DNA from: an uncultured Marivita sp.
GTDB lineage: Bacteria > Pseudomonadota > Alphaproteobacteria > Rhodobacterales > Rhodobacteraceae
DNA: 64,000 bases
Assembly: GCF_947488135.1 (NCBI RefSeq)
Contig: NZ_CANKYW010000005.1
Location: 248,001 to 312,000 of the forward strand
Direction of reading: 5' to 3'
Both the position numbers and the translations under genes were made by a program. Below the pieces are notes generated by a model that was not told where the DNA came from, made no database searches, and saw nothing but the letters and a program-made list of their open reading frames with translations. Positions 1 through 64,000 of this stretch are shown one piece after another (position 1 is the stretch's first letter; every line of letters begins with the position of its first letter).

Positions 1-27
1 CAAAACCACTGTTGAGACCTGAGACCC

Positions 28-78
28 GGTTATGGCCACACGCTGCGCAATTTGAGGGCTGCGCGTGCGGCCATAACC
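28..78. repeat. Inverted repeat (16-bp arms, one mismatch)
   Basis: The arms at 28-43 and 63-78 are reverse complements except at one position. Ten bases (GGTTATGGCC) match perfectly at the outer ends, and the loop is about 19 bases. The hairpin sits just left of a transposase remnant, so it may be part of an insertion-element end or a stray terminator-like repeat. No T-run follows on either strand. Confidence 0.55.
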
Positions 79-105
79 TAAATTAAGCGCTTCTTCCCGA
101 CGTGC

Positions 106-435
106 TATGGCCCGGAGTTCGTGGCTCAGACTGTCCAGGAGTGGATCAAGGCAGTCTGCGCCAAGAATGCCTACATCGAGCCTTGGTCTCCTTGGAAAAA
201 ATGATACTTCGAGAGCTTCAATGCCAGATTCCGCGATGAGATCCTCAACGGGTAGGTCTACTACAGCCTGCGTGAGGCGCAGATCCTGATCGAGCAATGG
301 AGAAAACACTACAACACCAAGAGACAACACAGTGCTCTGGGCTACCGCCCACCAGCGCCCGAAACCATCGTCGCGATGGACCCGAGGCCGGTCATGCACC
401 AACACTCAAACCGGACCACTCAGGTGGGGCTGATC
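106..435 (+). pseudogene. IS3-family transposase (OrfB C-terminal) remnant
   Basis: The frame starting at 106 reads YGPEFVA, then SPW..., ESFNARFRDEILNG, YSLREAQILIEQW and HYNT..HSALGYRPPAPET. This is the conserved C-terminal half of the DDE integrase core of IS3-group OrfB transposases, including the catalytic Glu region (E of ESFNARFRDE). The frame is broken by TGA at 202-204 and TAG at 253-255, and it lacks the N-terminal HTH half and most of the DDE domain. It is therefore a dead fragment. In intact relatives the two stops fall at Asn/Gly-type and Glu-type positions. No terminal inverted repeat or target duplication could be assigned. Confidence 0.85.
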
Positions 436-666
436 ACAGGATCAATGTGCCTTTTGCCGGCCGGTTCGGCGGCCAGTCGTCAATTTATACAGAATGGCCA
501 AAAATGTCCTGCCAACGCTCATTCGGTCTTCGATGGATCGTGACATCGGAGCGGGTCTCGATCCGACGGCCAAAGGCGATCCATGTGTCGAGCGTTGCGT
601 AGGTTGCGGTCATAGCGAAGGGTCTGATGTCAAAGTGAATTTGATCGTAGAAGAGGTCGGACCGCC
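436..666. other. Gene-poor gap between IS remnant and SDR gene
   Basis: No supported gene lies here. A 42-codon minus-strand frame starting near 613 and ending near 485 (MTATYATLDTWIAF...) has an open extension back towards the SDR stop. I do not recognise it, and it could be a fragment of a decayed gene. It is not called as a CDS. Confidence 0.4.
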
Positions 667-1437
667 TCAGCTTAGTCCAAAATTCCTGCGCAAAGCACGG
701 TCGAAGACCCGGCCCGGTAGCAGGCTGTGCAATCGGTTCAGCAGGCTTGCCTCGCGGCCGGCATCGGACACGGCGGGCGGGTTCGGATGGATGGCAAGAC
801 GGTGGACAACGCGCGCGACCACTTGTGGATTGTCCGCGCGCGTGAGGCTCGTCTCGACCGCACGTCGCACGCGTTCGGCACCCTCAACGGTGCGAGCGGC
901 GGACAGCGTATTGGTGCCGATGTCCGTCCGCATGAAGCCGGGCCGTACCGCGAGCGAGCGCAGACCCGTTCCGCGCAACTCGTGATCGAGCGAGGTCGAA
1001 AAACCCTGCAGCGCGTGCTTGCTGGCCGCATAGGCGCCCATGAACGGGGCAGGCAGGTAGCTGACAACCGAGCAGATGTTGACGATCCGACCGGTGCCCG
1101 CAGCACGCATCGCGGGTAGCACCGCCCGCGTCATGCGCATCGCGCCGAACAGGTTGGTTTCAAAGGCGGCGCGGATCTCGGCCTCCGTGAAGACGTCGAA
1201 CCCGCCGATCTGGGCAAAGCCGGCGTTGTTGACGAGGAGGTCGATGCGGCCATGCTCGGCCAGCATATCCCGGACCAGCGCGTCGCAGGACGCAGCATCC
1301 ATCACGTCGAGCGACGCGAAATCCGCCCGCGTTCGGCTGGTGCCGATGACGGTTGCGCCGGCCTCGGTGAGCGTCCGGGCAATGGCGGCGCCGATGCCGC
1401 TTGAGGCGCCGGTGACGATCGCGATGGTGTTTTCCAT
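667..1437 (-). CDS. Short-chain dehydrogenase/reductase (SDR)
   Basis: A 256-residue classical SDR, probably an NAD(P)H-dependent oxidoreductase in the cytoplasm; substrate unknown. The Rossmann motif TGASSGIG lies near residues 8-15. The NNAG motif, a Ser before the active site, and YAASK (catalytic Tyr/Lys) are all present. The start at 1437 has a GAGGAA ribosome-binding site six bases upstream. A longer start at 1449 would overlap the upstream sigma-factor stop by ATGA, as expected for an operon. It is the last gene of a small minus-strand operon whose sigma-factor and secreted-protein genes are broken. This gene itself looks intact. Confidence 0.88.
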   Translation of the reverse strand: MENTIAIVTGASSGIGAAIARTLTEAGATVIGTSRTRADFASLDVMDAASCDALVRDMLAEHGRIDLLVNNAGFAQIGGFDVFTEAEIRAAFETNLFGAMRMTRAVLPAMRAAGTGRIVNICSVVSYLPAPFMGAYAASKHALQGFSTSLDHELRGTGLRSLAVRPGFMRTDIGTNTLSAARTVEGAERVRRAVETSLTRADNPQVVARVVHRLAIHPNPPAVSDAGREASLLNRLHSLLPGRVFDRALRRNFGLS

Positions 1438-1445
1438 GTTGTTCC

Positions 1446-2651
1446 TCATGCTTGTAGGAGTCGCGCCTTGCGCGTGGCGAGATAGGTGCGGGCGGCGGGA
1501 TCGTCGGACAGACCGATGGCGCGGTCGAAGGCGTCAAGCGCGGCTTCGGTGTCCCCGATCCGTGCCAGGACATGGGCCCGAGTCGCCCACCACGGTTGAT
1601 AGGTGCTGACCCGGGTGGCCTCGATGGTGTCGAGGGCGGCAAGCGCCGCCTGCGGCCTGTCCCGTTTGGGCGCCGATCGTGGGCGCGATGGCGACAAGCC
1701 CGGTATAGAGCAGCTTCAGCTCGTTCCAGTCGGTCAATCCCGTCCGTCGCCGCGCGGCGTGGACCGCTTGGATCGACGCCTCGATCTGATATCGCCCCAG
1801 AGAAGCGTTGCGTGCGGCGTTTGCGAGCGCCTTCTCGGCATCGGCCAAGTAGGCGGCGTCCCACAGCGACGTGTCCTGCTCCTCCAGCGGGATGAGTGCG
1901 CCTGTGTCGTGGTCGGTGCGAGCAGGGCGCCGCGCCTCGGAAAACAGCATCAGTGCGAAGAGCCCTTGTGTTTCCGCCACTTGCGGGTTCTCGGCGGCCA
2001 CGAGGCTCGAGAGCCAGATCGCCTCCTGCGCCAGACCCGCGGCCTTGCGGTCACACGCAGGGATGCCATTGTAGCCAAAGGAATAGGCGGCATAAATGGC
2101 ATTCAGCACATCCGCCATGCGGTCGTCGAAGTCCCGGCCCTCCGGCAGTTCGAACCGGATCTTTGCACTTTCAATCTTGGCCTTGATGCGCGTCAGCCTT
2201 TGGCCGAGCATACCGGGCGGCACAAGGAACACGCCCGCCATGCGCTTTGCATCGAGGCCGAGGACGGCTTGCAGCATCAGCGGCGCGCGCAGGGCCGGAT
2301 CGATGGCCGGATGGGCGCAGATGAACATCAAGGGCAGCCGGGGATCGGTAGCCGGGGCCAGCGTTTCGGCGCGTTCTTCGGCCATGCGAGTGAGCTCCAT
2401 CTGATAGGTGTCCGGCAGGGCCCGGGTCCGGGCGCGGTCGGTCGCCCGGTTGCGGGCCGCCTTGCTGAGCCAGGCCTCGGGGTTGCCCGGAACGACTCCC
2501 GCGGCTAGACCTCCAGCGCGCGGGTCAGCGCATCGCTCAGCGCATCCTCGGCATCAGCCAGCGAGCCGGTGCGCGCGACCAGTCGGCCGACCAGCCTGCC
2601 ATAGGACAGGCGAGCCACCCGTTCGACCGCGCGCGCCGCCTCTGTGGTCAT
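1446..2651 (-). pseudogene. ECF RNA polymerase sigma factor (DUF6596 type), disrupted
   Basis: The pieces together form an ECF sigma factor of the group that carries a long C-terminal DUF6596 domain and is usually co-transcribed with a YciI/DGPF gene. The N-terminal piece starts at 2651 (ATGA overlap with the YciI stop) and contains the sigma-2-like start. Codon TAG at 2505-2507 replaces the Trp expected in ALEVW, and a single-base loss just after it shifts the frame. The middle piece (PRLPLMFICAHPAID...) is the large conserved part. A second frameshift near 1660-1690 moves the C-terminal TPR-like tail (LAALDTIEA...LDAFDRAIGLSDD) to another frame. Three independent lesions argue against sequencing error alone. 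Confidence 0.82.
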
Positions 2652-2998
2652 GACCGCATGATCACCGGGCGCACTTCGACCGTGCCGGTCGTGGCGGCCG
2701 GGTTGCGCGCGGCCCATTCCAGCGCCGTGTCGAGATCGGGCACGTCGATAACGTAGAAGCCGCCGAACTGCTCCTTGGTGTCAGCGTAGGGGCCGTCCTG
2801 CACCTCGCGTGCGCCGTCCTTCATGCGGATCGTCGTCGCCGTATGGGCGGGGTGCAGGGCTTCGCCGCTTACCATGACGCCCGCGTCGATCAGGGCCTTG
2901 GTATAGGCACCCCAGAGCGCGCCATCCTTGGCGGCGCGCACAGCGTCGGCGTCCGGATGGTCGGCCGGCGGCGTGTAGTTCATGATGATGTATTGCAT
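2648..2998 (-). CDS. YciI-family (DGPF domain) protein
   Basis: A 116-residue protein with the YciI/DGPF signature DGPYADTKEQFGGFYVIDVPDLDTALEWA and the C-terminal EVRPV strand, so it is a single ferredoxin-like domain. Members are commonly encoded beside DUF6596 ECF sigma factors, as here, and a regulatory role for that pair has been proposed; an enzymatic role has not been shown for this subgroup. The start at 2998 has a GAGGAAAAGACC ribosome-binding site. The stop overlaps the sigma-factor start (ATGA), which indicates translational coupling to a partner that is now broken. Confidence 0.9.
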   Translation of the reverse strand: MQYIIMNYTPPADHPDADAVRAAKDGALWGAYTKALIDAGVMVSGEALHPAHTATTIRMKDGAREVQDGPYADTKEQFGGFYVIDVPDLDTALEWAARNPAATTGTVEVRPVIMRS

Positions 2999-3058
2999 GG
3001 TCTTTTCCTCGTTTTGTGGAGGCGCAGCCCAGCATGGGCCACGCGCTTGTCATTTCTG

Positions 3059-3487
3059 TTATGCCGCCTCGGTGGCCGCGCGGTGCAGGCCTTCGCCGGT
3101 TTCCAGCCATGATTTCATCGACGCGAGGAACCTGTCCCTATTATCGCCGATGCCGAGGTCTGCGCAGCGCGTCTGGCTGAGGGTGACCTTCGTACCGAGC
3201 GGGTCATCACTCAACTCGACGATGACGGTGGAACCTTCCGGAGTCTCCACCCAGGCGGGTTCGAACCCCAGTTCAAGCCGTTCCCCTTCAACCTGCGACA
3301 GGACAGGTTCACGAATGAACAGGCTGCCGTCATCGGGTCGGTGCAGCGCATAGCCGCCCGTCTCAAGCGGCTTGACCTGCATGGCCGTAGGATGGAACGC
3401 GGCGACGCTGGCCGCATCGGTCAGAGCGGCCCAGACATCGGCCCGGGACGCGCGGATGAAGGTGTGGATCTTCAGATCGACGGACAT
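3059..3487 (-). CDS. SRPBCC (AHSA1/START-like) family protein
   Basis: A 142-residue protein of the SRPBCC hydrophobic-cavity fold. The N-terminal pattern KIHTFIRASRADVWAALTDAASVAAF and the following beta strands match the AHSA1/polyketide cyclase-like group. The start at 3487 was chosen because AGGAGGGTATC precedes it; an upstream extension in the same frame has no ribosome-binding site and covers the preceding gene in another frame. Such proteins are often found in the same operons as YciI and ECF sigma genes. The ligand is unknown. Confidence 0.85.
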   Translation of the reverse strand: MSVDLKIHTFIRASRADVWAALTDAASVAAFHPTAMQVKPLETGGYALHRPDDGSLFIREPVLSQVEGERLELGFEPAWVETPEGSTVIVELSDDPLGTKVTLSQTRCADLGIGDNRDRFLASMKSWLETGEGLHRAATEAA

Positions 3488-3498
3488 GATACCCTCCT

Positions 3499-4086
3499 TC
3501 ACTCGCCGAAGCGCGCCACGACCGGCAGCAGCGCAGTGGGCGTTCTGTCGGGGGTGCAGATGTCGTTGTCGGCGGGGCGGACCCCGAAATAAACCCCACC
3601 TGCATCCATCGCGAAAAGGTCGTGGTCCTCGCCGCATTCCGCCACCGGGCGCCATGCCGCGCAGCCGGTCTCGGAGATATCGGCCTCCAGGTTGTAGGTC
3701 AGCCCGCACTCGGCCATGCCCATCGCCGCCACGATCTCGGGATTGTCGGTCAGAAGCGTCACGTGCTTCCAGTTCTCGTGGAACACGCCGCGATAGGCGC
3801 CATCGACCGCTTCGGACGCGTCCCCGATCTCGAACGGCCCGCCGGTGCGGAACTAAAAGGTGCGCATGGTCATGCCTGGGTTGAGCGCGTGGGTGAAGAT
3901 CAGTTGCCACTGGCCATCGCCGAAGATGAACTCACGGGTGCCGAACCCGCCATACCAGGGTTCCGGCGCGGCGCTGCGGTAGGTGCCATGGGCCGCCTGG
4001 AGGGCGTCTCGTGGCGCGAAGCCTTCAGCGAGTGCAGGGGCGGCGCAGGCAATGGCCGCGGCCGCCATGAGGGTCTGTTTGAACAT
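3499..4086 (-). pseudogene. Secreted protein with internal amber codon
   Basis: Reading starts at 4086 after an AGGAGACG ribosome-binding site with a Sec signal peptide (MFKQTLMAAAAIACAAPALA). It continues through HGTYRSAAPEPWYGGFGTREFIFGDGQW-type sequence to a TAG at 3853-3855. The frame then continues uninterrupted and in phase for a further 118 codons to a stop at 3499. The two halves together give about 195 residues, with several Cys in the second half. The single amber (probably a Gln codon originally) is the only lesion. I do not recognise the family; the beta-rich pattern faintly recalls APCDD1-like lipocalin-type proteins. It is the first gene of the SRPBCC/YciI/sigma operon. Confidence 0.7.
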
Positions 4087-4302
4087 CGGTCGTCTCCTTT
4101 CATGCCTGAAGCCGCAGCCGGCTTCGAAAGGGAGACGGATGAGCATGGGTCCTTTTCTACATAGCAATCACCTTTTTCACCGCGTCCTTTGGGTTGACGA
4201 CGACCTGAGGTCATGCGACCTCCCGCCGTGGGGACCTGCGGGACGCTGATCCTACCACGAGTCCAGCGTCTTTGTGGCTCGGATCAGAACCTGCCTGGTT
4301 TG

Positions 4303-4602
4303 CTACAACCTGTCTCTGAGCCTCCGCACGACATCCATCATCTCGTGCAGGGCGGCGATGATGACGGGACCGTCTATGACGATTCAGAAGATGTAGTGAT
4401 GCTGGCACCGATGTAGGCAAACTCCGTCGGGCAACCTATTGAATGATCGTGAGCGCACCCGACCACCGCCGATCGCGTCGAGGCAATCCTGGATCTGGTC
4501 AAGATACTTGTCCGCTTGTTCGAGACCTCAGGAGTCGTGCGTGTACCGACAGATGCGCCGGAGATCCTCCTCCGCGGCGAGAGTGATGTGAAAGCCGGGC
4601 AT
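4303..4602 (-). pseudogene. ParE/RelE-type toxin, two in-frame TGA codons
   Basis: Starting at ATG 4602, eight bases after the antitoxin stop, the frame reads MPGFHITLAAEEDLRRICRYTHDS, then TGA (4528-4530), then GLEQADKYLDQIQDCLDAI, a central strand region, HHYIF, TGA (4384-4386), IVIDGPVIIAALHE..MDVVRRL and a terminal TAG. The layout matches the ParE toxin fold: N-terminal helices with QADKYLDQI, then strands ending in the V..IL.H motif. Both TGA codons fall where ParE proteins usually have Trp (SWGLEQA and YIFWIV). TGG to TGA changes have therefore probably killed the toxin. Confidence 0.8.
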
Positions 4603-4610
4603 CGAGTGGG

Positions 4611-4877
4611 TCAGACCCCAGCGCGCTTGCGCTCTTCGCGCCGGATCTCGTCAAGGGACTTGCCGGAAAGCTCGCCGCGATGTGCCTGCTCGATCCTCGG
4701 CTCCAGAAAGTTGGCCAACGTATTGAAAGCCTCGTCCTCGCTCATGCCTTCTAGGGCAGGGGTGTCGCAAAGCGCGCGACCCAGGACATAGTCCTTGATG
4801 CTCTGCCCCTTGAGAGCAGCGATGGCCTTGAGCTTCTGATGGTCTTCCGGCGAGATATCGATCGATAGTCTGGGCAT
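4611..4877 (-). CDS. ParD-like antitoxin
   Basis: An 88-residue protein beginning MPRLSIDISPEDHQKLKAIAALKGQSIKDYVLGRAL. This is a ribbon-helix-helix-like N-terminus of the antitoxin group that pairs with ParE toxins, followed by an acidic C-terminal toxin-binding tail (LDEIRREERKRAGV). It would normally bind and neutralise the toxin and repress the operon. Neither this start nor an in-frame ATG at 4910 has a strong ribosome-binding site. The partner toxin gene immediately downstream is broken, leaving this as an orphan antitoxin. Confidence 0.8.
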   Translation of the reverse strand: MPRLSIDISPEDHQKLKAIAALKGQSIKDYVLGRALCDTPALEGMSEDEAFNTLANFLEPRIEQAHRGELSGKSLDEIRREERKRAGV

Positions 4878-5413
4878 GGGGAGAGGATAGTCGATGCTGG
4901 CCAACAACATTTGTTGAAGCTGAAAAGTTCAGCAATGCCCCCGGTTTTGAGGCACTTCTACCCAAACACCGCCGCCTTCCTGTCCTTGTACGGGGTGGGG
5001 TAGCAGGACAGACGCCGTGTGCGTATGGTGTGCACTTAGGTCGGTCCCGAATGCTGACGGACCTGAGGAGATTGCTGAATGCACATGAACGCAGCCACCG
5101 CGGCAGCACGCCTATCTTCTGCGCCTATGATGGATGGTGGCGATTACGGCGGGATTTCAATGAGTTGTTTAGTGACGTGTGCAAGATGTGTTCATGTTTC
5201 GATCGCGTGACTTCGCAAAGCGTCATGGGCCTTTCGGACAGCGAGCAGAAATGTACACTTCAGCGCATTTCGGAGTATGCCGGGGACGAGCATTCCAAAG
5301 TGTTACCTGGCACTGAACTTTCATCCAGCCAGAACGGGAAGACTTGGGGTTGATAGGCTGGTTGGTGCGCTGGCTGGCGTTAGTGCTTGCTCCAAAAATC
5401 ACCATTCCCCTAG
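4878..5413. other. Intergenic stretch without a supported gene
   Basis: About 535 bases between the antitoxin and the LacI gene. It should hold the antitoxin promoter. The available frames on both strands are short, have no ribosome-binding sites and give no recognisable protein. No terminator with a T-run was seen after the LacI gene. Confidence 0.4.
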
Positions 5414-6445
5414 TTATTTGAGCACGAGGTCATACGGAAGGATCCTGCCGGGTGCGGATTTGCCCTGGTTGAGGGTCTTCATCGTGTCGAGCGAGGCAGC
5501 GGCGAAGGCCGCATAGGGCACGCGAACCGTGCTGAGCCAGGGTGCGAGCCATTCGTTCAACGGATTGTCGTCGAAGCCGAACAGGGAAACATCGTTGGGA
5601 ACCTGAAGGCCGAGTTCGCGGCATCTGCGATAGACGCCGTAGGCGATCTGGTCGTTGCCGCAGAAAACCGCATCGAATGATTGCGACCCGAAAAGCTTGC
5701 TGGCGGCGGTGTATCCGCTTTCGATCGAAAGGTCCGATCCCACGACGGCGTCTTCGGGAATGTCGCAGCCCAGCTCCCTGGCGATGTCTAGAAAGCCGCG
5801 CAGGCGCTTTGCACTGGTATCGGACGACTGGGGTCCGTGCACGATTGCGATGCGTCCGTCGATCCGGCGAGCGGCCGTGGCAAAAAACTCGCGCGCCGCG
5901 GCCTCGTCGTCGATGCCGACGAAGGGCACGTCGGGCACCGAGGTGACGCGCCGGTTGATGAAGACGCAGTTGCCGCGTTCGACGGTGGGTTTGAGAAGGT
6001 CGCTTTCGACGGCGCACATGAAGAATAGGCCGGCCACCTGGCGCGAGACGGCATCTTCAAGACACCTGTCCTGGGTCGCGGAGTCTTCATTGGACGTGTA
6101 GATGAGCATGCCCGCGCCCATTTCGGAAATTCTGCGCTCCAGCTCCCAGGCGACCGCAGAGTAGAGATTGTTCTGGATGCTGGAGAGGACAAAGGCATAA
6201 GTGTTGGTGTTCTGCGACCTGAGCGCCCGGCCGAAATGATTGGGCGAATAACGCAACTCTTCGGCGGCGCGAACGACGCGGAGCCGGGTGGCCGCGGACA
6301 CCTTGCCCGTGCCGGGGTTCAGGGCGCGGGATACGCTTGAGATCGAAACACCGGCAAGCCGGGCCACATCCCGTATGGACGCCGGTTGCCCTGCGCTGCG
6401 CTCCGCGACCGGAGTGTTGTGTTTTGACCCAGCATTCTTCGGCAT
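5414..6445 (-). CDS. LacI-family transcriptional regulator
   Basis: A 343-residue LacI/GalR repressor. The N-terminal HTH runs SIRDVARLAGVSISSVSRALN (about 24-44), with the hinge helix NHFGRALRSQ. The rest is a periplasmic-binding-protein-like effector domain ending in DVSLFGFDDNPLNEWLAPWLSTVRVPY. It is the last gene of a minus-strand unit of three carbohydrate enzymes, three bases from the DUF4432 stop. Two perfect palindromes typical of LacI-family operators lie in the divergent promoter region of this locus. It is therefore the likely regulator of both flanking operons, with a sugar or sugar-acid derivative as effector. Confidence 0.93.
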   Translation of the reverse strand: MPKNAGSKHNTPVAERSAGQPASIRDVARLAGVSISSVSRALNPGTGKVSAATRLRVVRAAEELRYSPNHFGRALRSQNTNTYAFVLSSIQNNLYSAVAWELERRISEMGAGMLIYTSNEDSATQDRCLEDAVSRQVAGLFFMCAVESDLLKPTVERGNCVFINRRVTSVPDVPFVGIDDEAAAREFFATAARRIDGRIAIVHGPQSSDTSAKRLRGFLDIARELGCDIPEDAVVGSDLSIESGYTAASKLFGSQSFDAVFCGNDQIAYGVYRRCRELGLQVPNDVSLFGFDDNPLNEWLAPWLSTVRVPYAAFAAASLDTMKTLNQGKSAPGRILPYDLVLK

Positions 6446-6448
6446 CTT

Positions 6449-7426
6449 CTAGGAACTCTCGATTGTGAAGCTCACACGGTAGGTTCTGAGATCCCCGGGG
6501 GCAAGCCGGTCGGAGACGGAGTTATCAAACACGGTCTGGGGCTCGAGCCCCAGTGCGAATACCCCGGATTGAAACGCTTGCCACAATGCGGTGGCAGGGA
6601 GCGCCTCGGGGTCGAAGTCGACCCGGAGCCCAATGCCCAGTCGGGGATTTTCAATTCCGATCCGTCCGTCTGCGGGCGAAACATCGACGTCGACTATCTC
6701 GACGTGATTATCGCAGGGTGTTGCCACACCGACCGGCAGTTTTCCGACCAGCAACCATTGATCGCCCGAGAGTTTGGAGGCCTCGCCCAATAACGGATGG
6801 CCCACGTTGACGTGGTAAAGAATGCCATGCCGTGTCGGCCGGAATCCGCGGTTAATCACGGTATCCTCGATCGCGATGCGCGCAGCATCGAGCCCGATCG
6901 AATAGGTTCGGTTCAGTTCCAAGACCTCGCCGAAGACCGTTGCCTGGCGAATACGCAGCTGCACCCGGATCTCGCCGTCATCCCAATTGATGTTGCGCTC
7001 GAGAAGTTCCGCGGGTTCGCGATAAATCCGGCCGTGCAACGGATGCTGGTTGCGCTCGCGCAGTGGATATAGGAACGAGTCGGCAGGGGTTGTGGTGGCC
7101 ACGCCGTGATGGTCGAGCCCGCAGGTAACCAGAAAGCCATCGAAACCGCGAAGGAAACCAAGCCCGTCCTCGGTGTCGGCGACCGGCCAGGGTGTTCGGC
7201 CTGACGTGGGACCGTGCCAGCCAAGCTCGGTTCCACGCCAGGAAAGGCGCAGGATGTCACCGGCGCGGTCGAGTGCGAGATCGACGGCCAGACCAAGCGG
7301 CGTGCGCAGCTCAAGCACGCGCCCCCCCGCCCCGCAGCCTTCGATGACCTCAACGAGCCTGATGTCAGCTTCGGATCGCAAGTGAACGCTACGGCGCCTG
7401 AGGTCCTCCAGGGAATCTTCGGTCAC
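6449..7426 (-). CDS. DUF4432 (aldose-1-epimerase-like) protein
   Basis: About 325 residues from a GTG start at 7426 that has an AAAGGA box upstream. The sequence has the galactose-mutarotase-like all-beta pattern of DUF4432: WHGPTSG.TPWPVADTEDGLGFLRGFDGFLVTCGLDHHG, HPLHGRI and YHVNVGHPLLGE. His residues in CGLDHHG and HPLHGR fit the catalytic region of aldose epimerases. It probably interconverts anomers or epimers of the sugar handled by this locus. An upstream in-frame ATG at 7498 is less likely because it lacks a ribosome-binding site. Confidence 0.82.
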   Translation of the reverse strand: MTEDSLEDLRRRSVHLRSEADIRLVEVIEGCGAGGRVLELRTPLGLAVDLALDRAGDILRLSWRGTELGWHGPTSGRTPWPVADTEDGLGFLRGFDGFLVTCGLDHHGVATTTPADSFLYPLRERNQHPLHGRIYREPAELLERNINWDDGEIRVQLRIRQATVFGEVLELNRTYSIGLDAARIAIEDTVINRGFRPTRHGILYHVNVGHPLLGEASKLSGDQWLLVGKLPVGVATPCDNHVEIVDVDVSPADGRIGIENPRLGIGLRVDFDPEALPATALWQAFQSGVFALGLEPQTVFDNSVSDRLAPGDLRTYRVSFTIESS

Positions 7427-7516
7427 TCCTGAATTCCTTTCACGATCGGGAGCAGCGGTCGAGAGCGGCGAAGCATGATCCGCCGCCCGCAATCTCACAG
7501 CGAGACCGATCGGCAG

Positions 7517-8698
7517 TCAGCCCTCGAGTTTGGTCCAGACGCCGCCGTTCTTGCTGGACGTAACACAGGCTTCGATGAACTCCAGTCCGCGCACGCCGTC
7601 GCCGACGGTTGGCAGATCGGTCGCAAAGGGATCGGGTTTGCGATTGTCTTTGCGGGCCCAGATCATCTCTGCTGCGTTTGCATAGATGTTGCCGAACCCC
7701 TCGATATAGCCCTCGGGATGGCGCGGCGGCATGCGCGTGCCTGCGTTTGCGACGTCCATCGCGCCGGGTCCGCCGCGCGTGATGCAGCGCGTAGGTTCGC
7801 CGAACGGGGTGTAATAGAGGTTGTCGTTGTCTTCGCCGACCCATTCCAGCCCGCCCTTGGTGCCGTAGATGCCGATGGACAGCCGGTTGTAATTGCCGGG
7901 CGCGACCTGACTGGTCCAGAGGTTGCCGCTGGCACCGCCTTTGTAGCGCAAGAGCACGTTGGCGTTGTCGTCAAGCTGGCGTCCGTCGACGTATGAACGC
8001 AGATCCGCGCAGACCTCGTCAAGCTCCAGCCCTGAGATGAAGGCGGCGAGGTTGAAGGCGTGCACCCCGATATCGCCGATGGATCCGCCGCCGCCCGCGA
8101 GCTTGGGGTCGGTGCGCCAGGCGGCCTGCTTTTGACCTTCCTGGTCGAGTGCGGTGGTAAGCCAGTCCTGCACATAGGAGGTGCGGATGACTTGGATGTC
8201 GCCCAATGTGCCGTCGGCCACCATGGCGCGCGCCTGTCGGACCAGCGGGTAACCTGTGTTGTTCTGGGTCAGAACGAAGACCAGACCGCTTTTGTCGACG
8301 ATCTGTTCCAGCTCACGCGCCTCTCCGAGGTTCAGCGTCATCGGCTTGTCGCAGATGACGTTGATACCGTTTTCCAGAAACGCCTTGGCTGGACCAAAGT
8401 GCAGGTGGTTCGGCGTTACGATGGAAACCGCGTCGATCCCGTCTTCTCGGGCGCCCTCCTTTTCGGCCATTTCTTCCCAAGACGTGTAGGCGCGGTCCTC
8501 GACTATGCCGAGATCGGCGGCCGATGCGCGGGCGTTCTTGGCATCCGCCGAAAGCGCGCCCGCCACGATATCCCACTTGTCGTCCAGTCGCGCGGCCATG
8601 CGGTGAACGGCACCTATGAAAGCGCCGCGCCCCCCGCCGACCATCCCGAGCCGCAACTTGCGTGCAGCCCGTTCAGTGCCAAAGCTCTCGATCGCCAT
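7517..8698 (-). CDS. Gfo/Idh/MocA-family oxidoreductase
   Basis: A 393-residue NAD(P)-dependent sugar dehydrogenase. The N-terminal Rossmann fold contains GMVGGGRGAFIGAVH. The family motif CDKPMTLNLGEA carries the Lys of the EKP-type motif, and GGGGSIGDIGVHAFNLAAF contains the catalytic Asp/His pair (D..VHAFNL). Substrates in this family are inositols, cyclic sugars and their derivatives. The gene lies four bases before the TIM-barrel epimerase stop in the direction of transcription, so the two are co-transcribed. Confidence 0.92.
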   Translation of the reverse strand: MAIESFGTERAARKLRLGMVGGGRGAFIGAVHRMAARLDDKWDIVAGALSADAKNARASAADLGIVEDRAYTSWEEMAEKEGAREDGIDAVSIVTPNHLHFGPAKAFLENGINVICDKPMTLNLGEARELEQIVDKSGLVFVLTQNNTGYPLVRQARAMVADGTLGDIQVIRTSYVQDWLTTALDQEGQKQAAWRTDPKLAGGGGSIGDIGVHAFNLAAFISGLELDEVCADLRSYVDGRQLDDNANVLLRYKGGASGNLWTSQVAPGNYNRLSIGIYGTKGGLEWVGEDNDNLYYTPFGEPTRCITRGGPGAMDVANAGTRMPPRHPEGYIEGFGNIYANAAEMIWARKDNRKPDPFATDLPTVGDGVRGLEFIEACVTSSKNGGVWTKLEG

Positions 8699-8702
8699 GA
8701 GA

Positions 8703-9758
8703 TCACTCCAGCCCGAGGATGGCGCGCGCGCCCGATGTGTCGCCTTTGCCGCCCGCGAAATCGTCGAAGGTCTTGTCCGTCACGCGGCGGATGTGGTCGC
8801 GGATGAATTGCGCGCCCTTCGGAGCGGCGTCTTCGGGATGTTCGATGCAGTCTTCCCACTCGTAGACGTTCCAGCCCTCAAAGCCGTATTCGGTGAGCTT
8901 GGAGAAGATCGCGCCGAAATCCGTCTGACCGTCGCCGAGCGATCTGTCGCGCGCGGCGCGCTTCAGCCAAGGCTGGTAACCCGAGAGGAAACCCTGCTTG
9001 CCCGTGGGGTTGAATTCACTGTCCTTGACGTGATGCATCCTGATGCGTTCGTGATAGAAATCAATGAATTGCAGGTAGTCGAGCCCCTGCTTGACGAAGT
9101 GGCTGGCGTCGTAGTTCAAGCGGCAGCGATTGTGGTTCTTGACCCGTTCAAGGAACATCTCGTAGGTGACGCCGTCGTAGAGATCTTCGGTCGGGTGCAG
9201 CTCGAAACACAGATCGACGCCGCAATCCTCGTAATAATCCAGCACCGGGCCCCAGATGCGCGCCAATTCGTCAAAGGCCTCGTTGATGAGCGATTCGTCG
9301 CGTTGCGGAAATGGGTACCAGAACGGCCAGGCCAATGCGCCCGAGAAGGTCGCGTGTTCGGTCAGGCCCATGTTCTGAGACGCCTTGGCGCATTTCTTCA
9401 GCTGGTCGATCGCCCATTCCTGGCGGGCGTTGCGGTTGCCGCGCACTTCGGGCGGGCAGAGACCGTCCATCCAAACGTCATAGGCCGGGTGAACCGCGCA
9501 GAGCTGGCCCTGGATGTGGCTGGCGGTGTCGCAGATCACCACGCCGTTTTCCTTGGCCACGCCGTTGAGCTCATCGGCGTAGTCCTTGCTGTCGGCCGCC
9601 TTGGCCAGGTCGATGAAACGGCCATCCCACATGGGCAGCTGAATCGCGGCGAAACCGTTGTCTGCGCACCATTTTGCGATGGCGCCAAGGCTGTTGAACG
9701 GTGCCTTGTCATCGGCGAACTGGCCGAGGAACAATCCGGGCCCTTTGAGCGTCTTCAT
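8703..9758 (-). CDS. Sugar phosphate isomerase/epimerase (xylose isomerase-like TIM barrel)
   Basis: A 351-residue AP-endonuclease-2/xylose-isomerase-like TIM barrel. Metal-ligand segments are visible as CFELHPTEDLYDG, NYDASHFVKQG, HVKD and WNVYEWEDC. The start at 9758 (MKTLKGPGLFLGQFADDKAPF) follows GGAGGAAAAGGA. An upstream extension runs into the promoter region and is rejected. It is the first gene of the minus-strand unit and is transcribed away from the divergent operator region. It probably isomerises or epimerises an intermediate produced by the neighbouring oxidoreductase. Confidence 0.9.
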   Translation of the reverse strand: MKTLKGPGLFLGQFADDKAPFNSLGAIAKWCADNGFAAIQLPMWDGRFIDLAKAADSKDYADELNGVAKENGVVICDTASHIQGQLCAVHPAYDVWMDGLCPPEVRGNRNARQEWAIDQLKKCAKASQNMGLTEHATFSGALAWPFWYPFPQRDESLINEAFDELARIWGPVLDYYEDCGVDLCFELHPTEDLYDGVTYEMFLERVKNHNRCRLNYDASHFVKQGLDYLQFIDFYHERIRMHHVKDSEFNPTGKQGFLSGYQPWLKRAARDRSLGDGQTDFGAIFSKLTEYGFEGWNVYEWEDCIEHPEDAAPKGAQFIRDHIRRVTDKTFDDFAGGKGDTSGARAILGLE

Positions 9759-9828
9759 TCCTTTTCCTCCCTGGATCGGGCGTTTGCCCACTGGAATCAT
9801 GGTTTGGGTCACCAGCTGAATAATATGT

Positions 9829-9840
9829 GGAAACGTTTCC
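9829..9840. promoter_or_regulatory. LacI-type operator 1 (GGAAACGTTTCC)
   Basis: A 12-base perfect palindrome with the central CG typical of LacI/GalR operators. It lies 71 bases upstream of the epimerase start and is identical to a second copy at 10034-10045. It is placed to control the leftward operon that includes the LacI gene. Confidence 0.8.
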
Positions 9841-10033
9841 TACCGCAAACCAAAAAAGATGAGCCTTCATTTCTACAGCCGATAAGACGGGTCGTCTTTT
9901 TCGGGACAGTTGGCGATTATCCTGACCAAAACGCCATTAAATAGCACAAATTAAAGAATAAATTGTCAGAAGGCCAAAGTGGGACTTCCGATATCTGCCT
10001 GGCGAGCCCTCACTCAAATCCATCTTGACGAGC

Positions 10034-10045
10034 GGAAACGTTTCC
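10034..10045. promoter_or_regulatory. LacI-type operator 2 (GGAAACGTTTCC)
   Basis: The second copy of the perfect 12-base palindrome. It lies 71 bases upstream of the binding-protein start at 10116, the same start-to-operator distance as the other copy on the opposite side. The two centres are 205 bp apart. This symmetry suggests coordinated repression of both divergent operons, possibly through looping. Confidence 0.8.
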
Positions 10046-10115
10046 TCATACGGTGAGTGGTAGCGGAGAAAACCGCAATCTGGCGCACGGCGCCACCATC
10101 AAGGGGAGGAGTCTA

Positions 10116-11720
10116 ATGAGGGGTTCTGGACAGTCACGCAGGTCGTTCCTGAAGGGCGGCGCAGCGTTAGGAACCGTCGCGGCCATTGGCATCAATCCAA
10201 GGTTTATCCGGCCCGCGCATGCTAGCGGGTACGCCCCCGGCATGACCGGCGGCCCGACCGGATTTTCTGGTGCGGAGAGATTTCAGTACAACGAAGGCAT
10301 GTCCGAGGGACGCGCCATCGAAGGCATCAAGCGCCTGGTCGCCGATGGTAGCGCACCATCGAAGTTGCGCATTCTGCTGACCGACGGCGCGATCGGGCAA
10401 ATCACCGAGCCCTTCCCGTCCGGCACCTCTGTCAAGGAGGTCTGGGAAGCCGAGACCGGCATCGAGCTGGAAATCATCGGTGCGCCCGCAGGCGATATTT
10501 GGGCGCGGGTACTGCAAGACGTAACCACCCGCTCAGGCGCATTCGACATTTATACTCATCCCTGGAACAGTCTGGGCGACCTGGTCGAGGCCGGGGGCGC
10601 GGCCAAGCTCAACGACTTCGTTGAAGCCTACCAGCCCGACTGGGCCGACGAAGAGCGCGGCACCCCGACGGCACAGACCGCCGAGCTACTCTACAAATAC
10701 GGTGGCGATTACTACGGTGCCTCGCTCGATGGCGACTTCCACACTTGGGTCTACAACAAGGGCTATTTCGAGGACGATGCCCATGCCGCCGACTTCCGGG
10801 CGCAGTATGGCCGCGATCTGGCGCCCCCGACGACTTGGGAGGAAAGCGACCAGATCTCGGCGTTTTTCACCGGGCGGACCGGGTTGGGCGGCACCACGAT
10901 CTACGGCAACGGAAACGATATGGCTCCGTTCTGGGGACTGCCGCGGTTTTACGCCCGCCTCGCCGCGCAGGCGATGCCTAACATGTACTGGTTCGATGAC
11001 GATGGTAACCCGAACCTTGGCACGCCCGAGGCGGTCAAGGCTGCCGAGGAATACGTCAAGTCGCGCGAATGGGCACACCCCGACGCGCTGAGCTGGACCT
11101 TCGCGGAAGGTTATTCCGGCATCGGATCGGGCCAGACGCCGCACGTAACGACCTATACCAATGTTGCCAAATTCGTCGACCGCTTCAACGACGACGGCTC
11201 GCCGGCCAACCCGGCGGCGGGCATGTTGTCGGCCTACGCACCGCCGGGAGTGCAGCACGATGGCGGGCTCGTCCGCCGCTCGGTGATCTACTACAACATC
11301 ACCGGCACTGTCAGCTCTCAGGCGCAAAATGCGGAAGCGGCCTATCTCTTCCTGCAATGGCTGAGCTCGACGCGGACCTATTCGTGGATGACAGGTAACC
11401 CGGCCGGCTATTTCGACCCGTTCCAGAAGGCGAACTTCGAAGAGCCATTGGTGCAAGAAACCTACCACGACTACATGATGGACGCGATCCGCGAGACAGT
11501 GTCGCGCTCGGTGCCCACAATCAACTTCGCCGGGCAGACCGCGTTGGATGCGGCTCTGGACGAAGAGTTGCAGGCGGCGCTGACCGGGCAGAAAACAGCG
11601 GAACAGGCGATGATGGACGCCAACCGGCGCTGGCAGCGCATCATCCGCAGACGTGGCGAGGACAAGATGATTCCGATCATTCAGGCCAGCCGCGCCGCCT
11701 GGCCGACCATCGTCGACTGA
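10116..11720 (+). CDS. ABC transporter substrate-binding protein (Tat-exported)
   Basis: A 534-residue extracellular solute-binding protein of the carbohydrate (family 1) type. It has a Tat signal: SRRSFLK at residues 7-13, a hydrophobic stretch, then an AHA cleavage region near residue 38. The start at 10116 was chosen for its AGGGGAGGAG ribosome-binding site; an in-frame ATG at 10053 would put extra charged residues before the twin Arg. The repeated DxYxHPWNS and TTWEE segments are typical of this class. It heads the plus-strand operon below operator 2 and feeds the two MalF/MalG permeases that follow. Confidence 0.93.
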   Translation: MRGSGQSRRSFLKGGAALGTVAAIGINPRFIRPAHASGYAPGMTGGPTGFSGAERFQYNEGMSEGRAIEGIKRLVADGSAPSKLRILLTDGAIGQITEPFPSGTSVKEVWEAETGIELEIIGAPAGDIWARVLQDVTTRSGAFDIYTHPWNSLGDLVEAGGAAKLNDFVEAYQPDWADEERGTPTAQTAELLYKYGGDYYGASLDGDFHTWVYNKGYFEDDAHAADFRAQYGRDLAPPTTWEESDQISAFFTGRTGLGGTTIYGNGNDMAPFWGLPRFYARLAAQAMPNMYWFDDDGNPNLGTPEAVKAAEEYVKSREWAHPDALSWTFAEGYSGIGSGQTPHVTTYTNVAKFVDRFNDDGSPANPAAGMLSAYAPPGVQHDGGLVRRSVIYYNITGTVSSQAQNAEAAYLFLQWLSSTRTYSWMTGNPAGYFDPFQKANFEEPLVQETYHDYMMDAIRETVSRSVPTINFAGQTALDAALDEELQAALTGQKTAEQAMMDANRRWQRIIRRRGEDKMIPIIQASRAAWPTIVD

Positions 11721-11783
11721 ACCAAACCAAACGGGTGCAGGGCGTGTCCCTGCATCCGCCGACCCCAAAGCGATGACACCGAT

Positions 11784-12632
11784 ATGACCGGACTTATTCT
11801 GAGGACCGTAGTAGTCGCCCTGTTCGCGGCCATTGCGCTGCTGCCGATCAGCTGGATGGCCACAATGGCCTTCAAGCCCCCGGCGGAATGGACGAGCGCG
11901 ACCGCCGAGCTGACGTTCCTGCCCAAGGATCCGACTTGGTCGAACTTTGTCTATGTCTTTACCGGCGAGGTCGAGGGCCAAATCGTCAGCCTCGACCGCA
12001 CGGTGTGGTGGCCGCTGTTCGCTAGTCTGCTGACGTCGGTCATCGGCACGCTCATCGCCGTAGTTGCAGGCACCGCCGCCGCCTATGCCGTCAGCCGCGA
12101 AAAGGTCGGCGGGTCGATCGGGCTTTCGCTGTTGCAATTGCGGATATTCCCGCCGCTTGCGGTGATGATCCCGGTGATGATCATGTGGGCGTTTCTCGGC
12201 ATGATCGACACCTGGTGGGGCCTGTCGCTGATCTACGGGATCGTCACCCTGCCGTTCTCGTTCTGGCTGATGAAAAGCTATTTCGACGAACTGCCCCGTG
12301 AGATCGAGGAAGCCGCCATTGTCGAAGGCTGCACCGCGTTCGAGGCCTTCTATCAGATTACCCTGCCGATCGTGGTATCCGCGGTCGCCTCGACCGCGCT
12401 CTTCATCTTCATTCTCAATTGGTCGGATTACCTGATCGCGCTGCTTCTGACACGCAAGGAGTGGACGACGATCCCGGTCTACATGAACGCGCTCGCGACC
12501 GCCGCCTCGGGCCAGCTTTACGGGGCCAAGGCCGCGTTGGGGCTGATCGCGGCCATCCCGCCGATTATCCTCGGTATTTCGATTCAGCGGTTCCTGGTGC
12601 AGGGCCTGACGTTCGGGGCACTCAAGCAATGA
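11784..12632 (+). CDS. Carbohydrate ABC transporter permease (MalG type)
   Basis: A 282-residue inner-membrane permease with about six transmembrane segments. The EAA loop is EIEEAAIVEGCTAFEAFYQITLPIV, which contacts the ATPase coupling helix. The ending (LAAIPPIILGISIQRFLVQGLTFGALKQ) is the usual MalG-type C-terminus. Its stop overlaps the next permease start (ATGA). The MalG-like gene unusually precedes the MalF-like one here. Confidence 0.93.
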   Translation: MTGLILRTVVVALFAAIALLPISWMATMAFKPPAEWTSATAELTFLPKDPTWSNFVYVFTGEVEGQIVSLDRTVWWPLFASLLTSVIGTLIAVVAGTAAAYAVSREKVGGSIGLSLLQLRIFPPLAVMIPVMIMWAFLGMIDTWWGLSLIYGIVTLPFSFWLMKSYFDELPREIEEAAIVEGCTAFEAFYQITLPIVVSAVASTALFIFILNWSDYLIALLLTRKEWTTIPVYMNALATAASGQLYGAKAALGLIAAIPPIILGISIQRFLVQGLTFGALKQ

Positions 12633-13567
12633 GCTACACACCCCATACCGGCACCGCCGACGCCCTAGCGGCGCAGCGCAGGACCCTGGCGCGCAGGCTG
12701 ATTTTGCCGACGCAGATCCTTTTAGTGTTTATTGTGGCTTTCCCGCTACTTATGCAGGTTTACATAAGCCTGACGTGGTGGACGCCGCTTGATGGCACGC
12801 TGTGGTACAGCGCCTATGAAAGCTGGAACTGGTTCGACAATTTCGCCGAGATCTTCCGCGATCCGGGCCTGCACGGGGCCGTCTGGCGGACCATCCTCTT
12901 CGTGAGCATTGCGGTGCCGATCGAGTTTGGCCTAGGCCTGCTGCTGGCGGCCCTATTCTACGAGGGCGTGCTGGCCCGGCCCGTGTTCTACAGCCTGATC
13001 CTGATGCCGATGATGATCGTGCCGGCTGTCGCGGGATACATCTTTTTCCTGATCTTCCAGCAGACCGGGCCGCTCAATGCGTTGGTCGGAATTGTCTGGG
13101 ACGGGGCCTACCAGATCAACTGGCTCAACGACGTCAACCGGGCCTTCATCGCGGTGATCGTGGCCGACGTTTGGCAGTGGACGCCGCTGATGTTCCTGAT
13201 CTTGTTCGCGGGGCTGATGAGCGTGCCGCACGACCAGATGCGCGCAGCGACAATCTTGGGCGCCAACTGGCGACAGCGGTTCTTCCGCATCGCCCTTCCG
13301 CGCATCAAGGCGGTGATCTTCATCGCCATCGGGCTGCGGGTTATCGAGTGTTTCAAGATCTTCGACATGCTGTTCGTGATGACCAGCGGTGGGCCCGGCG
13401 TGGCGACCGAAAGCCTATCGCTCTACCTCTACAAGCAGACCTTCCAAAGCCTCGAATGGTCTTATGTCGCGGCTATCGGCATTACGGTTCTGGTGGTGCT
13501 GAGCGTGATCGCTGCGATCATACTGACCCGAACCTCGCGGCCGTCAAACACGTCGGAGGCCTCCTGA
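12629..13567 (+). CDS. Carbohydrate ABC transporter permease (MalF type)
   Basis: A 312-residue membrane protein starting MSYTPHTGTADALAAQRRTLARRL, then a first transmembrane helix (ILPTQILLVFIVAFPLLMQVYISL). The EAA-like loop is DQMRAATILGANWRQRFFRIALPRI. It pairs with the preceding MalG-type permease to form the channel. The start overlaps the previous stop by four bases, and its own stop overlaps the ATPase start by one base (TGATG), so translation is coupled through the transporter genes. Confidence 0.93.
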   Translation: MSYTPHTGTADALAAQRRTLARRLILPTQILLVFIVAFPLLMQVYISLTWWTPLDGTLWYSAYESWNWFDNFAEIFRDPGLHGAVWRTILFVSIAVPIEFGLGLLLAALFYEGVLARPVFYSLILMPMMIVPAVAGYIFFLIFQQTGPLNALVGIVWDGAYQINWLNDVNRAFIAVIVADVWQWTPLMFLILFAGLMSVPHDQMRAATILGANWRQRFFRIALPRIKAVIFIAIGLRVIECFKIFDMLFVMTSGGPGVATESLSLYLYKQTFQSLEWSYVAAIGITVLVVLSVIAAIILTRTSRPSNTSEAS

Positions 13568-14676
13568 TGTCGTCGGTCACGCTGGAGCAGACCAGCAAGA
13601 AGTTCGGCGATTTCACCGCAGTCCGGGAAATGGACCTGGCGATTCGCAATGGCGAATTCGTTGCGATCCTTGGGCCCTCGGGCTGTGGCAAGACTACGAC
13701 CATGAACATGATCGCGGGGCTCGAGGACGTCACCAGCGGCACGATCCGCTTTGATGATCGAGACGTCACCGAGGTGTCGACCCAGAAACGCGGCGTGGGC
13801 TTCGTGTTTCAGAGTTACGCCATCTTCACCCATATGACCGTGCGCCAGAACCTCGCCTTCGGGCTGGAGGTGCAGGGCGTCGAACAGGCGGAAATTGACC
13901 GGCGGGTGGGCGATATGGCTGAATTCATGGCGCTTGGCCACCGCATTGACGTGCCTTCGGCCGGCCTGTCGGTCAACGAGATGCAGAAGCTCGCCATCGG
14001 ACGGTCGGCGATAGTTGAGCCGTCAATCTTTCTGCTGGACGAACCGCTGTCGAACCTCGACGCGGCCTTTCGTGAGAAGATGCGCGCGGAGCTGCGCGGG
14101 CTGCAACGGGCGTTGAAACAGACGATGGTCTACGTGACCCACGACCAGATCGAGGCGATGGGCTTGGCCGACCGGATTGCGGTGATGAACCACGCCGTGC
14201 TGCAGCAGTTCGACACGCCGGTCAACATCTATGCGCGCCCAGCAAATGTCTTCGTGGCCCGTTTCATGGGAGCGCCGGGCATGAACATCGTCAACAGCCG
14301 CGTGACGGAAGGCGGGGTGCTGTTTGGCGGCCGCGATGCGGATTTTGTCGCGCTGTCGCGGGAGGATATGGCCACGCTGCGCCACCACGGCGAGCGCGAT
14401 TTGCTTTTGGGGTTCCGCCCCGAAGAGCTGCGTCTGGGCGAGGTCGGCGCGCCGGGCTCGATTGCGGCGGATGTGGCACTGGTGGAAACCGTAGGACGGC
14501 GCAAGATTGTGCACCTGGTGTCGGGCACCACGGCGTTTCACGGTGTCTGCGACCGCGGTGTGCCGGTCCGTGCCGGTGAGGCTGTGGGTGTGACGATATC
14601 ACCAGACAAGGTTCATCTTTTTGACACCGAGACCGAAGCGCGGTTGCAGTGGCCCGTGGAGGCGACCCATGGCTGA
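13567..14676 (+). CDS. ABC transporter ATPase 1 (UgpC/MalK type, degenerate signature)
   Basis: A 369-residue nucleotide-binding subunit with Walker A GPSGCGKT (36-43), Q-loop FQSYAIF, Walker B FLLDEP (155-160), the switch His (VTHD) and a C-terminal OB/TOBE domain. The ABC signature is LSVNEMQ (134-140) instead of LSGGQ, while the rest of the site is normal. It overlaps the second ATPase gene by eight bases. The encoded pair probably works as a heterodimer, with the altered signature impairing one of the two composite ATP sites. The glycerol ABC transporters of rhizobia likewise use two ATPases. Confidence 0.92.
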   Translation: MSSVTLEQTSKKFGDFTAVREMDLAIRNGEFVAILGPSGCGKTTTMNMIAGLEDVTSGTIRFDDRDVTEVSTQKRGVGFVFQSYAIFTHMTVRQNLAFGLEVQGVEQAEIDRRVGDMAEFMALGHRIDVPSAGLSVNEMQKLAIGRSAIVEPSIFLLDEPLSNLDAAFREKMRAELRGLQRALKQTMVYVTHDQIEAMGLADRIAVMNHAVLQQFDTPVNIYARPANVFVARFMGAPGMNIVNSRVTEGGVLFGGRDADFVALSREDMATLRHHGERDLLLGFRPEELRLGEVGAPGSIAADVALVETVGRRKIVHLVSGTTAFHGVCDRGVPVRAGEAVGVTISPDKVHLFDTETEARLQWPVEATHG

Positions 14677-15712
14677 GATCCGGCTGGAAGGTGTCACGAA
14701 GCGATATGGCGATCTAGTGGCGCTCGACGATGTATCGCTGGTCATTGAGGACGGTTCGTTCACCTCTATATTCGGACCGCCGAGCTCGGGCAAATCGGTG
14801 CTGCTGCGCGTGCTGCTGGGGTTGGAATCGGTGGATGCCGGACGCGTCATAGTCGATGGTCGGGACGTTACCCACGCCACGCCCAACGCGCGCAACCTGT
14901 CGATGGTCTTTCAGAATCTTGCGCTTTTTCCGCATCTTGACGCGCGCGACAACATCGCCTTTCCTATGATCCGGCGCGGTGCAACGCAAGAGGACATCGA
15001 CCGCTGGCTGGAACAGCTGAGTGGCGTTCTGTCCATCGGTCACATCCTGCACAAGCGCCCCGCCGCCCTGTCGGGTGGCGAGCGCCAGCGCGTGGCCATC
15101 GGACGGGCGCTGATCCGCGATGCCTCCGCCTATATGATGGACGAGCCGATTGCTGCCCTCGATGCCCGGCTGCGCGACGCCATGCGGGTGGAACTGAAGC
15201 GGTTGCAAACGGAACTTGGCCGCACCTTCATCTACGTAACCCACGATTGCGAAGAGGCCATGAGCGTTGCCGACAACATGGCCATTCTCGAAAATGGCAG
15301 GATCGTGCAGCAGGGCAGGCCCGATGAAGTTTATACCCGGCCCGAGACCCTGTATGTCGCGCGTCTTGTGGGCTCGCCTGGCATCAATGTTCTGGCGGGG
15401 CATGCGAGCGACAACGGGGTCGACATTGCGATGGGTCGCATAGCGGTGCCCGTGGACGCTGGAGCGGTCTGCGTTGCGCTGCGGCCCGAAGCGCTCGGCC
15501 TCGCCCGACCGGGCGAGGGAGAGCTACGGGGCACGATCACCGACATCGAGCGGCTGGGAGGTTTTTCGGTTCTCACGGTGTCGGGCGGCGAAGAGCTACG
15601 CGCGATCTCGAACGCAGATGTCGCCCACCGGATCGGGGACGAGGTCGGGCTGACCGTCGATCCGTCAGGAATGCATCTTTTTGATCCCCAAGCCGGCACT
15701 CGAATTGGATAG
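14669..15712 (+). CDS. ABC transporter ATPase 2 (UgpC/MalK type)
   Basis: A 347-residue nucleotide-binding subunit, partner of ATPase 1. The signature LSGGERQ (134-140) is normal. Walker A is the unusual GPPSSGKS (36-43), and Walker B is MMDEP instead of LLDEP; the catalytic-type Glu in DEP and the switch His (VTHD) are kept. A C-terminal TOBE domain follows. The gene begins eight bases inside the previous one, so the ATPases are probably made in equal amounts. It probably energises the MalF/MalG-type importer. Confidence 0.92.
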   Translation: MAEIRLEGVTKRYGDLVALDDVSLVIEDGSFTSIFGPPSSGKSVLLRVLLGLESVDAGRVIVDGRDVTHATPNARNLSMVFQNLALFPHLDARDNIAFPMIRRGATQEDIDRWLEQLSGVLSIGHILHKRPAALSGGERQRVAIGRALIRDASAYMMDEPIAALDARLRDAMRVELKRLQTELGRTFIYVTHDCEEAMSVADNMAILENGRIVQQGRPDEVYTRPETLYVARLVGSPGINVLAGHASDNGVDIAMGRIAVPVDAGAVCVALRPEALGLARPGEGELRGTITDIERLGGFSVLTVSGGEELRAISNADVAHRIGDEVGLTVDPSGMHLFDPQAGTRIG

Positions 15713-15718
15713 GTAAGT

Positions 15719-16672
15719 ATGAACAACCCGACAGATATCGCCATCGTTGGAACCGGGATCGTCGGTCAGTCATGGGCTATCGCGTTCGCCCGTGCAGGAG
15801 TATCCGTCCGGCTTTTCGATCACGTTGACGGCACGGCCGAGAGGGCGGTTTCGTTGATCAAGGACGCCCTGAGCCAACAGGTTGCGCATGGGCTTTTAGC
15901 CGACGGTTCCCAGGACGGCATTCTCGACCGTTTAACACCGCATCGCGACATGGCCGCGACGCTTGATGGTGTGTGCTACGTTCAGGAAAGTACCCCTGAA
16001 TTGCTGGACATAAAGCGCGTGATCTTCAAGGAGCTCGACGCGCTGGCACCGGCGGACGCGATTGTGGCCAGCTCTACCTCGGCGCTTCGACCGTCCGAGT
16101 TCGCGGCGGGTCTGCCGGGCGCCCATCGCTGCCTTGTCGTGCATCCGCTCAATCCGCCCCACATGATCCCGGCAGTCGAGATCGTGCCGGGCCCCGACAC
16201 CACCCCCAATGCCATTACCCGCGCCACGGAGTTGATGAAATCCATTGGCCAGAGCCCGGTTGTGCTGAAGACCGAGATTGCGGGTTTTGTGATGAACCGA
16301 TTGCAGGGCGCGCTTCTGGACGAGGCGTTCTCGCTGGTGCGCGATGGTATTGCCGACATCGAGGATATTGACACCGCCATGTGCGATGGGCTTGCGCGCA
16401 GGTGGACCATTACCGGCCCGTTCGAAACCATTGACCTGAACGCACCAGGGGGCGTCGCGGGGTTTCTCGAGCGCTACCGCCAGGCCTATTCTGAAATCGG
16501 CGAACACCGCCCGGATCGACCCGAATGGAGCGGCGACATGGCTTCCACCGTGATCGCCGAGTGTCGGCGGGCCCGCTCGCTTGCAGAGCTGCCGCAGCGC
16601 AAGGCGTTGCGCGACCGGCGGCTGGCGGCGCTGGCCGCGCATCTCGAACAAACCACGCGTGAAGGAGAGTGA
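15719..16672 (+). CDS. 3-hydroxyacyl-CoA dehydrogenase-family, L-gulonate 3-dehydrogenase-like
   Basis: A 317-residue protein with an N-terminal Rossmann motif AIVGTGIVGQSWA (8-20) and Asp at the end of strand 2 (LFDHVD), which favours NAD. It then has YVQESTPE, ASSTSAL, HPLNPPHMIPAVEIV with the catalytic His, and IAGFVMNRLQGALLDEAF. This is the lambda-crystallin/L-gulonate 3-dehydrogenase/L-carnitine dehydrogenase group, which oxidises the C3 hydroxyl of free hydroxy acids. It is followed directly by a BKACE gene, a pairing that implies its 3-keto acid product is cleaved with acetyl-CoA. The exact substrate is unknown. Confidence 0.88.
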   Translation: MNNPTDIAIVGTGIVGQSWAIAFARAGVSVRLFDHVDGTAERAVSLIKDALSQQVAHGLLADGSQDGILDRLTPHRDMAATLDGVCYVQESTPELLDIKRVIFKELDALAPADAIVASSTSALRPSEFAAGLPGAHRCLVVHPLNPPHMIPAVEIVPGPDTTPNAITRATELMKSIGQSPVVLKTEIAGFVMNRLQGALLDEAFSLVRDGIADIEDIDTAMCDGLARRWTITGPFETIDLNAPGGVAGFLERYRQAYSEIGEHRPDRPEWSGDMASTVIAECRRARSLAELPQRKALRDRRLAALAAHLEQTTREGE

Positions 16673-16676
16673 CGAC

Positions 16677-17606
16677 ATGGGCTCTCGTCGAAAGGTAATC
16701 ATCACCACGGCGCTCACCGGTGCCATTCATACGCCATCGATGTCGGAGTACCTGCCGGTGACGCCGGACCAGATCATTGCCGAGGGTCGCCGGGCGGTGG
16801 ACGCGGGCGCAGCGATCCTGCACGTCCATGCGCGCAACCCCGAAACCGGCAAGCCGGATCAGTCGGTCGAGGCCTTCGCGCGCATTCTGCCCACGCTGAA
16901 AGAGACCGGCGCGGTGATAAACGTGACGACCGGCGGCAGTCCCTTCATGAGCGTTGAAGAGCGTGTGGCACCGGCTGCGCATTTCCGCCCCGAGCTAGCA
17001 TCGCTCAACATGGGGTCGATGAACTTCGGGCTTTACCCGATGCTTGCGCGCTATCCCGACCTCAAGCAGGAGTGGGAAACCGCCCATCTTGAAAACTCTC
17101 GCGATCTAGTTTTTCGTAATACTTTCAGAGATATAGAACACGTTCTGGACGTCTGTTCAGCCAACGGAACGCGGTTCGAGTTCGAGTGTTACGACATCGG
17201 CCATCTTTATTCGCTCAAGCACATGGCCGATCGCGGCAAAGTGACAGCGCCATTGTTCGTGCAATCGGTCTTCGGGCTGTTGGGCGGTATAGGCGCGCAC
17301 CCCGAGGACGTTCAGATGATGCGCCGGACGGCGGAACGCCTGTTCGGCGACGCCTTCCGCTGGTCGGTTCTCGGGGCGGGTGCGAGCCAGATGCGCATCG
17401 GTGCGATGTCGGCCGCGATGGGCGGACATATCCGCGTCGGGCTTGAGGATTCGCTGTGGAACGGTCCGGGTGAGCTTGCCAGATCGTCGGCCGATCAGGT
17501 GACCAAGGCGCGCCAGGTGATCGAGGGGCTGAGCCTTGATATTGCCAGCCCCGACGACGCGCGCGAGATCCTTGGATTGAAGGGAGTCAGCGATGTTGGC
17601 TTCTGA
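16677..17606 (+). CDS. Beta-keto acid cleavage enzyme (BKACE, DUF849)
   Basis: A 309-residue TIM-barrel enzyme of the 3-keto-5-aminohexanoate cleavage family. The zinc-binding HVHARNP motif has His at 49 and 51, followed by ETGKPDQSVEAF, NVTTGGS, ASLNMGSMNFG, FECYDIGH and GLLGGIGAHPED. The family transfers the acyl part of a beta-keto acid to CoA using acetyl-CoA and releases acetoacetate or a derivative. The gene begins five bases after the preceding dehydrogenase stop. Finding it inside a LacI-controlled sugar operon, rather than in lysine or carnitine catabolism, is unusual and points to a 3-keto aldonate-like substrate. That substrate is inferred. Confidence 0.9.
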   Translation: MGSRRKVIITTALTGAIHTPSMSEYLPVTPDQIIAEGRRAVDAGAAILHVHARNPETGKPDQSVEAFARILPTLKETGAVINVTTGGSPFMSVEERVAPAAHFRPELASLNMGSMNFGLYPMLARYPDLKQEWETAHLENSRDLVFRNTFRDIEHVLDVCSANGTRFEFECYDIGHLYSLKHMADRGKVTAPLFVQSVFGLLGGIGAHPEDVQMMRRTAERLFGDAFRWSVLGAGASQMRIGAMSAAMGGHIRVGLEDSLWNGPGELARSSADQVTKARQVIEGLSLDIASPDDAREILGLKGVSDVGF

Positions 17607-18486
17607 GCCCCCAAAGATCGACGTTGTGGTCGATGTCAAACCGCTGTTGGGCGAGGGGCCGGTCTGGGACGTTGACGCACAGCGGCTCTATTTTGTTGAC
17701 GCGCTCGGCCGCCGCATTTTTCGTTGCACCGAAGACGGTGCCGAGCTGCGCGCCTGGACGGTGCCCTCGCGCATTGGTGCGCTGGCGCTCCGAGCGCGCG
17801 GTGGCGCGGTGGTGGCGCTTGCCGACGGGTTTCACGGTTTCGATTTCGAAAGTGGTGAGGCGGAACTGATCGTGGACCCGGAACCGGGCTTAGTTGGCAA
17901 CGCGCTCAATGACGGCAAGATCGACCCCGGCGGTCGCTTTGTCTGCGGCTCGATGGATATGGGCGAAGAGGCGGCCACGGGCGCCCTTTGGCGGCTCGAC
18001 CCCGACATGAGCGTCACCAAACTGGATGACGACATTATCTGCTCGAACGGGCCCTGCTGGTCGCCTGACGGGCAGCGGATGTACTTCGCCGACAGCTTCC
18101 GGAACGCAATCTACGCCTACGACTACGACACGGCCACCGGGGCGGCCACCAACCGGCGGGATTTCGTGCGGGTGGATGGCGCGCGCGGCGGCGGGCCGGA
18201 CGGAGCGACGGTAGATGCCGAGGGCTGCGTCTGGTCGGCCACGGTCTTTGACGGGCGGATCTTTCGCTATGCGCCCGATGGGTCGGTAGACCGGATAGTC
18301 GAGATGCCGGTTTGCAAGATCACCAGCCTGGCCTTCGGCGGGCCACAACTGGACCGGCTTTATGTGACATCGATGGCCGAACCGCCGCTGCCCAAATACC
18401 CGGGCGACGGCCCGCTGCGCGGATCGACGTTTGTGCTAACCGGGCTGGGCGTGAGCGGGCTGCCAGAGCCGAAATTCGCAGGATGA
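17593..18486 (+). CDS. SMP-30/gluconolactonase-family lactonase
   Basis: A 297-residue six-bladed beta-propeller. The metal-binding motifs are GEGPVWD (Glu ligand), NDGKIDPGGRFVCGSMD (Asn/Asp ligands), SNGPCWSPDGQRMYFADS and GGGPDGATVDAEGCVWSA. It would hydrolyse a sugar lactone to the open acid, supplying the hydroxy acid for the preceding dehydrogenase. It overlaps the BKACE gene by 14 bases, which indicates one transcript. The substrate is not identifiable from sequence. Confidence 0.9.
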   Translation: MLASEPPKIDVVVDVKPLLGEGPVWDVDAQRLYFVDALGRRIFRCTEDGAELRAWTVPSRIGALALRARGGAVVALADGFHGFDFESGEAELIVDPEPGLVGNALNDGKIDPGGRFVCGSMDMGEEAATGALWRLDPDMSVTKLDDDIICSNGPCWSPDGQRMYFADSFRNAIYAYDYDTATGAATNRRDFVRVDGARGGGPDGATVDAEGCVWSATVFDGRIFRYAPDGSVDRIVEMPVCKITSLAFGGPQLDRLYVTSMAEPPLPKYPGDGPLRGSTFVLTGLGVSGLPEPKFAG

Positions 18487-18496
18487 GGAGGTTGCC

Positions 18497-19270
18497 GTGA
18501 CGAAAACCGCGATTGTGACTGGGGGTGCGCAGGGCATTGGGTTGGCCAGTGCCGAACGACTGGCCCGCGACGGGATAGGGCGCGTCTATCTTATCGACGT
18601 CCAACGCGATCGTCTCGACGAGGCGGTCGGGGCGGTGGAGGCTCTGGGGGCCGAGGCACACGGGCTGGCAATAGACCTTAGCGATGCTGGGACACTGATT
18701 GGCGAGGTGGACGCATTGGTCGCCGGCGCTGGATCGGTTGACATCCTGGTCAACGCTGCCGGATCGACCGCCCGCGGCGGCATTACCGACACCACTCCGG
18801 AGACTTACGACCACCTCTACGCCATCAACTTGCGTGCGCCGTTTTTCATGATGCAAAGGGTTCTGCCCGCGATGAACAAGGGCGGCACCATCGTGAACAT
18901 CTGCTCGATGCTGGCCTACGGGGGGCCGCCGTTTTTGTTGGGCTATTCGTCGACCAAGGCCGCGCTTGTGGCGCTGACCCGTGGTGTGGCCAACACAGTC
19001 AAACGCCAGCACATCCGCGTTTTCGGCATTAATTTGGGCTGGACTTGGACCCCGGGCGAACAGGAAACCCAGACAAAGGTGCACGGCCTTCCCGACAACT
19101 GGCGTGACACCGTCGGCGCCAAACAGCCCTTTGGCCGTCTTTTGATGCCGGAGGACCCGGCAAATCTCATCGCGTTCCTGGTGTCCGACGAGGCCTCGAT
19201 GATGACCGGCGCTGTAATCGACCTTGACCAATTCGTGGCAGGCACTGTGGACGATAATCCCGGTGCCTAA
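18497..19270 (+). CDS. SDR-family sugar dehydrogenase
   Basis: A 257-residue classical SDR with a GTG start and a GAGGAGG ribosome-binding site. It has TGGAQGIG (8-15), NAAGS, the active-site Ser in NICSML, YSSTK (Tyr/Lys) and the C-terminal GAVIDLDQFVAG. It resembles sugar and polyol dehydrogenases of the FabG/KduD type. In this operon it probably oxidises the imported sugar to the lactone used by the SMP-30 protein, or reduces a ketose intermediate. Confidence 0.88.
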   Translation: MTKTAIVTGGAQGIGLASAERLARDGIGRVYLIDVQRDRLDEAVGAVEALGAEAHGLAIDLSDAGTLIGEVDALVAGAGSVDILVNAAGSTARGGITDTTPETYDHLYAINLRAPFFMMQRVLPAMNKGGTIVNICSMLAYGGPPFLLGYSSTKAALVALTRGVANTVKRQHIRVFGINLGWTWTPGEQETQTKVHGLPDNWRDTVGAKQPFGRLLMPEDPANLIAFLVSDEASMMTGAVIDLDQFVAGTVDDNPGA

Positions 19271-19319
19271 GCACAATCAGCCGGGCGAGCTGTTTTCGCC
19301 CAACAGAGGAGGAAAGTCC

Positions 19320-20360
19320 ATGAAACGCAGATACCTGTTTGGCCTGAGCGCCGCCGCCCTGATCGCGGCCGGAACGCTGCCCGCATCGGCTGACGACATC
19401 GTCGTCGGTATGAGCTGGGCCAATTACCAAGAGGAACGTTGGAAGATCGACGAAGCAGGACTTAAGGCCGGGCTCGACGAACTGGGCGCTACACTTGTCA
19501 CCGCCGATGCACAAAGTTCCAATGAACGGCAGGCGGCAGATATCGACGGTCTGCTGGCGCGCGGTATTGATGCCCTTTTGATCGTCGCCTGGGACAGCGA
19601 GGCGGTACTGCCTGCAGTAGAGCGTGCCCTGGCAGAGGGTATTCCGGTGATCGCCTACGAACGCCAGATCGAACATCCCGATCTTTTTTACGTTGCTTTC
19701 GATCCGATTGAAGTGGGTCGTATTCAGGCTCGGGAACTTGTCCGGGTCCAGCCCGAGGGCGACTATGTCCTGATCAAGGGAAGCCCGACTGACCAGTATG
19801 CTCACTACGTGCTGACTGGACAGAAAGAGATCATTGATCCGCTGATATCCGACGGCAAGATCAATGTTGTCGGCGAGCAATGGACGGACGGCTGGGTGCC
19901 GGACAACGCGCAGAAAAATATGGAAAATATCCTGACCTCCATCGGCGACAAAGTCGATGCTGTACTGGCGTCGAATGATGGCACCGCAGGTGGCGTTGTT
20001 GCGGCTCTGACCTCCGTCGGACTGGACGGTATTCCAGTGTCAGGACAGGACGGTGATATCGCGGCGTTGAACCGGATTGCGTTGGGCACGCAGACCGTAA
20101 CCGCATGGAAAGACGCCCGAGACCTTGGCCGCCTTGGAGCGCGCGTTGCAGTGGAACTTGCCAAAGGCACGGCACCCACCGATGTTGAAGGCAGCGTTAT
20201 ATGGGACGTGGGCCCCAAGGGTGTGCCGCAAAATGCCGTGGTGCTGGCCCCGGTGACGGTGACACGCGACAACCTCGATGTCGTGGTTGATGCCGGCTGG
20301 ATCTCCAAGGAAGATCTCTGCGTGGGCGTGAGCGAGAACCTCCCGGCGGCCTGTCAGTAA
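19320..20360 (+). CDS. ABC transporter substrate-binding protein (xylose/ribose type)
   Basis: A 346-residue periplasmic protein with a Sec signal peptide (MKRRYLFGLSAAALIAAGTLPASA). It is a PBP1/XylF-like sugar-binding domain: GMSWANYQEERWKIDEAG, QAADIDGLLARGIDALLI, IPVIAYERQI and DAVLASNDGTAGGVVAAL. The start at 19320 follows AGAGGAGGAAA, and an upstream in-frame start lies inside the preceding SDR gene. This begins a second, CUT2-type importer after the first operon, so the locus probably takes up two related sugars. Confidence 0.92.
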   Translation: MKRRYLFGLSAAALIAAGTLPASADDIVVGMSWANYQEERWKIDEAGLKAGLDELGATLVTADAQSSNERQAADIDGLLARGIDALLIVAWDSEAVLPAVERALAEGIPVIAYERQIEHPDLFYVAFDPIEVGRIQARELVRVQPEGDYVLIKGSPTDQYAHYVLTGQKEIIDPLISDGKINVVGEQWTDGWVPDNAQKNMENILTSIGDKVDAVLASNDGTAGGVVAALTSVGLDGIPVSGQDGDIAALNRIALGTQTVTAWKDARDLGRLGARVAVELAKGTAPTDVEGSVIWDVGPKGVPQNAVVLAPVTVTRDNLDVVVDAGWISKEDLCVGVSENLPAACQ

Positions 20361-20423
20361 AGACACCGCCTGGCTCTGCGGTGACCTCCCTGCCGCCGGG
20401 CCAAAGAAAGGATCGGAGAACCG

Positions 20424-21632
20424 ATGAGCGACGTAACTGCATCGCGATCAGGCCAGTCCGGACTGGCCTGGGCCGGGTTTGACCCGCGCGCGTTTTCCCT
20501 TATAGGACTGCTGGCGGCGATTGCGCTGGTGTTTCATTTCCTGTCCGGCGGATTGTTCCTGACACCGCGCAATCTCTATAATCTGGTCGTGCAAACCAGT
20601 GTCGTGGCAATACTTGCCGCCGGCATGACGCTGGTGATCGCGACGCGAAACATCGACCTCTCCGTCGGATCGATACTGGGTTTCGTGGGCATGCTCATTG
20701 CCTTGTTCCAGATACAGATTTTTCCCATGGATGCCGCCTGGAACTGGCCGCTGACCATCATGGTCGGAATTATTGCTGGTGGGCTGATCGGAGCGTGGCA
20801 TGGTGCGTGGATCGCTTACGGCGGCGTGCCGTCCTTCGTCGTTACACTTGGTGGCTTGCTGATCTTTCGCGGCGCCGCGTTCGAGGTCGCCCAGGGCAAG
20901 ACGTTGGCGCCATTTCAACCGACCTACCAGCTTTTGGGAGGCGGGATCGACGGAGCGATTGGCGAGGCCAACAGCTGGATTCTCTTCGTGGTGCTGATGT
21001 CACTTTATGGGCTGGGCGAGGTGGTGCTGAACCGACGGCAGGCACGGCTTGGCTTTGCCACGTTGCCCGCGGCGCGTTTTGTAAGGTTTGCGCTTTTTTG
21101 CGTGGTGGGAATGGCCTTCGTCTGGGCAATGAATTCCTACGACCGGCCGCGCAGCGACATCGGCAGGGGCATACCCGCGCCCGCACTTATCTTGCTCGCT
21201 GTCGTTCTTTGCATGGAATTCATTGCCCGGTTCACCACGTTCGGGCGCTATGTCTACGCCATTGGCGGCAATCTGGAGGCTGCCCGTCTGACCGGGATTC
21301 CCACCAAGAGTACAGTTCTCTGGGTGTTTGTCACTATGGGTGTGCTCTGTGGGATTGCCGCGGTTGTCACAACCGCGCGGCTGAACGCGGGCACGTCGTC
21401 GACCGGCGAATTGCTGGAGCTTTCGGCCATTGCCGCGGCGGTGATCGGCGGCGTGTCGCTGGCCGGCGGGCGCGGCACGGTGGCTGGTGCCGTTGTCGGC
21501 GCCCTGGTGATCCAAAGCCTCGATAGCGGGATGGTCCTTGTGGGCGCATCCAGCTCGCAACGCATGGTCGCGATTGGTCTGGTTCTGATCGCCGCGGTCT
21601 GGACCGATCATCGCCTGTCTCGGAAAACCTAG
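20424..21632 (+). CDS. ABC transporter permease (XylH/RbsC type)
   Basis: A 402-residue CUT2 permease with about ten membrane segments. Characteristic stretches are VVQTSVVAILAAGMTLVIATRNIDLSVGSILGFVGM, GGVPSFVVTLGGLLIFRGAAF, FGRYVYAIGGNLEAARLTGI and AAAVIGGVSLAGGRGTVAGAVVGALVIQSLDSGMVLVG. Its length is typical of the longer XylH form. It would form the channel with the flanking binding protein and ATPase. A homodimeric pore is usual in this class. Confidence 0.93.
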   Translation: MSDVTASRSGQSGLAWAGFDPRAFSLIGLLAAIALVFHFLSGGLFLTPRNLYNLVVQTSVVAILAAGMTLVIATRNIDLSVGSILGFVGMLIALFQIQIFPMDAAWNWPLTIMVGIIAGGLIGAWHGAWIAYGGVPSFVVTLGGLLIFRGAAFEVAQGKTLAPFQPTYQLLGGGIDGAIGEANSWILFVVLMSLYGLGEVVLNRRQARLGFATLPAARFVRFALFCVVGMAFVWAMNSYDRPRSDIGRGIPAPALILLAVVLCMEFIARFTTFGRYVYAIGGNLEAARLTGIPTKSTVLWVFVTMGVLCGIAAVVTTARLNAGTSSTGELLELSAIAAAVIGGVSLAGGRGTVAGAVVGALVIQSLDSGMVLVGASSSQRMVAIGLVLIAAVWTDHRLSRKT

Positions 21633-21644
21633 GGAGCCGACAAC

Positions 21645-22472
21645 ATGAATGGCATTCGGCCGCTCTCCGATCCCGCCCGCAATCAACCGTTGGTCCGAAT
21701 AACCGGCGTGTCGAAGGCCTTTGGCGGAGTGCACGCGCTCGAAGACGTAAATCTCGACCTGTGGCCCGGCGAAGTCGTCGGGGTGCTGGGCCACAACGGC
21801 GCCGGTAAATCGACGCTGATGAAGATACTCGCCGGTGCCTACGAGCGCGATACCGGCGTCATCGAGGTTGACGATCGGCCGGTCGACTTTAGAAAGCCTG
21901 CCGACGCTCAAGCTTGCGGGATCGAGACCATCCATCAGAGTCTGGCGCTGGCCGACAACCTCGATGCCGTCTCGAACCTGTTTCTGGGCAGAGAGATTGG
22001 CTGGCGGCTGGGGCCTTTCCGCGTGATGGACGGGCCGCAGATGCACGATCTGGCCAAACGCGTGATTTCGCAACTCAATCCCAATTTCACCGCTCTAACG
22101 GTGCCCTGTCGAGATCTCTCGGGCGGACAGCGGCAGACCATCGCCATTGCACGCGCCGTCCAGTTTCAGGCGCGAATTCTGATCATGGACGAGCCGACCG
22201 CCGCTTTGGGACCGCAGGAAACTGAAATGGTGGGGGAGTTGATCCAGGAATTGAAGCAAAAGGGGTTGGGCATCTTTCTGATCAGCCACGACCTGCACGA
22301 CGTGTTCGAGTTGTCCGACCGGATTGTCGTGATGAAGAACGGCCGTATTGTCGGTGGCGCGCGGGTCGAGGACGTCACACAGGACGAAGTGCTTGGCATG
22401 ATCGTGGCGGGGAACTGCCCGGCTGTTGCGACAGCAGGCACGGGCGTGTTGCAGGCAGGCGAGTCGCAATAG
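21645..22472 (+). CDS. ABC transporter ATPase (CUT2, single-domain)
   Basis: A 275-residue ATPase with Walker [11 protein letters not shown]-loop [10 protein letters not shown], signature LSGGQRQ, Walker [12 protein letters not shown] and switch His (LISHDL). Most xylose/ribose ATPases of this class have two fused nucleotide-binding domains (about 500 residues). This one has a single domain and presumably homodimerises, as in the FrcA-like subgroup. The gene ends the plus-strand series; no terminator hairpin with a T-run was found after it. Confidence 0.92.
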
Positions 22473-22947
22473 AGAAGCCCGTTCTTGAGAATGCCGATTG
22501 TTTGCGCACCAAGGTGATCTTGTCGGCGATCGTTCAGCCAAGTAGGCACTTATTGAGATGTCCGGCGAAGTTGCCGCTTGGCCAACCGTTCTGTTGGATT
22601 AAACATGCGACTCTTTGGCTGGGCACTACGCTTCACAGCAACGCCTTCGACGATTCGGCGGCTGCGTGGGCCAAAGATACAAATTGAGCGTATGGGTGGA
22701 AAAGGACGCATTATCCGCGGCTTTCTGCTCCCTGACAGAATGTTCAGTGGAGGATCGGCTCGACTCCGTCGCAACTTCAGGCGGGTAGGGGGTGCTGATG
22801 TGCGATCCGTGTGCAATCGGTCTGGAAGGGCCGTAAAGCCGATGAAACGGATCTTTCTGTATGACGGCGTAACGGCAGTAACGTCTGCACCACCGGCATT
22901 CGTCGTACACGCGGCAAAGGTGAGATTTTCGATATGGCATCGTCATT
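22473..22947. other. Gap between sugar locus and ICE; possible left junction
   Basis: About 475 bases with no supported gene, RNA or clear repeat. Coding switches from the chromosomal-looking plus-strand operon to the long minus-strand conjugative element across this stretch. The left attachment site may lie here or beyond fic, but no tRNA end or direct repeat was seen that would fix it. Confidence 0.4.
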
Positions 22948-24126
22948 TCAGCTTGTCCCAACGGGATCCGTACCCTCATTAAGGATTTCCAGGTAGCGGT
23001 GGTAGCGAAAGACCCTTCCCCGCTTTCGACCCGTAAACTCCTCGATGATGCCGAGACGCTCCAGATCGGCCAGAGCCGCGTTCACGGTCGGTGCGGTCAG
23101 TCCGGTCCGTTCCACCAGCTGCCCCGAAGTCAGGAAGGGTGCTTGTTCGAACCAGTCGTGGACACGCAAGGCTGAACCGGCTCGGGCGCTGTCCGAAGTG
23201 ATGCGCTCCCGATCCGCTTTGAACAAGTCCACGATCCGGGTGGCCGCGTCGAAGGCCTGGTTTGCTGTTTCGGTAACACCGGTGAGAAAGAAGTCCAGCC
23301 AGGCCTCCCAGTCGCCTTTCTCGCGGACATCCTGCAGGAGCCGGTAGTACTCGGTGCGATGGGTCTTGAGGTAGAGGCTGAGATAGAGCAGTGGGCTTCG
23401 CAGAACGCCATGGACGCAGAGGTAGAGCGTTACGAGCAATCGCCCGATGCGGCCATTGCCATCGAGGAAGGGGTGGAGCGTCTCGAACTGAACATGGATC
23501 AGACCGGCCCGGATGAGCGCGGGCAGGCGCGAGGTCTCGTCGTGAAAGAAGCGCTCCAGCGCGTCGAGACAGGTTTCCAACTCACTCACTGGGGGTGGCA
23601 CGAAGAGGGCGGTTCCGGGACGGCTGCCCCCGATCCAGTTCTGGGTGCGACGGAACTCACCCGGGGCCTTGGTCTCGCCGCGACCGCTTTGCAGAAGGCG
23701 GCCATGCATCTCGCGGATGAGGCGCAGCGACAGGGGCAGGGTGTCGAGCCGCTCGAGGCCATGCATCATTGCACCGACATAGTTCGACACCTCGCGGATG
23801 TCGTCGATCGGCTCGCCGTCCTGCGCCTCGGTCTCGAAGCGCAGGAGATCGGATAGGGTCGACTGCGTGCCTTCGATCTGCGAGGAAAGCACCGCTTCCT
23901 TGCGCACATACATGTAAAGGAACAACTCCTGTCGCGGTAGGAGCATGGTGATCCCATCGAGGCGGCCAAGCGCTCGTTCCGCGAGGCTGAGGCGGTCAAT
24001 CAGGCCCAGCACATCGATTGGAGGATCGGGCGGCAAGGGCGGCGGCACGAAGGCACGCACGGTCTCGCCCGCGGCAGGTGTTTCGATGTATCGTCCCAGA
24101 CGCGGGTTGGGTGCGGTGTCGGTCAT
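22948..24126 (-). CDS. Fic-domain protein with C-terminal winged helix
   Basis: A 392-residue Fic enzyme, probably an AMP-transferase acting on a protein target. The catalytic motif HPFLDGNGRIGR (218-229) is complete. The inhibitory motif SSQIEG (81-86) lies N-terminal to it, which makes it a class II, self-inhibited Fic. The C-terminal segment (FLTSGQLVERTGLTAPTVNAALADLERLGIIEEFTGRKRGRVFRY) is a winged HTH, so the protein probably also binds DNA. An AT-rich 10-bp perfect inverted repeat lies 22 bases upstream of the start and could be its own operator. It sits next to the trb cluster as outermost cargo. Confidence 0.92.
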   Translation of the reverse strand: MTDTAPNPRLGRYIETPAAGETVRAFVPPPLPPDPPIDVLGLIDRLSLAERALGRLDGITMLLPRQELFLYMYVRKEAVLSSQIEGTQSTLSDLLRFETEAQDGEPIDDIREVSNYVGAMMHGLERLDTLPLSLRLIREMHGRLLQSGRGETKAPGEFRRTQNWIGGSRPGTALFVPPPVSELETCLDALERFFHDETSRLPALIRAGLIHVQFETLHPFLDGNGRIGRLLVTLYLCVHGVLRSPLLYLSLYLKTHRTEYYRLLQDVREKGDWEAWLDFFLTGVTETANQAFDAATRIVDLFKADRERITSDSARAGSALRVHDWFEQAPFLTSGQLVERTGLTAPTVNAALADLERLGIIEEFTGRKRGRVFRYHRYLEILNEGTDPVGTS

Positions 24127-24147
24127 CGCTTATTCTTGCTGACCCTT

Positions 24148-24181
24148 CTTATTAAAGCAAGATGAAAATTACTTTAATAAG
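24148..24181. promoter_or_regulatory. Perfect 10-bp inverted repeat upstream of fic
   Basis: The arms CTTATTAAAG (24148-24157) and CTTTAATAAG (24172-24181) are exact reverse complements, separated by 14 bases. The centre-to-centre distance of about 24 bp (two helical turns or slightly more) suits a dimeric DNA-binding protein. It lies 22-55 bases upstream of the fic start and just past the DUF2274 stop. The AT-richness contrasts with the flanks. Confidence 0.6.
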
Positions 24182-24204
24182 GAGGTGGGCAATTAAAGGG
24201 GGCT

Positions 24205-24450
24205 TTATTTGGCGGCCTCCGGGCTTTCTTTTGTGCGGCTTCGCCTCGCCTTGGCGAACCCCCGATCCGTCGCGATGAACCGCTCTAGCATGGGGACAAT
24301 CAGTTTTCCGGGTTCGATCGGCTGCTGGCCCGTCTCTCGGCCGAGGATTTCGCCGTAGGCGATAAGGTCACGGTGCACATCGGCGGGAAGCTCTACGGTC
24401 AGCTTGACCGGCTTGTCATCATGGATCGGGCCAAGCTTCAGTTTCGTCAT
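24205..24450 (-). CDS. DUF2274 protein of trb operon
   Basis: An 81-residue basic protein (KLKLGPIHDDKPVKLTVELPADVHRDLIAYGEILGRETGQ...) of the DUF2274 family, which is nearly always encoded directly after trbI in ICE-type trb operons. The pattern of a beta strand followed by helices (KLTVELPADVHRDLIAYGEIL) suggests a ribbon-helix-helix fold. Its ATG overlaps the trbI stop (ATGA). The function is unknown; a regulatory or accessory role in conjugation is likely. Confidence 0.85.
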   Translation of the reverse strand: MTKLKLGPIHDDKPVKLTVELPADVHRDLIAYGEILGRETGQQPIEPGKLIVPMLERFIATDRGFAKARRSRTKESPEAAK

Positions 24451-25646
24451 CGGATTTCTCCCAAGGGCTCGAGGATCAGGTCGCGGGTGACCATGACGCG
24501 GACGGGGAAGCCCGGGCGGATGGTCAGTGTCGGGGGAACGGCGACCTGCTGTCGCACGATCTCGTCCCCGGTCCGCCCGATCGTGTCTTGTGCGGCTTCG
24601 CGGATGGCTTGGGCGACGTCATCCTCGCTTTCGGCCCCGCTTTCCAGGCCCAGGTTCAGGATCGTGGCGAGGCCTGCGGCGAAAAAGACGCGACCCCAAT
24701 GATAATTGACCCGGTCCTGCAGGCCGGACGCGCCTGTACCGTCAGTGCCGGGTGCGCGTTCCAACACAATGGAGCGACCATCGGACAGGATGAGGCGGGT
24801 CCAGACGAGGAGCAGGCGGCTTTGGCCGGATGCGATGCGGCTGTCGTATTCTCCCAGAAGCCGAGCGCCTTGCGGGATCAGCAGGTATCGCCCTGAGGGG
24901 CTGTCATAGACATTCGACGTCACCTGGGCCGAGATCTGGCCGGGTAGGTCGGAGCGCAGTCCGGTGATCAGGGCGGCCGGGATCACCGTTCCGGCCTGCA
25001 GGATGTAGGCGCTGGGCGGCGGCACCATGCGCTGCGCGCTGACGGTGTCCGTGTTTCCCGCACGTGCAAGGAACGCTTCCCGGTTTGAGACCGGATCGTT
25101 TGCCGTCGGGCTGCCCAATGTGGCGGGAAAGAGCGCGCCGGTCGCGGGAGAAGTCGGTGTGGCATGTGCTGCGCCGCGCGGCACGGTTTGCGCCTCGGTG
25201 AAAAGGGCGCTCAGCCGGGCGGCGTCGAGTTCCTGAAGGCGGCGTTGTTCCTCCGGATCGACTGTCGGGGCCAATGGACCGGAAAGGGGCGGTGCCGGGA
25301 CCGGCTGACCCCGATCCTGAGCGCCGAGAATTGCGCGGCCCAGTTCACCGGGCAAGGGCGGGCCGAGACGCGGGACATCGGCGTAGTCCCGAGGCAATGT
25401 GGACAGCCCTTCAGCCGCCTGAATGCGTTCGGTGGAAAAGAGCTCGGTCTGGGTGCCCTCCTGCCGGTTGTTCTGCAGGGCCACGATCAGGATCGCGCCA
25501 ATGCCAAGTCCGCCGATTGCAGTGGCAAGGGCAAAGGCTCGGCGAGACAGGCGCATGACACGGGGCGGATCAGGCCTGAGGCGGAGCTCCTGGGCGATGT
25601 CTTCCTCGGTCCGTGTCGGCTCTGGCATGTCAGGGGTTTGTGTCAT
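24447..25646 (-). CDS. trbI: TrbI/VirB10 conjugal transfer protein
   Basis: A 399-residue type IV secretion protein spanning from the inner membrane to the outer-membrane core. It has an N-terminal cytoplasmic segment, one membrane helix (ALATAIGGLGIGAILIVAL), a Pro-rich periplasmic linker and the conserved VirB10 beta-barrel domain (VIPAALITGLRSDLPGQISAQVTSNVYDS, YLLIPQGARLLGEYDS, GRVFFAAGLATILNLG). The start at 25646 overlaps the trbG stop (ATGA); a longer in-frame extension was rejected because it covers trbG in another frame. Confidence 0.95.
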   Translation of the reverse strand: MTQTPDMPEPTRTEEDIAQELRLRPDPPRVMRLSRRAFALATAIGGLGIGAILIVALQNNRQEGTQTELFSTERIQAAEGLSTLPRDYADVPRLGPPLPGELGRAILGAQDRGQPVPAPPLSGPLAPTVDPEEQRRLQELDAARLSALFTEAQTVPRGAAHATPTSPATGALFPATLGSPTANDPVSNREAFLARAGNTDTVSAQRMVPPPSAYILQAGTVIPAALITGLRSDLPGQISAQVTSNVYDSPSGRYLLIPQGARLLGEYDSRIASGQSRLLLVWTRLILSDGRSIVLERAPGTDGTGASGLQDRVNYHWGRVFFAAGLATILNLGLESGAESEDDVAQAIREAAQDTIGRTGDEIVRQQVAVPPTLTIRPGFPVRVMVTRDLILEPLGEIR

Positions 25647-26623
25647 CGCTCCGCCTCCGGCTGGGGCGCGCGCGGCGGGCGTTGATCGCCATCCGTACGC
25701 ACGATCCGCACGACCTGCTGTCGTCTTTCGCCGAGACGCAGCTCTGCGGCCCCGAACAGGCGGTCCACGATCAGCACGTTGCCATGCACGCGGGTGTTGA
25801 CGATCTGGCCGCGTCCATCCGCGCCGATCACGAAGAGCGGGGGCATTTCGCCCTGGGCGATGCCGGGGGGGAAGACGACATAGACACGCCGTCCATCGTC
25901 GAAGACGGAGACTGGCCGCCAGGGTGGGGCATCGCCCTGCAAGCCGTAACGGTAGCGCCGTTCGGCCTCGTGCGGGATCGCCGGGCGGCGGATGGTCGGG
26001 GCGCGGGGCGTGGATCGCACCTCTGGATAGGCCCATGCGACGCTGGGCATCCAGGTCTCCTCGTCTGCGTGCAACTCGATGTGGTAGGTGCGCCGGTCGG
26101 TGTTGACGACAAGATTGGTGGAGATGTCGGGGCGGGTGGGTTTGACGAGAATATGGACGCGTTCGCTGCGGCCTGCGCCGCTGGTGGTGTCACCGATGAT
26201 CCAGCGCGCGGTGTCACCCGCCGCGATTGGGCCGGGTCCGGTCAGGCGTTCGCCGGGTTCGAGCGCGATATTCGTGATCTGCCCGGGTGCGGCATAGACT
26301 TGGTAGAGCGCGCCCTCGCTCCACGGAAAAACCTGCATGGCATTGTAGTAGCCCTGCTGTCGGGGCTCGACCCGGGCGGCGGCATTGGCGGCGATGATGC
26401 GCGCTTCCGGCGTGTCCGCATCGGGATCGCCGCCGCGGGAGGGCGTCCAGCTTGGCGGCGTGTGGACCGGGCGAGGTGGCCCTTCGGCCGGGGGTGGTGC
26501 TGGCGGTGGCGCAAGGGTCGGGACCTGGTCGTCATAGGCGATCTCGGGCGGGCGTTGGCCCGTGCAGGCGGTGAGCGCGGTGGCCGCGAGAAGAAGGGCA
26601 GAGATGGGGGGCAATCGGTTCAT
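25643..26623 (-). CDS. trbG: TrbG/VirB9 outer-membrane core protein
   Basis: A 326-residue protein with a lipoprotein-like signal (LLLAATALTACTG) and the VirB9/CagX domain: VYAAPGQITNIALEPGERL, WIIGDTTSGAGRSERVHILVKPTRPDISTNLVVNTDRRTYHIEL, VYVVFPPGI and PLFVIGADGRGQIVNTRVHGNVLIVDRLF. It forms the outer-membrane ring with TrbI and TrbF in the mating channel. Both ends overlap the neighbouring genes by four bases. Confidence 0.95.
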   Translation of the reverse strand: MNRLPPISALLLAATALTACTGQRPPEIAYDDQVPTLAPPPAPPPAEGPPRPVHTPPSWTPSRGGDPDADTPEARIIAANAAARVEPRQQGYYNAMQVFPWSEGALYQVYAAPGQITNIALEPGERLTGPGPIAAGDTARWIIGDTTSGAGRSERVHILVKPTRPDISTNLVVNTDRRTYHIELHADEETWMPSVAWAYPEVRSTPRAPTIRRPAIPHEAERRYRYGLQGDAPPWRPVSVFDDGRRVYVVFPPGIAQGEMPPLFVIGADGRGQIVNTRVHGNVLIVDRLFGAAELRLGERRQQVVRIVRTDGDQRPPRAPQPEAER

Positions 26624-27303
26624 TGGGCATTCTCCCTCGACCAGTTGATGGCATGGACATAGACGCCGAGCGGATTGGCCCGCAGGCGCTCCGCATCGCG
26701 CGGCGGCTGGATCACGACAGTCAGGATGGCGGTCCAGCGTTCAGTTGTGGCGAGCTGGCCGTTCTCGTAGCGCCGCTCGATCCAGGCGACGCGGAAGCTC
26801 GTATCCGAGGCGCGGATGACGCTCGAGACTTCGACGGAAACCTGCGTGTCGCCGACCAGGGCGAAGGGATCGTTCACGCGGGCATGGTCATTCAGCGCGA
26901 TGGCCCCTCGATCCGTAGCGAAATCGTAGGCACGAAGCCAGTTCTGGCGCAGCACGATCGGATCGGCCGGCACCTGCCGGACATGCTCAACGAAGCGGGC
27001 GAGGTGCCAGGCGATCTGCGGATCGGTCGGGCGATACTCGGCCAGCGCCGGGGCGACGGCCTGTGCCGCGCCGAGATTGTCGACCTCGACCACATAGGGC
27101 ACCACGCTGCTGCGCGTCGACTGCCAGGCGAGTGCCGCGCTGAGCCCGGCCGACAAGGCGAGGCAACCGAGCGCCATGAGGCACCAGTTGCGGGCTTGGA
27201 CGCGGGCGGAGCCGATCCGCTCGTCCCAGACTTGCGCGGCTTTCTGGTAGGGGGTGACGGGTTCGGGCGTGGTGCCGTAGCGGACACTGGGGCGTCTGAA
27301 CAT
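26620..27303 (-). CDS. trbF: TrbF/VirB8 conjugal transfer protein
   Basis: A 227-residue protein with a short cytoplasmic N-terminus, a membrane helix (WCLMALGCLALSAGLSAALAW) and the VirB8 periplasmic domain (VPYVVEVDNLGAAQAVAPA, WHLARFVEHVRQVPADPIVLRQNWLRAYDF, RVAWIERRYENGQLATTERWTAILTVVIQPPRD...NPLGVYVHAINWSRE). It is an assembly factor of the mating channel. The start shares its A with the trbL stop and the end overlaps trbG, consistent with one polycistronic message. Confidence 0.95.
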   Translation of the reverse strand: MFRRPSVRYGTTPEPVTPYQKAAQVWDERIGSARVQARNWCLMALGCLALSAGLSAALAWQSTRSSVVPYVVEVDNLGAAQAVAPALAEYRPTDPQIAWHLARFVEHVRQVPADPIVLRQNWLRAYDFATDRGAIALNDHARVNDPFALVGDTQVSVEVSSVIRASDTSFRVAWIERRYENGQLATTERWTAILTVVIQPPRDAERLRANPLGVYVHAINWSRENAQ

Positions 27304-28589
27304 CAGGAGGACCTTTCGGAGAGGCTGACGACCGTGCCGCCGCCGCCATGATCGCCGGAGCGAACGACATGGGCCGCGGTGGAAAGGCCGTGCTGGAGGG
27401 ATTGCTTGCGCTTCATCCGGCGCGCCCAGTCGGGTGGGCTATCATTGGCCGAGGCAGGTAGGGCGCCACCCGCCATCCGTCCCCCTGTGGCGGCATAGGC
27501 CGCGCGGGCTCCGGATTGCGCGCCGTCCGAGATCGCGCGCCGGAGTGGGCTGAACGCAGTTACGGCACCGGTCTTGCCGACTGCGGCCACGCCACCGACG
27601 GACTTGCCCAGTGCCGTGCTGCGCGAGGCTGCGCCAAGTTGATAGGCCGTCGCGGTTCCGCTGCCGACCGCGCTGGCACCACGCAGGGCGGCACCTCCGG
27701 TGCCAAGGGCCATCCGGGTCCCGGCCACACCGGCGACCGCGGCCCCGCCCACGGCAATACCGGTGCCGACAGCGGCCCCTGCGCCAAGCTGCGGCCCGCC
27801 GGAGACAATGCCATTGGCGATGCCAGGGCCGAAGATGCCGAGGGCGAGAAGCGCCAGCGCGCCGAGGACCACGGACATCGCGTCGTTGATCGTGGGTTCA
27901 CCCGCAAACCCGGCGGTGAATTCGCTGAAGATCGTGGAGCCGATGCCGACGATGACGGCCAGCACCAGAACCTTGACGCCGGAGGAGATGACGAGGCCCA
28001 GCACGCGTTCGGCCATGAAGGCGGTTTTGTTGAAGAGCCCGAAGGGCACGAGGATGAAGCCCGCCAGCGTGGCCAGCTTGAATTCGATCAGGGTGACGAA
28101 GAGCTGGATCGCGAGGATGAAGAAGGACAGCAGGACCACGAGCCAGGCGAAGAACAGGATGAGGATCTGGATCAGGTTCTCGAAGACGGCGACGAAGCCG
28201 GTCAGCTCGGCGATGGAGGCAAGGATCGGCTGACCCGCCTCGAGCCCAACCTGGGCGATGCGCCCGGGCTGGAGGAGTTCGGCGGCGGAAAGGGTGCCGC
28301 CGGTGGCCACCAGGCCAAGACCTGCGAAACTGTCGAAGACGATCCGGGCCAGCGTGTTCCAGTTGCCGATGATGTAGGCAAAGACCCCGACGAAGAGGGT
28401 CTTCTTCACCAGCCGCGCGATGATGTCGTCATCCGCGCCCCAGGCCCAGAAGAGCGCGGCCAGGGTGATGTCGATCACGATCAGCGTGGTGGCGAGAAAG
28501 GCGACGTCGCCCCCGAGAAGTCCGAAACCGGAATCGATGTAGGAGGCGAAAACCTCGAGAAACCGGTCGATAACACTGACGCCGCCCAT
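27303..28589 (-). CDS. trbL: TrbL/VirB6 membrane protein
   Basis: A 428-residue polytopic inner-membrane protein with at least five hydrophobic segments in the first 260 residues (including VAFLATTLIVIDITLAALFWAWG and VVLSFFILAIQLFVTLIEFKLATLAGFILVPFGLF). A long Gly/Ala-rich tail with low-complexity sequence follows. It corresponds to VirB6, the inner-membrane channel component. It sits between the trbK-like gene and trbF, as in ICE-type trb operons. Confidence 0.93.
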   Translation of the reverse strand: MGGVSVIDRFLEVFASYIDSGFGLLGGDVAFLATTLIVIDITLAALFWAWGADDDIIARLVKKTLFVGVFAYIIGNWNTLARIVFDSFAGLGLVATGGTLSAAELLQPGRIAQVGLEAGQPILASIAELTGFVAVFENLIQILILFFAWLVVLLSFFILAIQLFVTLIEFKLATLAGFILVPFGLFNKTAFMAERVLGLVISSGVKVLVLAVIVGIGSTIFSEFTAGFAGEPTINDAMSVVLGALALLALGIFGPGIANGIVSGGPQLGAGAAVGTGIAVGGAAVAGVAGTRMALGTGGAALRGASAVGSGTATAYQLGAASRSTALGKSVGGVAAVGKTGAVTAFSPLRRAISDGAQSGARAAYAATGGRMAGGALPASANDSPPDWARRMKRKQSLQHGLSTAAHVVRSGDHGGGGTVVSLSERSS

Positions 28590-28593
28590 CGCC

Positions 28594-28863
28594 TCACTCC
28601 GTCCCGGCCGGCTCTGGCGCCAGATCGAAGAAGCGCTGCCGGGCCGCCTCCCAGGCGGCGCGGCATTCGGTGTCGGTGGCGTAGTCTTCGGGCGTCAGGT
28701 CACGGCAACGCCCGAGAGTACCGCGCAAGGCGTCATCCCTGATCACATGCCCGGTGTCGGTGGGCAAGACGGTGCGTGTCAGTTCGACCGCGGCGGCGAG
28801 GGCGGCAAGGCCGCCGATACCGAAGGCGACAAGGCGCAGAGTTCGCGGGGTGTCGAGGGCCAT
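28594..28863 (-). CDS. TrbK-alt-like entry-exclusion candidate
   Basis: An 89-residue protein with an N-terminal membrane anchor (LVAFGIGGLAALAAAVELTRTVL) and a soluble tail containing two Cys in a conserved-looking pattern (LGRCRDLTPEDYATDTECRAAWEAARQRFF). Its size, position between trbJ and trbL, and the C..AW....RF ending match the TrbK-alt group annotated as putative entry-exclusion proteins. The start at 28863 was chosen over an upstream in-frame ATG inside trbJ. It would keep recipients that already hold the ICE from receiving another. Confidence 0.78.
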   Translation of the reverse strand: MALDTPRTLRLVAFGIGGLAALAAAVELTRTVLPTDTGHVIRDDALRGTLGRCRDLTPEDYATDTECRAAWEAARQRFFDLAPEPAGTE

Positions 28864-28867
28864 GCGC

Positions 28868-29650
28868 TTACTCCCCGAAGAAGCGCACGGAGCCGGGGGA
28901 GTAACCGCCGCCATAATCGAGGAACCGAGCGAGGTTCTCGCGGCCCTGCGCCTCGGCCGAGGCGATGCGGGCGGCTTCCAGCGCTTCGGCCCGGTTCTGC
29001 GCGGCGATGGCGGCGGTCAGATCGGCGATCTGTGTGGACTGCAATGCGAGCAGTTGGTTGCCAGCCTGCGCGACCTGCAGGGCCCCAACGGCTCCTTGGC
29101 TTTCGCGGATGAGCGCGTCCATCTGGCTGCGGGCTCCGTCGATATTGCCCACGACCCCGGCCTGCACGCGCAAGCTGTCCTCGAAGCCCGCGACCGAGGT
29201 CTCCCACCGTTCGCGCGCGCCGGCGATCATCTCATCGAAATCACCCTGGGCTGCTGCAGCGCCGTAATCCTGCGCAAAGGCCTGTTCGATGGTGGCGACG
29301 TCGAAGGCGAGGCTCTGGGCATCGGCCAGGAGTCGCTGGGTTTCGCCGATGGCGTCCTGCAGCTCCGCCAGCGACGAATGCGGCAGGTTCGCGAGGTTCA
29401 GCGCGTCGTTCATCAGCATCTGCGCCTGGTTCTGAATCTGGGCGATCTGGTTGTTGATCTGCTCCAGCGCGCGGGCAGCCGAGAGGATGTTTTCGGCGTG
29501 GTTGCGCGGGTCGTAGACGATCCGCCCGCCGCCCCCGAAGAAGAAGGCTTGGGCCGGTGCCGATAGAACCGGTGTCAGGACGAGGGCGCTGGCCATCAAT
29601 GCGGCGGCGAGTTTGCGGGGCCGGGCAGCGCGCTCAGGATTGCGGGTCAT
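28868..29650 (-). CDS. trbJ: TrbJ/VirB5 conjugal transfer protein
   Basis: A 260-residue secreted protein with a signal peptide (KLAAALMASALVLTPVLSAPAQA), then a long helical Gln/Ala-rich coiled-coil region (ILSAARALEQINNQIAQIQNQAQMLMNDALNLANL) and a C-terminal FLDYGG. It corresponds to VirB5, a minor pilus or adhesion component. The start at 29650 lies inside the end of trbE, a 17-base overlap. Confidence 0.93.
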   Translation of the reverse strand: MTRNPERAARPRKLAAALMASALVLTPVLSAPAQAFFFGGGGRIVYDPRNHAENILSAARALEQINNQIAQIQNQAQMLMNDALNLANLPHSSLAELQDAIGETQRLLADAQSLAFDVATIEQAFAQDYGAAAAQGDFDEMIAGARERWETSVAGFEDSLRVQAGVVGNIDGARSQMDALIRESQGAVGALQVAQAGNQLLALQSTQIADLTAAIAAQNRAEALEAARIASAEAQGRENLARFLDYGGGYSPGSVRFFGE

Positions 29651-32114
29651 GTTCTGTCTCCTTTTGGTCAGGGTGAGGGGGTGTCGGATCGGCTGGTGCG
29701 ATGTCGGGCCCGAGCAGGTCGATGGCCCAATCAAGACCGCGATGGCGCAGCCAGGCGGCGGCAAAGCCATCCCGGCCGTGGGTGGCGAGCAGATCGCTGA
29801 TTGCGGTCTGGTCGGCCTTGGATGAGGCGGCGGTGAAGGCCAGCGCCACCTCGCCGAGACTTAGCGAGAAGAGCCGGTTGCCCCGCCGCGACTGGCAGTA
29901 GTAGTCGTGCTTCGGCGTCGCGCGGGCGACGATGTCGATCTGGCGGTCGTTCAGCCCGAAGTTCCGGTAGATCCGTGCGATCTGGGGCTCGAAGGCGCGC
30001 TCGTTGGGCAGGAAGATACGCGTGGGGCAGCTCTCGACGATGGCGGGTGCGATGAGGGACCCGTCGATATCGGCCAGCGACTGGGTGGCGAAGATCACCG
30101 AAGCGTTCTTCTTTCTCAGCGTCTTCAGCCATTCGCGGAGCTGCCCGCCGAAATTGGCGTCATCGAGCGCAAGCCAGCCTTCATCGATCAGGATCATAAT
30201 GGGCCGCCCATCGAGCCGCGCCTCGATGCGGTGAAAGAGATAGGCGAGTACTGCGGGGGCAGCTGCCGAGCCGATCAGACCCTCCGTTTCAAACGCCAGC
30301 ACGTCCGCGCTGCCCAGGTCTTCGGCCTCAGCATCGAGAAGCCGTCCGAAAGGCCCGCCGAGGCAGAAGGGCTTGAGCGCGCGTTTGAGTTCGGTCGACT
30401 GCAGCAGGACCGAGAGGCCGGTCAGTGTGCGTTCCTCGCGCGGGGCCGAGGCGAGCGAGCTCAAAGCCGACCAGAGATGGTCCCGCGCGCCTGGGTCGAT
30501 CGTCGCGCCTTCCCGTCCAAGGATTCCCGCGAGCCAGTCCTGCGCCCAGGCGCGTTCCGGCACCTCATCTACGCGCGCGAGCGGCTGCAGCTGCACGGCG
30601 GGTTCCTCGTCGGCCAGTGCATCGCCGAGGTTTTCCCAGTCCCCGCCCATGGCGAGCGTGGCGCAGCGGATCGAGCCGCCAAAATCGAAGGCGAAGACCT
30701 GCGCGCCCGGGTAGCGGCGGAACTGCATCGCCATCAACGCGAGCAGGACTGATTTGCCCGCTCCGGTCGGGCCGACGATCAAGGTATGGCCGACATCGCC
30801 CACATGGGTGGAGAAGCGAAACGGGGTCGTGCCGTCGGTTTCGGCGTGAAACAGCGGCGGGCCGTCCAGATGGTCGTTGCGGTCCGGCCCCGCCCAGACC
30901 GCCGAGATCGGGATCATATGGGCAAGGTTCAGCGTCGAGATGGGTGGTTGACGGACATTGGCGTAGAGATGGCCGGGCAGGGAGCCGAGCCAGGCCTCGA
31001 GCGCGTTCAGCGTTTCCGGGATGCAGGTGAAATCCCGCCCCTGCACTATTTTCTCGGCGACCTTCAGCTTGGCCTCGGCGGTTGCGGGATCCTCGTCCCA
31101 AACGGTGATCGTCGCGGTCACATAGGCCGCGCCCGCCACATCGGCGCCGAGTTCCTGCAGTGCCTCGTCGGCATCCGCCGCCTTGTTGGCCGCGTCACTG
31201 TCGAGCAGGGTCGAGGCTTCGTTGGTCATCACCTCCTTGAGGATCGCGGCCACCGATTTACGCTTGGCGAACCACTGGCGGCGGATACGGGTGAACACCC
31301 GGGCGGCATCCGTCTTGTCGAGGCAGATTGCCCGCGTGCACCAGCGATACTCGAAACCCTGCGCGTTCAGCTCATCAAGCAGCCCGGGCCAAGTGGCGCT
31401 CGGCAGGCCGATGATGGTCAGGGTCTTGAGATGCGCGGCGCCGAGCCGGGGTGTCAGTCCTCCCACCAACGGGTCATCGGCCAGCACCGCGTCGAGATGC
31501 ATCGGGACCTCGGGCACGCGGACGCGTTGGCGCCGGGTCGACACGGTCGAATGCAGGTAGGTCAGGGTCTCGGCATCGGAAAGCCAGGCGATCTCCGGCA
31601 TGAACCCGTCCAGCAGATCGGTCAGCCGGTCGGCGCGGCTGACAAAAGCGGAAACCAGATCCTGAGGTTTGGTGCCGCGATCGGGGGCGTTCTCCAGCAG
31701 CCAGCCTTCGGCGCGGCTCGCATCATCCGTAGGCGGCATCCAGACCAGCGTCAGGAGATACGCGCTCTCGAAATGCGCGCCCGCTTCTTCGAACTGCGCG
31801 CACCGTTCGGCATCGACGAGGGCGGAGACAGGATCGGGAAACTCGGAGGTGGGGTAGTCCTGCGCCGGTATACGCTGCGCTTCCACGAAGACAGCCCAGC
31901 CGGAGCCAAGCCGCCGGAGCGCGCTGTTCAGCCGGGCCGATGCGGCGACCAGTTCGGCGGGCGTGGCGGAATCCAGATCCGGCCCCCGAAACCGCGCCGT
32001 GCGTTGCAGGCTGCCATCCTTATTCAGGATGACACCGGGCGCGATCAGCGCCGCCCAAGGCAGGAAATCGGCCAGTAGGGCGGATTTGGAGCGGTATTCG
32101 GCCAGACGCATCAT
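29634..32114 (-). CDS. trbE: TrbE/VirB4 ATPase
   Basis: An 826-residue type IV secretion ATPase. It has an N-terminal VirB4 domain, then Walker A GPTGAGKS (preceded by GHTLIV), FDFGGSIRC, Walker B IMILIDEGWLAL and the late motif ATQSLADIDGS. It energises pilus assembly and substrate transfer at the inner membrane. The length is normal for TrbE. Two adjacent ATG codons (32114 and 32111) could both serve as the start, a few bases after the trbD stop. Confidence 0.96.
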   Translation of the reverse strand: MMRLAEYRSKSALLADFLPWAALIAPGVILNKDGSLQRTARFRGPDLDSATPAELVAASARLNSALRRLGSGWAVFVEAQRIPAQDYPTSEFPDPVSALVDAERCAQFEEAGAHFESAYLLTLVWMPPTDDASRAEGWLLENAPDRGTKPQDLVSAFVSRADRLTDLLDGFMPEIAWLSDAETLTYLHSTVSTRRQRVRVPEVPMHLDAVLADDPLVGGLTPRLGAAHLKTLTIIGLPSATWPGLLDELNAQGFEYRWCTRAICLDKTDAARVFTRIRRQWFAKRKSVAAILKEVMTNEASTLLDSDAANKAADADEALQELGADVAGAAYVTATITVWDEDPATAEAKLKVAEKIVQGRDFTCIPETLNALEAWLGSLPGHLYANVRQPPISTLNLAHMIPISAVWAGPDRNDHLDGPPLFHAETDGTTPFRFSTHVGDVGHTLIVGPTGAGKSVLLALMAMQFRRYPGAQVFAFDFGGSIRCATLAMGGDWENLGDALADEEPAVQLQPLARVDEVPERAWAQDWLAGILGREGATIDPGARDHLWSALSSLASAPREERTLTGLSVLLQSTELKRALKPFCLGGPFGRLLDAEAEDLGSADVLAFETEGLIGSAAAPAVLAYLFHRIEARLDGRPIMILIDEGWLALDDANFGGQLREWLKTLRKKNASVIFATQSLADIDGSLIAPAIVESCPTRIFLPNERAFEPQIARIYRNFGLNDRQIDIVARATPKHDYYCQSRRGNRLFSLSLGEVALAFTAASSKADQTAISDLLATHGRDGFAAAWLRHRGLDWAIDLLGPDIAPADPTPPHPDQKETEHDPQS

Positions 32115-32118
32115 CGGC

Positions 32119-32388
32119 TCAGACTCCGAACCAGGAGGGGTAGCGCAGATGTCTGCGCGCCACCTCGGCGATCTGTGCGTCCCGCTTCGCGGCCCAGACC
32201 GCGAGAAGGTGGCCCACTAGCCAGAATGCGAGGCCAACGAGCCAGAGCCGCAAGCCGAGCCCGATGGCGGCCGCCAGGGTGCCATTGGCAATGGCGATGG
32301 TGCGCGGGGCACCGGCCAGCAGGATCGGATCGATCAGGGCGCGGTGCACCGGCGCGAAATAGCCGGGGATGTCGTTGGGGTTCTCCAT
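32119..32388 (-). CDS. trbD: TrbD/VirB3 membrane protein
   Basis: An 89-residue protein starting MENPNDIPGYFAPVHRALIDPILLAGAPRTIAIANGTL. One or two hydrophobic helices follow (LAAAIGLGLRLWLVGLAFWLVGHLLAVWAAKRD), then a YPSW-type C-terminus. This is the TrbD/VirB3 pattern. It shares its first base with the end of trbC and lies just before trbE, the normal order. Confidence 0.92.
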   Translation of the reverse strand: MENPNDIPGYFAPVHRALIDPILLAGAPRTIAIANGTLAAAIGLGLRLWLVGLAFWLVGHLLAVWAAKRDAQIAEVARRHLRYPSWFGV

Positions 32389-32714
32389 CAGATCAGCGCT
32401 CCGCCGCCGAAGGAGAAGAAGGAGAGAAAGAAGCTCGAGGCCGCGAAGGCGATGGACAGCCCGAAGACGATCTGCACCAGCCGCCGGAACCCGCCCGAAC
32501 TGTCGCCGAAGGCCAACGTCAGCCCGGTCACGATGATGATGATCACAGCAACGATCTTGGCGACCGGGCCTTCGATCGACTCGAGGATGGTTTGCAAGGG
32601 GGCTTCCCATGGCATGCCGGACCCGGCGGCGAGCGCCGGCACAGGCAGGGCGAAGACGACGAGGCCGAGCGCGGTTGCGCCAAGGGCTGTGCGAAATGAT
32701 GGCAGAAGGGTCAT
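32388..32714 (-). CDS. trbC: TrbC/VirB2 pilin
   Basis: A 108-residue pilin precursor with a signal sequence (ATALGLVVFALPVPALA) and two hydrophobic helices (IVAVIIIIVTGLTLAF and IVFGLSIAFAASSFFLSFFSF) separated by a short polar loop with DSSGGFRR. This is the usual layout of VirB2-type pilins that form the conjugative pilus. The start overlaps the trbB stop (ATGA). Confidence 0.93.
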   Translation of the reverse strand: MTLLPSFRTALGATALGLVVFALPVPALAAGSGMPWEAPLQTILESIEGPVAKIVAVIIIIVTGLTLAFGDSSGGFRRLVQIVFGLSIAFAASSFFLSFFSFGGGALI

Positions 32715-33694
32715 GGATGGCTTCCTTGTGTTGTTGGGAAAAGGGGGGTGAGGGCATAATCGCCCGAGGCGGTCAGGCCGGTGACACGCGCCAATTCAGA
32801 GAGGCGACGTTCGGCGCCCCGTCCGGACAGAACGGCGATCAGGTCGATGGTTTCTGCGATCAGCGCGCGCGGAACTGTCACCACCGCTTCTTGGATCAGC
32901 TGTTCGAGCCGCCGCAGCGCGCCGATGGCGGACCCGGCGTGGACCGTGCCGATCCCGCCCGGATGGCCGGTGCCCCAGGCCTTGAGCAGGTCGAGCGCTT
33001 CGGGGCCGCGCACCTCGCCAATGGGGATGCGGTCTGGGCGGAGCCGCAAAGATGCGCGCACGAGATCGGACAGGGTCGCGACCCCGTCCTTGGTGCGGAG
33101 AGCCACGAGGTTGGGGGTCAGGCATTGCAGCTCGCGCGTATCTTCGATCAGGACCACGCGGTCCGAGGTCTTGGCGATTTCCGCCAACAGCGCATTGGTG
33201 AGGGTCGTCTTGCCGGTTGAGGTCCCACCCGCGACAAGAATATTGGCCCGGCTGGTGACCCCTTCGCGCAACTGCGCAGCCGCATCTGAGGAGAGAATGC
33301 CCTTTGCGACATAGTCCTTGAGGGTAAACACCGCGACGGCGGGCTTGCGAATGGCGAAGGTGGGCGCGGAAACCACTGGCGGCAGCAAACCTTCGAAGCG
33401 CTCGCCCGTGTCTGGCAGTTCAGCAGAAACACGCGGGGCCGCGGGATGGACCTCCGCCCCGACGTGATGCGCGACAAGACGGATGATGCGCTCGCCATCG
33501 GCGGGAGACAGCACTGCGCCTGTGTCGTTCAGCCCATCGGCCAGACGGTCAACCCAAAGCCGCCCGTCGGGGTTCAGCATCACCTCGACGACGCCGGCAT
33601 CCTCGAGCCAGGCGGCGATGCTTGGGCCAAGGGCCGTGCGCAACATGCGTGCGCCGCGGGAAGACGTCTCGGTTTTGAAGGGCGTAACGGTCAT
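32711..33694 (-). CDS. trbB: TrbB/VirB11 ATPase
   Basis: A 327-residue secretion ATPase with Walker A GGTSTGKT (156-163), the Asp box [50 protein letters not shown] (His box) and Walker B within these motifs. It powers pilus assembly or substrate export together with TrbE and TraG. It is the first gene of the trb operon. The upstream neighbour is hsdM rather than copG/traG, so a defence gene block has been placed ahead of the trb genes. Confidence 0.96.
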
Positions 33695-33828
33695 GATTGG
33701 CCTCGCGATGGATCACGGGACCGATCAAGAAGACCGTTATTTGGGTACGCGCAACAGCTGCGAAAGCGGAGTAGTGTTATTGGTTAGAACGGCAGGGTTC
33801 CGGCGGAAGCAAGTCCCCAAACCGGGGC

Positions 33829-33862
33829 GTTCCGGCGCGACGATTTCCGCGACCACCGGAAC
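33829..33862 (-). terminator. Weak hairpin after hsdM
   Basis: The arms GTTCCGG (33829-33835) and CCGGAAC (33856-33862) are exact reverse complements with a 20-base loop, 12 bases past the hsdM stop. No T-run follows on the minus strand, so termination may be weak or absent. Confidence 0.3.
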
Positions 33863-33873
33863 GAATACGAATC

Positions 33874-35346
33874 CTATTCTACGCTCACGGCTTCAAAGCT
33901 CGCGAGGGCTGCTCGAAGGTTTTCCATAATCTCTTCTGCCAAAACGTCGGGCTCTGGGAGATTTTCGAGATCGGTCATTGACGCATCACGAAGCCAGAAA
34001 AGATCGAGGCTTGCCTTGTCACGTGCCAGTAGTTCTTCCCGGTCAAAGGCGCGCCAGCGCCCATCCGGGCTTTCTTCGCTCCAGGTCGGGCTGCGTTCAT
34101 ATCGATTTTCGGGTTTGTAGCACGAGACGAAATCTTCGAGGTGCACGTACGTCAGGGGCTTCTGCTTCAAGGTATGATGCACGTTGGTCCGGTAATCGTA
34201 GTACCAAACCCTGGAGGTCTGCGGATCAGGGCTGGCGGCACGGTTGTCGAAGAAGATCACGTTCGCCTTCACGCCCTGTGCATAGAAGATGCCTGTAGGC
34301 AGGCGAAGAATGGTATGGAGATCCGTCGTCTGGAGCAGTTTCCGCCGGATGGTCTCTCCCGCGCCGCCCTCGAACAGGACATTGTCGGGAACAACCACGG
34401 CGGCCCGCCCCGTTGTCTTCAGCATCGTCCGGATGTGCTGGACGAAGTTCAGCTGCTTGTTAGATGTGGTAGCCCAGAAATCCTGGCGATTGTAGGTCAG
34501 GTCGTCCGTCTCCTGCTCGCCTTCCGCATTGGTGAAGCTCATCGAGCTCTTTTTGCCGAAAGGCGGGTTCGCCAGAACGTAGTCGAAGGTCTCCGACGGC
34601 GGCGAGATCAGCGCGTCGGCCGGCGACACCAGCGTATCCCCGGTCATTTCGCCGATCCCGTGCAGGAACATGTTCATCAGGCAGAGGCGCCGGGTCCCGG
34701 CGACAATCTCGTTGCCGAAGAAGGTCGAATGCTTCAGGAGCGCCTTCTGATCCTTGTCGAGCCCATAGTTGTCCGGGTCCGTCAGGAAATCATGCGCGGC
34801 GAGGAAGAATCCGCCGGTCCCGCAGGCCGGGTCGGCGATGGTCTTGCCAGGCTCGGGGCGGACGCATTCGACCATTGCGCGGATCAGGGCACGCGGCGTG
34901 AAATACTGGCCGGCGCCCGACTTCGTATCCTCGGCGTTCCGCTCCAGCAGCCCTTCGTAGATGTCTCCTTTGACATCTGCCCCGAGCGTCACCCACTTCG
35001 TGCCGTCCACCATGTCGATCAAACGGAACAGCTTCGCCGGATCGGTGATCTTGTTTTGCGCCTTGGTGAAGATCTGGCCGAGCATGCCTTTCTGCTCGCC
35101 CAGCTTGCGCAACAGCATAACGTAGTGCGCTTCCAGTTCCGCTCCCCGCCGCGAGGTCAGACTGGTCCAGTCATACCCCGCGGGGATCCCTACATCGCGG
35201 CTATAGGGGGGCTTGGCGTATTCGCCCGCCATCTTAAGGAAGATAAGATAGGTGAGCTGCTCCAGGTAGTCGCCATACCCAACGCCGTCGTCGCGCAGCG
35301 TGGTGCAGAAGCTCCAGACCTTGGAGACAATTGGGGCCGTATTCAT
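33874..35346 (-). CDS. hsdM: Type I restriction-modification methyltransferase subunit
   Basis: A 490-residue N6-adenine methyltransferase with an HsdM N-terminal domain, SAM motif I DPACGTGGF (172-180) and catalytic motif NPPF (261-264). With HsdS it methylates the asymmetric recognition site, and with HsdR it makes the restriction complex. Here it is the last gene of the block, separated from hsdS by four other genes, which is unusual. It starts six bases after the DUF262 gene stop. Confidence 0.95.
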   Translation of the reverse strand: MNTAPIVSKVWSFCTTLRDDGVGYGDYLEQLTYLIFLKMAGEYAKPPYSRDVGIPAGYDWTSLTSRRGAELEAHYVMLLRKLGEQKGMLGQIFTKAQNKITDPAKLFRLIDMVDGTKWVTLGADVKGDIYEGLLERNAEDTKSGAGQYFTPRALIRAMVECVRPEPGKTIADPACGTGGFFLAAHDFLTDPDNYGLDKDQKALLKHSTFFGNEIVAGTRRLCLMNMFLHGIGEMTGDTLVSPADALISPPSETFDYVLANPPFGKKSSMSFTNAEGEQETDDLTYNRQDFWATTSNKQLNFVQHIRTMLKTTGRAAVVVPDNVLFEGGAGETIRRKLLQTTDLHTILRLPTGIFYAQGVKANVIFFDNRAASPDPQTSRVWYYDYRTNVHHTLKQKPLTYVHLEDFVSCYKPENRYERSPTWSEESPDGRWRAFDREELLARDKASLDLFWLRDASMTDLENLPEPDVLAEEIMENLRAALASFEAVSVE

Positions 35347-35352
35347 GGGTGA

Positions 35353-37245
35353 TTACTCCAAGTCTATCCAGGTTTGAGCCGCCATGGCAGCAAGACGTTC
35401 TCCACGCTCCCGGATTTCCGCCTCCGTCCATTGGTCTTTTTTGGCAAACCACTTGTTCAGAAACAGCCCGGTGTGTTCTTCGAACTTTTCCTTCTTTACG
35501 GTAAAGCCAGAATTTCCAGAGGAGATGTTCAGACCGCCTGTAAGCAAGGTCAAGTTTCCGAGGGAATGAACGAGGGTCCGGCGCGCCAATGCATCCGGTT
35601 CATCAGAATAGATTTCGTGGGTCTGCCCGTCCGGGAAAGGCCATTCATCGGTCCAAGTCTGAGGCAGAACGTGCTCGACCCAAAGGCCGGTGGGCTTCGT
35701 GGCGCTTTCTGCCATATGGGATCTGCTCGCAATTTCCAATTCCCACAGTATGTCAACCAAGCGAGTTCGAGGGGCGATGCTGTAGGCGTTTCCATCCAGG
35801 ATACCGCGCTGGAATTCGTCATTGCGCGGGAATCGGGTGCTGTCGCCAGACCTCTGGTTAAAGTAACCTCGAAACGCTTCCACCGAGGGTCCTTGGCGCA
35901 GGAATACCTCTGCAATGGACTGGAAAACCTTGTTCAAGTTCTTCGTTGTCAGCTCGCACATGGCCCGCCGCGCCAAGAAAGAATAGATCAACTGGGCAAG
36001 GTGCATCTTCTCTGGCGCAGGCAAATCCGATCCACCTATCTGCAAGGCAACGGGGAACACGGTTGTCACCTGCCATTCCGCCAGCTTTCGCCCAAGCCAG
36101 TAGAGCGCTGGGTCTTCCTCGGCCCTGCCTTCCAACGTTTCATACAGGGGCGCATACCGTTCCAGCAGTTTCAGTTCATGCTCAACATCGTCAAATCGAG
36201 GTTTGCCCTTCGGAACCGCGAAGGCCCGGTATTCGGCATAGAGTTCGCGCACCGAGATTTTCTTGCCCGTTTCGGCGGTCAGCACATGAGCGAGAAAGTG
36301 GTCCAAGCGCGGGCGACGTGGGCGCGCATTGGGCGCAGGCTCGCGCCACCACATGTCGTCCAGGGGGTCCCACAGCTTGGCATACAAGTCCTCTACGGGG
36401 GCGTCCTGTTTCTCCGCTCGGTGGAAGATGTTGTTCCGCACGAGGTCCATGGCGAGAAGGGGCTCACCCTTCGAGTTCAGCGTCTCAAAGATCACCTGTG
36501 CATCGTCGTTCTCACCGAGCGTGATAACCACCAGCTTCAGCCGATCAAGGACGGCACTGAGCAGGGCTTCAAGGCGTTCTTCCAACACCTCAAGCTCGAC
36601 TTCGTACTCACCGCCGGTCTTGCTCTCGCCTTCCAGATCGAGTTCGCTGTCTTCCTCCGGGCCATGGAAGGCAAACTCCTCAATCCAGGTGCAGAACAGG
36701 TGGTAAGCACGGAAAGCCGGAAAGCTGGTGTTCTTGGGCACGCGCTGACCATAGAACAGGCTGCGGTGCTTATGCGTTACGTCCTCGTAGGACATCTCGA
36801 TTATGTCGTGAAAGATGTCCCGGTCCGACGGTGTCGGTGTCAGTTTGAACCGTGTCAGAGGGTCCTTGTCTTTGTTCTTCGGCTCATTGAACAGATAGCC
36901 GTTGATGTGCCCCATGAGGTCTTCAAGGTCGTGGTCCCGCGCCACTTCGCGCAGTGCGGCCAGGAAGATTTGAAAGGTGGTCAGGCGTTGCTGGCCATCA
37001 ACCACCTGCACACGAGGCGTGCGGGCGATCTGAGAACCTTCCTCGACCGGAGACAGGATCAACGCGCCCATATAGTGTTCGAACTTGCTCTCACCGTCCA
37101 ACACCTCGGCGGCCTTGGCGGACACGTCGTCCCAGAACGGCTCTAGCCGGTTGTCGCCCCACTGATACTTCCGCTGATAGAGCGGAACCATGAAGCGGCG
37201 GGCTTCCTTCAAAACAACTTCTACGGGGTGATCGTCTGCGTCCAA
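35353..37245 (-). CDS. DUF262/DUF1524 (GmrSD-like) protein
   Basis: About 630 residues from a TTG start at 37245 that follows GGAGGAATAAGACC. A frame extension to an upstream start would cover the preceding gene and is rejected. The N-terminal DUF262 domain has the DGQQR motif (83-87) in VQVVDGQQRLTTFQIF, a ParB/Srx-like nucleotide-using domain. The C-terminal DUF1524 domain has VEHVLPQ (about 523-529) and LGNLTLLTGGLN...F..K, a His-Me/HNH nuclease. The fused form corresponds to type IV restriction enzymes of the GmrSD type, which cut modified phage DNA, and to BrxU-like proteins. It sits inside the type I restriction operon. Confidence 0.9.
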   Translation of the reverse strand: MDADDHPVEVVLKEARRFMVPLYQRKYQWGDNRLEPFWDDVSAKAAEVLDGESKFEHYMGALILSPVEEGSQIARTPRVQVVDGQQRLTTFQIFLAALREVARDHDLEDLMGHINGYLFNEPKNKDKDPLTRFKLTPTPSDRDIFHDIIEMSYEDVTHKHRSLFYGQRVPKNTSFPAFRAYHLFCTWIEEFAFHGPEEDSELDLEGESKTGGEYEVELEVLEERLEALLSAVLDRLKLVVITLGENDDAQVIFETLNSKGEPLLAMDLVRNNIFHRAEKQDAPVEDLYAKLWDPLDDMWWREPAPNARPRRPRLDHFLAHVLTAETGKKISVRELYAEYRAFAVPKGKPRFDDVEHELKLLERYAPLYETLEGRAEEDPALYWLGRKLAEWQVTTVFPVALQIGGSDLPAPEKMHLAQLIYSFLARRAMCELTTKNLNKVFQSIAEVFLRQGPSVEAFRGYFNQRSGDSTRFPRNDEFQRGILDGNAYSIAPRTRLVDILWELEIASRSHMAESATKPTGLWVEHVLPQTWTDEWPFPDGQTHEIYSDEPDALARRTLVHSLGNLTLLTGGLNISSGNSGFTVKKEKFEEHTGLFLNKWFAKKDQWTEAEIRERGERLAAMAAQTWIDLE

Positions 37246-37249
37246 GGTC

Positions 37250-38242
37250 TTATTCCTCCGGTGGGCCGTCCCAAACACGGGCGGTTTCGGCGTCGAAAAA
37301 TTTGTAGGAGACTTTGCTGCCTTCCAATTTGCTGAAACGAGACAATTTGGCGTCGGCTTCGCGGATCTTGGCTGGATCGGGCCTATAGATGCCGAACCAT
37401 ACGCAATCGATATTCTCGTTTCCGAAAATCGCATGGTAGATGTGCGCGTCGTTGTTGTCCGCACTGTGCCCGAACACAAAAATATGTCCCGTTTGCTCGC
37501 GCAACTTTCCGAAGCAATGACGCAAATACGGGCTGGCGAAAATCTTCCTCGCCTTTGCTACTGAGCTGCCTTCTGCGACATAAAGAGGAAGGCGCTTTTC
37601 CTCAACAATTGTCCGGGAAATCGTGGCAATCACACCTTCCTTAGTGTGCTGAGCCTTGTAGACTTCATCCTGACGATTTTGGAAGAGATGCAGTCCGCCG
37701 TGCAGGTTGAAGATGTGGCAATATGCATCCTGCTTGAAAGGTCCTCGGAAACGACCGCTTGGGCTAACCTTTCCTAGCCCGAAGCCGTCGTTCAAACGCT
37801 CCTTATGCAGGTTCACCCAATACAGTAGGAGGTCATAGTTCAGCGTGAAGATTGTCCCGAAGTGGCCTATGAAAGCATCCGCGCTTTCGTATTTGAATGT
37901 AAGTTCATCGCGGTGTGCGGGGTGAGTGGCGTTGACTGCCTTTACGAGGGCTTCCCGAACCGCCTGTGCGTCCCTCTCAAGCTCATCCGCATGATCTTGG
38001 TTGCCATACGCCTGCTCTACAACAATGGCGTCTTCCAAGGCGCGAATAACGGCCTCAAAGTCCACGGTATCCAAGGCATCGAACAGCGCCTTGATCGGGC
38101 TGCCTTCTGCAAGGTCCGCCGCTTCACGAAGGTTCTGGTAGCTGAAGTAATCAATCGAAAAGCCATTGCCGATAAGGAGCGCCCTATTCCCACCCTCGGT
38201 TGCTTCAATCGCATCGTGGAAACTTACGACTTCATCGGGCAT
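37250..38242 (-). CDS. DUF4917 (SIR2-like fold) protein
   Basis: A 330-residue protein with motifs in the order expected of SIR2-like NAD-binding domains: LLIGNGFS (22-29), FTLNYD (132-137), NLHGGLHL (His near 181) and FVFGHSADNND (255-265). This is the DUF4917 family. SIR2-like domains in defence systems hydrolyse NAD+ on phage sensing; whether this one has that activity is not established. It is preceded by, and overlaps by 11 bases, a 45-codon gene, and is followed five bases later by the GmrSD-like gene. It probably acts with them. Confidence 0.75.
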   Translation of the reverse strand: MPDEVVSFHDAIEATEGGNRALLIGNGFSIDYFSYQNLREAADLAEGSPIKALFDALDTVDFEAVIRALEDAIVVEQAYGNQDHADELERDAQAVREALVKAVNATHPAHRDELTFKYESADAFIGHFGTIFTLNYDLLLYWVNLHKERLNDGFGLGKVSPSGRFRGPFKQDAYCHIFNLHGGLHLFQNRQDEVYKAQHTKEGVIATISRTIVEEKRLPLYVAEGSSVAKARKIFASPYLRHCFGKLREQTGHIFVFGHSADNNDAHIYHAIFGNENIDCVWFGIYRPDPAKIREADAKLSRFSKLEGSKVSYKFFDAETARVWDGPPEE

Positions 38243-38369
38243 CGGTTTTTTCCCGTAGTTTCGCCGTAGGAGCCTTGGCGCGGATGTCTTTGATTTGGTT
38301 CAGCGGGGATAACGGACCCAGTTGGCCGCCGATGCTTCGCTGCATCTGGAGCAATTCGACGTCGCTCAT
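38232..38369 (-). CDS. 45-residue coupled small protein
   Basis: Starts with ATG at 38369, overlapping the stop of the upstream HEPN/Abi-like gene in ATGA, with AGTTGGGAAG ahead as a possible ribosome-binding site. The sequence begins MSDVELLQMQRSIGGQLGPL and continues with a Lys/Arg-rich stretch (IKDIRAKAPTAKLREKTDAR) to TGA. It overlaps the DUF4917 gene by 11 bases. The coupling on both sides argues that it is translated. It has no Cys and no membrane segment. The function is unknown; it could be an inhibitor, adaptor or antitoxin-like partner of its neighbours. Confidence 0.65.
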   Translation of the reverse strand: MSDVELLQMQRSIGGQLGPLSPLNQIKDIRAKAPTAKLREKTDAR

Positions 38370-39217
38370 CTTCCCAACTCTTTCTCCAGCCGCTTCAGCA
38401 TCCACCGAGCTGTGACCACGACCAATTGCAGACGGAACATGGCGTCGTGTTGCGTGGAGATTCGAGGATGCGCACCGTCCGGATGAAGAAGCTTTGCCAG
38501 ACCGGGCAGGAAGGTCTGTTTGTTGCCATCCCCGAATTCATGCTTGTCACGCGATAGAAACCCTTGCTCGGCTAGCAATTGTCGTTTCTGCAATCCACTG
38601 GCTCGATTAGCCGCCTCTGCGGGGTATAGCTTGTCTGCGATAGCGTCGGTCAGCGCTTCAAGGAACGTGCGGCACTGGCTATTTGCAGCTTCCCAGTCTG
38701 CTTGAGTGATGTTTTCCTTGGCGCTGGCCAAATGGCGCTGCGCGACTGCGAAGCCATTTCGAGCCAACATGATATCGACTTCACTCCCAGTTTCCGGAAG
38801 CGCCACGAAGTTCGGCAAAGCGGTGGTGAAACCGGTAATGGTCACTTCGTCGTTGAACATGCCCTGTTTCACGTCTTTGAGAAGTGCGAAGCCATCCAGG
38901 TTCAAATAGCGTTCCAACTTGTTCCACGGTTGTGCCTCGCCGTTTCTTCCGTCCAAGCGGATCGCCAGATCAATCAAGAGTTCGGCGAGGGTCTTTTTTC
39001 CGTAGTCTGTGTGGACCACAAAGGTTGGGTTCTGGACCGCGAAGGTCTTGAGATTCAGAAGCGTCTTGGCGATTGAGCCGGCGGCCGACACATATTCCGA
39101 CAGGCCGTACTCCAGCAGAAGGCTTTCCAGATCAGCGTTCGTTTTTATCGCCCCTTCCAGGATGCCGCAGGCAGAAACGACAGCCCCCCGACCAATTGAG
39201 GGATTGGATTTGGTCAT
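38366..39217 (-). CDS. Abi-like protein with possible HEPN C-terminal domain
   Basis: A 283-residue protein. The N-terminal half (SACGILEGAIKTNADLESLLLEYGL..., IDLAIRLDGRNGEAQPW) is not recognised. The C-terminal half (VAQRHLASAKENITQADWEAANSQCRTFLEALTDAIADKLYP... HPDGAHPRISTQHDAMFRLQLVVVTARWMLKRL) resembles abortive-infection C-terminal (Abi_C) or HEPN helical domains. RISTQH fits an R-x4-H RNase-like motif, although its position relative to GAHP is what the family would need to confirm. The start overlaps the hsdS stop (ATGA), so it is translationally tied to the restriction operon. Confidence 0.6.
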   Translation of the reverse strand: MTKSNPSIGRGAVVSACGILEGAIKTNADLESLLLEYGLSEYVSAAGSIAKTLLNLKTFAVQNPTFVVHTDYGKKTLAELLIDLAIRLDGRNGEAQPWNKLERYLNLDGFALLKDVKQGMFNDEVTITGFTTALPNFVALPETGSEVDIMLARNGFAVAQRHLASAKENITQADWEAANSQCRTFLEALTDAIADKLYPAEAANRASGLQKRQLLAEQGFLSRDKHEFGDGNKQTFLPGLAKLLHPDGAHPRISTQHDAMFRLQLVVVTARWMLKRLEKELGR

Positions 39218-40800
39218 GCTGAAACCCTCCGCCGTTTGGTCGTCGTCGCCTTGGCGCGGTCGGCCTTGATCCGATCCAGCAGGTTGGCGGCGGGTTCGTC
39301 GTTGGGGTTCTGGGGGACGAGGTGGCCGGCGAAGGCTTTTTTCAGGATGGATTGGCGCAGGGCGTCGGCGCGGGTGAGGGCGGCGTCGATCTCGGCGTCT
39401 AGCGCGTCGGCGGCTTCGAGTTTTTCGTCGAGGATGCGAACGATTTCGGTTTGTTCGTGAGGGGAACAGACTGGGACAGGTAACCCTTCGATCTTGGAGA
39501 TACTCAGGGTGTGGAGACCAGAGGTCGAGCTTGCCTGTGCTTCGATCAGCTTTCGGCCAACCGGCGACATCATGAAATAAAGCGCGAACCGCGATGACAG
39601 GATACCATCTGCACTGAAACGGATCAGATGGTTTTGGTGGGTCATGTTCGGGATGCTGCCATCCCAGATGGCGACGCGCCCGATTTGCTCTATCGACCCG
39701 TTGCCCTCCACAAACAGCAGGTCTCCGGTGACAAGGCTAGTCTTCAACAGCTCTTCTTCCGTGACGCCGATCTCCATGATCTCGTCGAGTTCGAGCCGAT
39801 TTGAATAGACGTTGGCGACGCGCAAGTATTTGGCCTTGAGAGGAAAGGCATTGCGTTTCTGGTTCTTTGTCAGGCCACCGGTCGTTTGCCCGAGATCGGA
39901 CATCGCAGGAATGAGCCATTCCGCTGGAACGGGAACCGTCACCCCCGATGGAATCTTGGCCGAGCCAATGAAATCTCTGGGCCGCTTCGGCTTCGCGGGT
40001 TTCTTGCCCTTCTCGCCGTCGGCGCGCCACTGGGCGAGCGCGTCTTGCCAGGCGTCGAGGGCGGCTTTGTAGCGCGCGTCGCGTTCGGCTTGGATGCGGG
40101 CGAGGAGGGTTTCGGGGGCTTCCAGCTTGTCGGCGTTCTGCGCGCGCCAGTCGGCGGTGAGGCGGCCTTCGAAGGCGGATTTCAGCAGGGACTGGCGGTA
40201 GAGGCCGAGGGTGGTGCGCGCCGTTTGCAGGCTCTCGACACCCTTGTCGATCTCGTCGAACATCGCCTCGATCTTCTCCACGATCCGGCGTTGTTCGTTG
40301 AGGGGCGGGATCGGAATTGGAACTGTCGCAAGGTTGCCCCGCGAAATGCGCTTACGCGTCGACCCTGACTGCAGGGCAGAAATTTTGCCGCGAACTTCCG
40401 GTGAGTTGATGGCCCGCATGAGGTAGCGCGGCTCGATTGCGGCGCTGCCCAACCTGATGGCGCAGACATCAACTACGGTTACGAAGCGTTCTTCACCATC
40501 AAGCGGAAAGATACAGCACCGGCCCAATGGATCAGGCATCCGAGCAACTAGTAGATCACCTTTCTTGAGAAAGGTGCAGTTCAGTTCATCGGCCTTCTCG
40601 CGCGTCAGAAAGCGCGATGACTTATTGACAAAATGACTATCAGCAATGTCTGCCAACTGAATTAGGCGAACCGAACCATTCGGGTCTTGATCCTTGCTTT
40701 CGACCCAGTCGCCATCGGTGAAGATGCCGTCATGCGCGATTAAGTCAGGGGCGCCTTGGCCCATCCGCGCGGAAAATCCGTCATGCCGAAAGCGCCTCAT
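39214..40800 (-). CDS. hsdS: Type I restriction specificity subunit
   Basis: A 528-residue HsdS with two target-recognition domains separated by conserved helical regions: PLNEQRRIVEKIEAMFDEIDKGVESLQTA in the middle and HEQTEIVRILDEKLEAADALDAEIDAAL near the C-terminus. It dictates the bipartite DNA sequence recognised by HsdM and HsdR. It overlaps the hsdR end by 20 bases and the next gene by four. The gap to hsdM of four unrelated genes is the notable feature. Confidence 0.94.
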   Translation of the reverse strand: MRRFRHDGFSARMGQGAPDLIAHDGIFTDGDWVESKDQDPNGSVRLIQLADIADSHFVNKSSRFLTREKADELNCTFLKKGDLLVARMPDPLGRCCIFPLDGEERFVTVVDVCAIRLGSAAIEPRYLMRAINSPEVRGKISALQSGSTRKRISRGNLATVPIPIPPLNEQRRIVEKIEAMFDEIDKGVESLQTARTTLGLYRQSLLKSAFEGRLTADWRAQNADKLEAPETLLARIQAERDARYKAALDAWQDALAQWRADGEKGKKPAKPKRPRDFIGSAKIPSGVTVPVPAEWLIPAMSDLGQTTGGLTKNQKRNAFPLKAKYLRVANVYSNRLELDEIMEIGVTEEELLKTSLVTGDLLFVEGNGSIEQIGRVAIWDGSIPNMTHQNHLIRFSADGILSSRFALYFMMSPVGRKLIEAQASSTSGLHTLSISKIEGLPVPVCSPHEQTEIVRILDEKLEAADALDAEIDAALTRADALRQSILKKAFAGHLVPQNPNDEPAANLLDRIKADRAKATTTKRRRVSA

Positions 40801-43531
40801 TCATCTCGGTCATGACCTCGTCCATCCCATCCCCAAAGAGCGCATACATCTGCCCCATGCCGCCCTTGGCGTCGAAGGGGGCCATTTCCAGATCGTCGCG
40901 CTCGATGGTGAAGGAGGTGGCAAGGTGGTCGCGGATCATGCGCAGCCACTCCATCTGCTCCTCGGTGAACTTTTCCCCCGCGCCAGAGTGGCGGTTCAGC
41001 ACCCAGTTCTGGAAGTTGCGCCGCACCCGCTCGGAATGGCGGGTCAGCGTGTCGTCGAGCCCGGTCACCCTGCGGATCAGCGCCACCAGTGCGGTCAGGT
41101 CACTGGCGGGGTTGCTGCCCTTGTAGTCATCGAGATGCGCATAGGCGCGCCAGACGGTGAGCGGAGCGAGGCGCGGGCGATCCTCGGTCAGTTTCTTAAG
41201 CACATCCTTGATCATCGTGTAGGTAATTTCGGCGCGGCGGGCGGGGGTGTTGAAGTAGATCGATAGCGCCTCGATCTCGTCCCGGTTCTCGGTCAGATAT
41301 TCCTCGAACTCCTGTGCGATCTGCTTGGCGTTCTCGGCCACATCGCCCGCCCATTCAGCGCGCAGCAGCGTGTCGAGGTTGTCATGGTCGATGGTCTGTT
41401 CGTTGTCGCGGCGGATCGTGTCCATCAGGTTGATGAGCGGGCCGGTGAAGACGTTGGCGGCCTGCCTGATCCGCTCCTCGCGCGCGGCCTGGATGGCCGT
41501 GTCATCGGGCTCGGGGTTCCCGGCGGCCTTGGCATCCGCCTCGACCTTGTCGGGGTCGATGGCATCGAAGAGGTCGCGCACGATGGCGGTGAGGGATGTC
41601 TCGGACTCGGCCGCGATCTTCTCCTGATCCTCGGCCCCGAGCTTGTTGTCCAGCCGTGAAAGGCGGGCGGCGAGCGAGCTGACGGTTTCCTCGGACCGGT
41701 CGCCCATCATCAGCCCCATGGCGAGGTCCTTGAAGGGGATCGAGGGCTTGGTGTCGAGTGGCTGGCTGGCGGTCTTGAGCGATTTGGTGACGCCGACGGC
41801 ATCGACGATGACGTAATGGGTCTTGGCCTGGGCAGAGGGGGAGACCTTCTTCAGGTCGTCGGGTTTGAGGACCCGGGTGCCGCGGCCCTTCATCTGCTCG
41901 AAGTAGTTCTTCGACTTCACGTCGCGCATGAAGATCAGGCATTCGAGCGGTTTCACGTCCGTGCCAGTGGCGATCATGTCCACGGTCACGGCGATGCGCG
42001 GGTAGTAATCGTTGCGGAAGGCCGAGAGTGAGGATTTCGGGTTCTTCGCCCCGTTGGTGATCTTGCGGCAGAAATCGTTGCCCTCGCCGAACTCCTGCCG
42101 GACGGTCTGGATGATGTCGTCGGCGTGGCTGTCGGTCTTGGCGAAGATCAGGGTTTTCGGCAGTTCCTTGCGGCCGGGGAAGATCTCGGGCCACTTGTCG
42201 TGGAATGTGCGGATGACTGTGCGGATCTGGTCCGGGTTGACGACGGAGCGGTCAAGTTGGGTGGCGGCGTAGGCCTGTTCGTCGTCCTGCGTTTCCCATC
42301 GACGCGCGCGGGTCTCGCGTTCGCGTTTCTCGACCAGTTGCTCTGCTTTGAGGGTTTCGCCACCCTGGGTGATCTCGGTTTCGATCAGGTAGATTTCGTT
42401 GCCGACGTTGACCTTGTCGGCGACAGCCTTCTCGTGGGTGTATTCGCTGACGACGTTCTTTTGGAAGAACCCGTAAGTGCGATTGTCGGGTGTGGCTGTC
42501 AGGCCGATGAGGTAGGCGTCGAAATACTCGATGACCTGGCGCCAGAGATTGTAGATCGAGCGGTGGCATTCATCGATGACGACCACGTCGAAGTATTCCG
42601 GCGGCAGCTTGGCGTTGTAGACGACCGGCAGAGGTTCCTTGCGGCGCCAATTCTGCTCCGCCGGGTTTTCGTCTTCGGCACCCTCGTTCAGTTCCTCGCC
42701 TTTGAGCGTGGCGTACATGCGCTGGATCGTCGAGATGACGACCTGGCTGTCGTTCGCGATTGAGGGCGATGTGAGGCGCTGGACGTTGTAGAGTTCGGTG
42801 AACTTGCGGTTGTCGTCGTTCGGGATAAAGGCCATGAACTCCTGTTCGGCCTGCTCGCCAAGGTTTTTGGTGTCGACGAGGAACAGGATGCGGCGCGCGC
42901 CAGCGTGTTTCAGCAGGCGGTAGACTTGCGTGATCGCGGTGAAGGTCTTGCCCGACCCGGTCGCCATCTGGACAAGTGCGCGGGGCTTGTCGGATTTGAG
43001 CGAGGTCTCAAGGTTCGTGATCGCCTTGATCTGGCAGTCGCGCAAGCCGTCCGGGTTGAGACTTGGTAGCGCCGCAATGCCTGCACGCAGGCTCATTGGC
43101 GCTTGTGCCCAGGATTTCAGGGTTTCGGGGCGGTGAAAGGTGAAGACCTCGCGCGAACGAGGGTTAGGATCGCGGGCATTTGTGAAGCGGGTGACCTGAC
43201 CTGTACTCTCGTAGAGGAATGGGAGCGGTTCGGCGTTGCTGACCCATTTCAGCTTGGCGTTGGCGTAGCCCTCGGATTGCTCCTCGACCGAGGTCAGGCG
43301 GACACCCCAGTTGTCGGGCTTGGCTTCGACCACGCCGACCGCGTGCCTGTCGGCGAAGAGGACGTAGTCGGCGGGTCCGATGTCTGTCTGGTACTCGCGG
43401 ACGGCCACGCCGAGCCCGGCGTTGAAATCGAGCGCGTCCTTGTCCTGGACATGCCAACCGGACGCCCGCAGGCGTTCATCGATCCGGTCCCGGGCGAGCT
43501 GCTCGGGGGTTTGGTTGACATCAGGTGACAC
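40781..43531 (-). CDS. hsdR: Type I restriction endonuclease subunit
   Basis: A 916-residue HsdR. The N-terminal nuclease domain has a D...ExK-type site (D55, VVEAK with E69 and K71). The SF2 helicase motor follows, with MATGSGKTFTAI (Walker A) and VIDECHRSIYN (DEAD/DECH box), QMKGRGTRVLKP (motif VI region) and a C-terminal EcoEI-type domain. The start is GTG at 43531. It is the first gene of the defence block, with a reasonable promoter 18-46 bases upstream. Confidence 0.95.
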   Translation of the reverse strand: MSPDVNQTPEQLARDRIDERLRASGWHVQDKDALDFNAGLGVAVREYQTDIGPADYVLFADRHAVGVVEAKPDNWGVRLTSVEEQSEGYANAKLKWVSNAEPLPFLYESTGQVTRFTNARDPNPRSREVFTFHRPETLKSWAQAPMSLRAGIAALPSLNPDGLRDCQIKAITNLETSLKSDKPRALVQMATGSGKTFTAITQVYRLLKHAGARRILFLVDTKNLGEQAEQEFMAFIPNDDNRKFTELYNVQRLTSPSIANDSQVVISTIQRMYATLKGEELNEGAEDENPAEQNWRRKEPLPVVYNAKLPPEYFDVVVIDECHRSIYNLWRQVIEYFDAYLIGLTATPDNRTYGFFQKNVVSEYTHEKAVADKVNVGNEIYLIETEITQGGETLKAEQLVEKRERETRARRWETQDDEQAYAATQLDRSVVNPDQIRTVIRTFHDKWPEIFPGRKELPKTLIFAKTDSHADDIIQTVRQEFGEGNDFCRKITNGAKNPKSSLSAFRNDYYPRIAVTVDMIATGTDVKPLECLIFMRDVKSKNYFEQMKGRGTRVLKPDDLKKVSPSAQAKTHYVIVDAVGVTKSLKTASQPLDTKPSIPFKDLAMGLMMGDRSEETVSSLAARLSRLDNKLGAEDQEKIAAESETSLTAIVRDLFDAIDPDKVEADAKAAGNPEPDDTAIQAAREERIRQAANVFTGPLINLMDTIRRDNEQTIDHDNLDTLLRAEWAGDVAENAKQIAQEFEEYLTENRDEIEALSIYFNTPARRAEITYTMIKDVLKKLTEDRPRLAPLTVWRAYAHLDDYKGSNPASDLTALVALIRRVTGLDDTLTRHSERVRRNFQNWVLNRHSGAGEKFTEEQMEWLRMIRDHLATSFTIERDDLEMAPFDAKGGMGQMYALFGDGMDEVMTEMNEALSA

Positions 43532-43548
43532 GCATAAGGCCTGAAGTT

Positions 43549-43577
43549 GCTATATTTTTTTCAATCATGGCGTTCAA
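43549..43577 (-). promoter_or_regulatory. Candidate sigma-70-type promoter of hsdR block
   Basis: On the minus strand, TTGAAC (43577-43572) and TATAGC (43554-43549) are separated by exactly 17 bases, with an A-rich spacer (GAAAAAAA). The -10 element ends about 18 bases before the GTG start of hsdR. This is the only good match in the 126-base gap, and it would let the restriction block be expressed separately from traG. Confidence 0.5.
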
Positions 43578-43657
43578 GGAGCGAAAAGGCAATTGGCGAG
43601 CGTACGGGTTGGGCTTCTACTTCCAGTTGTTGGATCGATATTCGCCGGAGCAAGGAT

Positions 43658-44095
43658 TTATTGTGTACCTTTGGTTGGGTCTGTCTGTCCTGCTGGTAGA
43701 TCTTGAACGAGTTCTTTGGTGAGAGTTGATCCCTTCGCCAACCGACGTGAGAGCGTCTGAACGAAGCCGCCATATCGCTCTTTGCCCTTCGCCTTGGCCG
43801 CCGCGTAGGTGTCATCGGGGAGGGGGGGCGTCGTCGTCAGCCAGAAGCGGACGAACAGCGCCAGCGCCTCCGTCGTGATCTCCTGATCGCGTTCCAGCCG
43901 TTCGAGCGACCGGTTCAGGCGGTCCAGCCTTCGGACGATCGCGGCCTCGCTCTGTTCGGCGCTGTCGGGGGATAGGAATGACGCCAGCGCCGCCTCGATG
44001 ACTTGGGTTTTGGGGACGCGCCGCCGAGCGGCCAGCGCGTCGATTTCATCGAAGAGGGCTGCGTCGACATAGGCGGTGATCTTGGCTTTCTTCAT
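43658..44095 (-). CDS. CopG/RHH-type protein upstream of the defence block
   Basis: A 145-residue protein beginning MKKAKITAYVDAALFDEIDALAARRRVPKTQVIEAALASFL, a ribbon-helix-helix DNA-binding domain. A helical region with Arg/Glu heptads (AAIVRRLDRLNRSLERLERDQEITTEALALFVRFWLTT) follows. Proteins of this size are regularly encoded directly after traG in this ICE family and are annotated as CopG-family regulators. It starts nine bases after the traG stop. It may act as a relaxosome accessory protein or regulator. Confidence 0.85.
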   Translation of the reverse strand: MKKAKITAYVDAALFDEIDALAARRRVPKTQVIEAALASFLSPDSAEQSEAAIVRRLDRLNRSLERLERDQEITTEALALFVRFWLTTTPPLPDDTYAAAKAKGKERYGGFVQTLSRRLAKGSTLTKELVQDLPAGQTDPTKGTQ

Positions 44096-44104
44096 GTCGT
44101 CACC

Positions 44105-46099
44105 TCACAGGTCGATGCCATCATCCGGATCGAGGGCCGCTTGACGCGCGACGGCGCGGAAGCGGGTCTGTATGGCGCGGGCGCGTTGGGCCTCGTCATC
44201 GGGTTCGTCTTCGAGGGCGGCGAATTCCTCGCGCGGGAACGGCAACTCAGGCGCCACATCCTCATGCTCGGGGATCTCAGGTTCTCTTCGGATGCCGCCA
44301 TCTGCATCGTCAGCGGGCTTGTTCGTATCAGCTTCCTGAGCTTGCATGATCGGCTGAAGACTGCTCCAATCGTCGGTTCCCGCCGTGCTGATTGCTGCAG
44401 ATGCTTCTACGCTAGGCGGCTTTTGGATTCTCGCCGTCAGTTGCGCATCGCGGAAGTACCGCACTTTTTGTGCCCGGATCGGTGCCGCACCCGACACGAG
44501 GATGATTTCGTCATCGGGCGGCAACTGCATGATCTCACCGGGGGTAAGCAAGGCCCGGGCGGTTTCCTGGCGTGAGACCATCAGGTGGCCGAGCCAGGGT
44601 GACAGGCGGTGCCCGGCATAGTTTTTCATCGCGCGCAGTTCGGTCGTGGTGCCGAGGGCATCGGACAGGCGCTTGGCCGTGCGCTCGTCATTGGTCGCGA
44701 AAGCGACGCGGACATGGCAGTTGTCCAGGATGGCATTGTTCTGGCCATAGGCCTTTTCGATCTGGTTCAGCGATTGGGCGATCAGGAAGGCCTTGAGGCC
44801 ATAGCCCGCCATGAAGGCGAGCTGGGACTCGAAGAAGTCGAGACGGCCGAGGGCGGGGAACTCGTCGAGCATGAACAGCAAACGGTGCTTGCGGTTGGTG
44901 TTGTGCAGCTCCTCAGTCAGACGGCGGCCGATCTGGTTCAGGATCAGCCGGACCAGCGGTTTGGTGCGGGAAATGTCCGAAGGCGGCACCACGAGGTAAA
45001 GGGTGAGCGGCCGCGCATCTGAGACCAGATCGTTGATCCGCCAGTCGCAGCGTTGGGTCACGGCGGCGATCACGGGGTCGCGGTAGAGGCTGAGAAAGGA
45101 CATGGCCGTGGACAGGACGCCGGAGCGTTCGTTCTCCGACTTGTTCAGCAGCTCGCGCGCGGCTTGAGCGACAACAGGATGCGGGCGATCTCCGAGATGG
45201 GCGGTCCGCATCATGGCAGTCAGAGTGGCGGCGATGGCACGCCGCGGATCGGACAGGAAGGCGGCGACGCCTGCCAAGGTCTTGTCCTTCTCGGCATAGA
45301 GGACATGCAAGATTGCGCCGACCAGAAGGGAATGGCTGGTCTTCTCCCAATGGTTCCGCCGCTCGAGCTGGCCTTCTGGATCGACCAGGATGTCGGCGAT
45401 GTTCTGGACGTCACGGACTTCGCGCTCGCCGCGTCGGACCTCGAGCAGCGGATTGTAGGCGGCGCTGGCCCCGTTGGTCGGATCGAAGAGCAGGACGCGC
45501 CCGAACCGCGCCCGCCATCCAGACGTCAGCTGCCAGTTCTCGCCCTTGATGTCGTGGACAATCGCGGAGCCGGGCCAGGTCAGCAGGCTTGGGATCACCA
45601 GGCCGACGCCCTTGCCGGAGCGGGTGGGCGCGAAGCAAAGCACGTGTTCCGAACCATCATGCCGGAGGTAGCGCTTGTCGAGACGGCCCAGCACGACCCC
45701 GTCGTCTGCGAACAGCCCGGCGGCGGTGATATCCTTGGGGCTTGCCCATCTGGCAGAGCCATAGGTTGTCACGTCGCTCGCCTCGCGCGCCCGCAAGACG
45801 GACAGCAAGATGGCGACGGCAATCGCGGCGATCCCACCTGCGCCGGCGATTGCAGCTCCTTCCATAAAGACGCGGGGCGCGTAAGCGTCGTACCAGTACC
45901 ACCAGGTGAAGACCTGCCACGGGCGATAGATCGGCAGGCCGAAGAGGGCGGTGAGAGGCGCGCCAAGCTGGGGTTGGAATCCCAGACGAAACGCGACCCA
46001 TTGTGTCGCCGCCCAGACAAAGAGCAGCGCCACGATGCTGACGATGATGATCTGGCCCCAGAGGATCTTGGTGGCCGATGACGTGTCCTGACGGCTCAT
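44105..46099 (-). CDS. traG: TraG/VirD4 type IV coupling protein
   Basis: A 664-residue coupling protein with two N-terminal membrane helices, Walker A PTRSGKG (158-164) in LCFAPTRSGKGVGLVIPSLL, Walker B LLFMLDEFPALGRLD, and the SLNQIEKAYG and ATNDERTAKRLSDALG segments. It links the relaxase-DNA complex to the trb channel. It starts 17 bases after the relaxase stop. Confidence 0.96.
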   Translation of the reverse strand: MSRQDTSSATKILWGQIIIVSIVALLFVWAATQWVAFRLGFQPQLGAPLTALFGLPIYRPWQVFTWWYWYDAYAPRVFMEGAAIAGAGGIAAIAVAILLSVLRAREASDVTTYGSARWASPKDITAAGLFADDGVVLGRLDKRYLRHDGSEHVLCFAPTRSGKGVGLVIPSLLTWPGSAIVHDIKGENWQLTSGWRARFGRVLLFDPTNGASAAYNPLLEVRRGEREVRDVQNIADILVDPEGQLERRNHWEKTSHSLLVGAILHVLYAEKDKTLAGVAAFLSDPRRAIAATLTAMMRTAHLGDRPHPVVAQAARELLNKSENERSGVLSTAMSFLSLYRDPVIAAVTQRCDWRINDLVSDARPLTLYLVVPPSDISRTKPLVRLILNQIGRRLTEELHNTNRKHRLLFMLDEFPALGRLDFFESQLAFMAGYGLKAFLIAQSLNQIEKAYGQNNAILDNCHVRVAFATNDERTAKRLSDALGTTTELRAMKNYAGHRLSPWLGHLMVSRQETARALLTPGEIMQLPPDDEIILVSGAAPIRAQKVRYFRDAQLTARIQKPPSVEASAAISTAGTDDWSSLQPIMQAQEADTNKPADDADGGIRREPEIPEHEDVAPELPFPREEFAALEDEPDDEAQRARAIQTRFRAVARQAALDPDDGIDL

Positions 46100-46116
46100 G
46101 GTGATGTCCTTTCTGT

Positions 46117-47874
46117 TCAGAGGCTCAGCCCGCGCTTGCGCCCGAGGCCCCAGTCGATCCCGCCGCCCGGCGTCATCGTGCCCGTAACAGTCTGGCCGAG
46201 ATGGCGTTCGAGTTGCGGGGTCCAGGGGACGAGCGAAAATCCGAGGCCATCATCGATCATGGCGAAGCGGCCCGAGGCGAGATCGAAGCGTCGGCGGAAT
46301 GTCCCTGCGACGGGTTCGCCCTCGGTCGGCTTGTAGTAGGGGAGGCCGGTTTGTGTGCTGAGGTCTTGAGCGATGGCGTCCAGTTCGCGGTTGCGCAGGG
46401 TGGCCAGCAGATCGCGGGCAAAGGTGACCCGCTGCCCTTGCCGGCGGGCGAGGCCTTCGGCGACAAGGTGATTCGAGCGGCGCTCCAAGGCCTGGCGAAC
46501 ATCTGCGCCAAATCCGGCGCCACTCAGCGGCGCGCGGTCCCGGGCAAGATGCAGGCGGTCGAGCCAAGTGGCGCCATCCGCCTCGACCTGGGCGGCCAGC
46601 GACAGATCGGAACGACCGACAAGAGACAGTTGCGGTGTCCCGTCCGTCTTCCCTGTCCAGAGCCGGGTTTCGACGATGCCACCTTGCGGCGTGTCGCCGG
46701 TCGCATCGAGATTCCGGAAGCGCAGGTGATGTACGCGACCGTCAACACCGTCGATGATCGCGTAGCCGGTCCCGGCGTGGTCATCATGAAAGCCGCGTTC
46801 CACGAGCCGCCCGAGGATCGGGGCGGTGGGCGTGCCTTCGATGGCGAAATCACCCGCTGCGCGCTCCCGGTCGGCGCCCATGGCTCGGTGCATCCGTTTG
46901 ATGATGTCGCCGCGCATCCCGAGCTCGCGCAGAGTGTCTTCGGCAGTCGGTTTCAACTCCCAGACGGCAGGGGCTATTTGTTCGGCCAGCCCGAGCCTCT
47001 CCAGTGTCTGGGCACGCCCTATCATCAAGCGGCGCAGCTCCGGATCGCGGGGTTCCGGCGTTCCGCGCCGCAGGTCGGCGATGCCGGCATGATCGTCCGC
47101 CAGGGATCGTAGGCCCCGGTCCAGATCAGTCCAGCGTTCCGCCGTGACCTGCGTTTCGAGCGCTTGGGAAATCTCCCGCGCGCTGCGGGGGCCCAGTTCC
47201 AGTTGTACGAGGTCTTCTGCGCGCGCTCGAAGCCCCCGGCTGATGTAGTCACGCGAGATGACGAGATCGCGGCCATCGTCGGCCTTTCCACGCACCAAAA
47301 TGTGGATATGCGGATTATCGGTGTTCCAGTGATCGACGGCGACCCAGTCGAGCGTGGTGCCGAGATCCCGTTCGGCACGGGCCATCAAATCCCGGGTGAA
47401 GGCGCGCAGATCTTCGAGATCGGCCGCGTCCTCCGGCGAGATGATGAACCGGAAATGATGCCGGTCCTCTTCGCAGCGCGCCGCAAATCCGCCCCGGTCG
47501 AGATCATCGCGTTCACACCCGAACAAGTCGGCGTCGCGCCCGTCCTGACCGACGCCATCGCGCTGCAGGTAGCCGAGATGCTTGGCCATGGGCGCGGAGC
47601 GAAAGCGCTTGCCCTGGTGGCGCACGACGCGGGCCTTCACGACGACGCGCCGGGAGGTGCGAGTCAGGCCTTTGGCCGTTCGGGCAAACCGTCCGCGCCC
47701 GAAAGAGGTGTTGCCGGAACGCATGCTGCCCGCGCCGATGCGATAGCCGGTATGTCCGGATTTCCGCGCAGCGCGCATCACCTCGTTGACGAAGCGTGTC
47801 GATTGCTTAGAGGTCCTGCCGCCGTCGCGGATACGTCCGGGGCGGATACGCAGGTCGTCGTCGCGCCGGGTCAT
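46117..47874 (-). CDS. Relaxase with DUF3363 domain (RlxS-like)
   Basis: A 585-residue relaxase of the VirD2/RlxS type. The three-His motif is VDHWNTDNPHIHILVRG (H182, H189, H191), preceded by HHFRFIISPEDA, and a C-terminal DUF3363 region follows. It nicks oriT and stays attached to the transferred strand. The start at 47874 (MTRRDDDLRIRPG) follows GGAAGCGAG. The 247-base gap upstream of it is the natural place to look for oriT. Confidence 0.92.
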   Translation of the reverse strand: MTRRDDDLRIRPGRIRDGGRTSKQSTRFVNEVMRAARKSGHTGYRIGAGSMRSGNTSFGRGRFARTAKGLTRTSRRVVVKARVVRHQGKRFRSAPMAKHLGYLQRDGVGQDGRDADLFGCERDDLDRGGFAARCEEDRHHFRFIISPEDAADLEDLRAFTRDLMARAERDLGTTLDWVAVDHWNTDNPHIHILVRGKADDGRDLVISRDYISRGLRARAEDLVQLELGPRSAREISQALETQVTAERWTDLDRGLRSLADDHAGIADLRRGTPEPRDPELRRLMIGRAQTLERLGLAEQIAPAVWELKPTAEDTLRELGMRGDIIKRMHRAMGADRERAAGDFAIEGTPTAPILGRLVERGFHDDHAGTGYAIIDGVDGRVHHLRFRNLDATGDTPQGGIVETRLWTGKTDGTPQLSLVGRSDLSLAAQVEADGATWLDRLHLARDRAPLSGAGFGADVRQALERRSNHLVAEGLARRQGQRVTFARDLLATLRNRELDAIAQDLSTQTGLPYYKPTEGEPVAGTFRRRFDLASGRFAMIDDGLGFSLVPWTPQLERHLGQTVTGTMTPGGGIDWGLGRKRGLSL

Positions 47875-48121
47875 GGCTGCACTCGCTTCCAAGACCAGCT
47901 GCCGCACAAAGAATATCGCAAAATCAGAATTTTAGATAAAGTCCTGCGGCATACAGCTTGGATGTGCGGCGCAAATCCTCGCAGAGAAACAACAGCTTGA
48001 GGTCCGCTTGCGGCACCTCTTTTATCTCGCGCTCTTTCTGTTGAGACCCTGCGCGTCGACCCTCTCCGGCACATTCTTGCGCCCGGGCATTCCAGACCTC
48101 GCCATGGTGCGATTCCGCGGA
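47875..48121. other. Candidate oriT region
   Basis: The 247-base non-coding stretch between the transglycosylase and the relaxase. It contains a short AT-rich inverted repeat (AAAAT/ATTTT, 47920-47933), two direct copies of ACAGCTTG (about 47953 and 47992) and four TGCGGC/GCCGCA units. These AT-rich and repeated elements resemble nick regions, but the nick site itself cannot be assigned by eye. Confidence 0.4.
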
Positions 48122-48826
48122 TCATGGCGTTCGCCCCCTGCTGAGAGGCACGAATATGCCGTTCTGAGACGCGTCAGACGCAATCCGTTGGGCGTCATCG
48201 CCGGGGGGTTGACCCGCCTCGGCCGTCGCCGCGAACAGCGGGGCGTCGCGCCAGTCCTGCGTCCGGTGCGGGCGGCTGACTGCCTGCGCAACGTTGGTCC
48301 CGTCGGCGATGAGTGGCGCGAGGATGGCGAGGTAATTGCGGGTTTCAAGCGGCAATGCGCGACCGGTATCAAGGTGCTCTTGGTAGCGCGCAGGCCCGGC
48401 ATTGTAGGCCGCGAGAAAGCCGGGTGACCCGAACCGGTCGTACATCTGTCGCAGATAGGCGGTACCGGCCAGAATGTTGTCGCGTGGATCGAAGGGGTCA
48501 TCGCCAAACCCATAAGCTGCGCGCAATTCGGCCCAGGTGCCGGGCATGATCTGCATGAGCCCCATGGCGCCTGCGTGGCTGACCGCGCGTGGATTGCCCG
48601 CACTCTCGACCTCCATGACGGCACGAATCCAGGGCTGCGGGATGCCGAACCTGCGCGCGGCTTCTGCGATATGGATGTCGATGGGTTGCTGCTCAGATGC
48701 TGGAACACTGCGGTCCTGAGCGATCACGGCGGACGGTGCCACGGTGATCGGCATGCAGAGGATCAGTACAAGCGCGGTTGTGACGCCCGCGTGCCGACGC
48801 CTGTGCCCGGGTTCAAGACTATGCAT
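48122..48826 (-). CDS. Lytic transglycosylase (conjugation-associated)
   Basis: A 234-residue Slt-type lytic transglycosylase. It has a secretory N-terminus (TTALVLILCMPITVAPSAVIA), catalytic Glu in VMEVESAGNPRAVS (E74), GAMGLMQIMPGTW, and YLRQMYDRFGSPGFLAAYNAGP. It opens peptidoglycan for the mating channel. The start at 48826 overlaps the traF stop by eight bases. Confidence 0.92.
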   Translation of the reverse strand: MHSLEPGHRRRHAGVTTALVLILCMPITVAPSAVIAQDRSVPASEQQPIDIHIAEAARRFGIPQPWIRAVMEVESAGNPRAVSHAGAMGLMQIMPGTWAELRAAYGFGDDPFDPRDNILAGTAYLRQMYDRFGSPGFLAAYNAGPARYQEHLDTGRALPLETRNYLAILAPLIADGTNVAQAVSRPHRTQDWRDAPLFAATAEAGQPPGDDAQRIASDASQNGIFVPLSRGRTP

Positions 48827-49340
48827 CTTCCGCCCGCCCAAATGTCCAAAGAGGGATGGCACGCCCAAGGATCGTATCCGCTGACAAGGGCCCGAAATAG
48901 CGTCCATCGAGGCTGTCGGCGACACCGGTGACGAGCAAGAAAACCTCGTCTGACTCCAGCGTGACACATCCCGTCCAACGGGGAAGCGGGCGGCCCTGTT
49001 GGTCAGCCGATGCTGCCTCGGCAACAACGGTACCGTCGAGGGTGATATCGAGACCATCGCGACAGACGGTCATGCCCGAGACGGCCGCGATGCGTTTCAA
49101 CAGCAAGGTATCCGCACCGATATAGCCGCGCTCAACCACCCAGGATGACAGGTCTTCCGGCAGGCGCACGGCGACGAGATCGTCCAGCGATGGCGGGTTT
49201 GACGCTCGAACAACGTAGAGGCCGATCGGCACGCTTGCTGAGGCGTTCCAGATCAGGCGCGGTGCGCGGTCGATCTGTGCAGCTGCGAGCAGACCAAGGG
49301 ACAAACCGGCCGCGAGGAGGGGAGGGGCCGCCGCGCTCAT
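48819..49340 (-). CDS. traF: TraF-like signal peptidase (S26C)
   Basis: A 173-residue S26-family peptidase. It has one N-terminal membrane helix, catalytic Ser in ASVPIGLY (S36) and Lys in LLLKRIAAVSGM (K82). It matures the TrbC pilin, usually with cyclisation, in trb systems. The start at 49340 overlaps the DUF2840 stop (ATGA). It belongs to the rdfS-led operon with DUF2840, the transglycosylase, the relaxase and traG. Confidence 0.92.
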   Translation of the reverse strand: MSAAAPPLLAAGLSLGLLAAAQIDRAPRLIWNASASVPIGLYVVRASNPPSLDDLVAVRLPEDLSSWVVERGYIGADTLLLKRIAAVSGMTVCRDGLDITLDGTVVAEAASADQQGRPLPRWTGCVTLESDEVFLLVTGVADSLDGRYFGPLSADTILGRAIPLWTFGRAEDA

Positions 49341-49795
49341 GTCGTCACCACGCGACGCTTGAGCCATGCCGCATGCCGGGCAGGGCTGTAGGGCCGGGGC
49401 TCCAATGCAGCGGTCAGGCGGTTGTGGACGTGCCGCCAATGATCGGGGCAGACATCTTCCGGCGCGATGCCATAACTTTCCACAATATCGACGGACCGCA
49501 GGGCCGCCTCGACCTTGGGCCAGCCGGAGAGACGCAGCAAAAGCTGGCCGCCCGGTGTCACACAGGGCACCGTCGAGCAGGGCTCGCCTGCACCGACGGC
49601 GCGCAGAATATCGATCCGGCTTTCAACAGTGCCGTGGTCGTTCGACGACCAGCGGACGAGCGCGAAGATTGCGCCGGGGGCGAAGGCCACGCGCTTTTCC
49701 GTGCGCGTCAGGATGGTTTCCTCGGCAATCCGACCGAAGCGGATCCAGCGCTCGATGCGCCCTTCGATCCAGGTGAGGTGGACAAGTGTCTGCAT
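49337..49795 (-). CDS. DUF2840 protein
   Basis: A 152-residue protein beginning MQTLVHLTWIEGRIERWIRFGRIAEETILTRTEKRVAFAPGAIFALVRWSSNDHGTV. It is a DUF2840 member, known only from ICE-type transfer operons next to traF. It starts four bases after the excisionase stop and overlaps traF by four bases. A longer upstream frame overlaps the excisionase gene and was rejected. The role is unknown. Confidence 0.87.
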   Translation of the reverse strand: MQTLVHLTWIEGRIERWIRFGRIAEETILTRTEKRVAFAPGAIFALVRWSSNDHGTVESRIDILRAVGAGEPCSTVPCVTPGGQLLLRLSGWPKVEAALRSVDIVESYGIAPEDVCPDHWRHVHNRLTAALEPRPYSPARHAAWLKRRVVTT

Positions 49796-49799
49796 CGGC

Positions 49800-50081
49800 T
49801 CAGCGCCCCCGCCGCAGATAGGCCGGCGAAACGGCGGCATGGCGTTTGGCGGGTAAAACGCGGTCTTCAGTCTCGTCCGAGGTCGAGGTTTTCTCGCCTC
49901 GTGTGACCCAGGCCTGCAGATCGTCGACCGCGTAGACGACACGTCCGCCGATTTTCGAATAGCGCGGGCCGGTCCCGTAGGTCCGGTGTTTTTCCAGCGT
50001 ACGGCCAGACAGGCCGAGAAATCGGGCGGCTTCCGGGGTTCTGAGGTAGCGGGGCGGGAGTCCTTCATTTGGGTCGGGCAT
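49800..50081 (-). CDS. rdfS: RdfS-like excisionase (AlpA/MerR-type HTH)
   Basis: A 93-residue winged-HTH protein: RYLRTPEAARFLGLSGRTLEKHRTYGTGPRYSKIGGRVVYAVDDLQAWVTRGE (11-63) is a classical AlpA/excisionase fold. The ribosome-binding site is GGAGATG. It is the first gene of the relaxase/traF operon and lies beside the FseA-like activator. In Mesorhizobium ICEMlSymR7A the equivalent protein is RdfS, which directs integrase towards excision and whose expression is the rate-limiting step for transfer. The assignment as rdfS rests on this context and fold. Confidence 0.85.
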   Translation of the reverse strand: MPDPNEGLPPRYLRTPEAARFLGLSGRTLEKHRTYGTGPRYSKIGGRVVYAVDDLQAWVTRGEKTSTSDETEDRVLPAKRHAAVSPAYLRRGR

Positions 50082-50106
50082 TTGAGCATCTCCGGCTGTT
50101 AGGCCG

Positions 50107-50123
50107 CGCGACGGCGCGTCGCG
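50107..50123. promoter_or_regulatory. GC-rich inverted repeat in rdfS promoter region
   Basis: CGCGAC (50107-50112) and GTCGCG (50118-50123) are exact reverse complements with a five-base spacer, 26-42 bases upstream of the rdfS start. It could be an activator or repressor site of the excision module. The 174-base gap holds no gene. Confidence 0.4.
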
Positions 50124-50257
50124 GGCTGTCGGAGGTCATCAAAACGGAAGATCGCTATGGGGAGGGATGACGAAGATCACGGCGCGAAAACGTCACCCCC
50201 AAAGGCCAACAGGATCAGGGCCTGATGAGGGTTCGATTTTCGGAGATCGCGCGGTGA

Positions 50258-51002
50258 TCACTTGCGCGGCTTGGAGCGCCCAGTGGGTCCTTTGCCGAGA
50301 AGGAGAAAGCGATAGCCTTTGGTGGTCAGATGCGTGCCATGGGCTGTCAGTCGGGTGATCTGGGCCTTGAGGGAGCTGGTCTTCCAATGCTCGCGCGACA
50401 CAGCCTCCGCGCCGAACAGATGCCGCGCTATCGTCTGGTAGCTGGCACGGTCCCGGCGCGCATCGAGCGTGCGCAGTGCAAGCTGAATGCGCCGTCGCTG
50501 CTGCGTTGTCAGGGGCGGAGGGGTTCGTTTCTGGCGCAGCAATTGCACACGGAGGGCCTTGAGTGTGTCCACCCGTGCCGCCCAATGTTCGTCCAGCGGC
50601 ACCAGAATCCCAATCGGGCGTTGGATGCTTTTGGCATCCAGCACAAGCAATGCGCCTGTTGCGAGGCGCACATAGATCAAGCCGTCCTGCGTTCCGATGA
50701 CGGTCAGATCATCTGCATCGATGTGCGGCGCGGCGGTGTCGCCGCCTGGGATAGGCACAGCATACCCGACCGCTGCCGGGGCGATTGAAGGCGTCCAGAA
50801 CACGGGTGCATTGGGTGCGTCGATGTCCGGATCAACCGGGAAATCGCAATCCCCATGCGGCCGGTGTTTTCAATCCATCCCGCATTTGCGGGTAATTGGC
50901 GCGATAGTCGGAATTGCGGCGTAAGCATTCCCAGGCCAGTCCGGACAAGTCGAGACTGTCGAAATGCTTGTACGCCGTTTCGTCTTGCCAATCCTTGGTC
51001 AT
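50258..51002 (-). CDS. fseA: FseA-like excision activator (DUF6499 + DUF2285), +1 frameshift
   Basis: Two overlapping frames make one protein of about 247 residues. The first frame starts at ATG 51002 (MTKDWQDETAYKHFDSLDL...) and encodes a DUF6499 domain up to TTT CCC GGT TGA. A +1 shift at CCC then reads V D P D I D A P N A P V F W T P S, leading into the DUF2285 domain that ends at 50258 (ASYQTIARHLFGAEAVSREHW...TTKGYRFLLLG). In ICEMlSymR7A, FseA is made exactly this way, by +1 frameshifting between its DUF6499 and DUF2285 parts, and it activates rdfS. The neighbours rdfS, qseM-like and qseC-like genes support the call. Confidence 0.85.
50829..50843 (-). promoter_or_regulatory. Probable programmed +1 frameshift site
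   Basis: On the minus strand the site reads TTT CCC GGT TGA TCC in the zero frame. Skipping one base at CCC gives TTT CCC-(G) GTT GAT CCG. The Pro anticodon could re-pair with CCG one base on, as at other +1 sites, and a stop codon two codons further on would favour slippage. Both frames are otherwise fully open and conserved in character. Confidence 0.75.
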
Positions 51003-51133
51003 GGCGAAGCTCCGCGTCAGCTGTTTCGATGAACGATGAGTATAGCTTGGTGACGCGTCAAAACGACGGCAGGAACGGTTACTTTGCGCAACCTGCGCGG
51101 GTGTTCGCCGATCTCAGACGGATCGGGCGAAGT

Positions 51134-51406
51134 TCAGCCCGTACGGCCCTCAAGCAGCTTGCGATAGCCGTGCTCCGTCATCCAGCGGGCGCGGGCGAGG
51201 TGGCTGTCGTACATCTTTTTGGCACGCTCTGGTTCCTCGGCGGCATCGATCCCGAACAGAATCTCACTGACTTCCTGCAGGCTGGCACCGCTTTCAGCGG
51301 CATCAAACAGGCGCAAGTACAGCGTCATATGCGCGTGGTCGTAATCGGTCAGCTCATCGCTTTGTGGTGCGAGATCAGCGATCGGCGTGGTGCCGGTGGC
51401 AGACAT
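51134..51406 (-). CDS. qseM: QseM-like antiactivator (DUF2285 only)
   Basis: A 90-residue protein; the start at 51406 follows GAGGGGGAATC. The sequence SLQEVSEILFGIDAAEEPERAKKMYDSHLARARWMTEHGYRKLL aligns with the DUF2285 tail of the FseA-like protein next door: ASYQTIARHLFGAEA...SSLKAQITRLTAHGTHLTTKGYRFLL (same LFG, then a helix, then the GYR.LL ending). QseM of ICEMlSymR7A is a single DUF2285 domain that binds and blocks FseA (and TraR). The divergent XRE-type gene at 51547 is placed like qseC. The assignment is by domain, size and position. Confidence 0.8.
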   Translation of the reverse strand: MSATGTTPIADLAPQSDELTDYDHAHMTLYLRLFDAAESGASLQEVSEILFGIDAAEEPERAKKMYDSHLARARWMTEHGYRKLLEGRTG

Positions 51407-51497
51407 GATTCCCCCTCGCCGTTGGGCGTTAAGGCTCATAACAGCACATCAGATTGCATGTGCAAGGTCGGATTGCGGTCAGTCAAACCGCAGATGA

Positions 51498-51509
51498 GTA
51501 TTATAATAC
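51498..51509. promoter_or_regulatory. Perfect 12-bp palindrome between qseM- and qseC-like genes
   Basis: GTATTATAATAC is a complete palindrome in an otherwise GC-rich element, midway between the divergent starts at 51406 and 51547. It may be a QseC-type operator and also overlap the -10 region of one promoter. A second, imperfect repeat (TGCGGT 51474-51479 with ACCGCA 51487-51492) lies beside it. Confidence 0.6.
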
Positions 51510-51546
51510 GTCGCACCAAAATACGCGATAGGTTCTTTACTCGCGG

Positions 51547-51786
51547 ATGGACATCCGCGTTGTTTTTGCAAGGAATCTCAAGCACTACCGCCAACGGCGC
51601 GGGCTGACACAGGCCGCGTTGGCGGCGGCGATGGATGTCGACCGCGCCCATGTCAGCGCAATGGAACGCGGCCAGCAGAATGTCACGTTGCAAACTCTAC
51701 AGCGGGTCGCGGCGCATCTGGATGTGGCACCGGCGAAGCTGATCGAAGAACGCGCCGAAGGAGATGTGCGTTCCCGATCATCGTGA
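51547..51786 (+). CDS. qseC: QseC-like XRE-family regulator
   Basis: A 79-residue single-domain HTH_XRE protein: FARNLKHYRQRRGLTQAALAAAMDVDRAHVSAMERGQQNVTLQTLQRVAAHLDVAPAKLIEE. It is the only plus-strand gene in the ICE and diverges from the qseM-like gene, which is how qseC and qseM lie in ICEMlSymR7A. There QseC represses both promoters and creates a two-state switch. No ribosome-binding site is visible before the ATG, so the message may be leaderless or the start may be elsewhere. Confidence 0.82.
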   Translation: MDIRVVFARNLKHYRQRRGLTQAALAAAMDVDRAHVSAMERGQQNVTLQTLQRVAAHLDVAPAKLIEERAEGDVRSRSS

Positions 51787-51894
51787 TCGATCGTCTGGGC
51801 GGTCGTCTGTTGGTTCGAAAATTGCGAGGTCAGGTCAGGGCATTGGTTGGTTTCATCGCGCCGTGCAGGCTGCTTCTCGACAGGGATCAATCCG

Positions 51895-53130
51895 CTATTC
51901 AGCACTGAGTTCGGTCAGCTTCTGGCCAAGGCGGCGTTGCATCAGATCATCGCCGGGCGTGGTCTCCATCAGTCGCTGAAGCGCCGCGATGGCCCAGCCC
52001 CGCCGGTCGATGCGTGTGCTGGCGGTCATCAGGTGATCGACGGCTTCGTCGATGTCGAACGGGCTGGGTTCATAGCCACGGCCCGCCAGAAGATGCCTGA
52101 TCGCATGCAGAGCGACATCGGCAGCGAAGGCCGGTTCCTTGATCGCGAAATCGCGGGCGGCGCGGATCAAGGTTGAGGGGGCGGCCTCACTGTCCGCTGC
52201 GCAGTCGAGCGCGATGTCGAAATACGTCGCGGTCTTGGCCGCGGCGAACCATTTGCCCTTGCGACCGTGGAGCGCGATCAGGTCTTCCAGTAATGCACGG
52301 GCATCCCGGTCAGGGTACCGTCTGACCAGATCGCGCCACATCGCCAGCCACGTGTTTCCGCTCGCTGTGGGCAGGCCGAACCTGCGGTAGGCCTCGTCTG
52401 CCTTGCCTTGCCGTACAAGGATCGCCTCGCAAAACCGGCAGATGTCGTGATGGCCCCATGTCTGGCGATCCCCCTCCAGAAGCGCTGCGGCATAAGTGAG
52501 CGCGTCATCCTCGCGGCCCTGTCGAAGCAGGGCTTCGACCCCGAATTTGTCATCGAACCACAGCCGGGTCTTCTTGACCGCGAGGAGCGCCAGCAGATCG
52601 TCATAGCGTCCGGCCTCGAGCAGGCAGGACAACGTGAGGGTCGCGGTGCCGACATGGGAATACCGCTCCCAATCTGACCAGGCCCGATGGATCAGGGCGA
52701 GATCCCGGTCGGCATGCAGGGTCATGAGCGAGGGATACGCGGCGATTTCGCCGAACCGCTCCGAGATCGGGGCGAGGTAGTCGACGCCATCGTCCTCGAT
52801 CGCTGCGCGCAACTGCTCCAACCATTTTGCGCGCGTCTTTTCATCGGCAGGGGCGGCGATCAGGATCGGCACAAGGTCGTCCAGCGTGCGGCGCACAGCG
52901 GTGCCAAGTGCGCCCGAGGAGGTGTCGATATGCTCAAACGCGGGCCAGATCCGCGCGGCCAATGCGACCACGCCGTCGGCCGCCGTGACAGGATCCGCGC
53001 GATTGACGGCCCGGATTTCCGCGCTGGCCGATTTCAACCACTGGGTCGCCTTGGCGGAGCCGCGCCATCCAAAAGCGCTTGCGCGCATGCCGGGTTTGAA
53101 GGCCCATTTGTGGACAGGTTTGCGCGTCAT
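51895..53130 (-). CDS. Hypothetical helical-repeat protein
   Basis: A 411-residue protein starting MTRKPVHKWAFKPGMRASAFGWRGSAKATQWLKSASAEIRAV; the start at 53130 was chosen over an upstream in-frame start inside the toxin gene. The rest is alpha-helical with repeated aliphatic/Arg patterns (YDDLLALLAVKKTRLWFDDKFGVEALLRQGREDDALTYAAALLEG, FCEAILVRQGKADEAYRRFGLP) that look like TPR or SEL1-like repeats. I do not recognise the family. It is convergent with the qseC-like gene and starts four bases after the RelE/ParE-type toxin stop. Confidence 0.75.
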   Translation of the reverse strand: MTRKPVHKWAFKPGMRASAFGWRGSAKATQWLKSASAEIRAVNRADPVTAADGVVALAARIWPAFEHIDTSSGALGTAVRRTLDDLVPILIAAPADEKTRAKWLEQLRAAIEDDGVDYLAPISERFGEIAAYPSLMTLHADRDLALIHRAWSDWERYSHVGTATLTLSCLLEAGRYDDLLALLAVKKTRLWFDDKFGVEALLRQGREDDALTYAAALLEGDRQTWGHHDICRFCEAILVRQGKADEAYRRFGLPTASGNTWLAMWRDLVRRYPDRDARALLEDLIALHGRKGKWFAAAKTATYFDIALDCAADSEAAPSTLIRAARDFAIKEPAFAADVALHAIRHLLAGRGYEPSPFDIDEAVDHLMTASTRIDRRGWAIAALQRLMETTPGDDLMQRRLGQKLTELSAE

Positions 53131-53134
53131 GCTG

Positions 53135-53452
53135 CTACCGCCCGCGCGATTTGCTGCGCGTGATCCAGTCGGCCCCGGCATAGGTCACGGCGTGGACATA
53201 GACCTCGCGGGCATCATCGTCGACGGTGAAGGCGATCACGGCCTTGCGGCCTGCAGGGATGGCGCGCAGCCCGGGTGCGATCTCGTCCCGGCGGCTGCCC
53301 TTGTGCGGCAGGTCAGCGAGGCTGGCGATGGTGGCCTCGATCTCGTCCAGCCGGCGCGCGGCGGATTGCGGGCCGGCATAGTCAATCAGCCAGCGCGTGA
53401 TCGCGTCGAGATCCTCCGCGACCGCCGGATGGAACCGGATGCGATAGCTCAC
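53135..53452 (-). CDS. RelE/ParE-family toxin
   Basis: A 105-residue toxin: MSYRIRFHPAVAEDLDAITRWLIDYAGPQSAARRLDEIEATIASLADLPHKGSRRDEIAPGLRAIPAGRKAVIAFTVDDDAREVYVHAVTYAGADW. It has the ParE-type helices, the LPHKGSRRDEI segment and the terminal strand pair. It either cleaves mRNA at ribosomes or inhibits gyrase; the family alone does not decide. The start overlaps the antitoxin end (ATGA). It is an addiction pair inside the ICE. Confidence 0.92.
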   Translation of the reverse strand: MSYRIRFHPAVAEDLDAITRWLIDYAGPQSAARRLDEIEATIASLADLPHKGSRRDEIAPGLRAIPAGRKAVIAFTVDDDAREVYVHAVTYAGADWITRSKSRGR

Positions 53453-53718
53453 GTCTTGCGCGCAGCCTGCAGCCGGGCCCGCGCGGCGGCAAATGCGTCC
53501 TCGGCCGGGACATAATCGGCACGCGGTGTGTCGAGCCGCGCCCGGATTTCTTCGGCCATCGCTCCAAGGGCCAGCTCGCGCTCTTCTTCGTCACGCATCA
53601 TCTGCTCCAGCGCCGCCGCCACAGCCGCGCTTTGCGAGGCGAAGACGCCTTGGCCCACCTTGTCGGTCAGGAACCGATGGTGGCGGTCGGTGAAGCTGAG
53701 GGTTGTCTTGACGGTCAT
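53449..53718 (-). CDS. ParD-family antitoxin
   Basis: An 89-residue antitoxin: KTTLSFTDRHHRFLTDKVGQGVFASQSAAVAAALEQMMRDEEERELALGAMAEEIRARLD. It has a ribbon-helix-helix DNA-binding N-terminus and a helical toxin-binding tail. It neutralises the adjacent toxin and represses its own promoter. The pair stabilises the ICE in the host population. A T-rich stretch with a CATACCACGGAGGC leader precedes it. Confidence 0.92.
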   Translation of the reverse strand: MTVKTTLSFTDRHHRFLTDKVGQGVFASQSAAVAAALEQMMRDEEERELALGAMAEEIRARLDTPRADYVPAEDAFAAARARLQAARKT

Positions 53719-53909
53719 GCTTGCCTCCGTGGTATGACTTAGTCATATAGGCGAAGGCTTGAAGATTCGCAATCTCTTAGGGCAGGGCGGAGAGCGGAAT
53801 TTCGTTGCCGCCACGAACCGAATACTCAGATAGCTCAAAAAAAACTTTCCGACACATTCTGCCGAAACCCAATCTCGTACCAGTAAGACACCAAGCATTG
53901 ATGATGCGC

Positions 53910-55511
53910 TCACACCTCAATGTCGCCTGCATCAGTTTGATTTTCCATCCAGCGAAGGTTCCAAGCAATTCTTATTCGGCGTGTGTATTCGATCGTTGAT
54001 CCAGAAATGTCCGGTGCTTTGATCCTTCTCATCCGTCTGATTTGAAGGGTTCCTATCAGATCTTCAGCCAACCCAAAGTTTGTTAATTTGCGGCTACGGT
54101 AATCTTTCTGGAAAACGTGAACCCTTGCATATGCTAAGGGAAGATAACGTAAGAGGCTTGTATATGACATTTCATGTCGAGCTTTTCGCAAAGATTTACG
54201 AATTATCTCCCTACACTGACGCCGTACAATACTTTGGTCAATTTGATCGTCTCTGCTTTCGAGAACGACGTAAGCATTCAGAACAGTCCCCCAAAAATTC
54301 CGATGAAATTTCGTATTTCGTACGATTACTTCACACAATCCGGATTTCTGTCGATATTCCGCTGCGGCTAAGGGCGTGTGGACACGAAAAGCTAGCCAGA
54401 GAGAACTCAACTTTCCAAACAGCTTTGGGAGTTTTATTCGCGGCACAAAGAAGAGACCGGTATCTTCGAGAACATCCGAATACCGTTCAATTTTATGACA
54501 TTGACTGCGATGGTACGAAAGAGCCCCTCCATAAAAAGCGCCAAAACCTCGCAATCCCTTTGGCTGGTTCAGTGATAAGAAGTAGCGATCATAGCCAGGT
54601 GCTAATCGTTCTGACAACACAGCCGTTTGGAATGAAGAAAAGAATGCTTTGTGATAATCAAGGGTCGCCACCTCAACGTAGACTATCAATTGCGAGCCAT
54701 TGATTTGCTCGGAAGGTAGCCAACCAACCACCTGCCAATAGGGTGTTTGGGTTTCCGCCCGCAATTCCTCCAGCCGTAGGTGATGAGGCCGAGGGTACTC
54801 CGGATCTGGTTGCTTCAACAGGAATCCCGACATTGCAGCGACCATTCCGTTACACACATCCAATAGATCATCAAACATTTGAATGACCTCATTGTCTCGA
54901 AAGTCTTTCGAGTTCCCCTTCTTGTCCCTGTAATAAATTCTGTTAGTGCCATAAGTTACGCCGCCGTGCGCGATGCCATTCCGCATCACGGCCTCATATG
55001 GTTGAAGAAGCGTCTCAAAATCGGTTCCGTCCAACTCACCTGAAATGTCATAAAGTTCAAGTTTTGCGGTACCCTTGTTTCTGCCAACTCGAGAGAAGTA
55101 GGCTGGGATCATCAAGAGGGGCTTTAGAACGGCTTCTGTAAGGCGTAGGTAAGCTGGGTTGATATTTTGATCGATAAGCATGAGTTTTCGATAGTCATCC
55201 TCACCTTGCAACGCGTCGTCATGCCAAGGGAACCCATTGATTTCTTCGACATAGCGGAACGCATTGTCAATATTGCCGATTTCATCAGTAATGAGTTGCC
55301 GCAACGCTCTGTGGTCTTCCTTGTTTAGACGCTCCAACTCACGAAGGAACAGCTCCGTGGCAAACTGAGAGAAAAATTTATGTGGTCGCCTTTCGATATA
55401 TTTCCACAAAGAAATGAAATTTTGATCTTCGACCGTCTTTAAAAAGGGAAACCGACTAGAAATGTAATTTGCTTGTTCGTCATGCAACTTGCCTAGAATT
55501 GGGTTTTTCAC
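53910..55511 (-). CDS. Large cargo protein with R-x4-H (HEPN-type) motif
   Basis: A 533-residue protein with no family I recognise. It has a helical N-terminal part and a central segment YEAVMRNGIAHGGVTYGTNRIYYRD. There RNGIAH (R177, H182) fits the R-x4-H motif of HEPN RNases, preceded by the Asp/Glu-rich helix expected for this fold. The C-terminal half contains repeated aromatic and basic residues (YRSRKLTNFGLAEDLIGTLQIRRMRRIKAP). DNA here (53.8-55.7 kb) is visibly AT-richer than the ICE core, a sign of separate acquisition. It is a stand-alone gene with no operon partner. Confidence 0.7.
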   Translation of the reverse strand: MKNPILGKLHDEQANYISSRFPFLKTVEDQNFISLWKYIERRPHKFFSQFATELFLRELERLNKEDHRALRQLITDEIGNIDNAFRYVEEINGFPWHDDALQGEDDYRKLMLIDQNINPAYLRLTEAVLKPLLMIPAYFSRVGRNKGTAKLELYDISGELDGTDFETLLQPYEAVMRNGIAHGGVTYGTNRIYYRDKKGNSKDFRDNEVIQMFDDLLDVCNGMVAAMSGFLLKQPDPEYPRPHHLRLEELRAETQTPYWQVVGWLPSEQINGSQLIVYVEVATLDYHKAFFSSFQTAVLSERLAPGYDRYFLSLNQPKGLRGFGAFYGGALSYHRSQCHKIERYSDVLEDTGLFFVPRIKLPKLFGKLSSLWLAFRVHTPLAAAEYRQKSGLCEVIVRNTKFHRNFWGTVLNAYVVLESRDDQIDQSIVRRQCREIIRKSLRKARHEMSYTSLLRYLPLAYARVHVFQKDYRSRKLTNFGLAEDLIGTLQIRRMRRIKAPDISGSTIEYTRRIRIAWNLRWMENQTDAGDIEV

Positions 55512-55760
55512 TGTTACAACTTTCGGTCGAAGTCCGATACAACTGTCCTATGGATCCAGAACACTGTGTGCTCTTGAGTGCTCAGAACCTACATATGTTC
55601 ACGACGTGGGAAACGAAAGCATAGGAGTTTGCAAACCGAGCCAAAGCTCCAATCTGAGTGCTGCTACGCCGCATATGAAGTTTCGGTGAAGGATCGGTTT
55701 GGGCCGGAAGTGCCGTTTACAATCCGCACCACGAACCGCTCTAGGTCAACCCAACAAGGG

Positions 55761-55795
55761 AAAAGCGCACCCCGCCCGGTGATCCCGGGCGGGGT
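55761..55795 (-). terminator. Rho-independent terminator after DUF736
   Basis: An 11-bp stem (55769-55779 with 55785-55795) and a five-base loop. On the minus strand, GTGCGCTTTT follows. It lies ten bases past the DUF736 stop. Confidence 0.8.
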
Positions 55796-55804
55796 GGTTT
55801 GCTG

Positions 55805-56143
55805 TCAGTCGCCGTTGCGCCGGGTGTTGGGGCGCGACCAGATGAGGCTGAAGGTCTCTTCGCCGCCTTCGACCACCGTGTCGTCGAAGAGGTTGGCGTA
55901 GATCGGCTGGGTGAAGCTCGGGTCGTCGAGCTTGAGGCTCAGGTAGTCGCGGCCCTCGGTCGAGCGCTTGGACCAGGCGGCGCCGATCTCGGCACGGCCG
56001 ACGAAGACGCGGTGGGAGGGGGCGTTCTCGTTCGGGGTGCTGTCCTCGGGGACGATGCGGACGGCTTTCGCCTGAACGCTTAGGGTGACGATTTCGCCGA
56101 CGTATTCGTTGCCGGTCTTCTTGAAGGTTCCGATGGTGGCCAT
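55805..56143 (-). CDS. DUF736 protein
   Basis: A 112-residue protein: MATIGTFKKTGNEYVGEIVTLSVQAKAVRIVPEDSTPNENAPSHRVFVGRAEIGAAWSKRSTEGRDYLSLKLDDPSFTQPIYANLF. It belongs to DUF736, which is frequent on alphaproteobacterial plasmids and ICEs, where it is associated with element maintenance. It is a single-gene unit with its own terminator. The function is unknown. Confidence 0.92.
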   Translation of the reverse strand: MATIGTFKKTGNEYVGEIVTLSVQAKAVRIVPEDSTPNENAPSHRVFVGRAEIGAAWSKRSTEGRDYLSLKLDDPSFTQPIYANLFDDTVVEGGEETFSLIWSRPNTRRNGD

Positions 56144-56801
56144 GTCATATCTCCTATTGGCTTGTCCGAGCCCGCGCCCATCGCGGCCTCGATGGCGATC
56201 GTCAGGACCGGGGCGATCCGCCGACGCAGCCCCTGTGGCCCGCAGCGCCAGCGGAGGACGGCAAGGCCGGTCTTTCTTGTTCCGCGAGGAATGGCTGACC
56301 CGAGACTTTTCGGGGACGCCAGGGGAAGAAAGTCCGGACCGGCCGTTGCGGCCTAGGCGGTCGAGGCGTCAGCCGATCCCGGTCAGATCAGCCGCTGAGA
56401 GGCCCGCAAGGGACGCGTGGCTTCATGCCATGGAAGAGGGGATGACAGGCTACCTCTGGACCGCGCAAGATCCCGGCAGCATGCGTCGTGCAAAGACAGG
56501 TTGCGGCGTACAGGCGGAAACGGTGCATGTCCCGGACTTGCCTCGCTCCTCCGGGATTGCCCCCTCTCGCCGTGTCTGTGCTTGCCTGCCGTGATGATCG
56601 GTATGCCGTCGATCCAGGTGTATGCGCGACCGGGGCCATGAGTCATGACGTGGGTCTCGGCGATCTGGCCTTACTCAGCAGGTCCTGCACAACCGCGATG
56701 CTACGGTGACGGCGAGGATCGAGTCCTGTTGCCTCAATCGGTTGCGGGGCACGCTGACGATGTGGCGGACAGCACGCAGCGGCGCAAGCTTCACAGGGCG
56801 T
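56144..56801. other. 658-base stretch without a supported gene
   Basis: GC-rich sequence between the DUF736 start and the next gene. Frames exist on both strands but none has a ribosome-binding site or a recognisable protein. It shares a GCGGAGGACGGC-type segment (56251-56262) with the 250-base gap at 58300-58550 (58431-58442), which may be a regulatory or structured RNA element. Confidence 0.45.
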
Positions 56802-57254
56802 TCAGTATTCTTCGAAAGACCTGTGCGGATGCGGGTCGGACATGGCGTTGACCTCGGACCAGCCCGACACCCGCGCCCAAGCGGTCCCGCCCACAACCAG
56901 CGCGCCTAAACAGGACAAGAAGGTGATGGTGACGGTGCCCGCGCTGCCGAATTCAGCAAGGCCTTTTGCGGCATGAAACCCGGCGATCCCGGCAGGGATC
57001 GCGTAGATCAGACCGATGGCAAGTTTGATGGGGATGGAGCGGATGCGGTCGAAGGCGAATTCCCCCAGAGCGGCGACCAAGCCGCCTATGAAGAGGCCCG
57101 CAATGATCGACAGGGAGATGCCTTGGCCCGTTTCATAGAGATACATGCCCGAGGTCAGTCCGATCGCGAAGGGCAGGGCGTAGACGGCCAGGTTGAACAG
57201 GATCCAGCAGAGGGCACCGAGGCCGAACAGCGTGAAGAGGGTGGAGAAAAACAT
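56802..57254 (-). CDS. Small multipass membrane protein
   Basis: A 150-residue protein with four predicted membrane segments (TLFGLGALCWILFNLAVYALPFAIGL, SLSIIAGLFIGGLVAALGEFAF, LAIGLIYAIPAGIAGFHAAKGLAEF and TVTITFLSCLGALVVGGTAW). The start at 57254 has GGAGTGCCTC just upstream. It is a recurrent accessory gene of this ICE family, with no assigned function. Confidence 0.75.
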   Translation of the reverse strand: MFFSTLFTLFGLGALCWILFNLAVYALPFAIGLTSGMYLYETGQGISLSIIAGLFIGGLVAALGEFAFDRIRSIPIKLAIGLIYAIPAGIAGFHAAKGLAEFGSAGTVTITFLSCLGALVVGGTAWARVSGWSEVNAMSDPHPHRSFEEY

Positions 57255-57322
57255 GAGGCACTCCTTTCGAGAACAAGGATCGCGCCGCCACCTCCTCCAT
57301 TGGCACGGGCAGATCATAGCAG

Positions 57323-57356
57323 AAAACGGCCCGCCCCGGGAGGGTCCGGGGCGGGC
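57323..57356 (-). terminator. Rho-independent terminator after DUF2493
   Basis: A perfect 11-bp stem (57329-57339 with 57346-57356) around a six-base loop. GTTTTC follows on the minus strand. It lies 17 bases past the DUF2493 stop. Confidence 0.8.
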
Positions 57357-57372
57357 GTCGGCGGAAATCCAG

Positions 57373-58299
57373 TCATGCCCTTGGGGCAGCTTTCGGCCGG
57401 AAGTCGAATAGCGGAATGCCCATCGTGCGGGCCTTGTCGGCGAGATTTTCCGTGATGCCTGAGCCCGGGAAGACGATGAGGCCGATGGGCAGGGTGTCGA
57501 GTAACTGGTCGTTGCGCTTGAAGGGGGCCGATTTGCCGTGCCGCGTCCAGTTGGGTTTGAAGACGATCTGCGTCACGGCGCGATTGTCGGCCCAGGCAGT
57601 GGCGATGCGCTCGGCCCCACGCGGCGCGCCGCCGTGCAACAGGACCATGTCGGCGTGTTTCGCGTGGACGCGGTCGAGCGCCGCCCAGATGGCTGTGTGA
57701 TCGGTGCAGTCCAACCCGCCGGTGAAGGCGATTTTTGTGCCCAGCGGCAGCAGCGGTTCCAGATCGGCCCGGCGCTTGGCGGCGATGTGATCGCGGCTGT
57801 CGATCAACGAGGCGGTCAGGGTGCGCCGGTTCACGTGGCTGCCTGTGCGCGGGTGCCAGGTCTGGCCGAGATGCGCCTCGAAGCCCTCGGCCGCGAGATC
57901 GCGCATGGCCTCAAAGGCATTGCGCCGCTCGATGAGCGTGATGCCCTCCGCGATCAGGGTTTCCAGTTCGACCGAGCGGACCTCGGAGCCGTCCTGTTCG
58001 CGCTGCGCGCGTTTCTGCGCCTGTTCGTTGCTGTCGAGATCCCGGCCTGTCCGCGTCGCCATGCGGTGAAACAGGTTCGTGGTGGACCAGAGCAGGTCTT
58101 CGAGGTCGGGTTCCAACCGCGTGTCGGACAGCGTCGAGACGAGCGCGTCGAAAATGTCGGCGACGGCGGTGCGAATGGCGTCGGGTTCCGGCAAGGGGCG
58201 GGGATCGGGTTCGTCCGTGAAGGGACGCCAGCCGTATAGCTGCAGTTCCTCGAGTACGATGGCGGTGGAGGATCGGGTTTGAAGGTGTGTCTCGGGCAT
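57373..58299 (-). CDS. DUF2493 (SLOG-fold) protein
   Basis: A 308-residue protein. The C-terminal half contains KIAFTGGLDCTDHTAIWAALDRVHAKHADMVLLHGGAPRGAERIATAWADNRAVTQIVFKPNWTRHGKSAPFKRNDQLLDTLPIGLIVFPGSGITENLADKARTMGIPLFDF. This is the YspA/DUF2493 Rossmann-like SLOG domain, a nucleotide-ligand-binding fold, with the GG...GAP..GAE pattern. The N-terminal half is helical. It is a common gene of alphaproteobacterial ICEs and plasmids; an enzymatic or sensing role is not established. Confidence 0.9.
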   Translation of the reverse strand: MPETHLQTRSSTAIVLEELQLYGWRPFTDEPDPRPLPEPDAIRTAVADIFDALVSTLSDTRLEPDLEDLLWSTTNLFHRMATRTGRDLDSNEQAQKRAQREQDGSEVRSVELETLIAEGITLIERRNAFEAMRDLAAEGFEAHLGQTWHPRTGSHVNRRTLTASLIDSRDHIAAKRRADLEPLLPLGTKIAFTGGLDCTDHTAIWAALDRVHAKHADMVLLHGGAPRGAERIATAWADNRAVTQIVFKPNWTRHGKSAPFKRNDQLLDTLPIGLIVFPGSGITENLADKARTMGIPLFDFRPKAAPRA

Positions 58300-58550
58300 G
58301 ATGTCGTCTCCGGTTGTCGAAGACCGCGCCTCTCGCGGCCTTCCCGGGCAACGGAAAAGCGGGGGCCGGACGGGTCTGCATTCTCAGGGGTCCCCGTCGC
58401 GCCCGCGCGATGGGGTGGAACCGGAGCGCAGCGGAGGACGGCCGTGGCCGTTGCGGGCGCGTCCGGGCTCTGCTCCGTTTTGCCCGCTCTCGGAAGGCCG
58501 GAAGGCGTGGCTCTGATCGCGGAGGCGCTGGCCGGCTGCGCCGACTCCGA

Positions 58551-59594
58551 TCAATCGATGGCGTGGTCGAGGAAGGTCACGGCATCCTCGGGCGCCAGTT
58601 GCGGACGCAGATGCGCGCGCAACGCGTCGCGGCCAATGGCCCGCAGATCGTCATTGAAATCGCCGAGACAGGCGGAGAGGTGGATCGCGTCGATCCCGGC
58701 CTGTCTGGCCCGATGCGCCAGTTGGTCCGCGGCGGACAGGCCTGCCGGGTCGGCATCGACGGCGATGTAGAGGCGGCGAAGATCGGCGGGCAGCTGCAGG
58801 GCTGCGAGATGGTTGGCGGACAAAGCCGCCACGACAGGAAGCTCCGGCAGGGCCAGATGCAGGGAGAGCATGGTCTCCAGCCCTTCGCCTGCAGCGAGCA
58901 CGCTGACCGGTTTGCCGATGCGAACACCATGGCCGAGGAGATTGCCCATCGCCTTGCGCGGTGGAATGACCGGGGCCTTGTCCGCAGTGGCGGGGTCAAG
59001 CCAGGTGCGGTGCAGGCCGGTGAGCCGTCCATCGAGGTCCGTCACCTTGGCGAGCAGGGCGGGCCACGTCTCGGGCGGGTCTGTCAGCGCGTGATCCTCG
59101 CGCCAATAAAAGCATTTCGGGTGAAACCGGAGACTCTCGAGATGTCCCAGCCCTGTGAGGCCGCGCCCTGCGAGATAGCGTTCTGCCAAGGTGCCCGACA
59201 TCGGCTGGCCCATCGCCCAGAGTCGCCGCGCCGCCTCGGGTGAACCGCGAGATGCTGGCGGATTGGCGGCGCGGTGCCTGTCCGTCTGCGGCAGGCTGAG
59301 GAACCGGCGCGCTTCGTCCAGCGTGTCCTTCAGGGTGACAATCCCCATGTTGAGGGCGACCAGATCCAGCAGGTCGCCGTGCTGCCCGGTAGCGGAATCT
59401 GTCCACTTGCCAGCCGCGCCGGGTCCGGAAGTCGGGCCCGAAAGCCGAACGTAAAGACTGCGGCCCGGCGTGTTCTGCACGTCGCCTACGATCCAGTAGC
59501 GGCCTTGCTTGCGTCCGTTTGAAAGGTACTGTCGGCAGACGGCCTCGGCATCCTGGGCAAGGCGGCGGGCGATGTCGGCGGCGGGGCTGTGCAT
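58551..59594 (-). CDS. Toprim-domain primase-like protein
   Basis: A 347-residue protein. The N-terminal half carries the zinc-free primase-like segment GRSLYVRLSGPTSGPGAAGKWTDSATGQHGDLLDLVALNMG. The C-terminal half carries a Toprim domain with VSVLAAGEGLETMLSLHLALPELPVVAALSANHLAAL (Glu) and LRRLYIAVDADPAGLSAAD (DxD). It may provide primase activity during transfer or establishment. The start at 59594 was chosen over a longer frame that runs into the ParB terminator. Confidence 0.88.
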   Translation of the reverse strand: MHSPAADIARRLAQDAEAVCRQYLSNGRKQGRYWIVGDVQNTPGRSLYVRLSGPTSGPGAAGKWTDSATGQHGDLLDLVALNMGIVTLKDTLDEARRFLSLPQTDRHRAANPPASRGSPEAARRLWAMGQPMSGTLAERYLAGRGLTGLGHLESLRFHPKCFYWREDHALTDPPETWPALLAKVTDLDGRLTGLHRTWLDPATADKAPVIPPRKAMGNLLGHGVRIGKPVSVLAAGEGLETMLSLHLALPELPVVAALSANHLAALQLPADLRRLYIAVDADPAGLSAADQLAHRARQAGIDAIHLSACLGDFNDDLRAIGRDALRAHLRPQLAPEDAVTFLDHAID

Positions 59595-59619
59595 GCTCTG
59601 TGCCTCCTGTCGTGGATTG

Positions 59620-59650
59620 AAAAAGGGGTCCGCCATTTCTGGCGGACCCC
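59620..59650 (-). terminator. Rho-independent terminator after parB
   Basis: A perfect 10-bp stem (59625-59634 with 59641-59650) and a six-base loop, followed on the minus strand by TTTTTC. It lies between the parB stop and the Toprim gene and separates the two units. Confidence 0.88.
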
Positions 59651-59694
59651 GGCTGCCGGAACTCGGGGGGAAGGAGCTCCGACCTGCTCGAAGG

Positions 59695-61815
59695 TCACTC
59701 GGCGGCAGTTCGGGCGAAGGCGTCGCCGGCGACGGGATCATCTTCGCTCAAAGGCTCGGAGTCTGCGATAGCCGGTTCGCCGCCGTCTTCCGCCGATTGC
59801 GCTTCGCCGGTGTCGGGATCGTCGTCCGAAGGTCCTCCATCGGCGTCGTCGATCAACTCGATCTCAGGCGCGTCCTCTTCCGGCAGCGGCGGCGTGCGCA
59901 GCGGCTCGGGTAACCAGCCGGTGCTGACGAGCAGGTCCTCTGCAGCGGTCACCATCTCCGGTTTCTTCAGCCCCGCGATGCGGTCGGCGGCATCTTCGCC
60001 TTTCGCCTCGCGCACGGCCTCGAGGATGCGCGCCTTGGTAACCCGACCGAGGTAGCTGTCACCCGTGGCCGTCCAGCCCGCTTTGGCCATGTCGAGCCCG
60101 ACGGTCCCGGCCAGCACATCCGCATGCGCGATGGCGCGCGGTCGGCGCTGGCAGGGGTCGTAGACAGCATTCACGCTCATCGACACGCAGTGGGCGAAGA
60201 GCGCCTCGCGGCTGCAGCTGTCGAACTCGGTCAGCGCCTCCCAGAGGTCTTCTGGCGCTTTCGGCAGGTTCCGCGCCCAGGTCTCTTGGCGCTGGTCGAT
60301 GGCCTGCGCGTAGGCCGTGTCGACGAGGCCCGGCACCTGCGATCCGAACCCCGCGTTGCGCGGTTCGATCTCGACGCAGCTGTCGACGGCGTAGCGGTAG
60401 AAGAGCCGCAGGACCATCGCGTGCAGCGCCGCGAGGACGGCGACCTGCGGGTCCTCGGCCAGTGCATTGCGCAGCGCCAGGGTGCGATGGGCCGTCAGTT
60501 CCATGACGAGGCGGTCGGAGAGCGGTTTGAGGCCGTCATCCTCGTCCTCCTCGTCCGTAGTGGACGCGACGGTGTCGTCGATGTCCTCTTCCGGCACCAT
60601 TTCCGATGCGACCTCGCCGAGGTCCTCCACCTCTTCGGCCGGTTCATCTTCGGGCCGCACGTACCCACGTTCGACCCGCAGCCGCCCGGAGCTGTCGAGG
60701 CTGACGAAAGCTCCGGCCAGAGCGAGAGCGTCGGCCTCGTACCGGATCGGACGTGCCTCGAGGGCTTCCATCGCCTCCTCGATCTCGCCCAACCGGGTAT
60801 CGACGTCGTCGGGCAACTCGTCGGCCTCCGCATGCTCGGCCTCGAGCGCTGCGTATTCGGCCTTCAGCGCCTCGTAGCGGACAGCCTCCTCGTCGGTCAT
60901 CGGCACCGCCTCGCCATGGACCCGGCGCATCCCGAAGGTGTGGCCATAGGGGAACTCGGTATCGACCTCGACCCATTTCCAGCCCTCGTCGCGCACCGTC
61001 TCGGCCTCCTCGGCGAGCTTCTCGCGCACCATGACGTCGAGCAGGGCGGCATCCTGCAGCCAGCCGCCGTCGTCCTGCTGGAACAGATCGCGCAGGATCT
61101 CGCCCCCGGCCTCGACGTAATCGCCCGTCCCGACGAACTGAGCCCGCTTGTCCGACGCCCGCACCGCACCCTCGGTCAACATGCGGCGTATCTCGTAGGG
61201 CTGCCGGGAATAGTGCCGCTGCAGCGCCTCCCAGACCTGCTCCTGCCGCGCGTGATCAGGGTTGACCGTGAAGGCCATGAGTTGGTCGAGCGTCATCTCC
61301 TCCTCGGCATAGGCGTCGAGCAGCGACGGCGCGACCGCGGCGAGCTTCAGCCGCTGCTTGACCACGCTGGCGGAGACGAAGAAGGCCGCGGCGATCTCTT
61401 CTTCCGTACGGCCCTTCTCGCGCATCGCCTGGAAGGCGCGGAACTGGTCGAGCGGATGAAGCGGCGCGCGCTGGACGTTCTCGGCGAGGCTGTCCTCCTC
61501 GGCGAGCCCGTCGGTGCGCACGATGCAGGGCACCAGCGCGGTCTTGTTCATGCGCTTCTGCTTCACGAGCAGTTCCAGCGCCCGGAACCGCCGCCCGCCG
61601 GCGGGGATCGTGTACATGCCGGTCTCGGCGCCGCTCTCGTCCAGCACGGGCCGCACGGTGATGGAGCTGAGCAGCGTCCGCCGCGCGATGTCCTCGGCCA
61701 GTTCCTCGATCGACACGCCCGCCTTGACGTGGCGCACGTTCGACTGGCTGAGCATGAGCTTGTTGAAGGGGATGTCGCGCGAGGCGCTGAGGGTGATCTT
61801 CTGTGGCTTGGTCAT
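59695..61815 (-). CDS. parB: ParB/RepB/Spo0J-family protein
   Basis: A 706-residue protein. The N-terminal ParB/Srx-like domain contains NVRHVKAGVSIEELAEDIARRTLLSSITVRPV, AGGRRFRALELLV and ENVQRAPLHPLDQFRAF. An HTH region follows (EEEIAAAFFVSASVVKQRLKLAAVAPSLLDAYAEEEMTLDQLMAF). A long acidic C-terminal half (DEEDEDDGLKPLSDRLVMEL...) has no assigned domain. The length is much greater than chromosomal ParB (about 300) and matches the ICE/plasmid form. It binds DNA and probably has a regulatory or stabilising role; no parA lies in this window. Confidence 0.9.
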   Translation of the reverse strand: MTKPQKITLSASRDIPFNKLMLSQSNVRHVKAGVSIEELAEDIARRTLLSSITVRPVLDESGAETGMYTIPAGGRRFRALELLVKQKRMNKTALVPCIVRTDGLAEEDSLAENVQRAPLHPLDQFRAFQAMREKGRTEEEIAAAFFVSASVVKQRLKLAAVAPSLLDAYAEEEMTLDQLMAFTVNPDHARQEQVWEALQRHYSRQPYEIRRMLTEGAVRASDKRAQFVGTGDYVEAGGEILRDLFQQDDGGWLQDAALLDVMVREKLAEEAETVRDEGWKWVEVDTEFPYGHTFGMRRVHGEAVPMTDEEAVRYEALKAEYAALEAEHAEADELPDDVDTRLGEIEEAMEALEARPIRYEADALALAGAFVSLDSSGRLRVERGYVRPEDEPAEEVEDLGEVASEMVPEEDIDDTVASTTDEEDEDDGLKPLSDRLVMELTAHRTLALRNALAEDPQVAVLAALHAMVLRLFYRYAVDSCVEIEPRNAGFGSQVPGLVDTAYAQAIDQRQETWARNLPKAPEDLWEALTEFDSCSREALFAHCVSMSVNAVYDPCQRRPRAIAHADVLAGTVGLDMAKAGWTATGDSYLGRVTKARILEAVREAKGEDAADRIAGLKKPEMVTAAEDLLVSTGWLPEPLRTPPLPEEDAPEIELIDDADGGPSDDDPDTGEAQSAEDGGEPAIADSEPLSEDDPVAGDAFARTAAE

Positions 61816-61984
61816 CGGGATATCTCCGCGACGGGCCAGCCGGGAGCCTCTCTCCCGACCTCCAAACCCGTCACGGAAAACCCGGCCTACCTCTTCCTCT
61901 AAAGGGACCAGACGCCATGATCACACCACCCAGAGCGGCGGCTCCGAGGGACGAACCGGAGCTTCTGGTAGGCAATTCAATCCT

Positions 61985-62881
61985 TCAATCCACTCCAGCG
62001 ATTAATTGTTTTTTTCCAACGCGCACAAAATCAGCGTGTAATTTGACAATCTCTGCAGCAAGATCGTGAAAGTTGCCAACGACGCGCCAAAATCGTTCCG
62101 GCTGCTCGATCTCCCATTCCGGCGGCACCCAGTGTCGGTCTGCACTCATCTCCGTAGCGAAAGTTTCAGTCGCAAGCAGAGTCGTGTAGGTGTCGGTCTT
62201 TTCCCAAAGAGCTTTCCGAAGCGCTTCCAATTCGGGCGAAAGAAACTCTCGTTCTGGGTGGTTCCACTCATAGAAAAACTCCCAAAGCGGGTCGAACTTT
62301 GCTCGGGGAAAGGAGAAACCTGCCATATTATTCCTATCTAGAAAACCTATCACGCCGTCAGTTTGCAGGAGGCCAATCATTTGGTCATATAGCGCTCGAT
62401 CATGTATCCGGGCTTCGTCGACCTTCCCCCGAAATTGAGGATAGTGAGCGAAGAACACGTCGTCGTCAGTGGCAAGGTCTTGGCAAAGATCATCCCAGAA
62501 GAGAATACCAACGCGAAACTTTCCTTCTTGGCGGCGAGCCTCCGAAAGAATGCGCACTTTTCTTTGTAGAGGCGCATCGCGTGGCGCGGTTGTCGCGATG
62601 TAAACACGATCAAGCGGTGGATCAAATTTCTCGGCGTTTGCAACTTCGTCCTCAATCACGGCGAACGAGATACCGCCAACCGTGTTCTTACATTGGACTC
62701 CAATATGGCGGTCATCATCATCGTGTCCAAATACATCAATACCGTCTTGCTTCTGGCCGGTGCGCCCATGGCGTTGAAAGTCCGTACTGCCCCATCTCAG
62801 CTTGGCCGCTGAAAGAGTAATATCTTCGAACTCATCCCAAGACTTGGGCGGCGGAACTACGGAAGAGGCGATTGTTGGCAT
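61985..62881 (-). CDS. PD-(D/E)XK nuclease-like cargo protein
   Basis: A 298-residue protein. Near its start, RWGSTDFQRHGRTGQKQDGIDVFGHDDDDRHIGVQCKN carries a PD-(D/E)XK signature: D49 of GID, then Q63-C-K65. It resembles the Mrr/HJR-like nuclease heads of many defence proteins. The remainder contains a YATTAP-type strand and DDLCQDLATDDDVFFAHYP. The gene is AT-richer than its neighbours and sits between parB and DUF932, a typical slot for cargo. It probably acts as a restriction or abortive-infection effector; the partner, if any, is not obvious. Confidence 0.75.
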   Translation of the reverse strand: MPTIASSVVPPPKSWDEFEDITLSAAKLRWGSTDFQRHGRTGQKQDGIDVFGHDDDDRHIGVQCKNTVGGISFAVIEDEVANAEKFDPPLDRVYIATTAPRDAPLQRKVRILSEARRQEGKFRVGILFWDDLCQDLATDDDVFFAHYPQFRGKVDEARIHDRALYDQMIGLLQTDGVIGFLDRNNMAGFSFPRAKFDPLWEFFYEWNHPEREFLSPELEALRKALWEKTDTYTTLLATETFATEMSADRHWVPPEWEIEQPERFWRVVGNFHDLAAEIVKLHADFVRVGKKQLIAGVD

Positions 62882-63094
62882 TTAATCTCTTTGGCAATTG
62901 TCGGTGTTGCCTACATGGCAAACCATTTTGTTGATGCAATACGGTAAGAGTTGAGTTCGCCGCAATTCGCAGTTTGCGGACTTCTAGTCCATGGTCTCGA
63001 TTGTATCGAACAGTTTTGCGATTTCCACATTTTAAGTTCCAAATTTGTGAGCAGCAGCAAAGAGTTCAAAGCGTTCATTGACATCAACATCGCA

Positions 63095-63125
63095 AGGAGG
63101 CGGCTCTTGCCTTAAGCCACCTCCT
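63095..63125 (-). terminator. Hairpin after DUF932 gene
   Basis: An 11-bp stem with one mismatch (63095-63105 with 63115-63125), 12 bases past the DUF932 stop. No T-run follows, so it may be a weak terminator or an mRNA-stabilising hairpin. The rest of the 255-base gap (62882-63136) shows nothing else. Confidence 0.45.
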
Positions 63126-63136
63126 GCAGCCATTGT

Positions 63137-64000
63137 CTACGCCACCGTGTTAAACAACACCTTCGCCTTCCCCTCCATGACCAGCCGCGCATCCTGCTGC
63201 GGTTTTGAGCGAGCCACTGCCGTGATCCCCTGTACGAAGTCGAACACGCTTTCCGGCGGGCGGCCTTCCTCGGCCAGCACCGTCTCGACGATCCGCGCCG
63301 TCTCCGCCTTCGAGAACCCGCGCTTGCGGAGGAAGTCCTGACGGTCCTCTTCCGACCGCGCGACGATCTTCTCCCGCGCCGCGCGGATGCCGTCGATAAA
63401 GGGCGCGGGCGAGGACTCGGCGAAGCGGCTGAGCGCCGGGGCGGCCTCGTGGGCAAAACGGGAAGCAGCGTTTTTCGAGTGCCGGATGGTGATCTCCTGG
63501 AAGTCCTCGACGCCCCAGAGGTTGCGGTTCTGGCAGACCGCGCGCAGGTAAAAACTGGCGATGCCGAGCGTCTTGGCGCCTACCTCCGAGTTCCAACAAT
63601 AGAACCCCCGGAAATAGAGGTCGGGTGAGCCGTCGGGCAGCAGCCCCGCCTCGATCGGGTTGAGATCGTCGACGAGGAACAGGAAGACATCGCGATCGGA
63701 GGCGTAGAGCGTCGTCGTCTCCTTCGTCACGTCCACGCGCGGGTTGTAGATCCCCGTCGACCAGTCGAGCACGCCCGGCACCTTCCAGCGCGTGTCGCCC
63801 GTGCCATTGCCCGCGATGCGCTGAACGGCGGAGACGAGTTCGTGGTCGTAGATGCGGCCGTAGTCGGGGCCGGTCACGGCGCGCAGTTCGGTGCGACCAT
63901 CCGCGACTTCCATAGTCTTGATCTGCTCGACCCGGTGGTTGGTCAGACCGTATTGCAGGTTGATGCCCGCCAGCGGCGCGGGCAGTTGCCGCAGATAGGC
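63137..64000 (-). CDS. DUF932 protein (5' end beyond the window)
   Basis: At least 287 residues. The frame stays open to the window edge, reading AYLRQLPAPLAGINLQYGLTNHRVEQIKTMEVADGRTELRAVTGPDYGRIYDHELVSAVQRIAGNG. This is the DUF932 family, common on alphaproteobacterial plasmids and ICEs and found in phages. It is thought to act on DNA or be involved in antirestriction or maintenance; no function is established. The first in-frame ATG inside the window (63913) is internal to the domain, so the true start lies further right. Confidence 0.93.
   Translation of the reverse strand, partial: AYLRQLPAPLAGINLQYGLTNHRVEQIKTMEVADGRTELRAVTGPDYGRIYDHELVSAVQRIAGNGTGDTRWKVPGVLDWSTGIYNPRVDVTKETTTLYASDRDVFLFLVDDLNPIEAGLLPDGSPDLYFRGFYCWNSEVGAKTLGIASFYLRAVCQNRNLWGVEDFQEITIRHSKNAASRFAHEAAPALSRFAESSPAPFIDGIRAAREKIVARSEEDRQDFLRKRGFSKAETARIVETVLAEEGRPPESVFDFVQGITAVARSKPQQDARLVMEGKAKVLFNTVA

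Follow-up and report, generated by a model that had tools for sequence, protein, structure and literature searches.

Why does a type I restriction-modification operon carry four additional open reading frames (ORFs) between hsdS and hsdM, and do these ORFs constitute one coordinated system? The operon lies in the window, the 64,000-nucleotide stretch of an uncultured Marivita sp. contig that was analyzed here. A preliminary description of this DNA regarded the four ORFs as a coordinated or back-up system that guards the type I enzyme or is triggered by its failure. Comparison with related operons points to a different answer. The operon is probably an ordinary hsdR-hsdS-hsdM system with an accessory slot at its hsdS-hsdM junction, where independent defences accreted stepwise instead of forming a dedicated guard.

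Organization of the operon

The seven ORFs are all on the minus strand, in the order hsdR, hsdS, P0003, a 45-codon ORF, the DUF4917 gene, gmrSD and hsdM, and the operon is embedded within the conjugation cluster of a mobile element:

29634..32114, minus: TrbE/VirB4-type ATPase, downstream flank (Pfam P-loop_TraG 1.1e-13, CagE_TrbE_VirB 2e-5)
32711..33694, minus: secretion ATPase, downstream flank (Pfam T2SSE 2.6e-34), presumably TrbB from its position
33874..35346, minus: hsdM, type I adenine methyltransferase (Pfam N6_Mtase 4.4e-71, HsdM_N 6.7e-10; PADLOC MTase_I 3.3e-193)
35353..37245, minus: single-chain gmrSD, type IV (modification-dependent) restriction enzyme, TTG start (Pfam GmrSD_N 1.5e-34, GmrSD_C 1.7e-26)
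37250..38242, minus: DUF4917 gene, PADLOC candidate PDC-S21, SIR2-like motifs (Pfam PF16263 1.3e-52; PDC-S21 4.8e-91; Aga_SIR2 5.2e-5)
38232..38369, minus: 45-codon ORF, probable hsdS 3'-tail relic (similarity to HsdS tails)
38366..39217, minus: P0003, 283-aa orphan family, defence-associated through its neighbours (21-member family alignment)
39214..40800, minus: hsdS, specificity subunit, predicted start codon (Pfam Methylase_S 4.2e-16, two stretches; PADLOC Specificity_I 4.7e-101)
40781..43531, minus: hsdR, type I restriction subunit, EcoEI-like C-terminus, GTG start (Pfam ResIII 9.7e-41, EcoEI_R_C 7.8e-39)
43658..44095, minus: ribbon-helix-helix gene of the conjugation cluster, upstream flank (Pfam RHH_1 1.2e-5)
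44105..46099, minus: coupling protein of TraG/VirD4 type, upstream flank (Pfam T4SS-DNA_transf 1.2e-104)
46117..47907, minus: relaxase of DUF3363 type, upstream flank (Pfam DUF3363 3.7e-89; Relaxase 1.2e-4, below its cut-off)

By domain content, HsdR, HsdS and HsdM in a single operon identify a type I restriction-modification system. ATGSGKT, DECH and a D..ExK stretch were read by eye in HsdR as its motifs. The gene order and coordinates of the preliminary description were right. Its junctions also stood, namely overlaps of 20 bases (hsdR/hsdS, with the predicted hsdS start codon), 4 (hsdS/P0003), 4 (P0003/45-codon ORF) and 11 (45-codon ORF/DUF4917) and a gap of 6 bases between gmrSD and hsdM, except that the DUF4917/gmrSD gap is 4 bases and not 5. 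The gmrSD start is the TTG at 37245, backed by an ATG at the same position in locus L011. The whole operon is probably transcribed as a single unit. A scan of 33500-44200 found no sigma-70 sites (2.9 expected by chance), a result that is weakly informative because the organism may rely on other promoters, and the number of terminator-like sites, 12, did not depart from the chance expectation of 11.7. The G+C content of the embedded genes, hereafter the cargo, is 53-57%, versus 59-62% for hsdR, hsdS and hsdM.

Properties of the embedded genes

The GmrSD-like identity of the gene next to hsdM was borne out by its N- and C-terminal Pfam domains. DUF262 and DUF1524 lie in one protein, in which YQRK, DGQQR, FETLN, VEHVLPQ and LGNLTLL were read by eye, corresponding to the QR, DGQQR, FxxxN and His-Me residues predicted for a single-chain GmrSD; the DUF262 motif list was taken from PMC11411939. 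This gene is the lone slot cargo in Gemmobacter and in G767, and also occurs outside the hsdS-hsdM slot.

The DUF4917 assignment of the preliminary description is secure, with the PF16263 match covering residues 22-324 and PDC-S21 likewise matching as a whole-protein profile, and its SIR2-like reading is moderately supported. SIR2-like NADase effectors have a GNG loop, a catalytic Asn (NYD) and a His (HG), and these residues are invariant in all 13 DUF4917 members aligned. Besides the Aga_SIR2 match, hhalign comparison with two SIR2 cargo proteins gave 39% probability (E 3e-4); a PDB search gave chance-level matches only. Names such as PDC-S21 presumably derive from the Payne et al. 2024 line of work. 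DUF4917 is the sole slot cargo in Paracoccus sanguinis and in G271, adjoins BREX in G345, and also accompanies other type I systems, while on some plasmids it has no hsd genes nearby; no relatives were found in viral contigs. Among 292 genomes of the window's order, five DUF4917 genes were detected at E 1e-10, and all five are in, beside or no more than about 3 kb away from a type I or BREX gene.

P0003 had been labelled Abi/HEPN-like, a label that was not confirmed. Searches of Pfam, PADLOC, NCBIfam and solved structures gave no match, and none of the 21 family members has a HEPN or Abi family match in Pfam, other matches being at chance level (best E 0.044). A weak profile resemblance to Abi_C was observed. 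Against seven Abi_C members, hhalign gave E 0.27 with a 9-member P0003 alignment and E 0.015 with the 21-member alignment, versus E 0.16-0.69 for nine control clusters, which were compared at full length only. The C-terminal half gave E 0.0039 and 0.00088 in runs that, like the global ones, were made after the full-length run, and the probability over the 21-member runs was 3-9%; the profile-profile comparison also yielded nothing significant. The HEPN RNase motif is Rx4-6H. It is absent from the 21-member alignment, in which no conserved Arg lies 4-6 residues ahead of either His; the invariant residues are N179, R183, H245, H250, P251, F261 and R262, including an H245-x2-G-x-H250-P motif. P0003 relatives adjoin many non-hsd partners, and three were found among viral contigs.

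The 45-codon ORF, described earlier as a gene, was not confirmed as one and resembles an hsdS 3' tail, probably left behind at a cargo exchange. Alignment of the DUF4917 flank with loci L012 and L127 continues for 41-52 bases into their hsdS ends. Compared with 69 HsdS tails, the product scored at best 63 (window) and 51 (L027), scores that none of 1000 shuffles and none of 320 control windows attained, in a test done only after the DNA alignment had pointed to a relic. Substitutions fall at the three codon positions 11, 7 and 12 times, showing no codon-position bias. When an HMM built from 45 HsdS tails was run over the remaining filled slots, no convincing further relic emerged; the relic of L027 reached 4.3 bits, and that of the window was not among the matches listed. 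The match in L045 was rejected as a relic, being the canonical hsdS tail inside a long ORF.

Cargo of the hsdS-hsdM junction in related operons

Among 80 HsdM relatives, hsdS was found in 67, and 13 of these have no cargo, with an exact 4-base hsdS/hsdM overlap in 10. In the remaining 54 the slot is filled, and 50 of them have a forward ORF that is 120 aa or longer. The 82 forward ORFs of this length form 44 clusters and constitute 82 of the 88 ORFs called in either orientation, by a caller that favoured forward ORFs. Cargo families include Septu PtuA/PtuB, IetS, SIR2 with HerA, an Argonaute-associated REase, Fic, AbiEii, PIN, zeta, Macro and HEPN_LA2681; cargo named by Pfam or PADLOC mostly belongs to defence or toxin families in a raw tally. 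Of 30 cargo proteins, 6 had no Pfam match, and one orphan family of 150 aa is present in eight loci. An odd single operon becomes a census of a single site that, across a widespread type I system, receives dozens of different modules, and the orphan families (P0003 and the 150-aa family) become defence candidates by position.

Does the set move as a unit? The recurrence and movement that the preliminary description proposed to look for were both observed: the whole set recurs as a block in one further type I locus of the 80, L027 of Tropicibacter alexandrii, and cargo does pass between type I loci. HsdS of the two operons is 45% alike, versus 91% for DUF4917 and 95% for GmrSD, and dS is about 0.3 for the DUF4917 gene and gmrSD, 0.82 for hsdR and 3.0 for hsdM. 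Since DUF4917 and gmrSD are more alike than hsdM and hsdR, these two at least may be kept together. The idea of one coordinated system is supported by this recurrence, whereas the occurrence of each real part without the others speaks against it. It was to fail if the four genes never occurred together or were always independent passengers; neither was found, the former being escaped barely, by one recurrence.

Cargo varies among operons in which HsdR and HsdM are 94-97% identical. Paracoccus sanguinis shares the window's type I genes (HsdR 96%, HsdS 94%, HsdM 96%) and carries DUF4917 alone. In Brevirhabdus pacifica the same conjugative element has relatives of PtuAB (Septu) in place of P0003, the relic and DUF4917, paired with gmrSD. 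The window's 24325-37244 and 40777-44638 are each 91% alike to this element, with the break at the gmrSD start codon. The pair amounts to a natural experiment, in which a single conjugative element carries either of two cargos.

Known systems with embedded defence genes

Type I operons with defence genes inside them have been described before, and Payne et al. 2024 (bioRxiv 10.1101/2024.01.29.577857), as cited in PMC11411939, describe the embedding of such genes within multi-gene defence clusters. In TgvAB of V. cholerae VPI-2, GmrSD-like genes with DUF262/DUF1524 chemistry likewise lie inside a type I operon, between VC1769-68 and VC1765 by gene numbers. According to PMC11411939, TgvAB needs both TgvA (DUF262) and TgvB (DUF262-DUF1524), whereas Pfam finds one DUF262 protein in the window operon, a single-chain GmrSD accompanied by DUF4917 and P0003. 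The same paper reports that tgvAB protects without HsdR restriction activity, and that for several phages the protection given by tgvAB alone is 10-100 fold below that of the full cluster. In E. coli, the RRDM island similarly has defence genes (DarTG2) embedded in a type I operon, but its cargo lies between hsdS and hsdR and has a dedicated repressor, RptR (PMC12255303). RloF of Campylobacter jejuni is also a DUF262 gene within a type I locus, but is placed between hsdS and hsdR with other accompanying genes, as cited in PMC4619093. PrrC, an extra effector co-localized with the hsdMSR cluster of type Ic PrrI, is masked by PrrI (PMC3506569); the window operon has no PrrC domain, and such a guard link is presumably absent. 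No PrrC/RloC anticodon nuclease with an ABC NTPase domain was found among the Pfam, PADLOC and NCBIfam matches of P0003-P0006.

Assembly and function of the cargo

How may the slot have been filled? Related operons hold quite different defence genes in the same spot, so the extra genes look exchangeable and not like one machine. The window's slot would hold three functional-looking defence genes (P0003, DUF4917 and gmrSD) and one dead fragment, the relic. In a probable stepwise history, an hsdS-DUF4917-hsdM arrangement gained gmrSD ahead of hsdM and, at its opposite end, a new hsdS end and P0003, so that the former hsdS tail stayed behind in front of DUF4917. Sharing one transcript, the cargo genes would probably act side by side. 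Unmethylated DNA would be cut by the type I enzyme, and GmrSD is predicted to cleave modified-cytosine phage DNA that evades type I enzymes. DUF4917 (SIR2-like, probably NAD-depleting) and P0003 may each be a separate module of abortive-infection type with its own trigger. Several observations count against this view of independent modules: the recurrence of the set in L027 with its closely similar DUF4917 and gmrSD, the nearness of all five DUF4917 genes to type I or BREX genes, the HsdS tail extension that goes with Septu (see below), the outcome of the HMM search for relics, and the lower protection by tgvAB alone.

A broader proposal, which we consider conceivable though doubtful, is that the junction is a general docking slot for defence cassettes. 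Recombination would use the conserved hsdS 3' end and the start of the next gene as anchors and leave hsdS-tail scars, and some cassettes would bring a matching HsdS tail through which the specificity subunit senses DNA on behalf of the embedded effector. All 3 of the 3 loci with Septu cargo have an HsdS tail extension, with no Pfam and no plasmid match, which hints at physical coupling between some cargo and the type I enzyme.

The guard or back-up device appears unlikely. By analogy with PrrC, the type I enzyme would keep P0003, DUF4917 and GmrSD inactive until a phage blocking or evading it frees them. The single operon, its tight junctions and the recurrence in L027 are consistent with this, as is the proposal in PMC3506569 that type I systems hold HEPN and Sir2 toxins in check. 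However, every real part is found without hsd genes or with other hosts, cargo differs while HsdR and HsdM hardly do, and TgvAB, the tested analogue in such a slot, is independent of HsdR restriction activity, although tgvAB alone is less protective than the whole cluster for several phages.

Pure hitch-hiking, in which a recombination-tolerant junction collects cargo genes that have no functional tie with one another or with the type I system, is also improbable. The 44 clusters in one slot and the exact module boundary of the Brevirhabdus swap would suit it, but the mostly defence or toxin nature of the named cargo (in a raw tally) would not, and the prevailing operon orientation would fit selected co-expression, subject to the caller's preference. 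Finally, a toxin-antitoxin pair of P0003 and the 45-codon ORF within the operon is very improbable: although the two overlap by 4 bases, the product is small and basic, and the ORF stays open in two genomes, no shared small partner is listed beside P0003 relatives (where such short ORFs may escape annotation), the changes show no codon-position bias, the 45-aa product is like HsdS tails, and the hsdS::DUF4917 junction is retained.

Organization of the operon

The operon is encoded on the window's minus strand, in the gene order given in the preliminary description:

43531-33874, minus strand: whole operon, in the order hsdR, hsdS, P0003, 45-codon ORF, DUF4917, gmrSD, hsdM
Minus strand: hsdR, 916 aa (Pfam)
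Minus strand: hsdS, 528 aa (Pfam)
Minus strand: P0003, 283 aa (no profile match)
Minus strand: 45-codon ORF, between P0003 and DUF4917
Minus strand: DUF4917 gene, 330 aa (Pfam)
TTG start at 37245, minus strand: single-chain gmrSD, 630 aa (Pfam, both GmrSD domains)
Minus strand: hsdM, 490 aa (Pfam)
Upstream flank: relaxase (DUF3363), coupling protein and ribbon-helix-helix gene (Pfam)
Downstream flank: T2SSE ATPase and TrbE-like ATPase (Pfam)

The gap between DUF4917 and gmrSD, earlier put at 5 bases, was measured to be 4. The cargo, meaning the genes between hsdS and hsdM, has a G+C content of 53-57%, whereas that of hsdR, hsdS and hsdM is 59-62%. A conjugation cluster, identified by Pfam, encloses the operon.

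The hsdS-hsdM junction as a variable slot

The junction was surveyed in the best 80 of 570 HsdM matches from one genome-contig scan (HsdM at least 76% alike), and the counts in this section refer to that sample. An upstream hsdS relative is present in 67 of the 80 loci. The 13 loci without an hsdS match were left out of the slot count; in 10 of them no more than about 3.5 kb of sequence precedes hsdM, and L063, L077 and L079 gave no hsdS match despite 10 kb of upstream sequence. In L047, one of the left-out loci, a gmrSD relative (61%) stands immediately 5' of hsdM. The hsdS-hsdM spacing was found to be 10 bases or less in 13 of the 67 loci, with an overlap of exactly 4 bases in 10, and more than 10 bases in 54. 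Forward ORFs of at least 120 aa occupy 50 of these 54 filled slots and comprise 82 proteins in 44 clusters (14 found in at least two loci), as called mechanically by a caller biased toward the forward strand; at L045 the hsdS end is ambiguous, two determinations differing.

Thirty cargo proteins, namely cluster representatives and larger singletons, were searched against Pfam. The matches, a few of them under the curated cut-off, include Fic, AlbA_2/Schlafen, GIY-YIG/DUF4357, GmrSD_N, AAA_21, AAA with subtilase, SIR2_2 with HerA, PIN, AbiEii, SMEK, zeta toxin, HEPN_LA2681, Macro, RhuM, Bro-N, PLD and a YhgA-like transposase family, among others; six of the 30 matched no family at E 0.01. A PADLOC search on nine of these 30 identified Septu (PtuA, 4.2e-196; PtuB, 3.3e-80), IetS, SIR2, an Argonaute-associated REase, PDC-S04, PDC-S14 and a HEC-05-like GmrSD_N protein, and one of the nine gave no match. 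The slot at L043:4555-9995 holds the Argonaute-associated REase (SMEK), a 473-aa protein without a Pfam match, and zeta-like and AlbA-like genes. The commonest cargo cluster is an orphan family of ~150 aa, present in eight loci (L018, L020, L021, L028, L035, L067, L083 and L088); at L083 it precedes a GmrSD_N gene, and a Tropicibacter copy (L174:11711-12160) lies immediately 5' of a second gmrSD, in whose vicinity no hsd relative was detected.

This gene set is named in no title or abstract start among the top-ranked literature matches. Payne et al. 2024 lies outside that search, and the slot census is therefore not claimed as new.

Recurrence and exchange of the cargo

The inserted genes had been proposed to form a coordinated or back-up system. 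This proposal is supported insofar as the full set recurs, in one of the best 80 of 570 HsdM matches (L027, Tropicibacter alexandrii), but not insofar as DUF4917 and GmrSD each also occur alone in the slot. G925, by length and identity, is the same contig as L027 and thus not a further case. Identities between L027 and the window are 82% for HsdR, 45% for HsdS, 80% for P0003, 64% for the 45-codon ORF, 91% for DUF4917, 95% for GmrSD and 85% for HsdM. DUF4917 is the sole slot gene in Paracoccus sanguinis (HsdR 96%, HsdS 94%, HsdM 96% and DUF4917 66% identical to the window) and in genome G271, and GmrSD is the sole slot gene in Gemmobacter and genome G767. That the cargo acts as a guard of the type I enzyme, as earlier suggested, is considered improbable.

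The genes of the operon are instead likely to be parallel defence layers. The type I enzyme would cut unmethylated DNA, GmrSD, by analogy with TgvAB, would attack modified-cytosine DNA escaping it, and DUF4917 and P0003 would function as separate effectors. In the literature, complementarity of TgvAB and type I is suggested by analogy with BrxU (PMC11411939), type I systems are proposed to carry HEPN and Sir2 toxins (Makarova et al., 2012; PMC3506569), and type I genes are the commonest defence neighbours of GmrSD (Machnicka et al., 2015; PMC4619093). Tested embedded defences in these sources are tgvAB (PMC11411939) and an island with DarTG2 (PMC12255303).

Brevirhabdus pacifica (L011) and the window share a common element, 91% identical over 24325-37244 and 40777-44638. 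In its hsdS-gmrSD interval, PtuA and PtuB relatives, respectively 73% and 44% identical to the PADLOC-named L014 proteins, replace P0003, the 45-codon ORF and DUF4917, so that these three are separable from gmrSD. The match restarts within the gmrSD start codon, at its second base (37244), and the hsdS recognition regions also differ.

Scored in 150-base steps, nucleotide identity between the window and L027 ranges over 69-81% for P0003, 82-99% for DUF4917, 89-99% for gmrSD and 62-82% for hsdM. Synonymous divergence is saturated in P0003, 0.28 in DUF4917, 0.32 in gmrSD, 3.0 in hsdM and 0.82 in hsdR. DUF4917-gmrSD was common to the two more recently than the neighbouring genes.

Individual cargo genes

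P0003, previously called Abi/HEPN-like, gave no profile match. A 21-member alignment contains invariant H-x2-G-x-H-P and N-x3-R motifs. The similarity of its C-terminal half to Abi_C (120-139 columns, E 0.001-0.015, probability 3-9%) exceeds that in the controls, in which nine clusters gave E 0.16-0.69 against Abi_C and P0003 gave E 0.11-0.71 against the same clusters, but it is not significant, and a shallower P0003 alignment gave E 0.27 against Abi_C. Relatives were found in 5/394 family and 2/385 class genomes, its own counted in both, and among the genomes searched the window and Tropicibacter are the only cases with P0003 in the slot. Thirteen of 33 matching plasmid records were inspected, one of them unannotated; the gene tables of the other 12 stretches, which are incomplete and cover flanks of 4 or 8 kb, list no type I gene, and neighbours include AbiEii, an S8 peptidase with ATPase, a kinase and 7-cyano-7-deazaguanine synthase, the last near P0003-like genes on rhizobial plasmids (L152:1202-4735, L153:1121-4669). 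In whole genomes, a P0003-like gene overlaps the end of an MmeI-type enzyme gene, with an AlbA-like gene next (L140:9105-12772), or neighbours an ABC-3C protein with Hypoth_ymh (L142). L141 (P0003-like gene, large gene, AlbA-like gene) looks like L140.

The 45-codon ORF is probably a relic of an hsdS tail, judged from sequence comparison. In Paracoccus sanguinis and G271 the hsdS 3' end abuts DUF4917 directly, and the window's DUF4917 match to them extends 41 and 52 bases 5' of the start codon, reaching into the hsdS end there and into the 45-codon ORF in the window. Against 69 HsdS tails, the 45-aa product reached best scores of 63 (window) and 51 (L027), unmatched by 1000 shuffles (maxima 56 and 50) or 320 control windows (maximum 43). 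Changes between the window and L027 by codon position number 11, 7 and 12 in this ORF and 41, 32 and 159 in P0003; P is 0.001 under P0003's third-position share and 0.28 under equal shares. The relic reading draws on two genomes, 30 changes and a test picked after the alignment.

DUF4917 is likely a SIR2-like NAD-consuming effector, because its GNG, NYD and HG residues are kept in 13/13 members and it shows weak to moderate profile similarity to SIR2 proteins. No paper on its function was found among the top-ranked literature matches, and in the literature searched a single paper contains the term DUF4917. At E 1e-10 it occurs in 5/292 Rhodobacterales genomes, the window's own included: three in the slot, one next to the BREX genes for BrxL and PglZ, and one separated by ~3 kb from a different kind of HsdM-like gene (30% alike). 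In L126:9177-16763, DUF4917 (64% to the window) lies immediately 3' of brxL and pglZ. Class-wide, at E 1e-20, it occurs in 3/337 genomes, its own counted; in G504 no hsd relative was found within the stretch compared, and G628 was left out. Among seven inspected of 34 matching plasmid records, DUF4917 is beside type I genes in two (L160, L161), lacks adjacent type I genes in four (L158, L162, L163, L164) and lies ~3 kb from a cytosine methyltransferase in L159. In the Vibrio europaeus plasmid (L164, 2286-8491) it stands in an apparent integron cassette array with DUF3265 genes interspersed, which suggests a self-sufficient single-gene module.

The window's GmrSD carries all named GmrSD motifs. 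At E 1e-100 it was found in 6/345 family genomes at seven places, four in the slot (one, G819, taken as Brevirhabdus by position) and three outside. A gmrSD relative at L177:9037-10957 consists of two overlapping segments and may be a broken gene.

HsdS may be physically coupled to Septu through a C-terminal extension. Such an extension, of ~80 aa, is present in all three loci with Septu PtuAB in the slot and gave no blast match in the other 161 loci compared:

L011:5364-5636, HsdS extension, locus with Septu PtuAB
L014:6690-6959, HsdS extension, locus with Septu PtuAB
L016:7293-7562, HsdS extension, locus with Septu PtuAB
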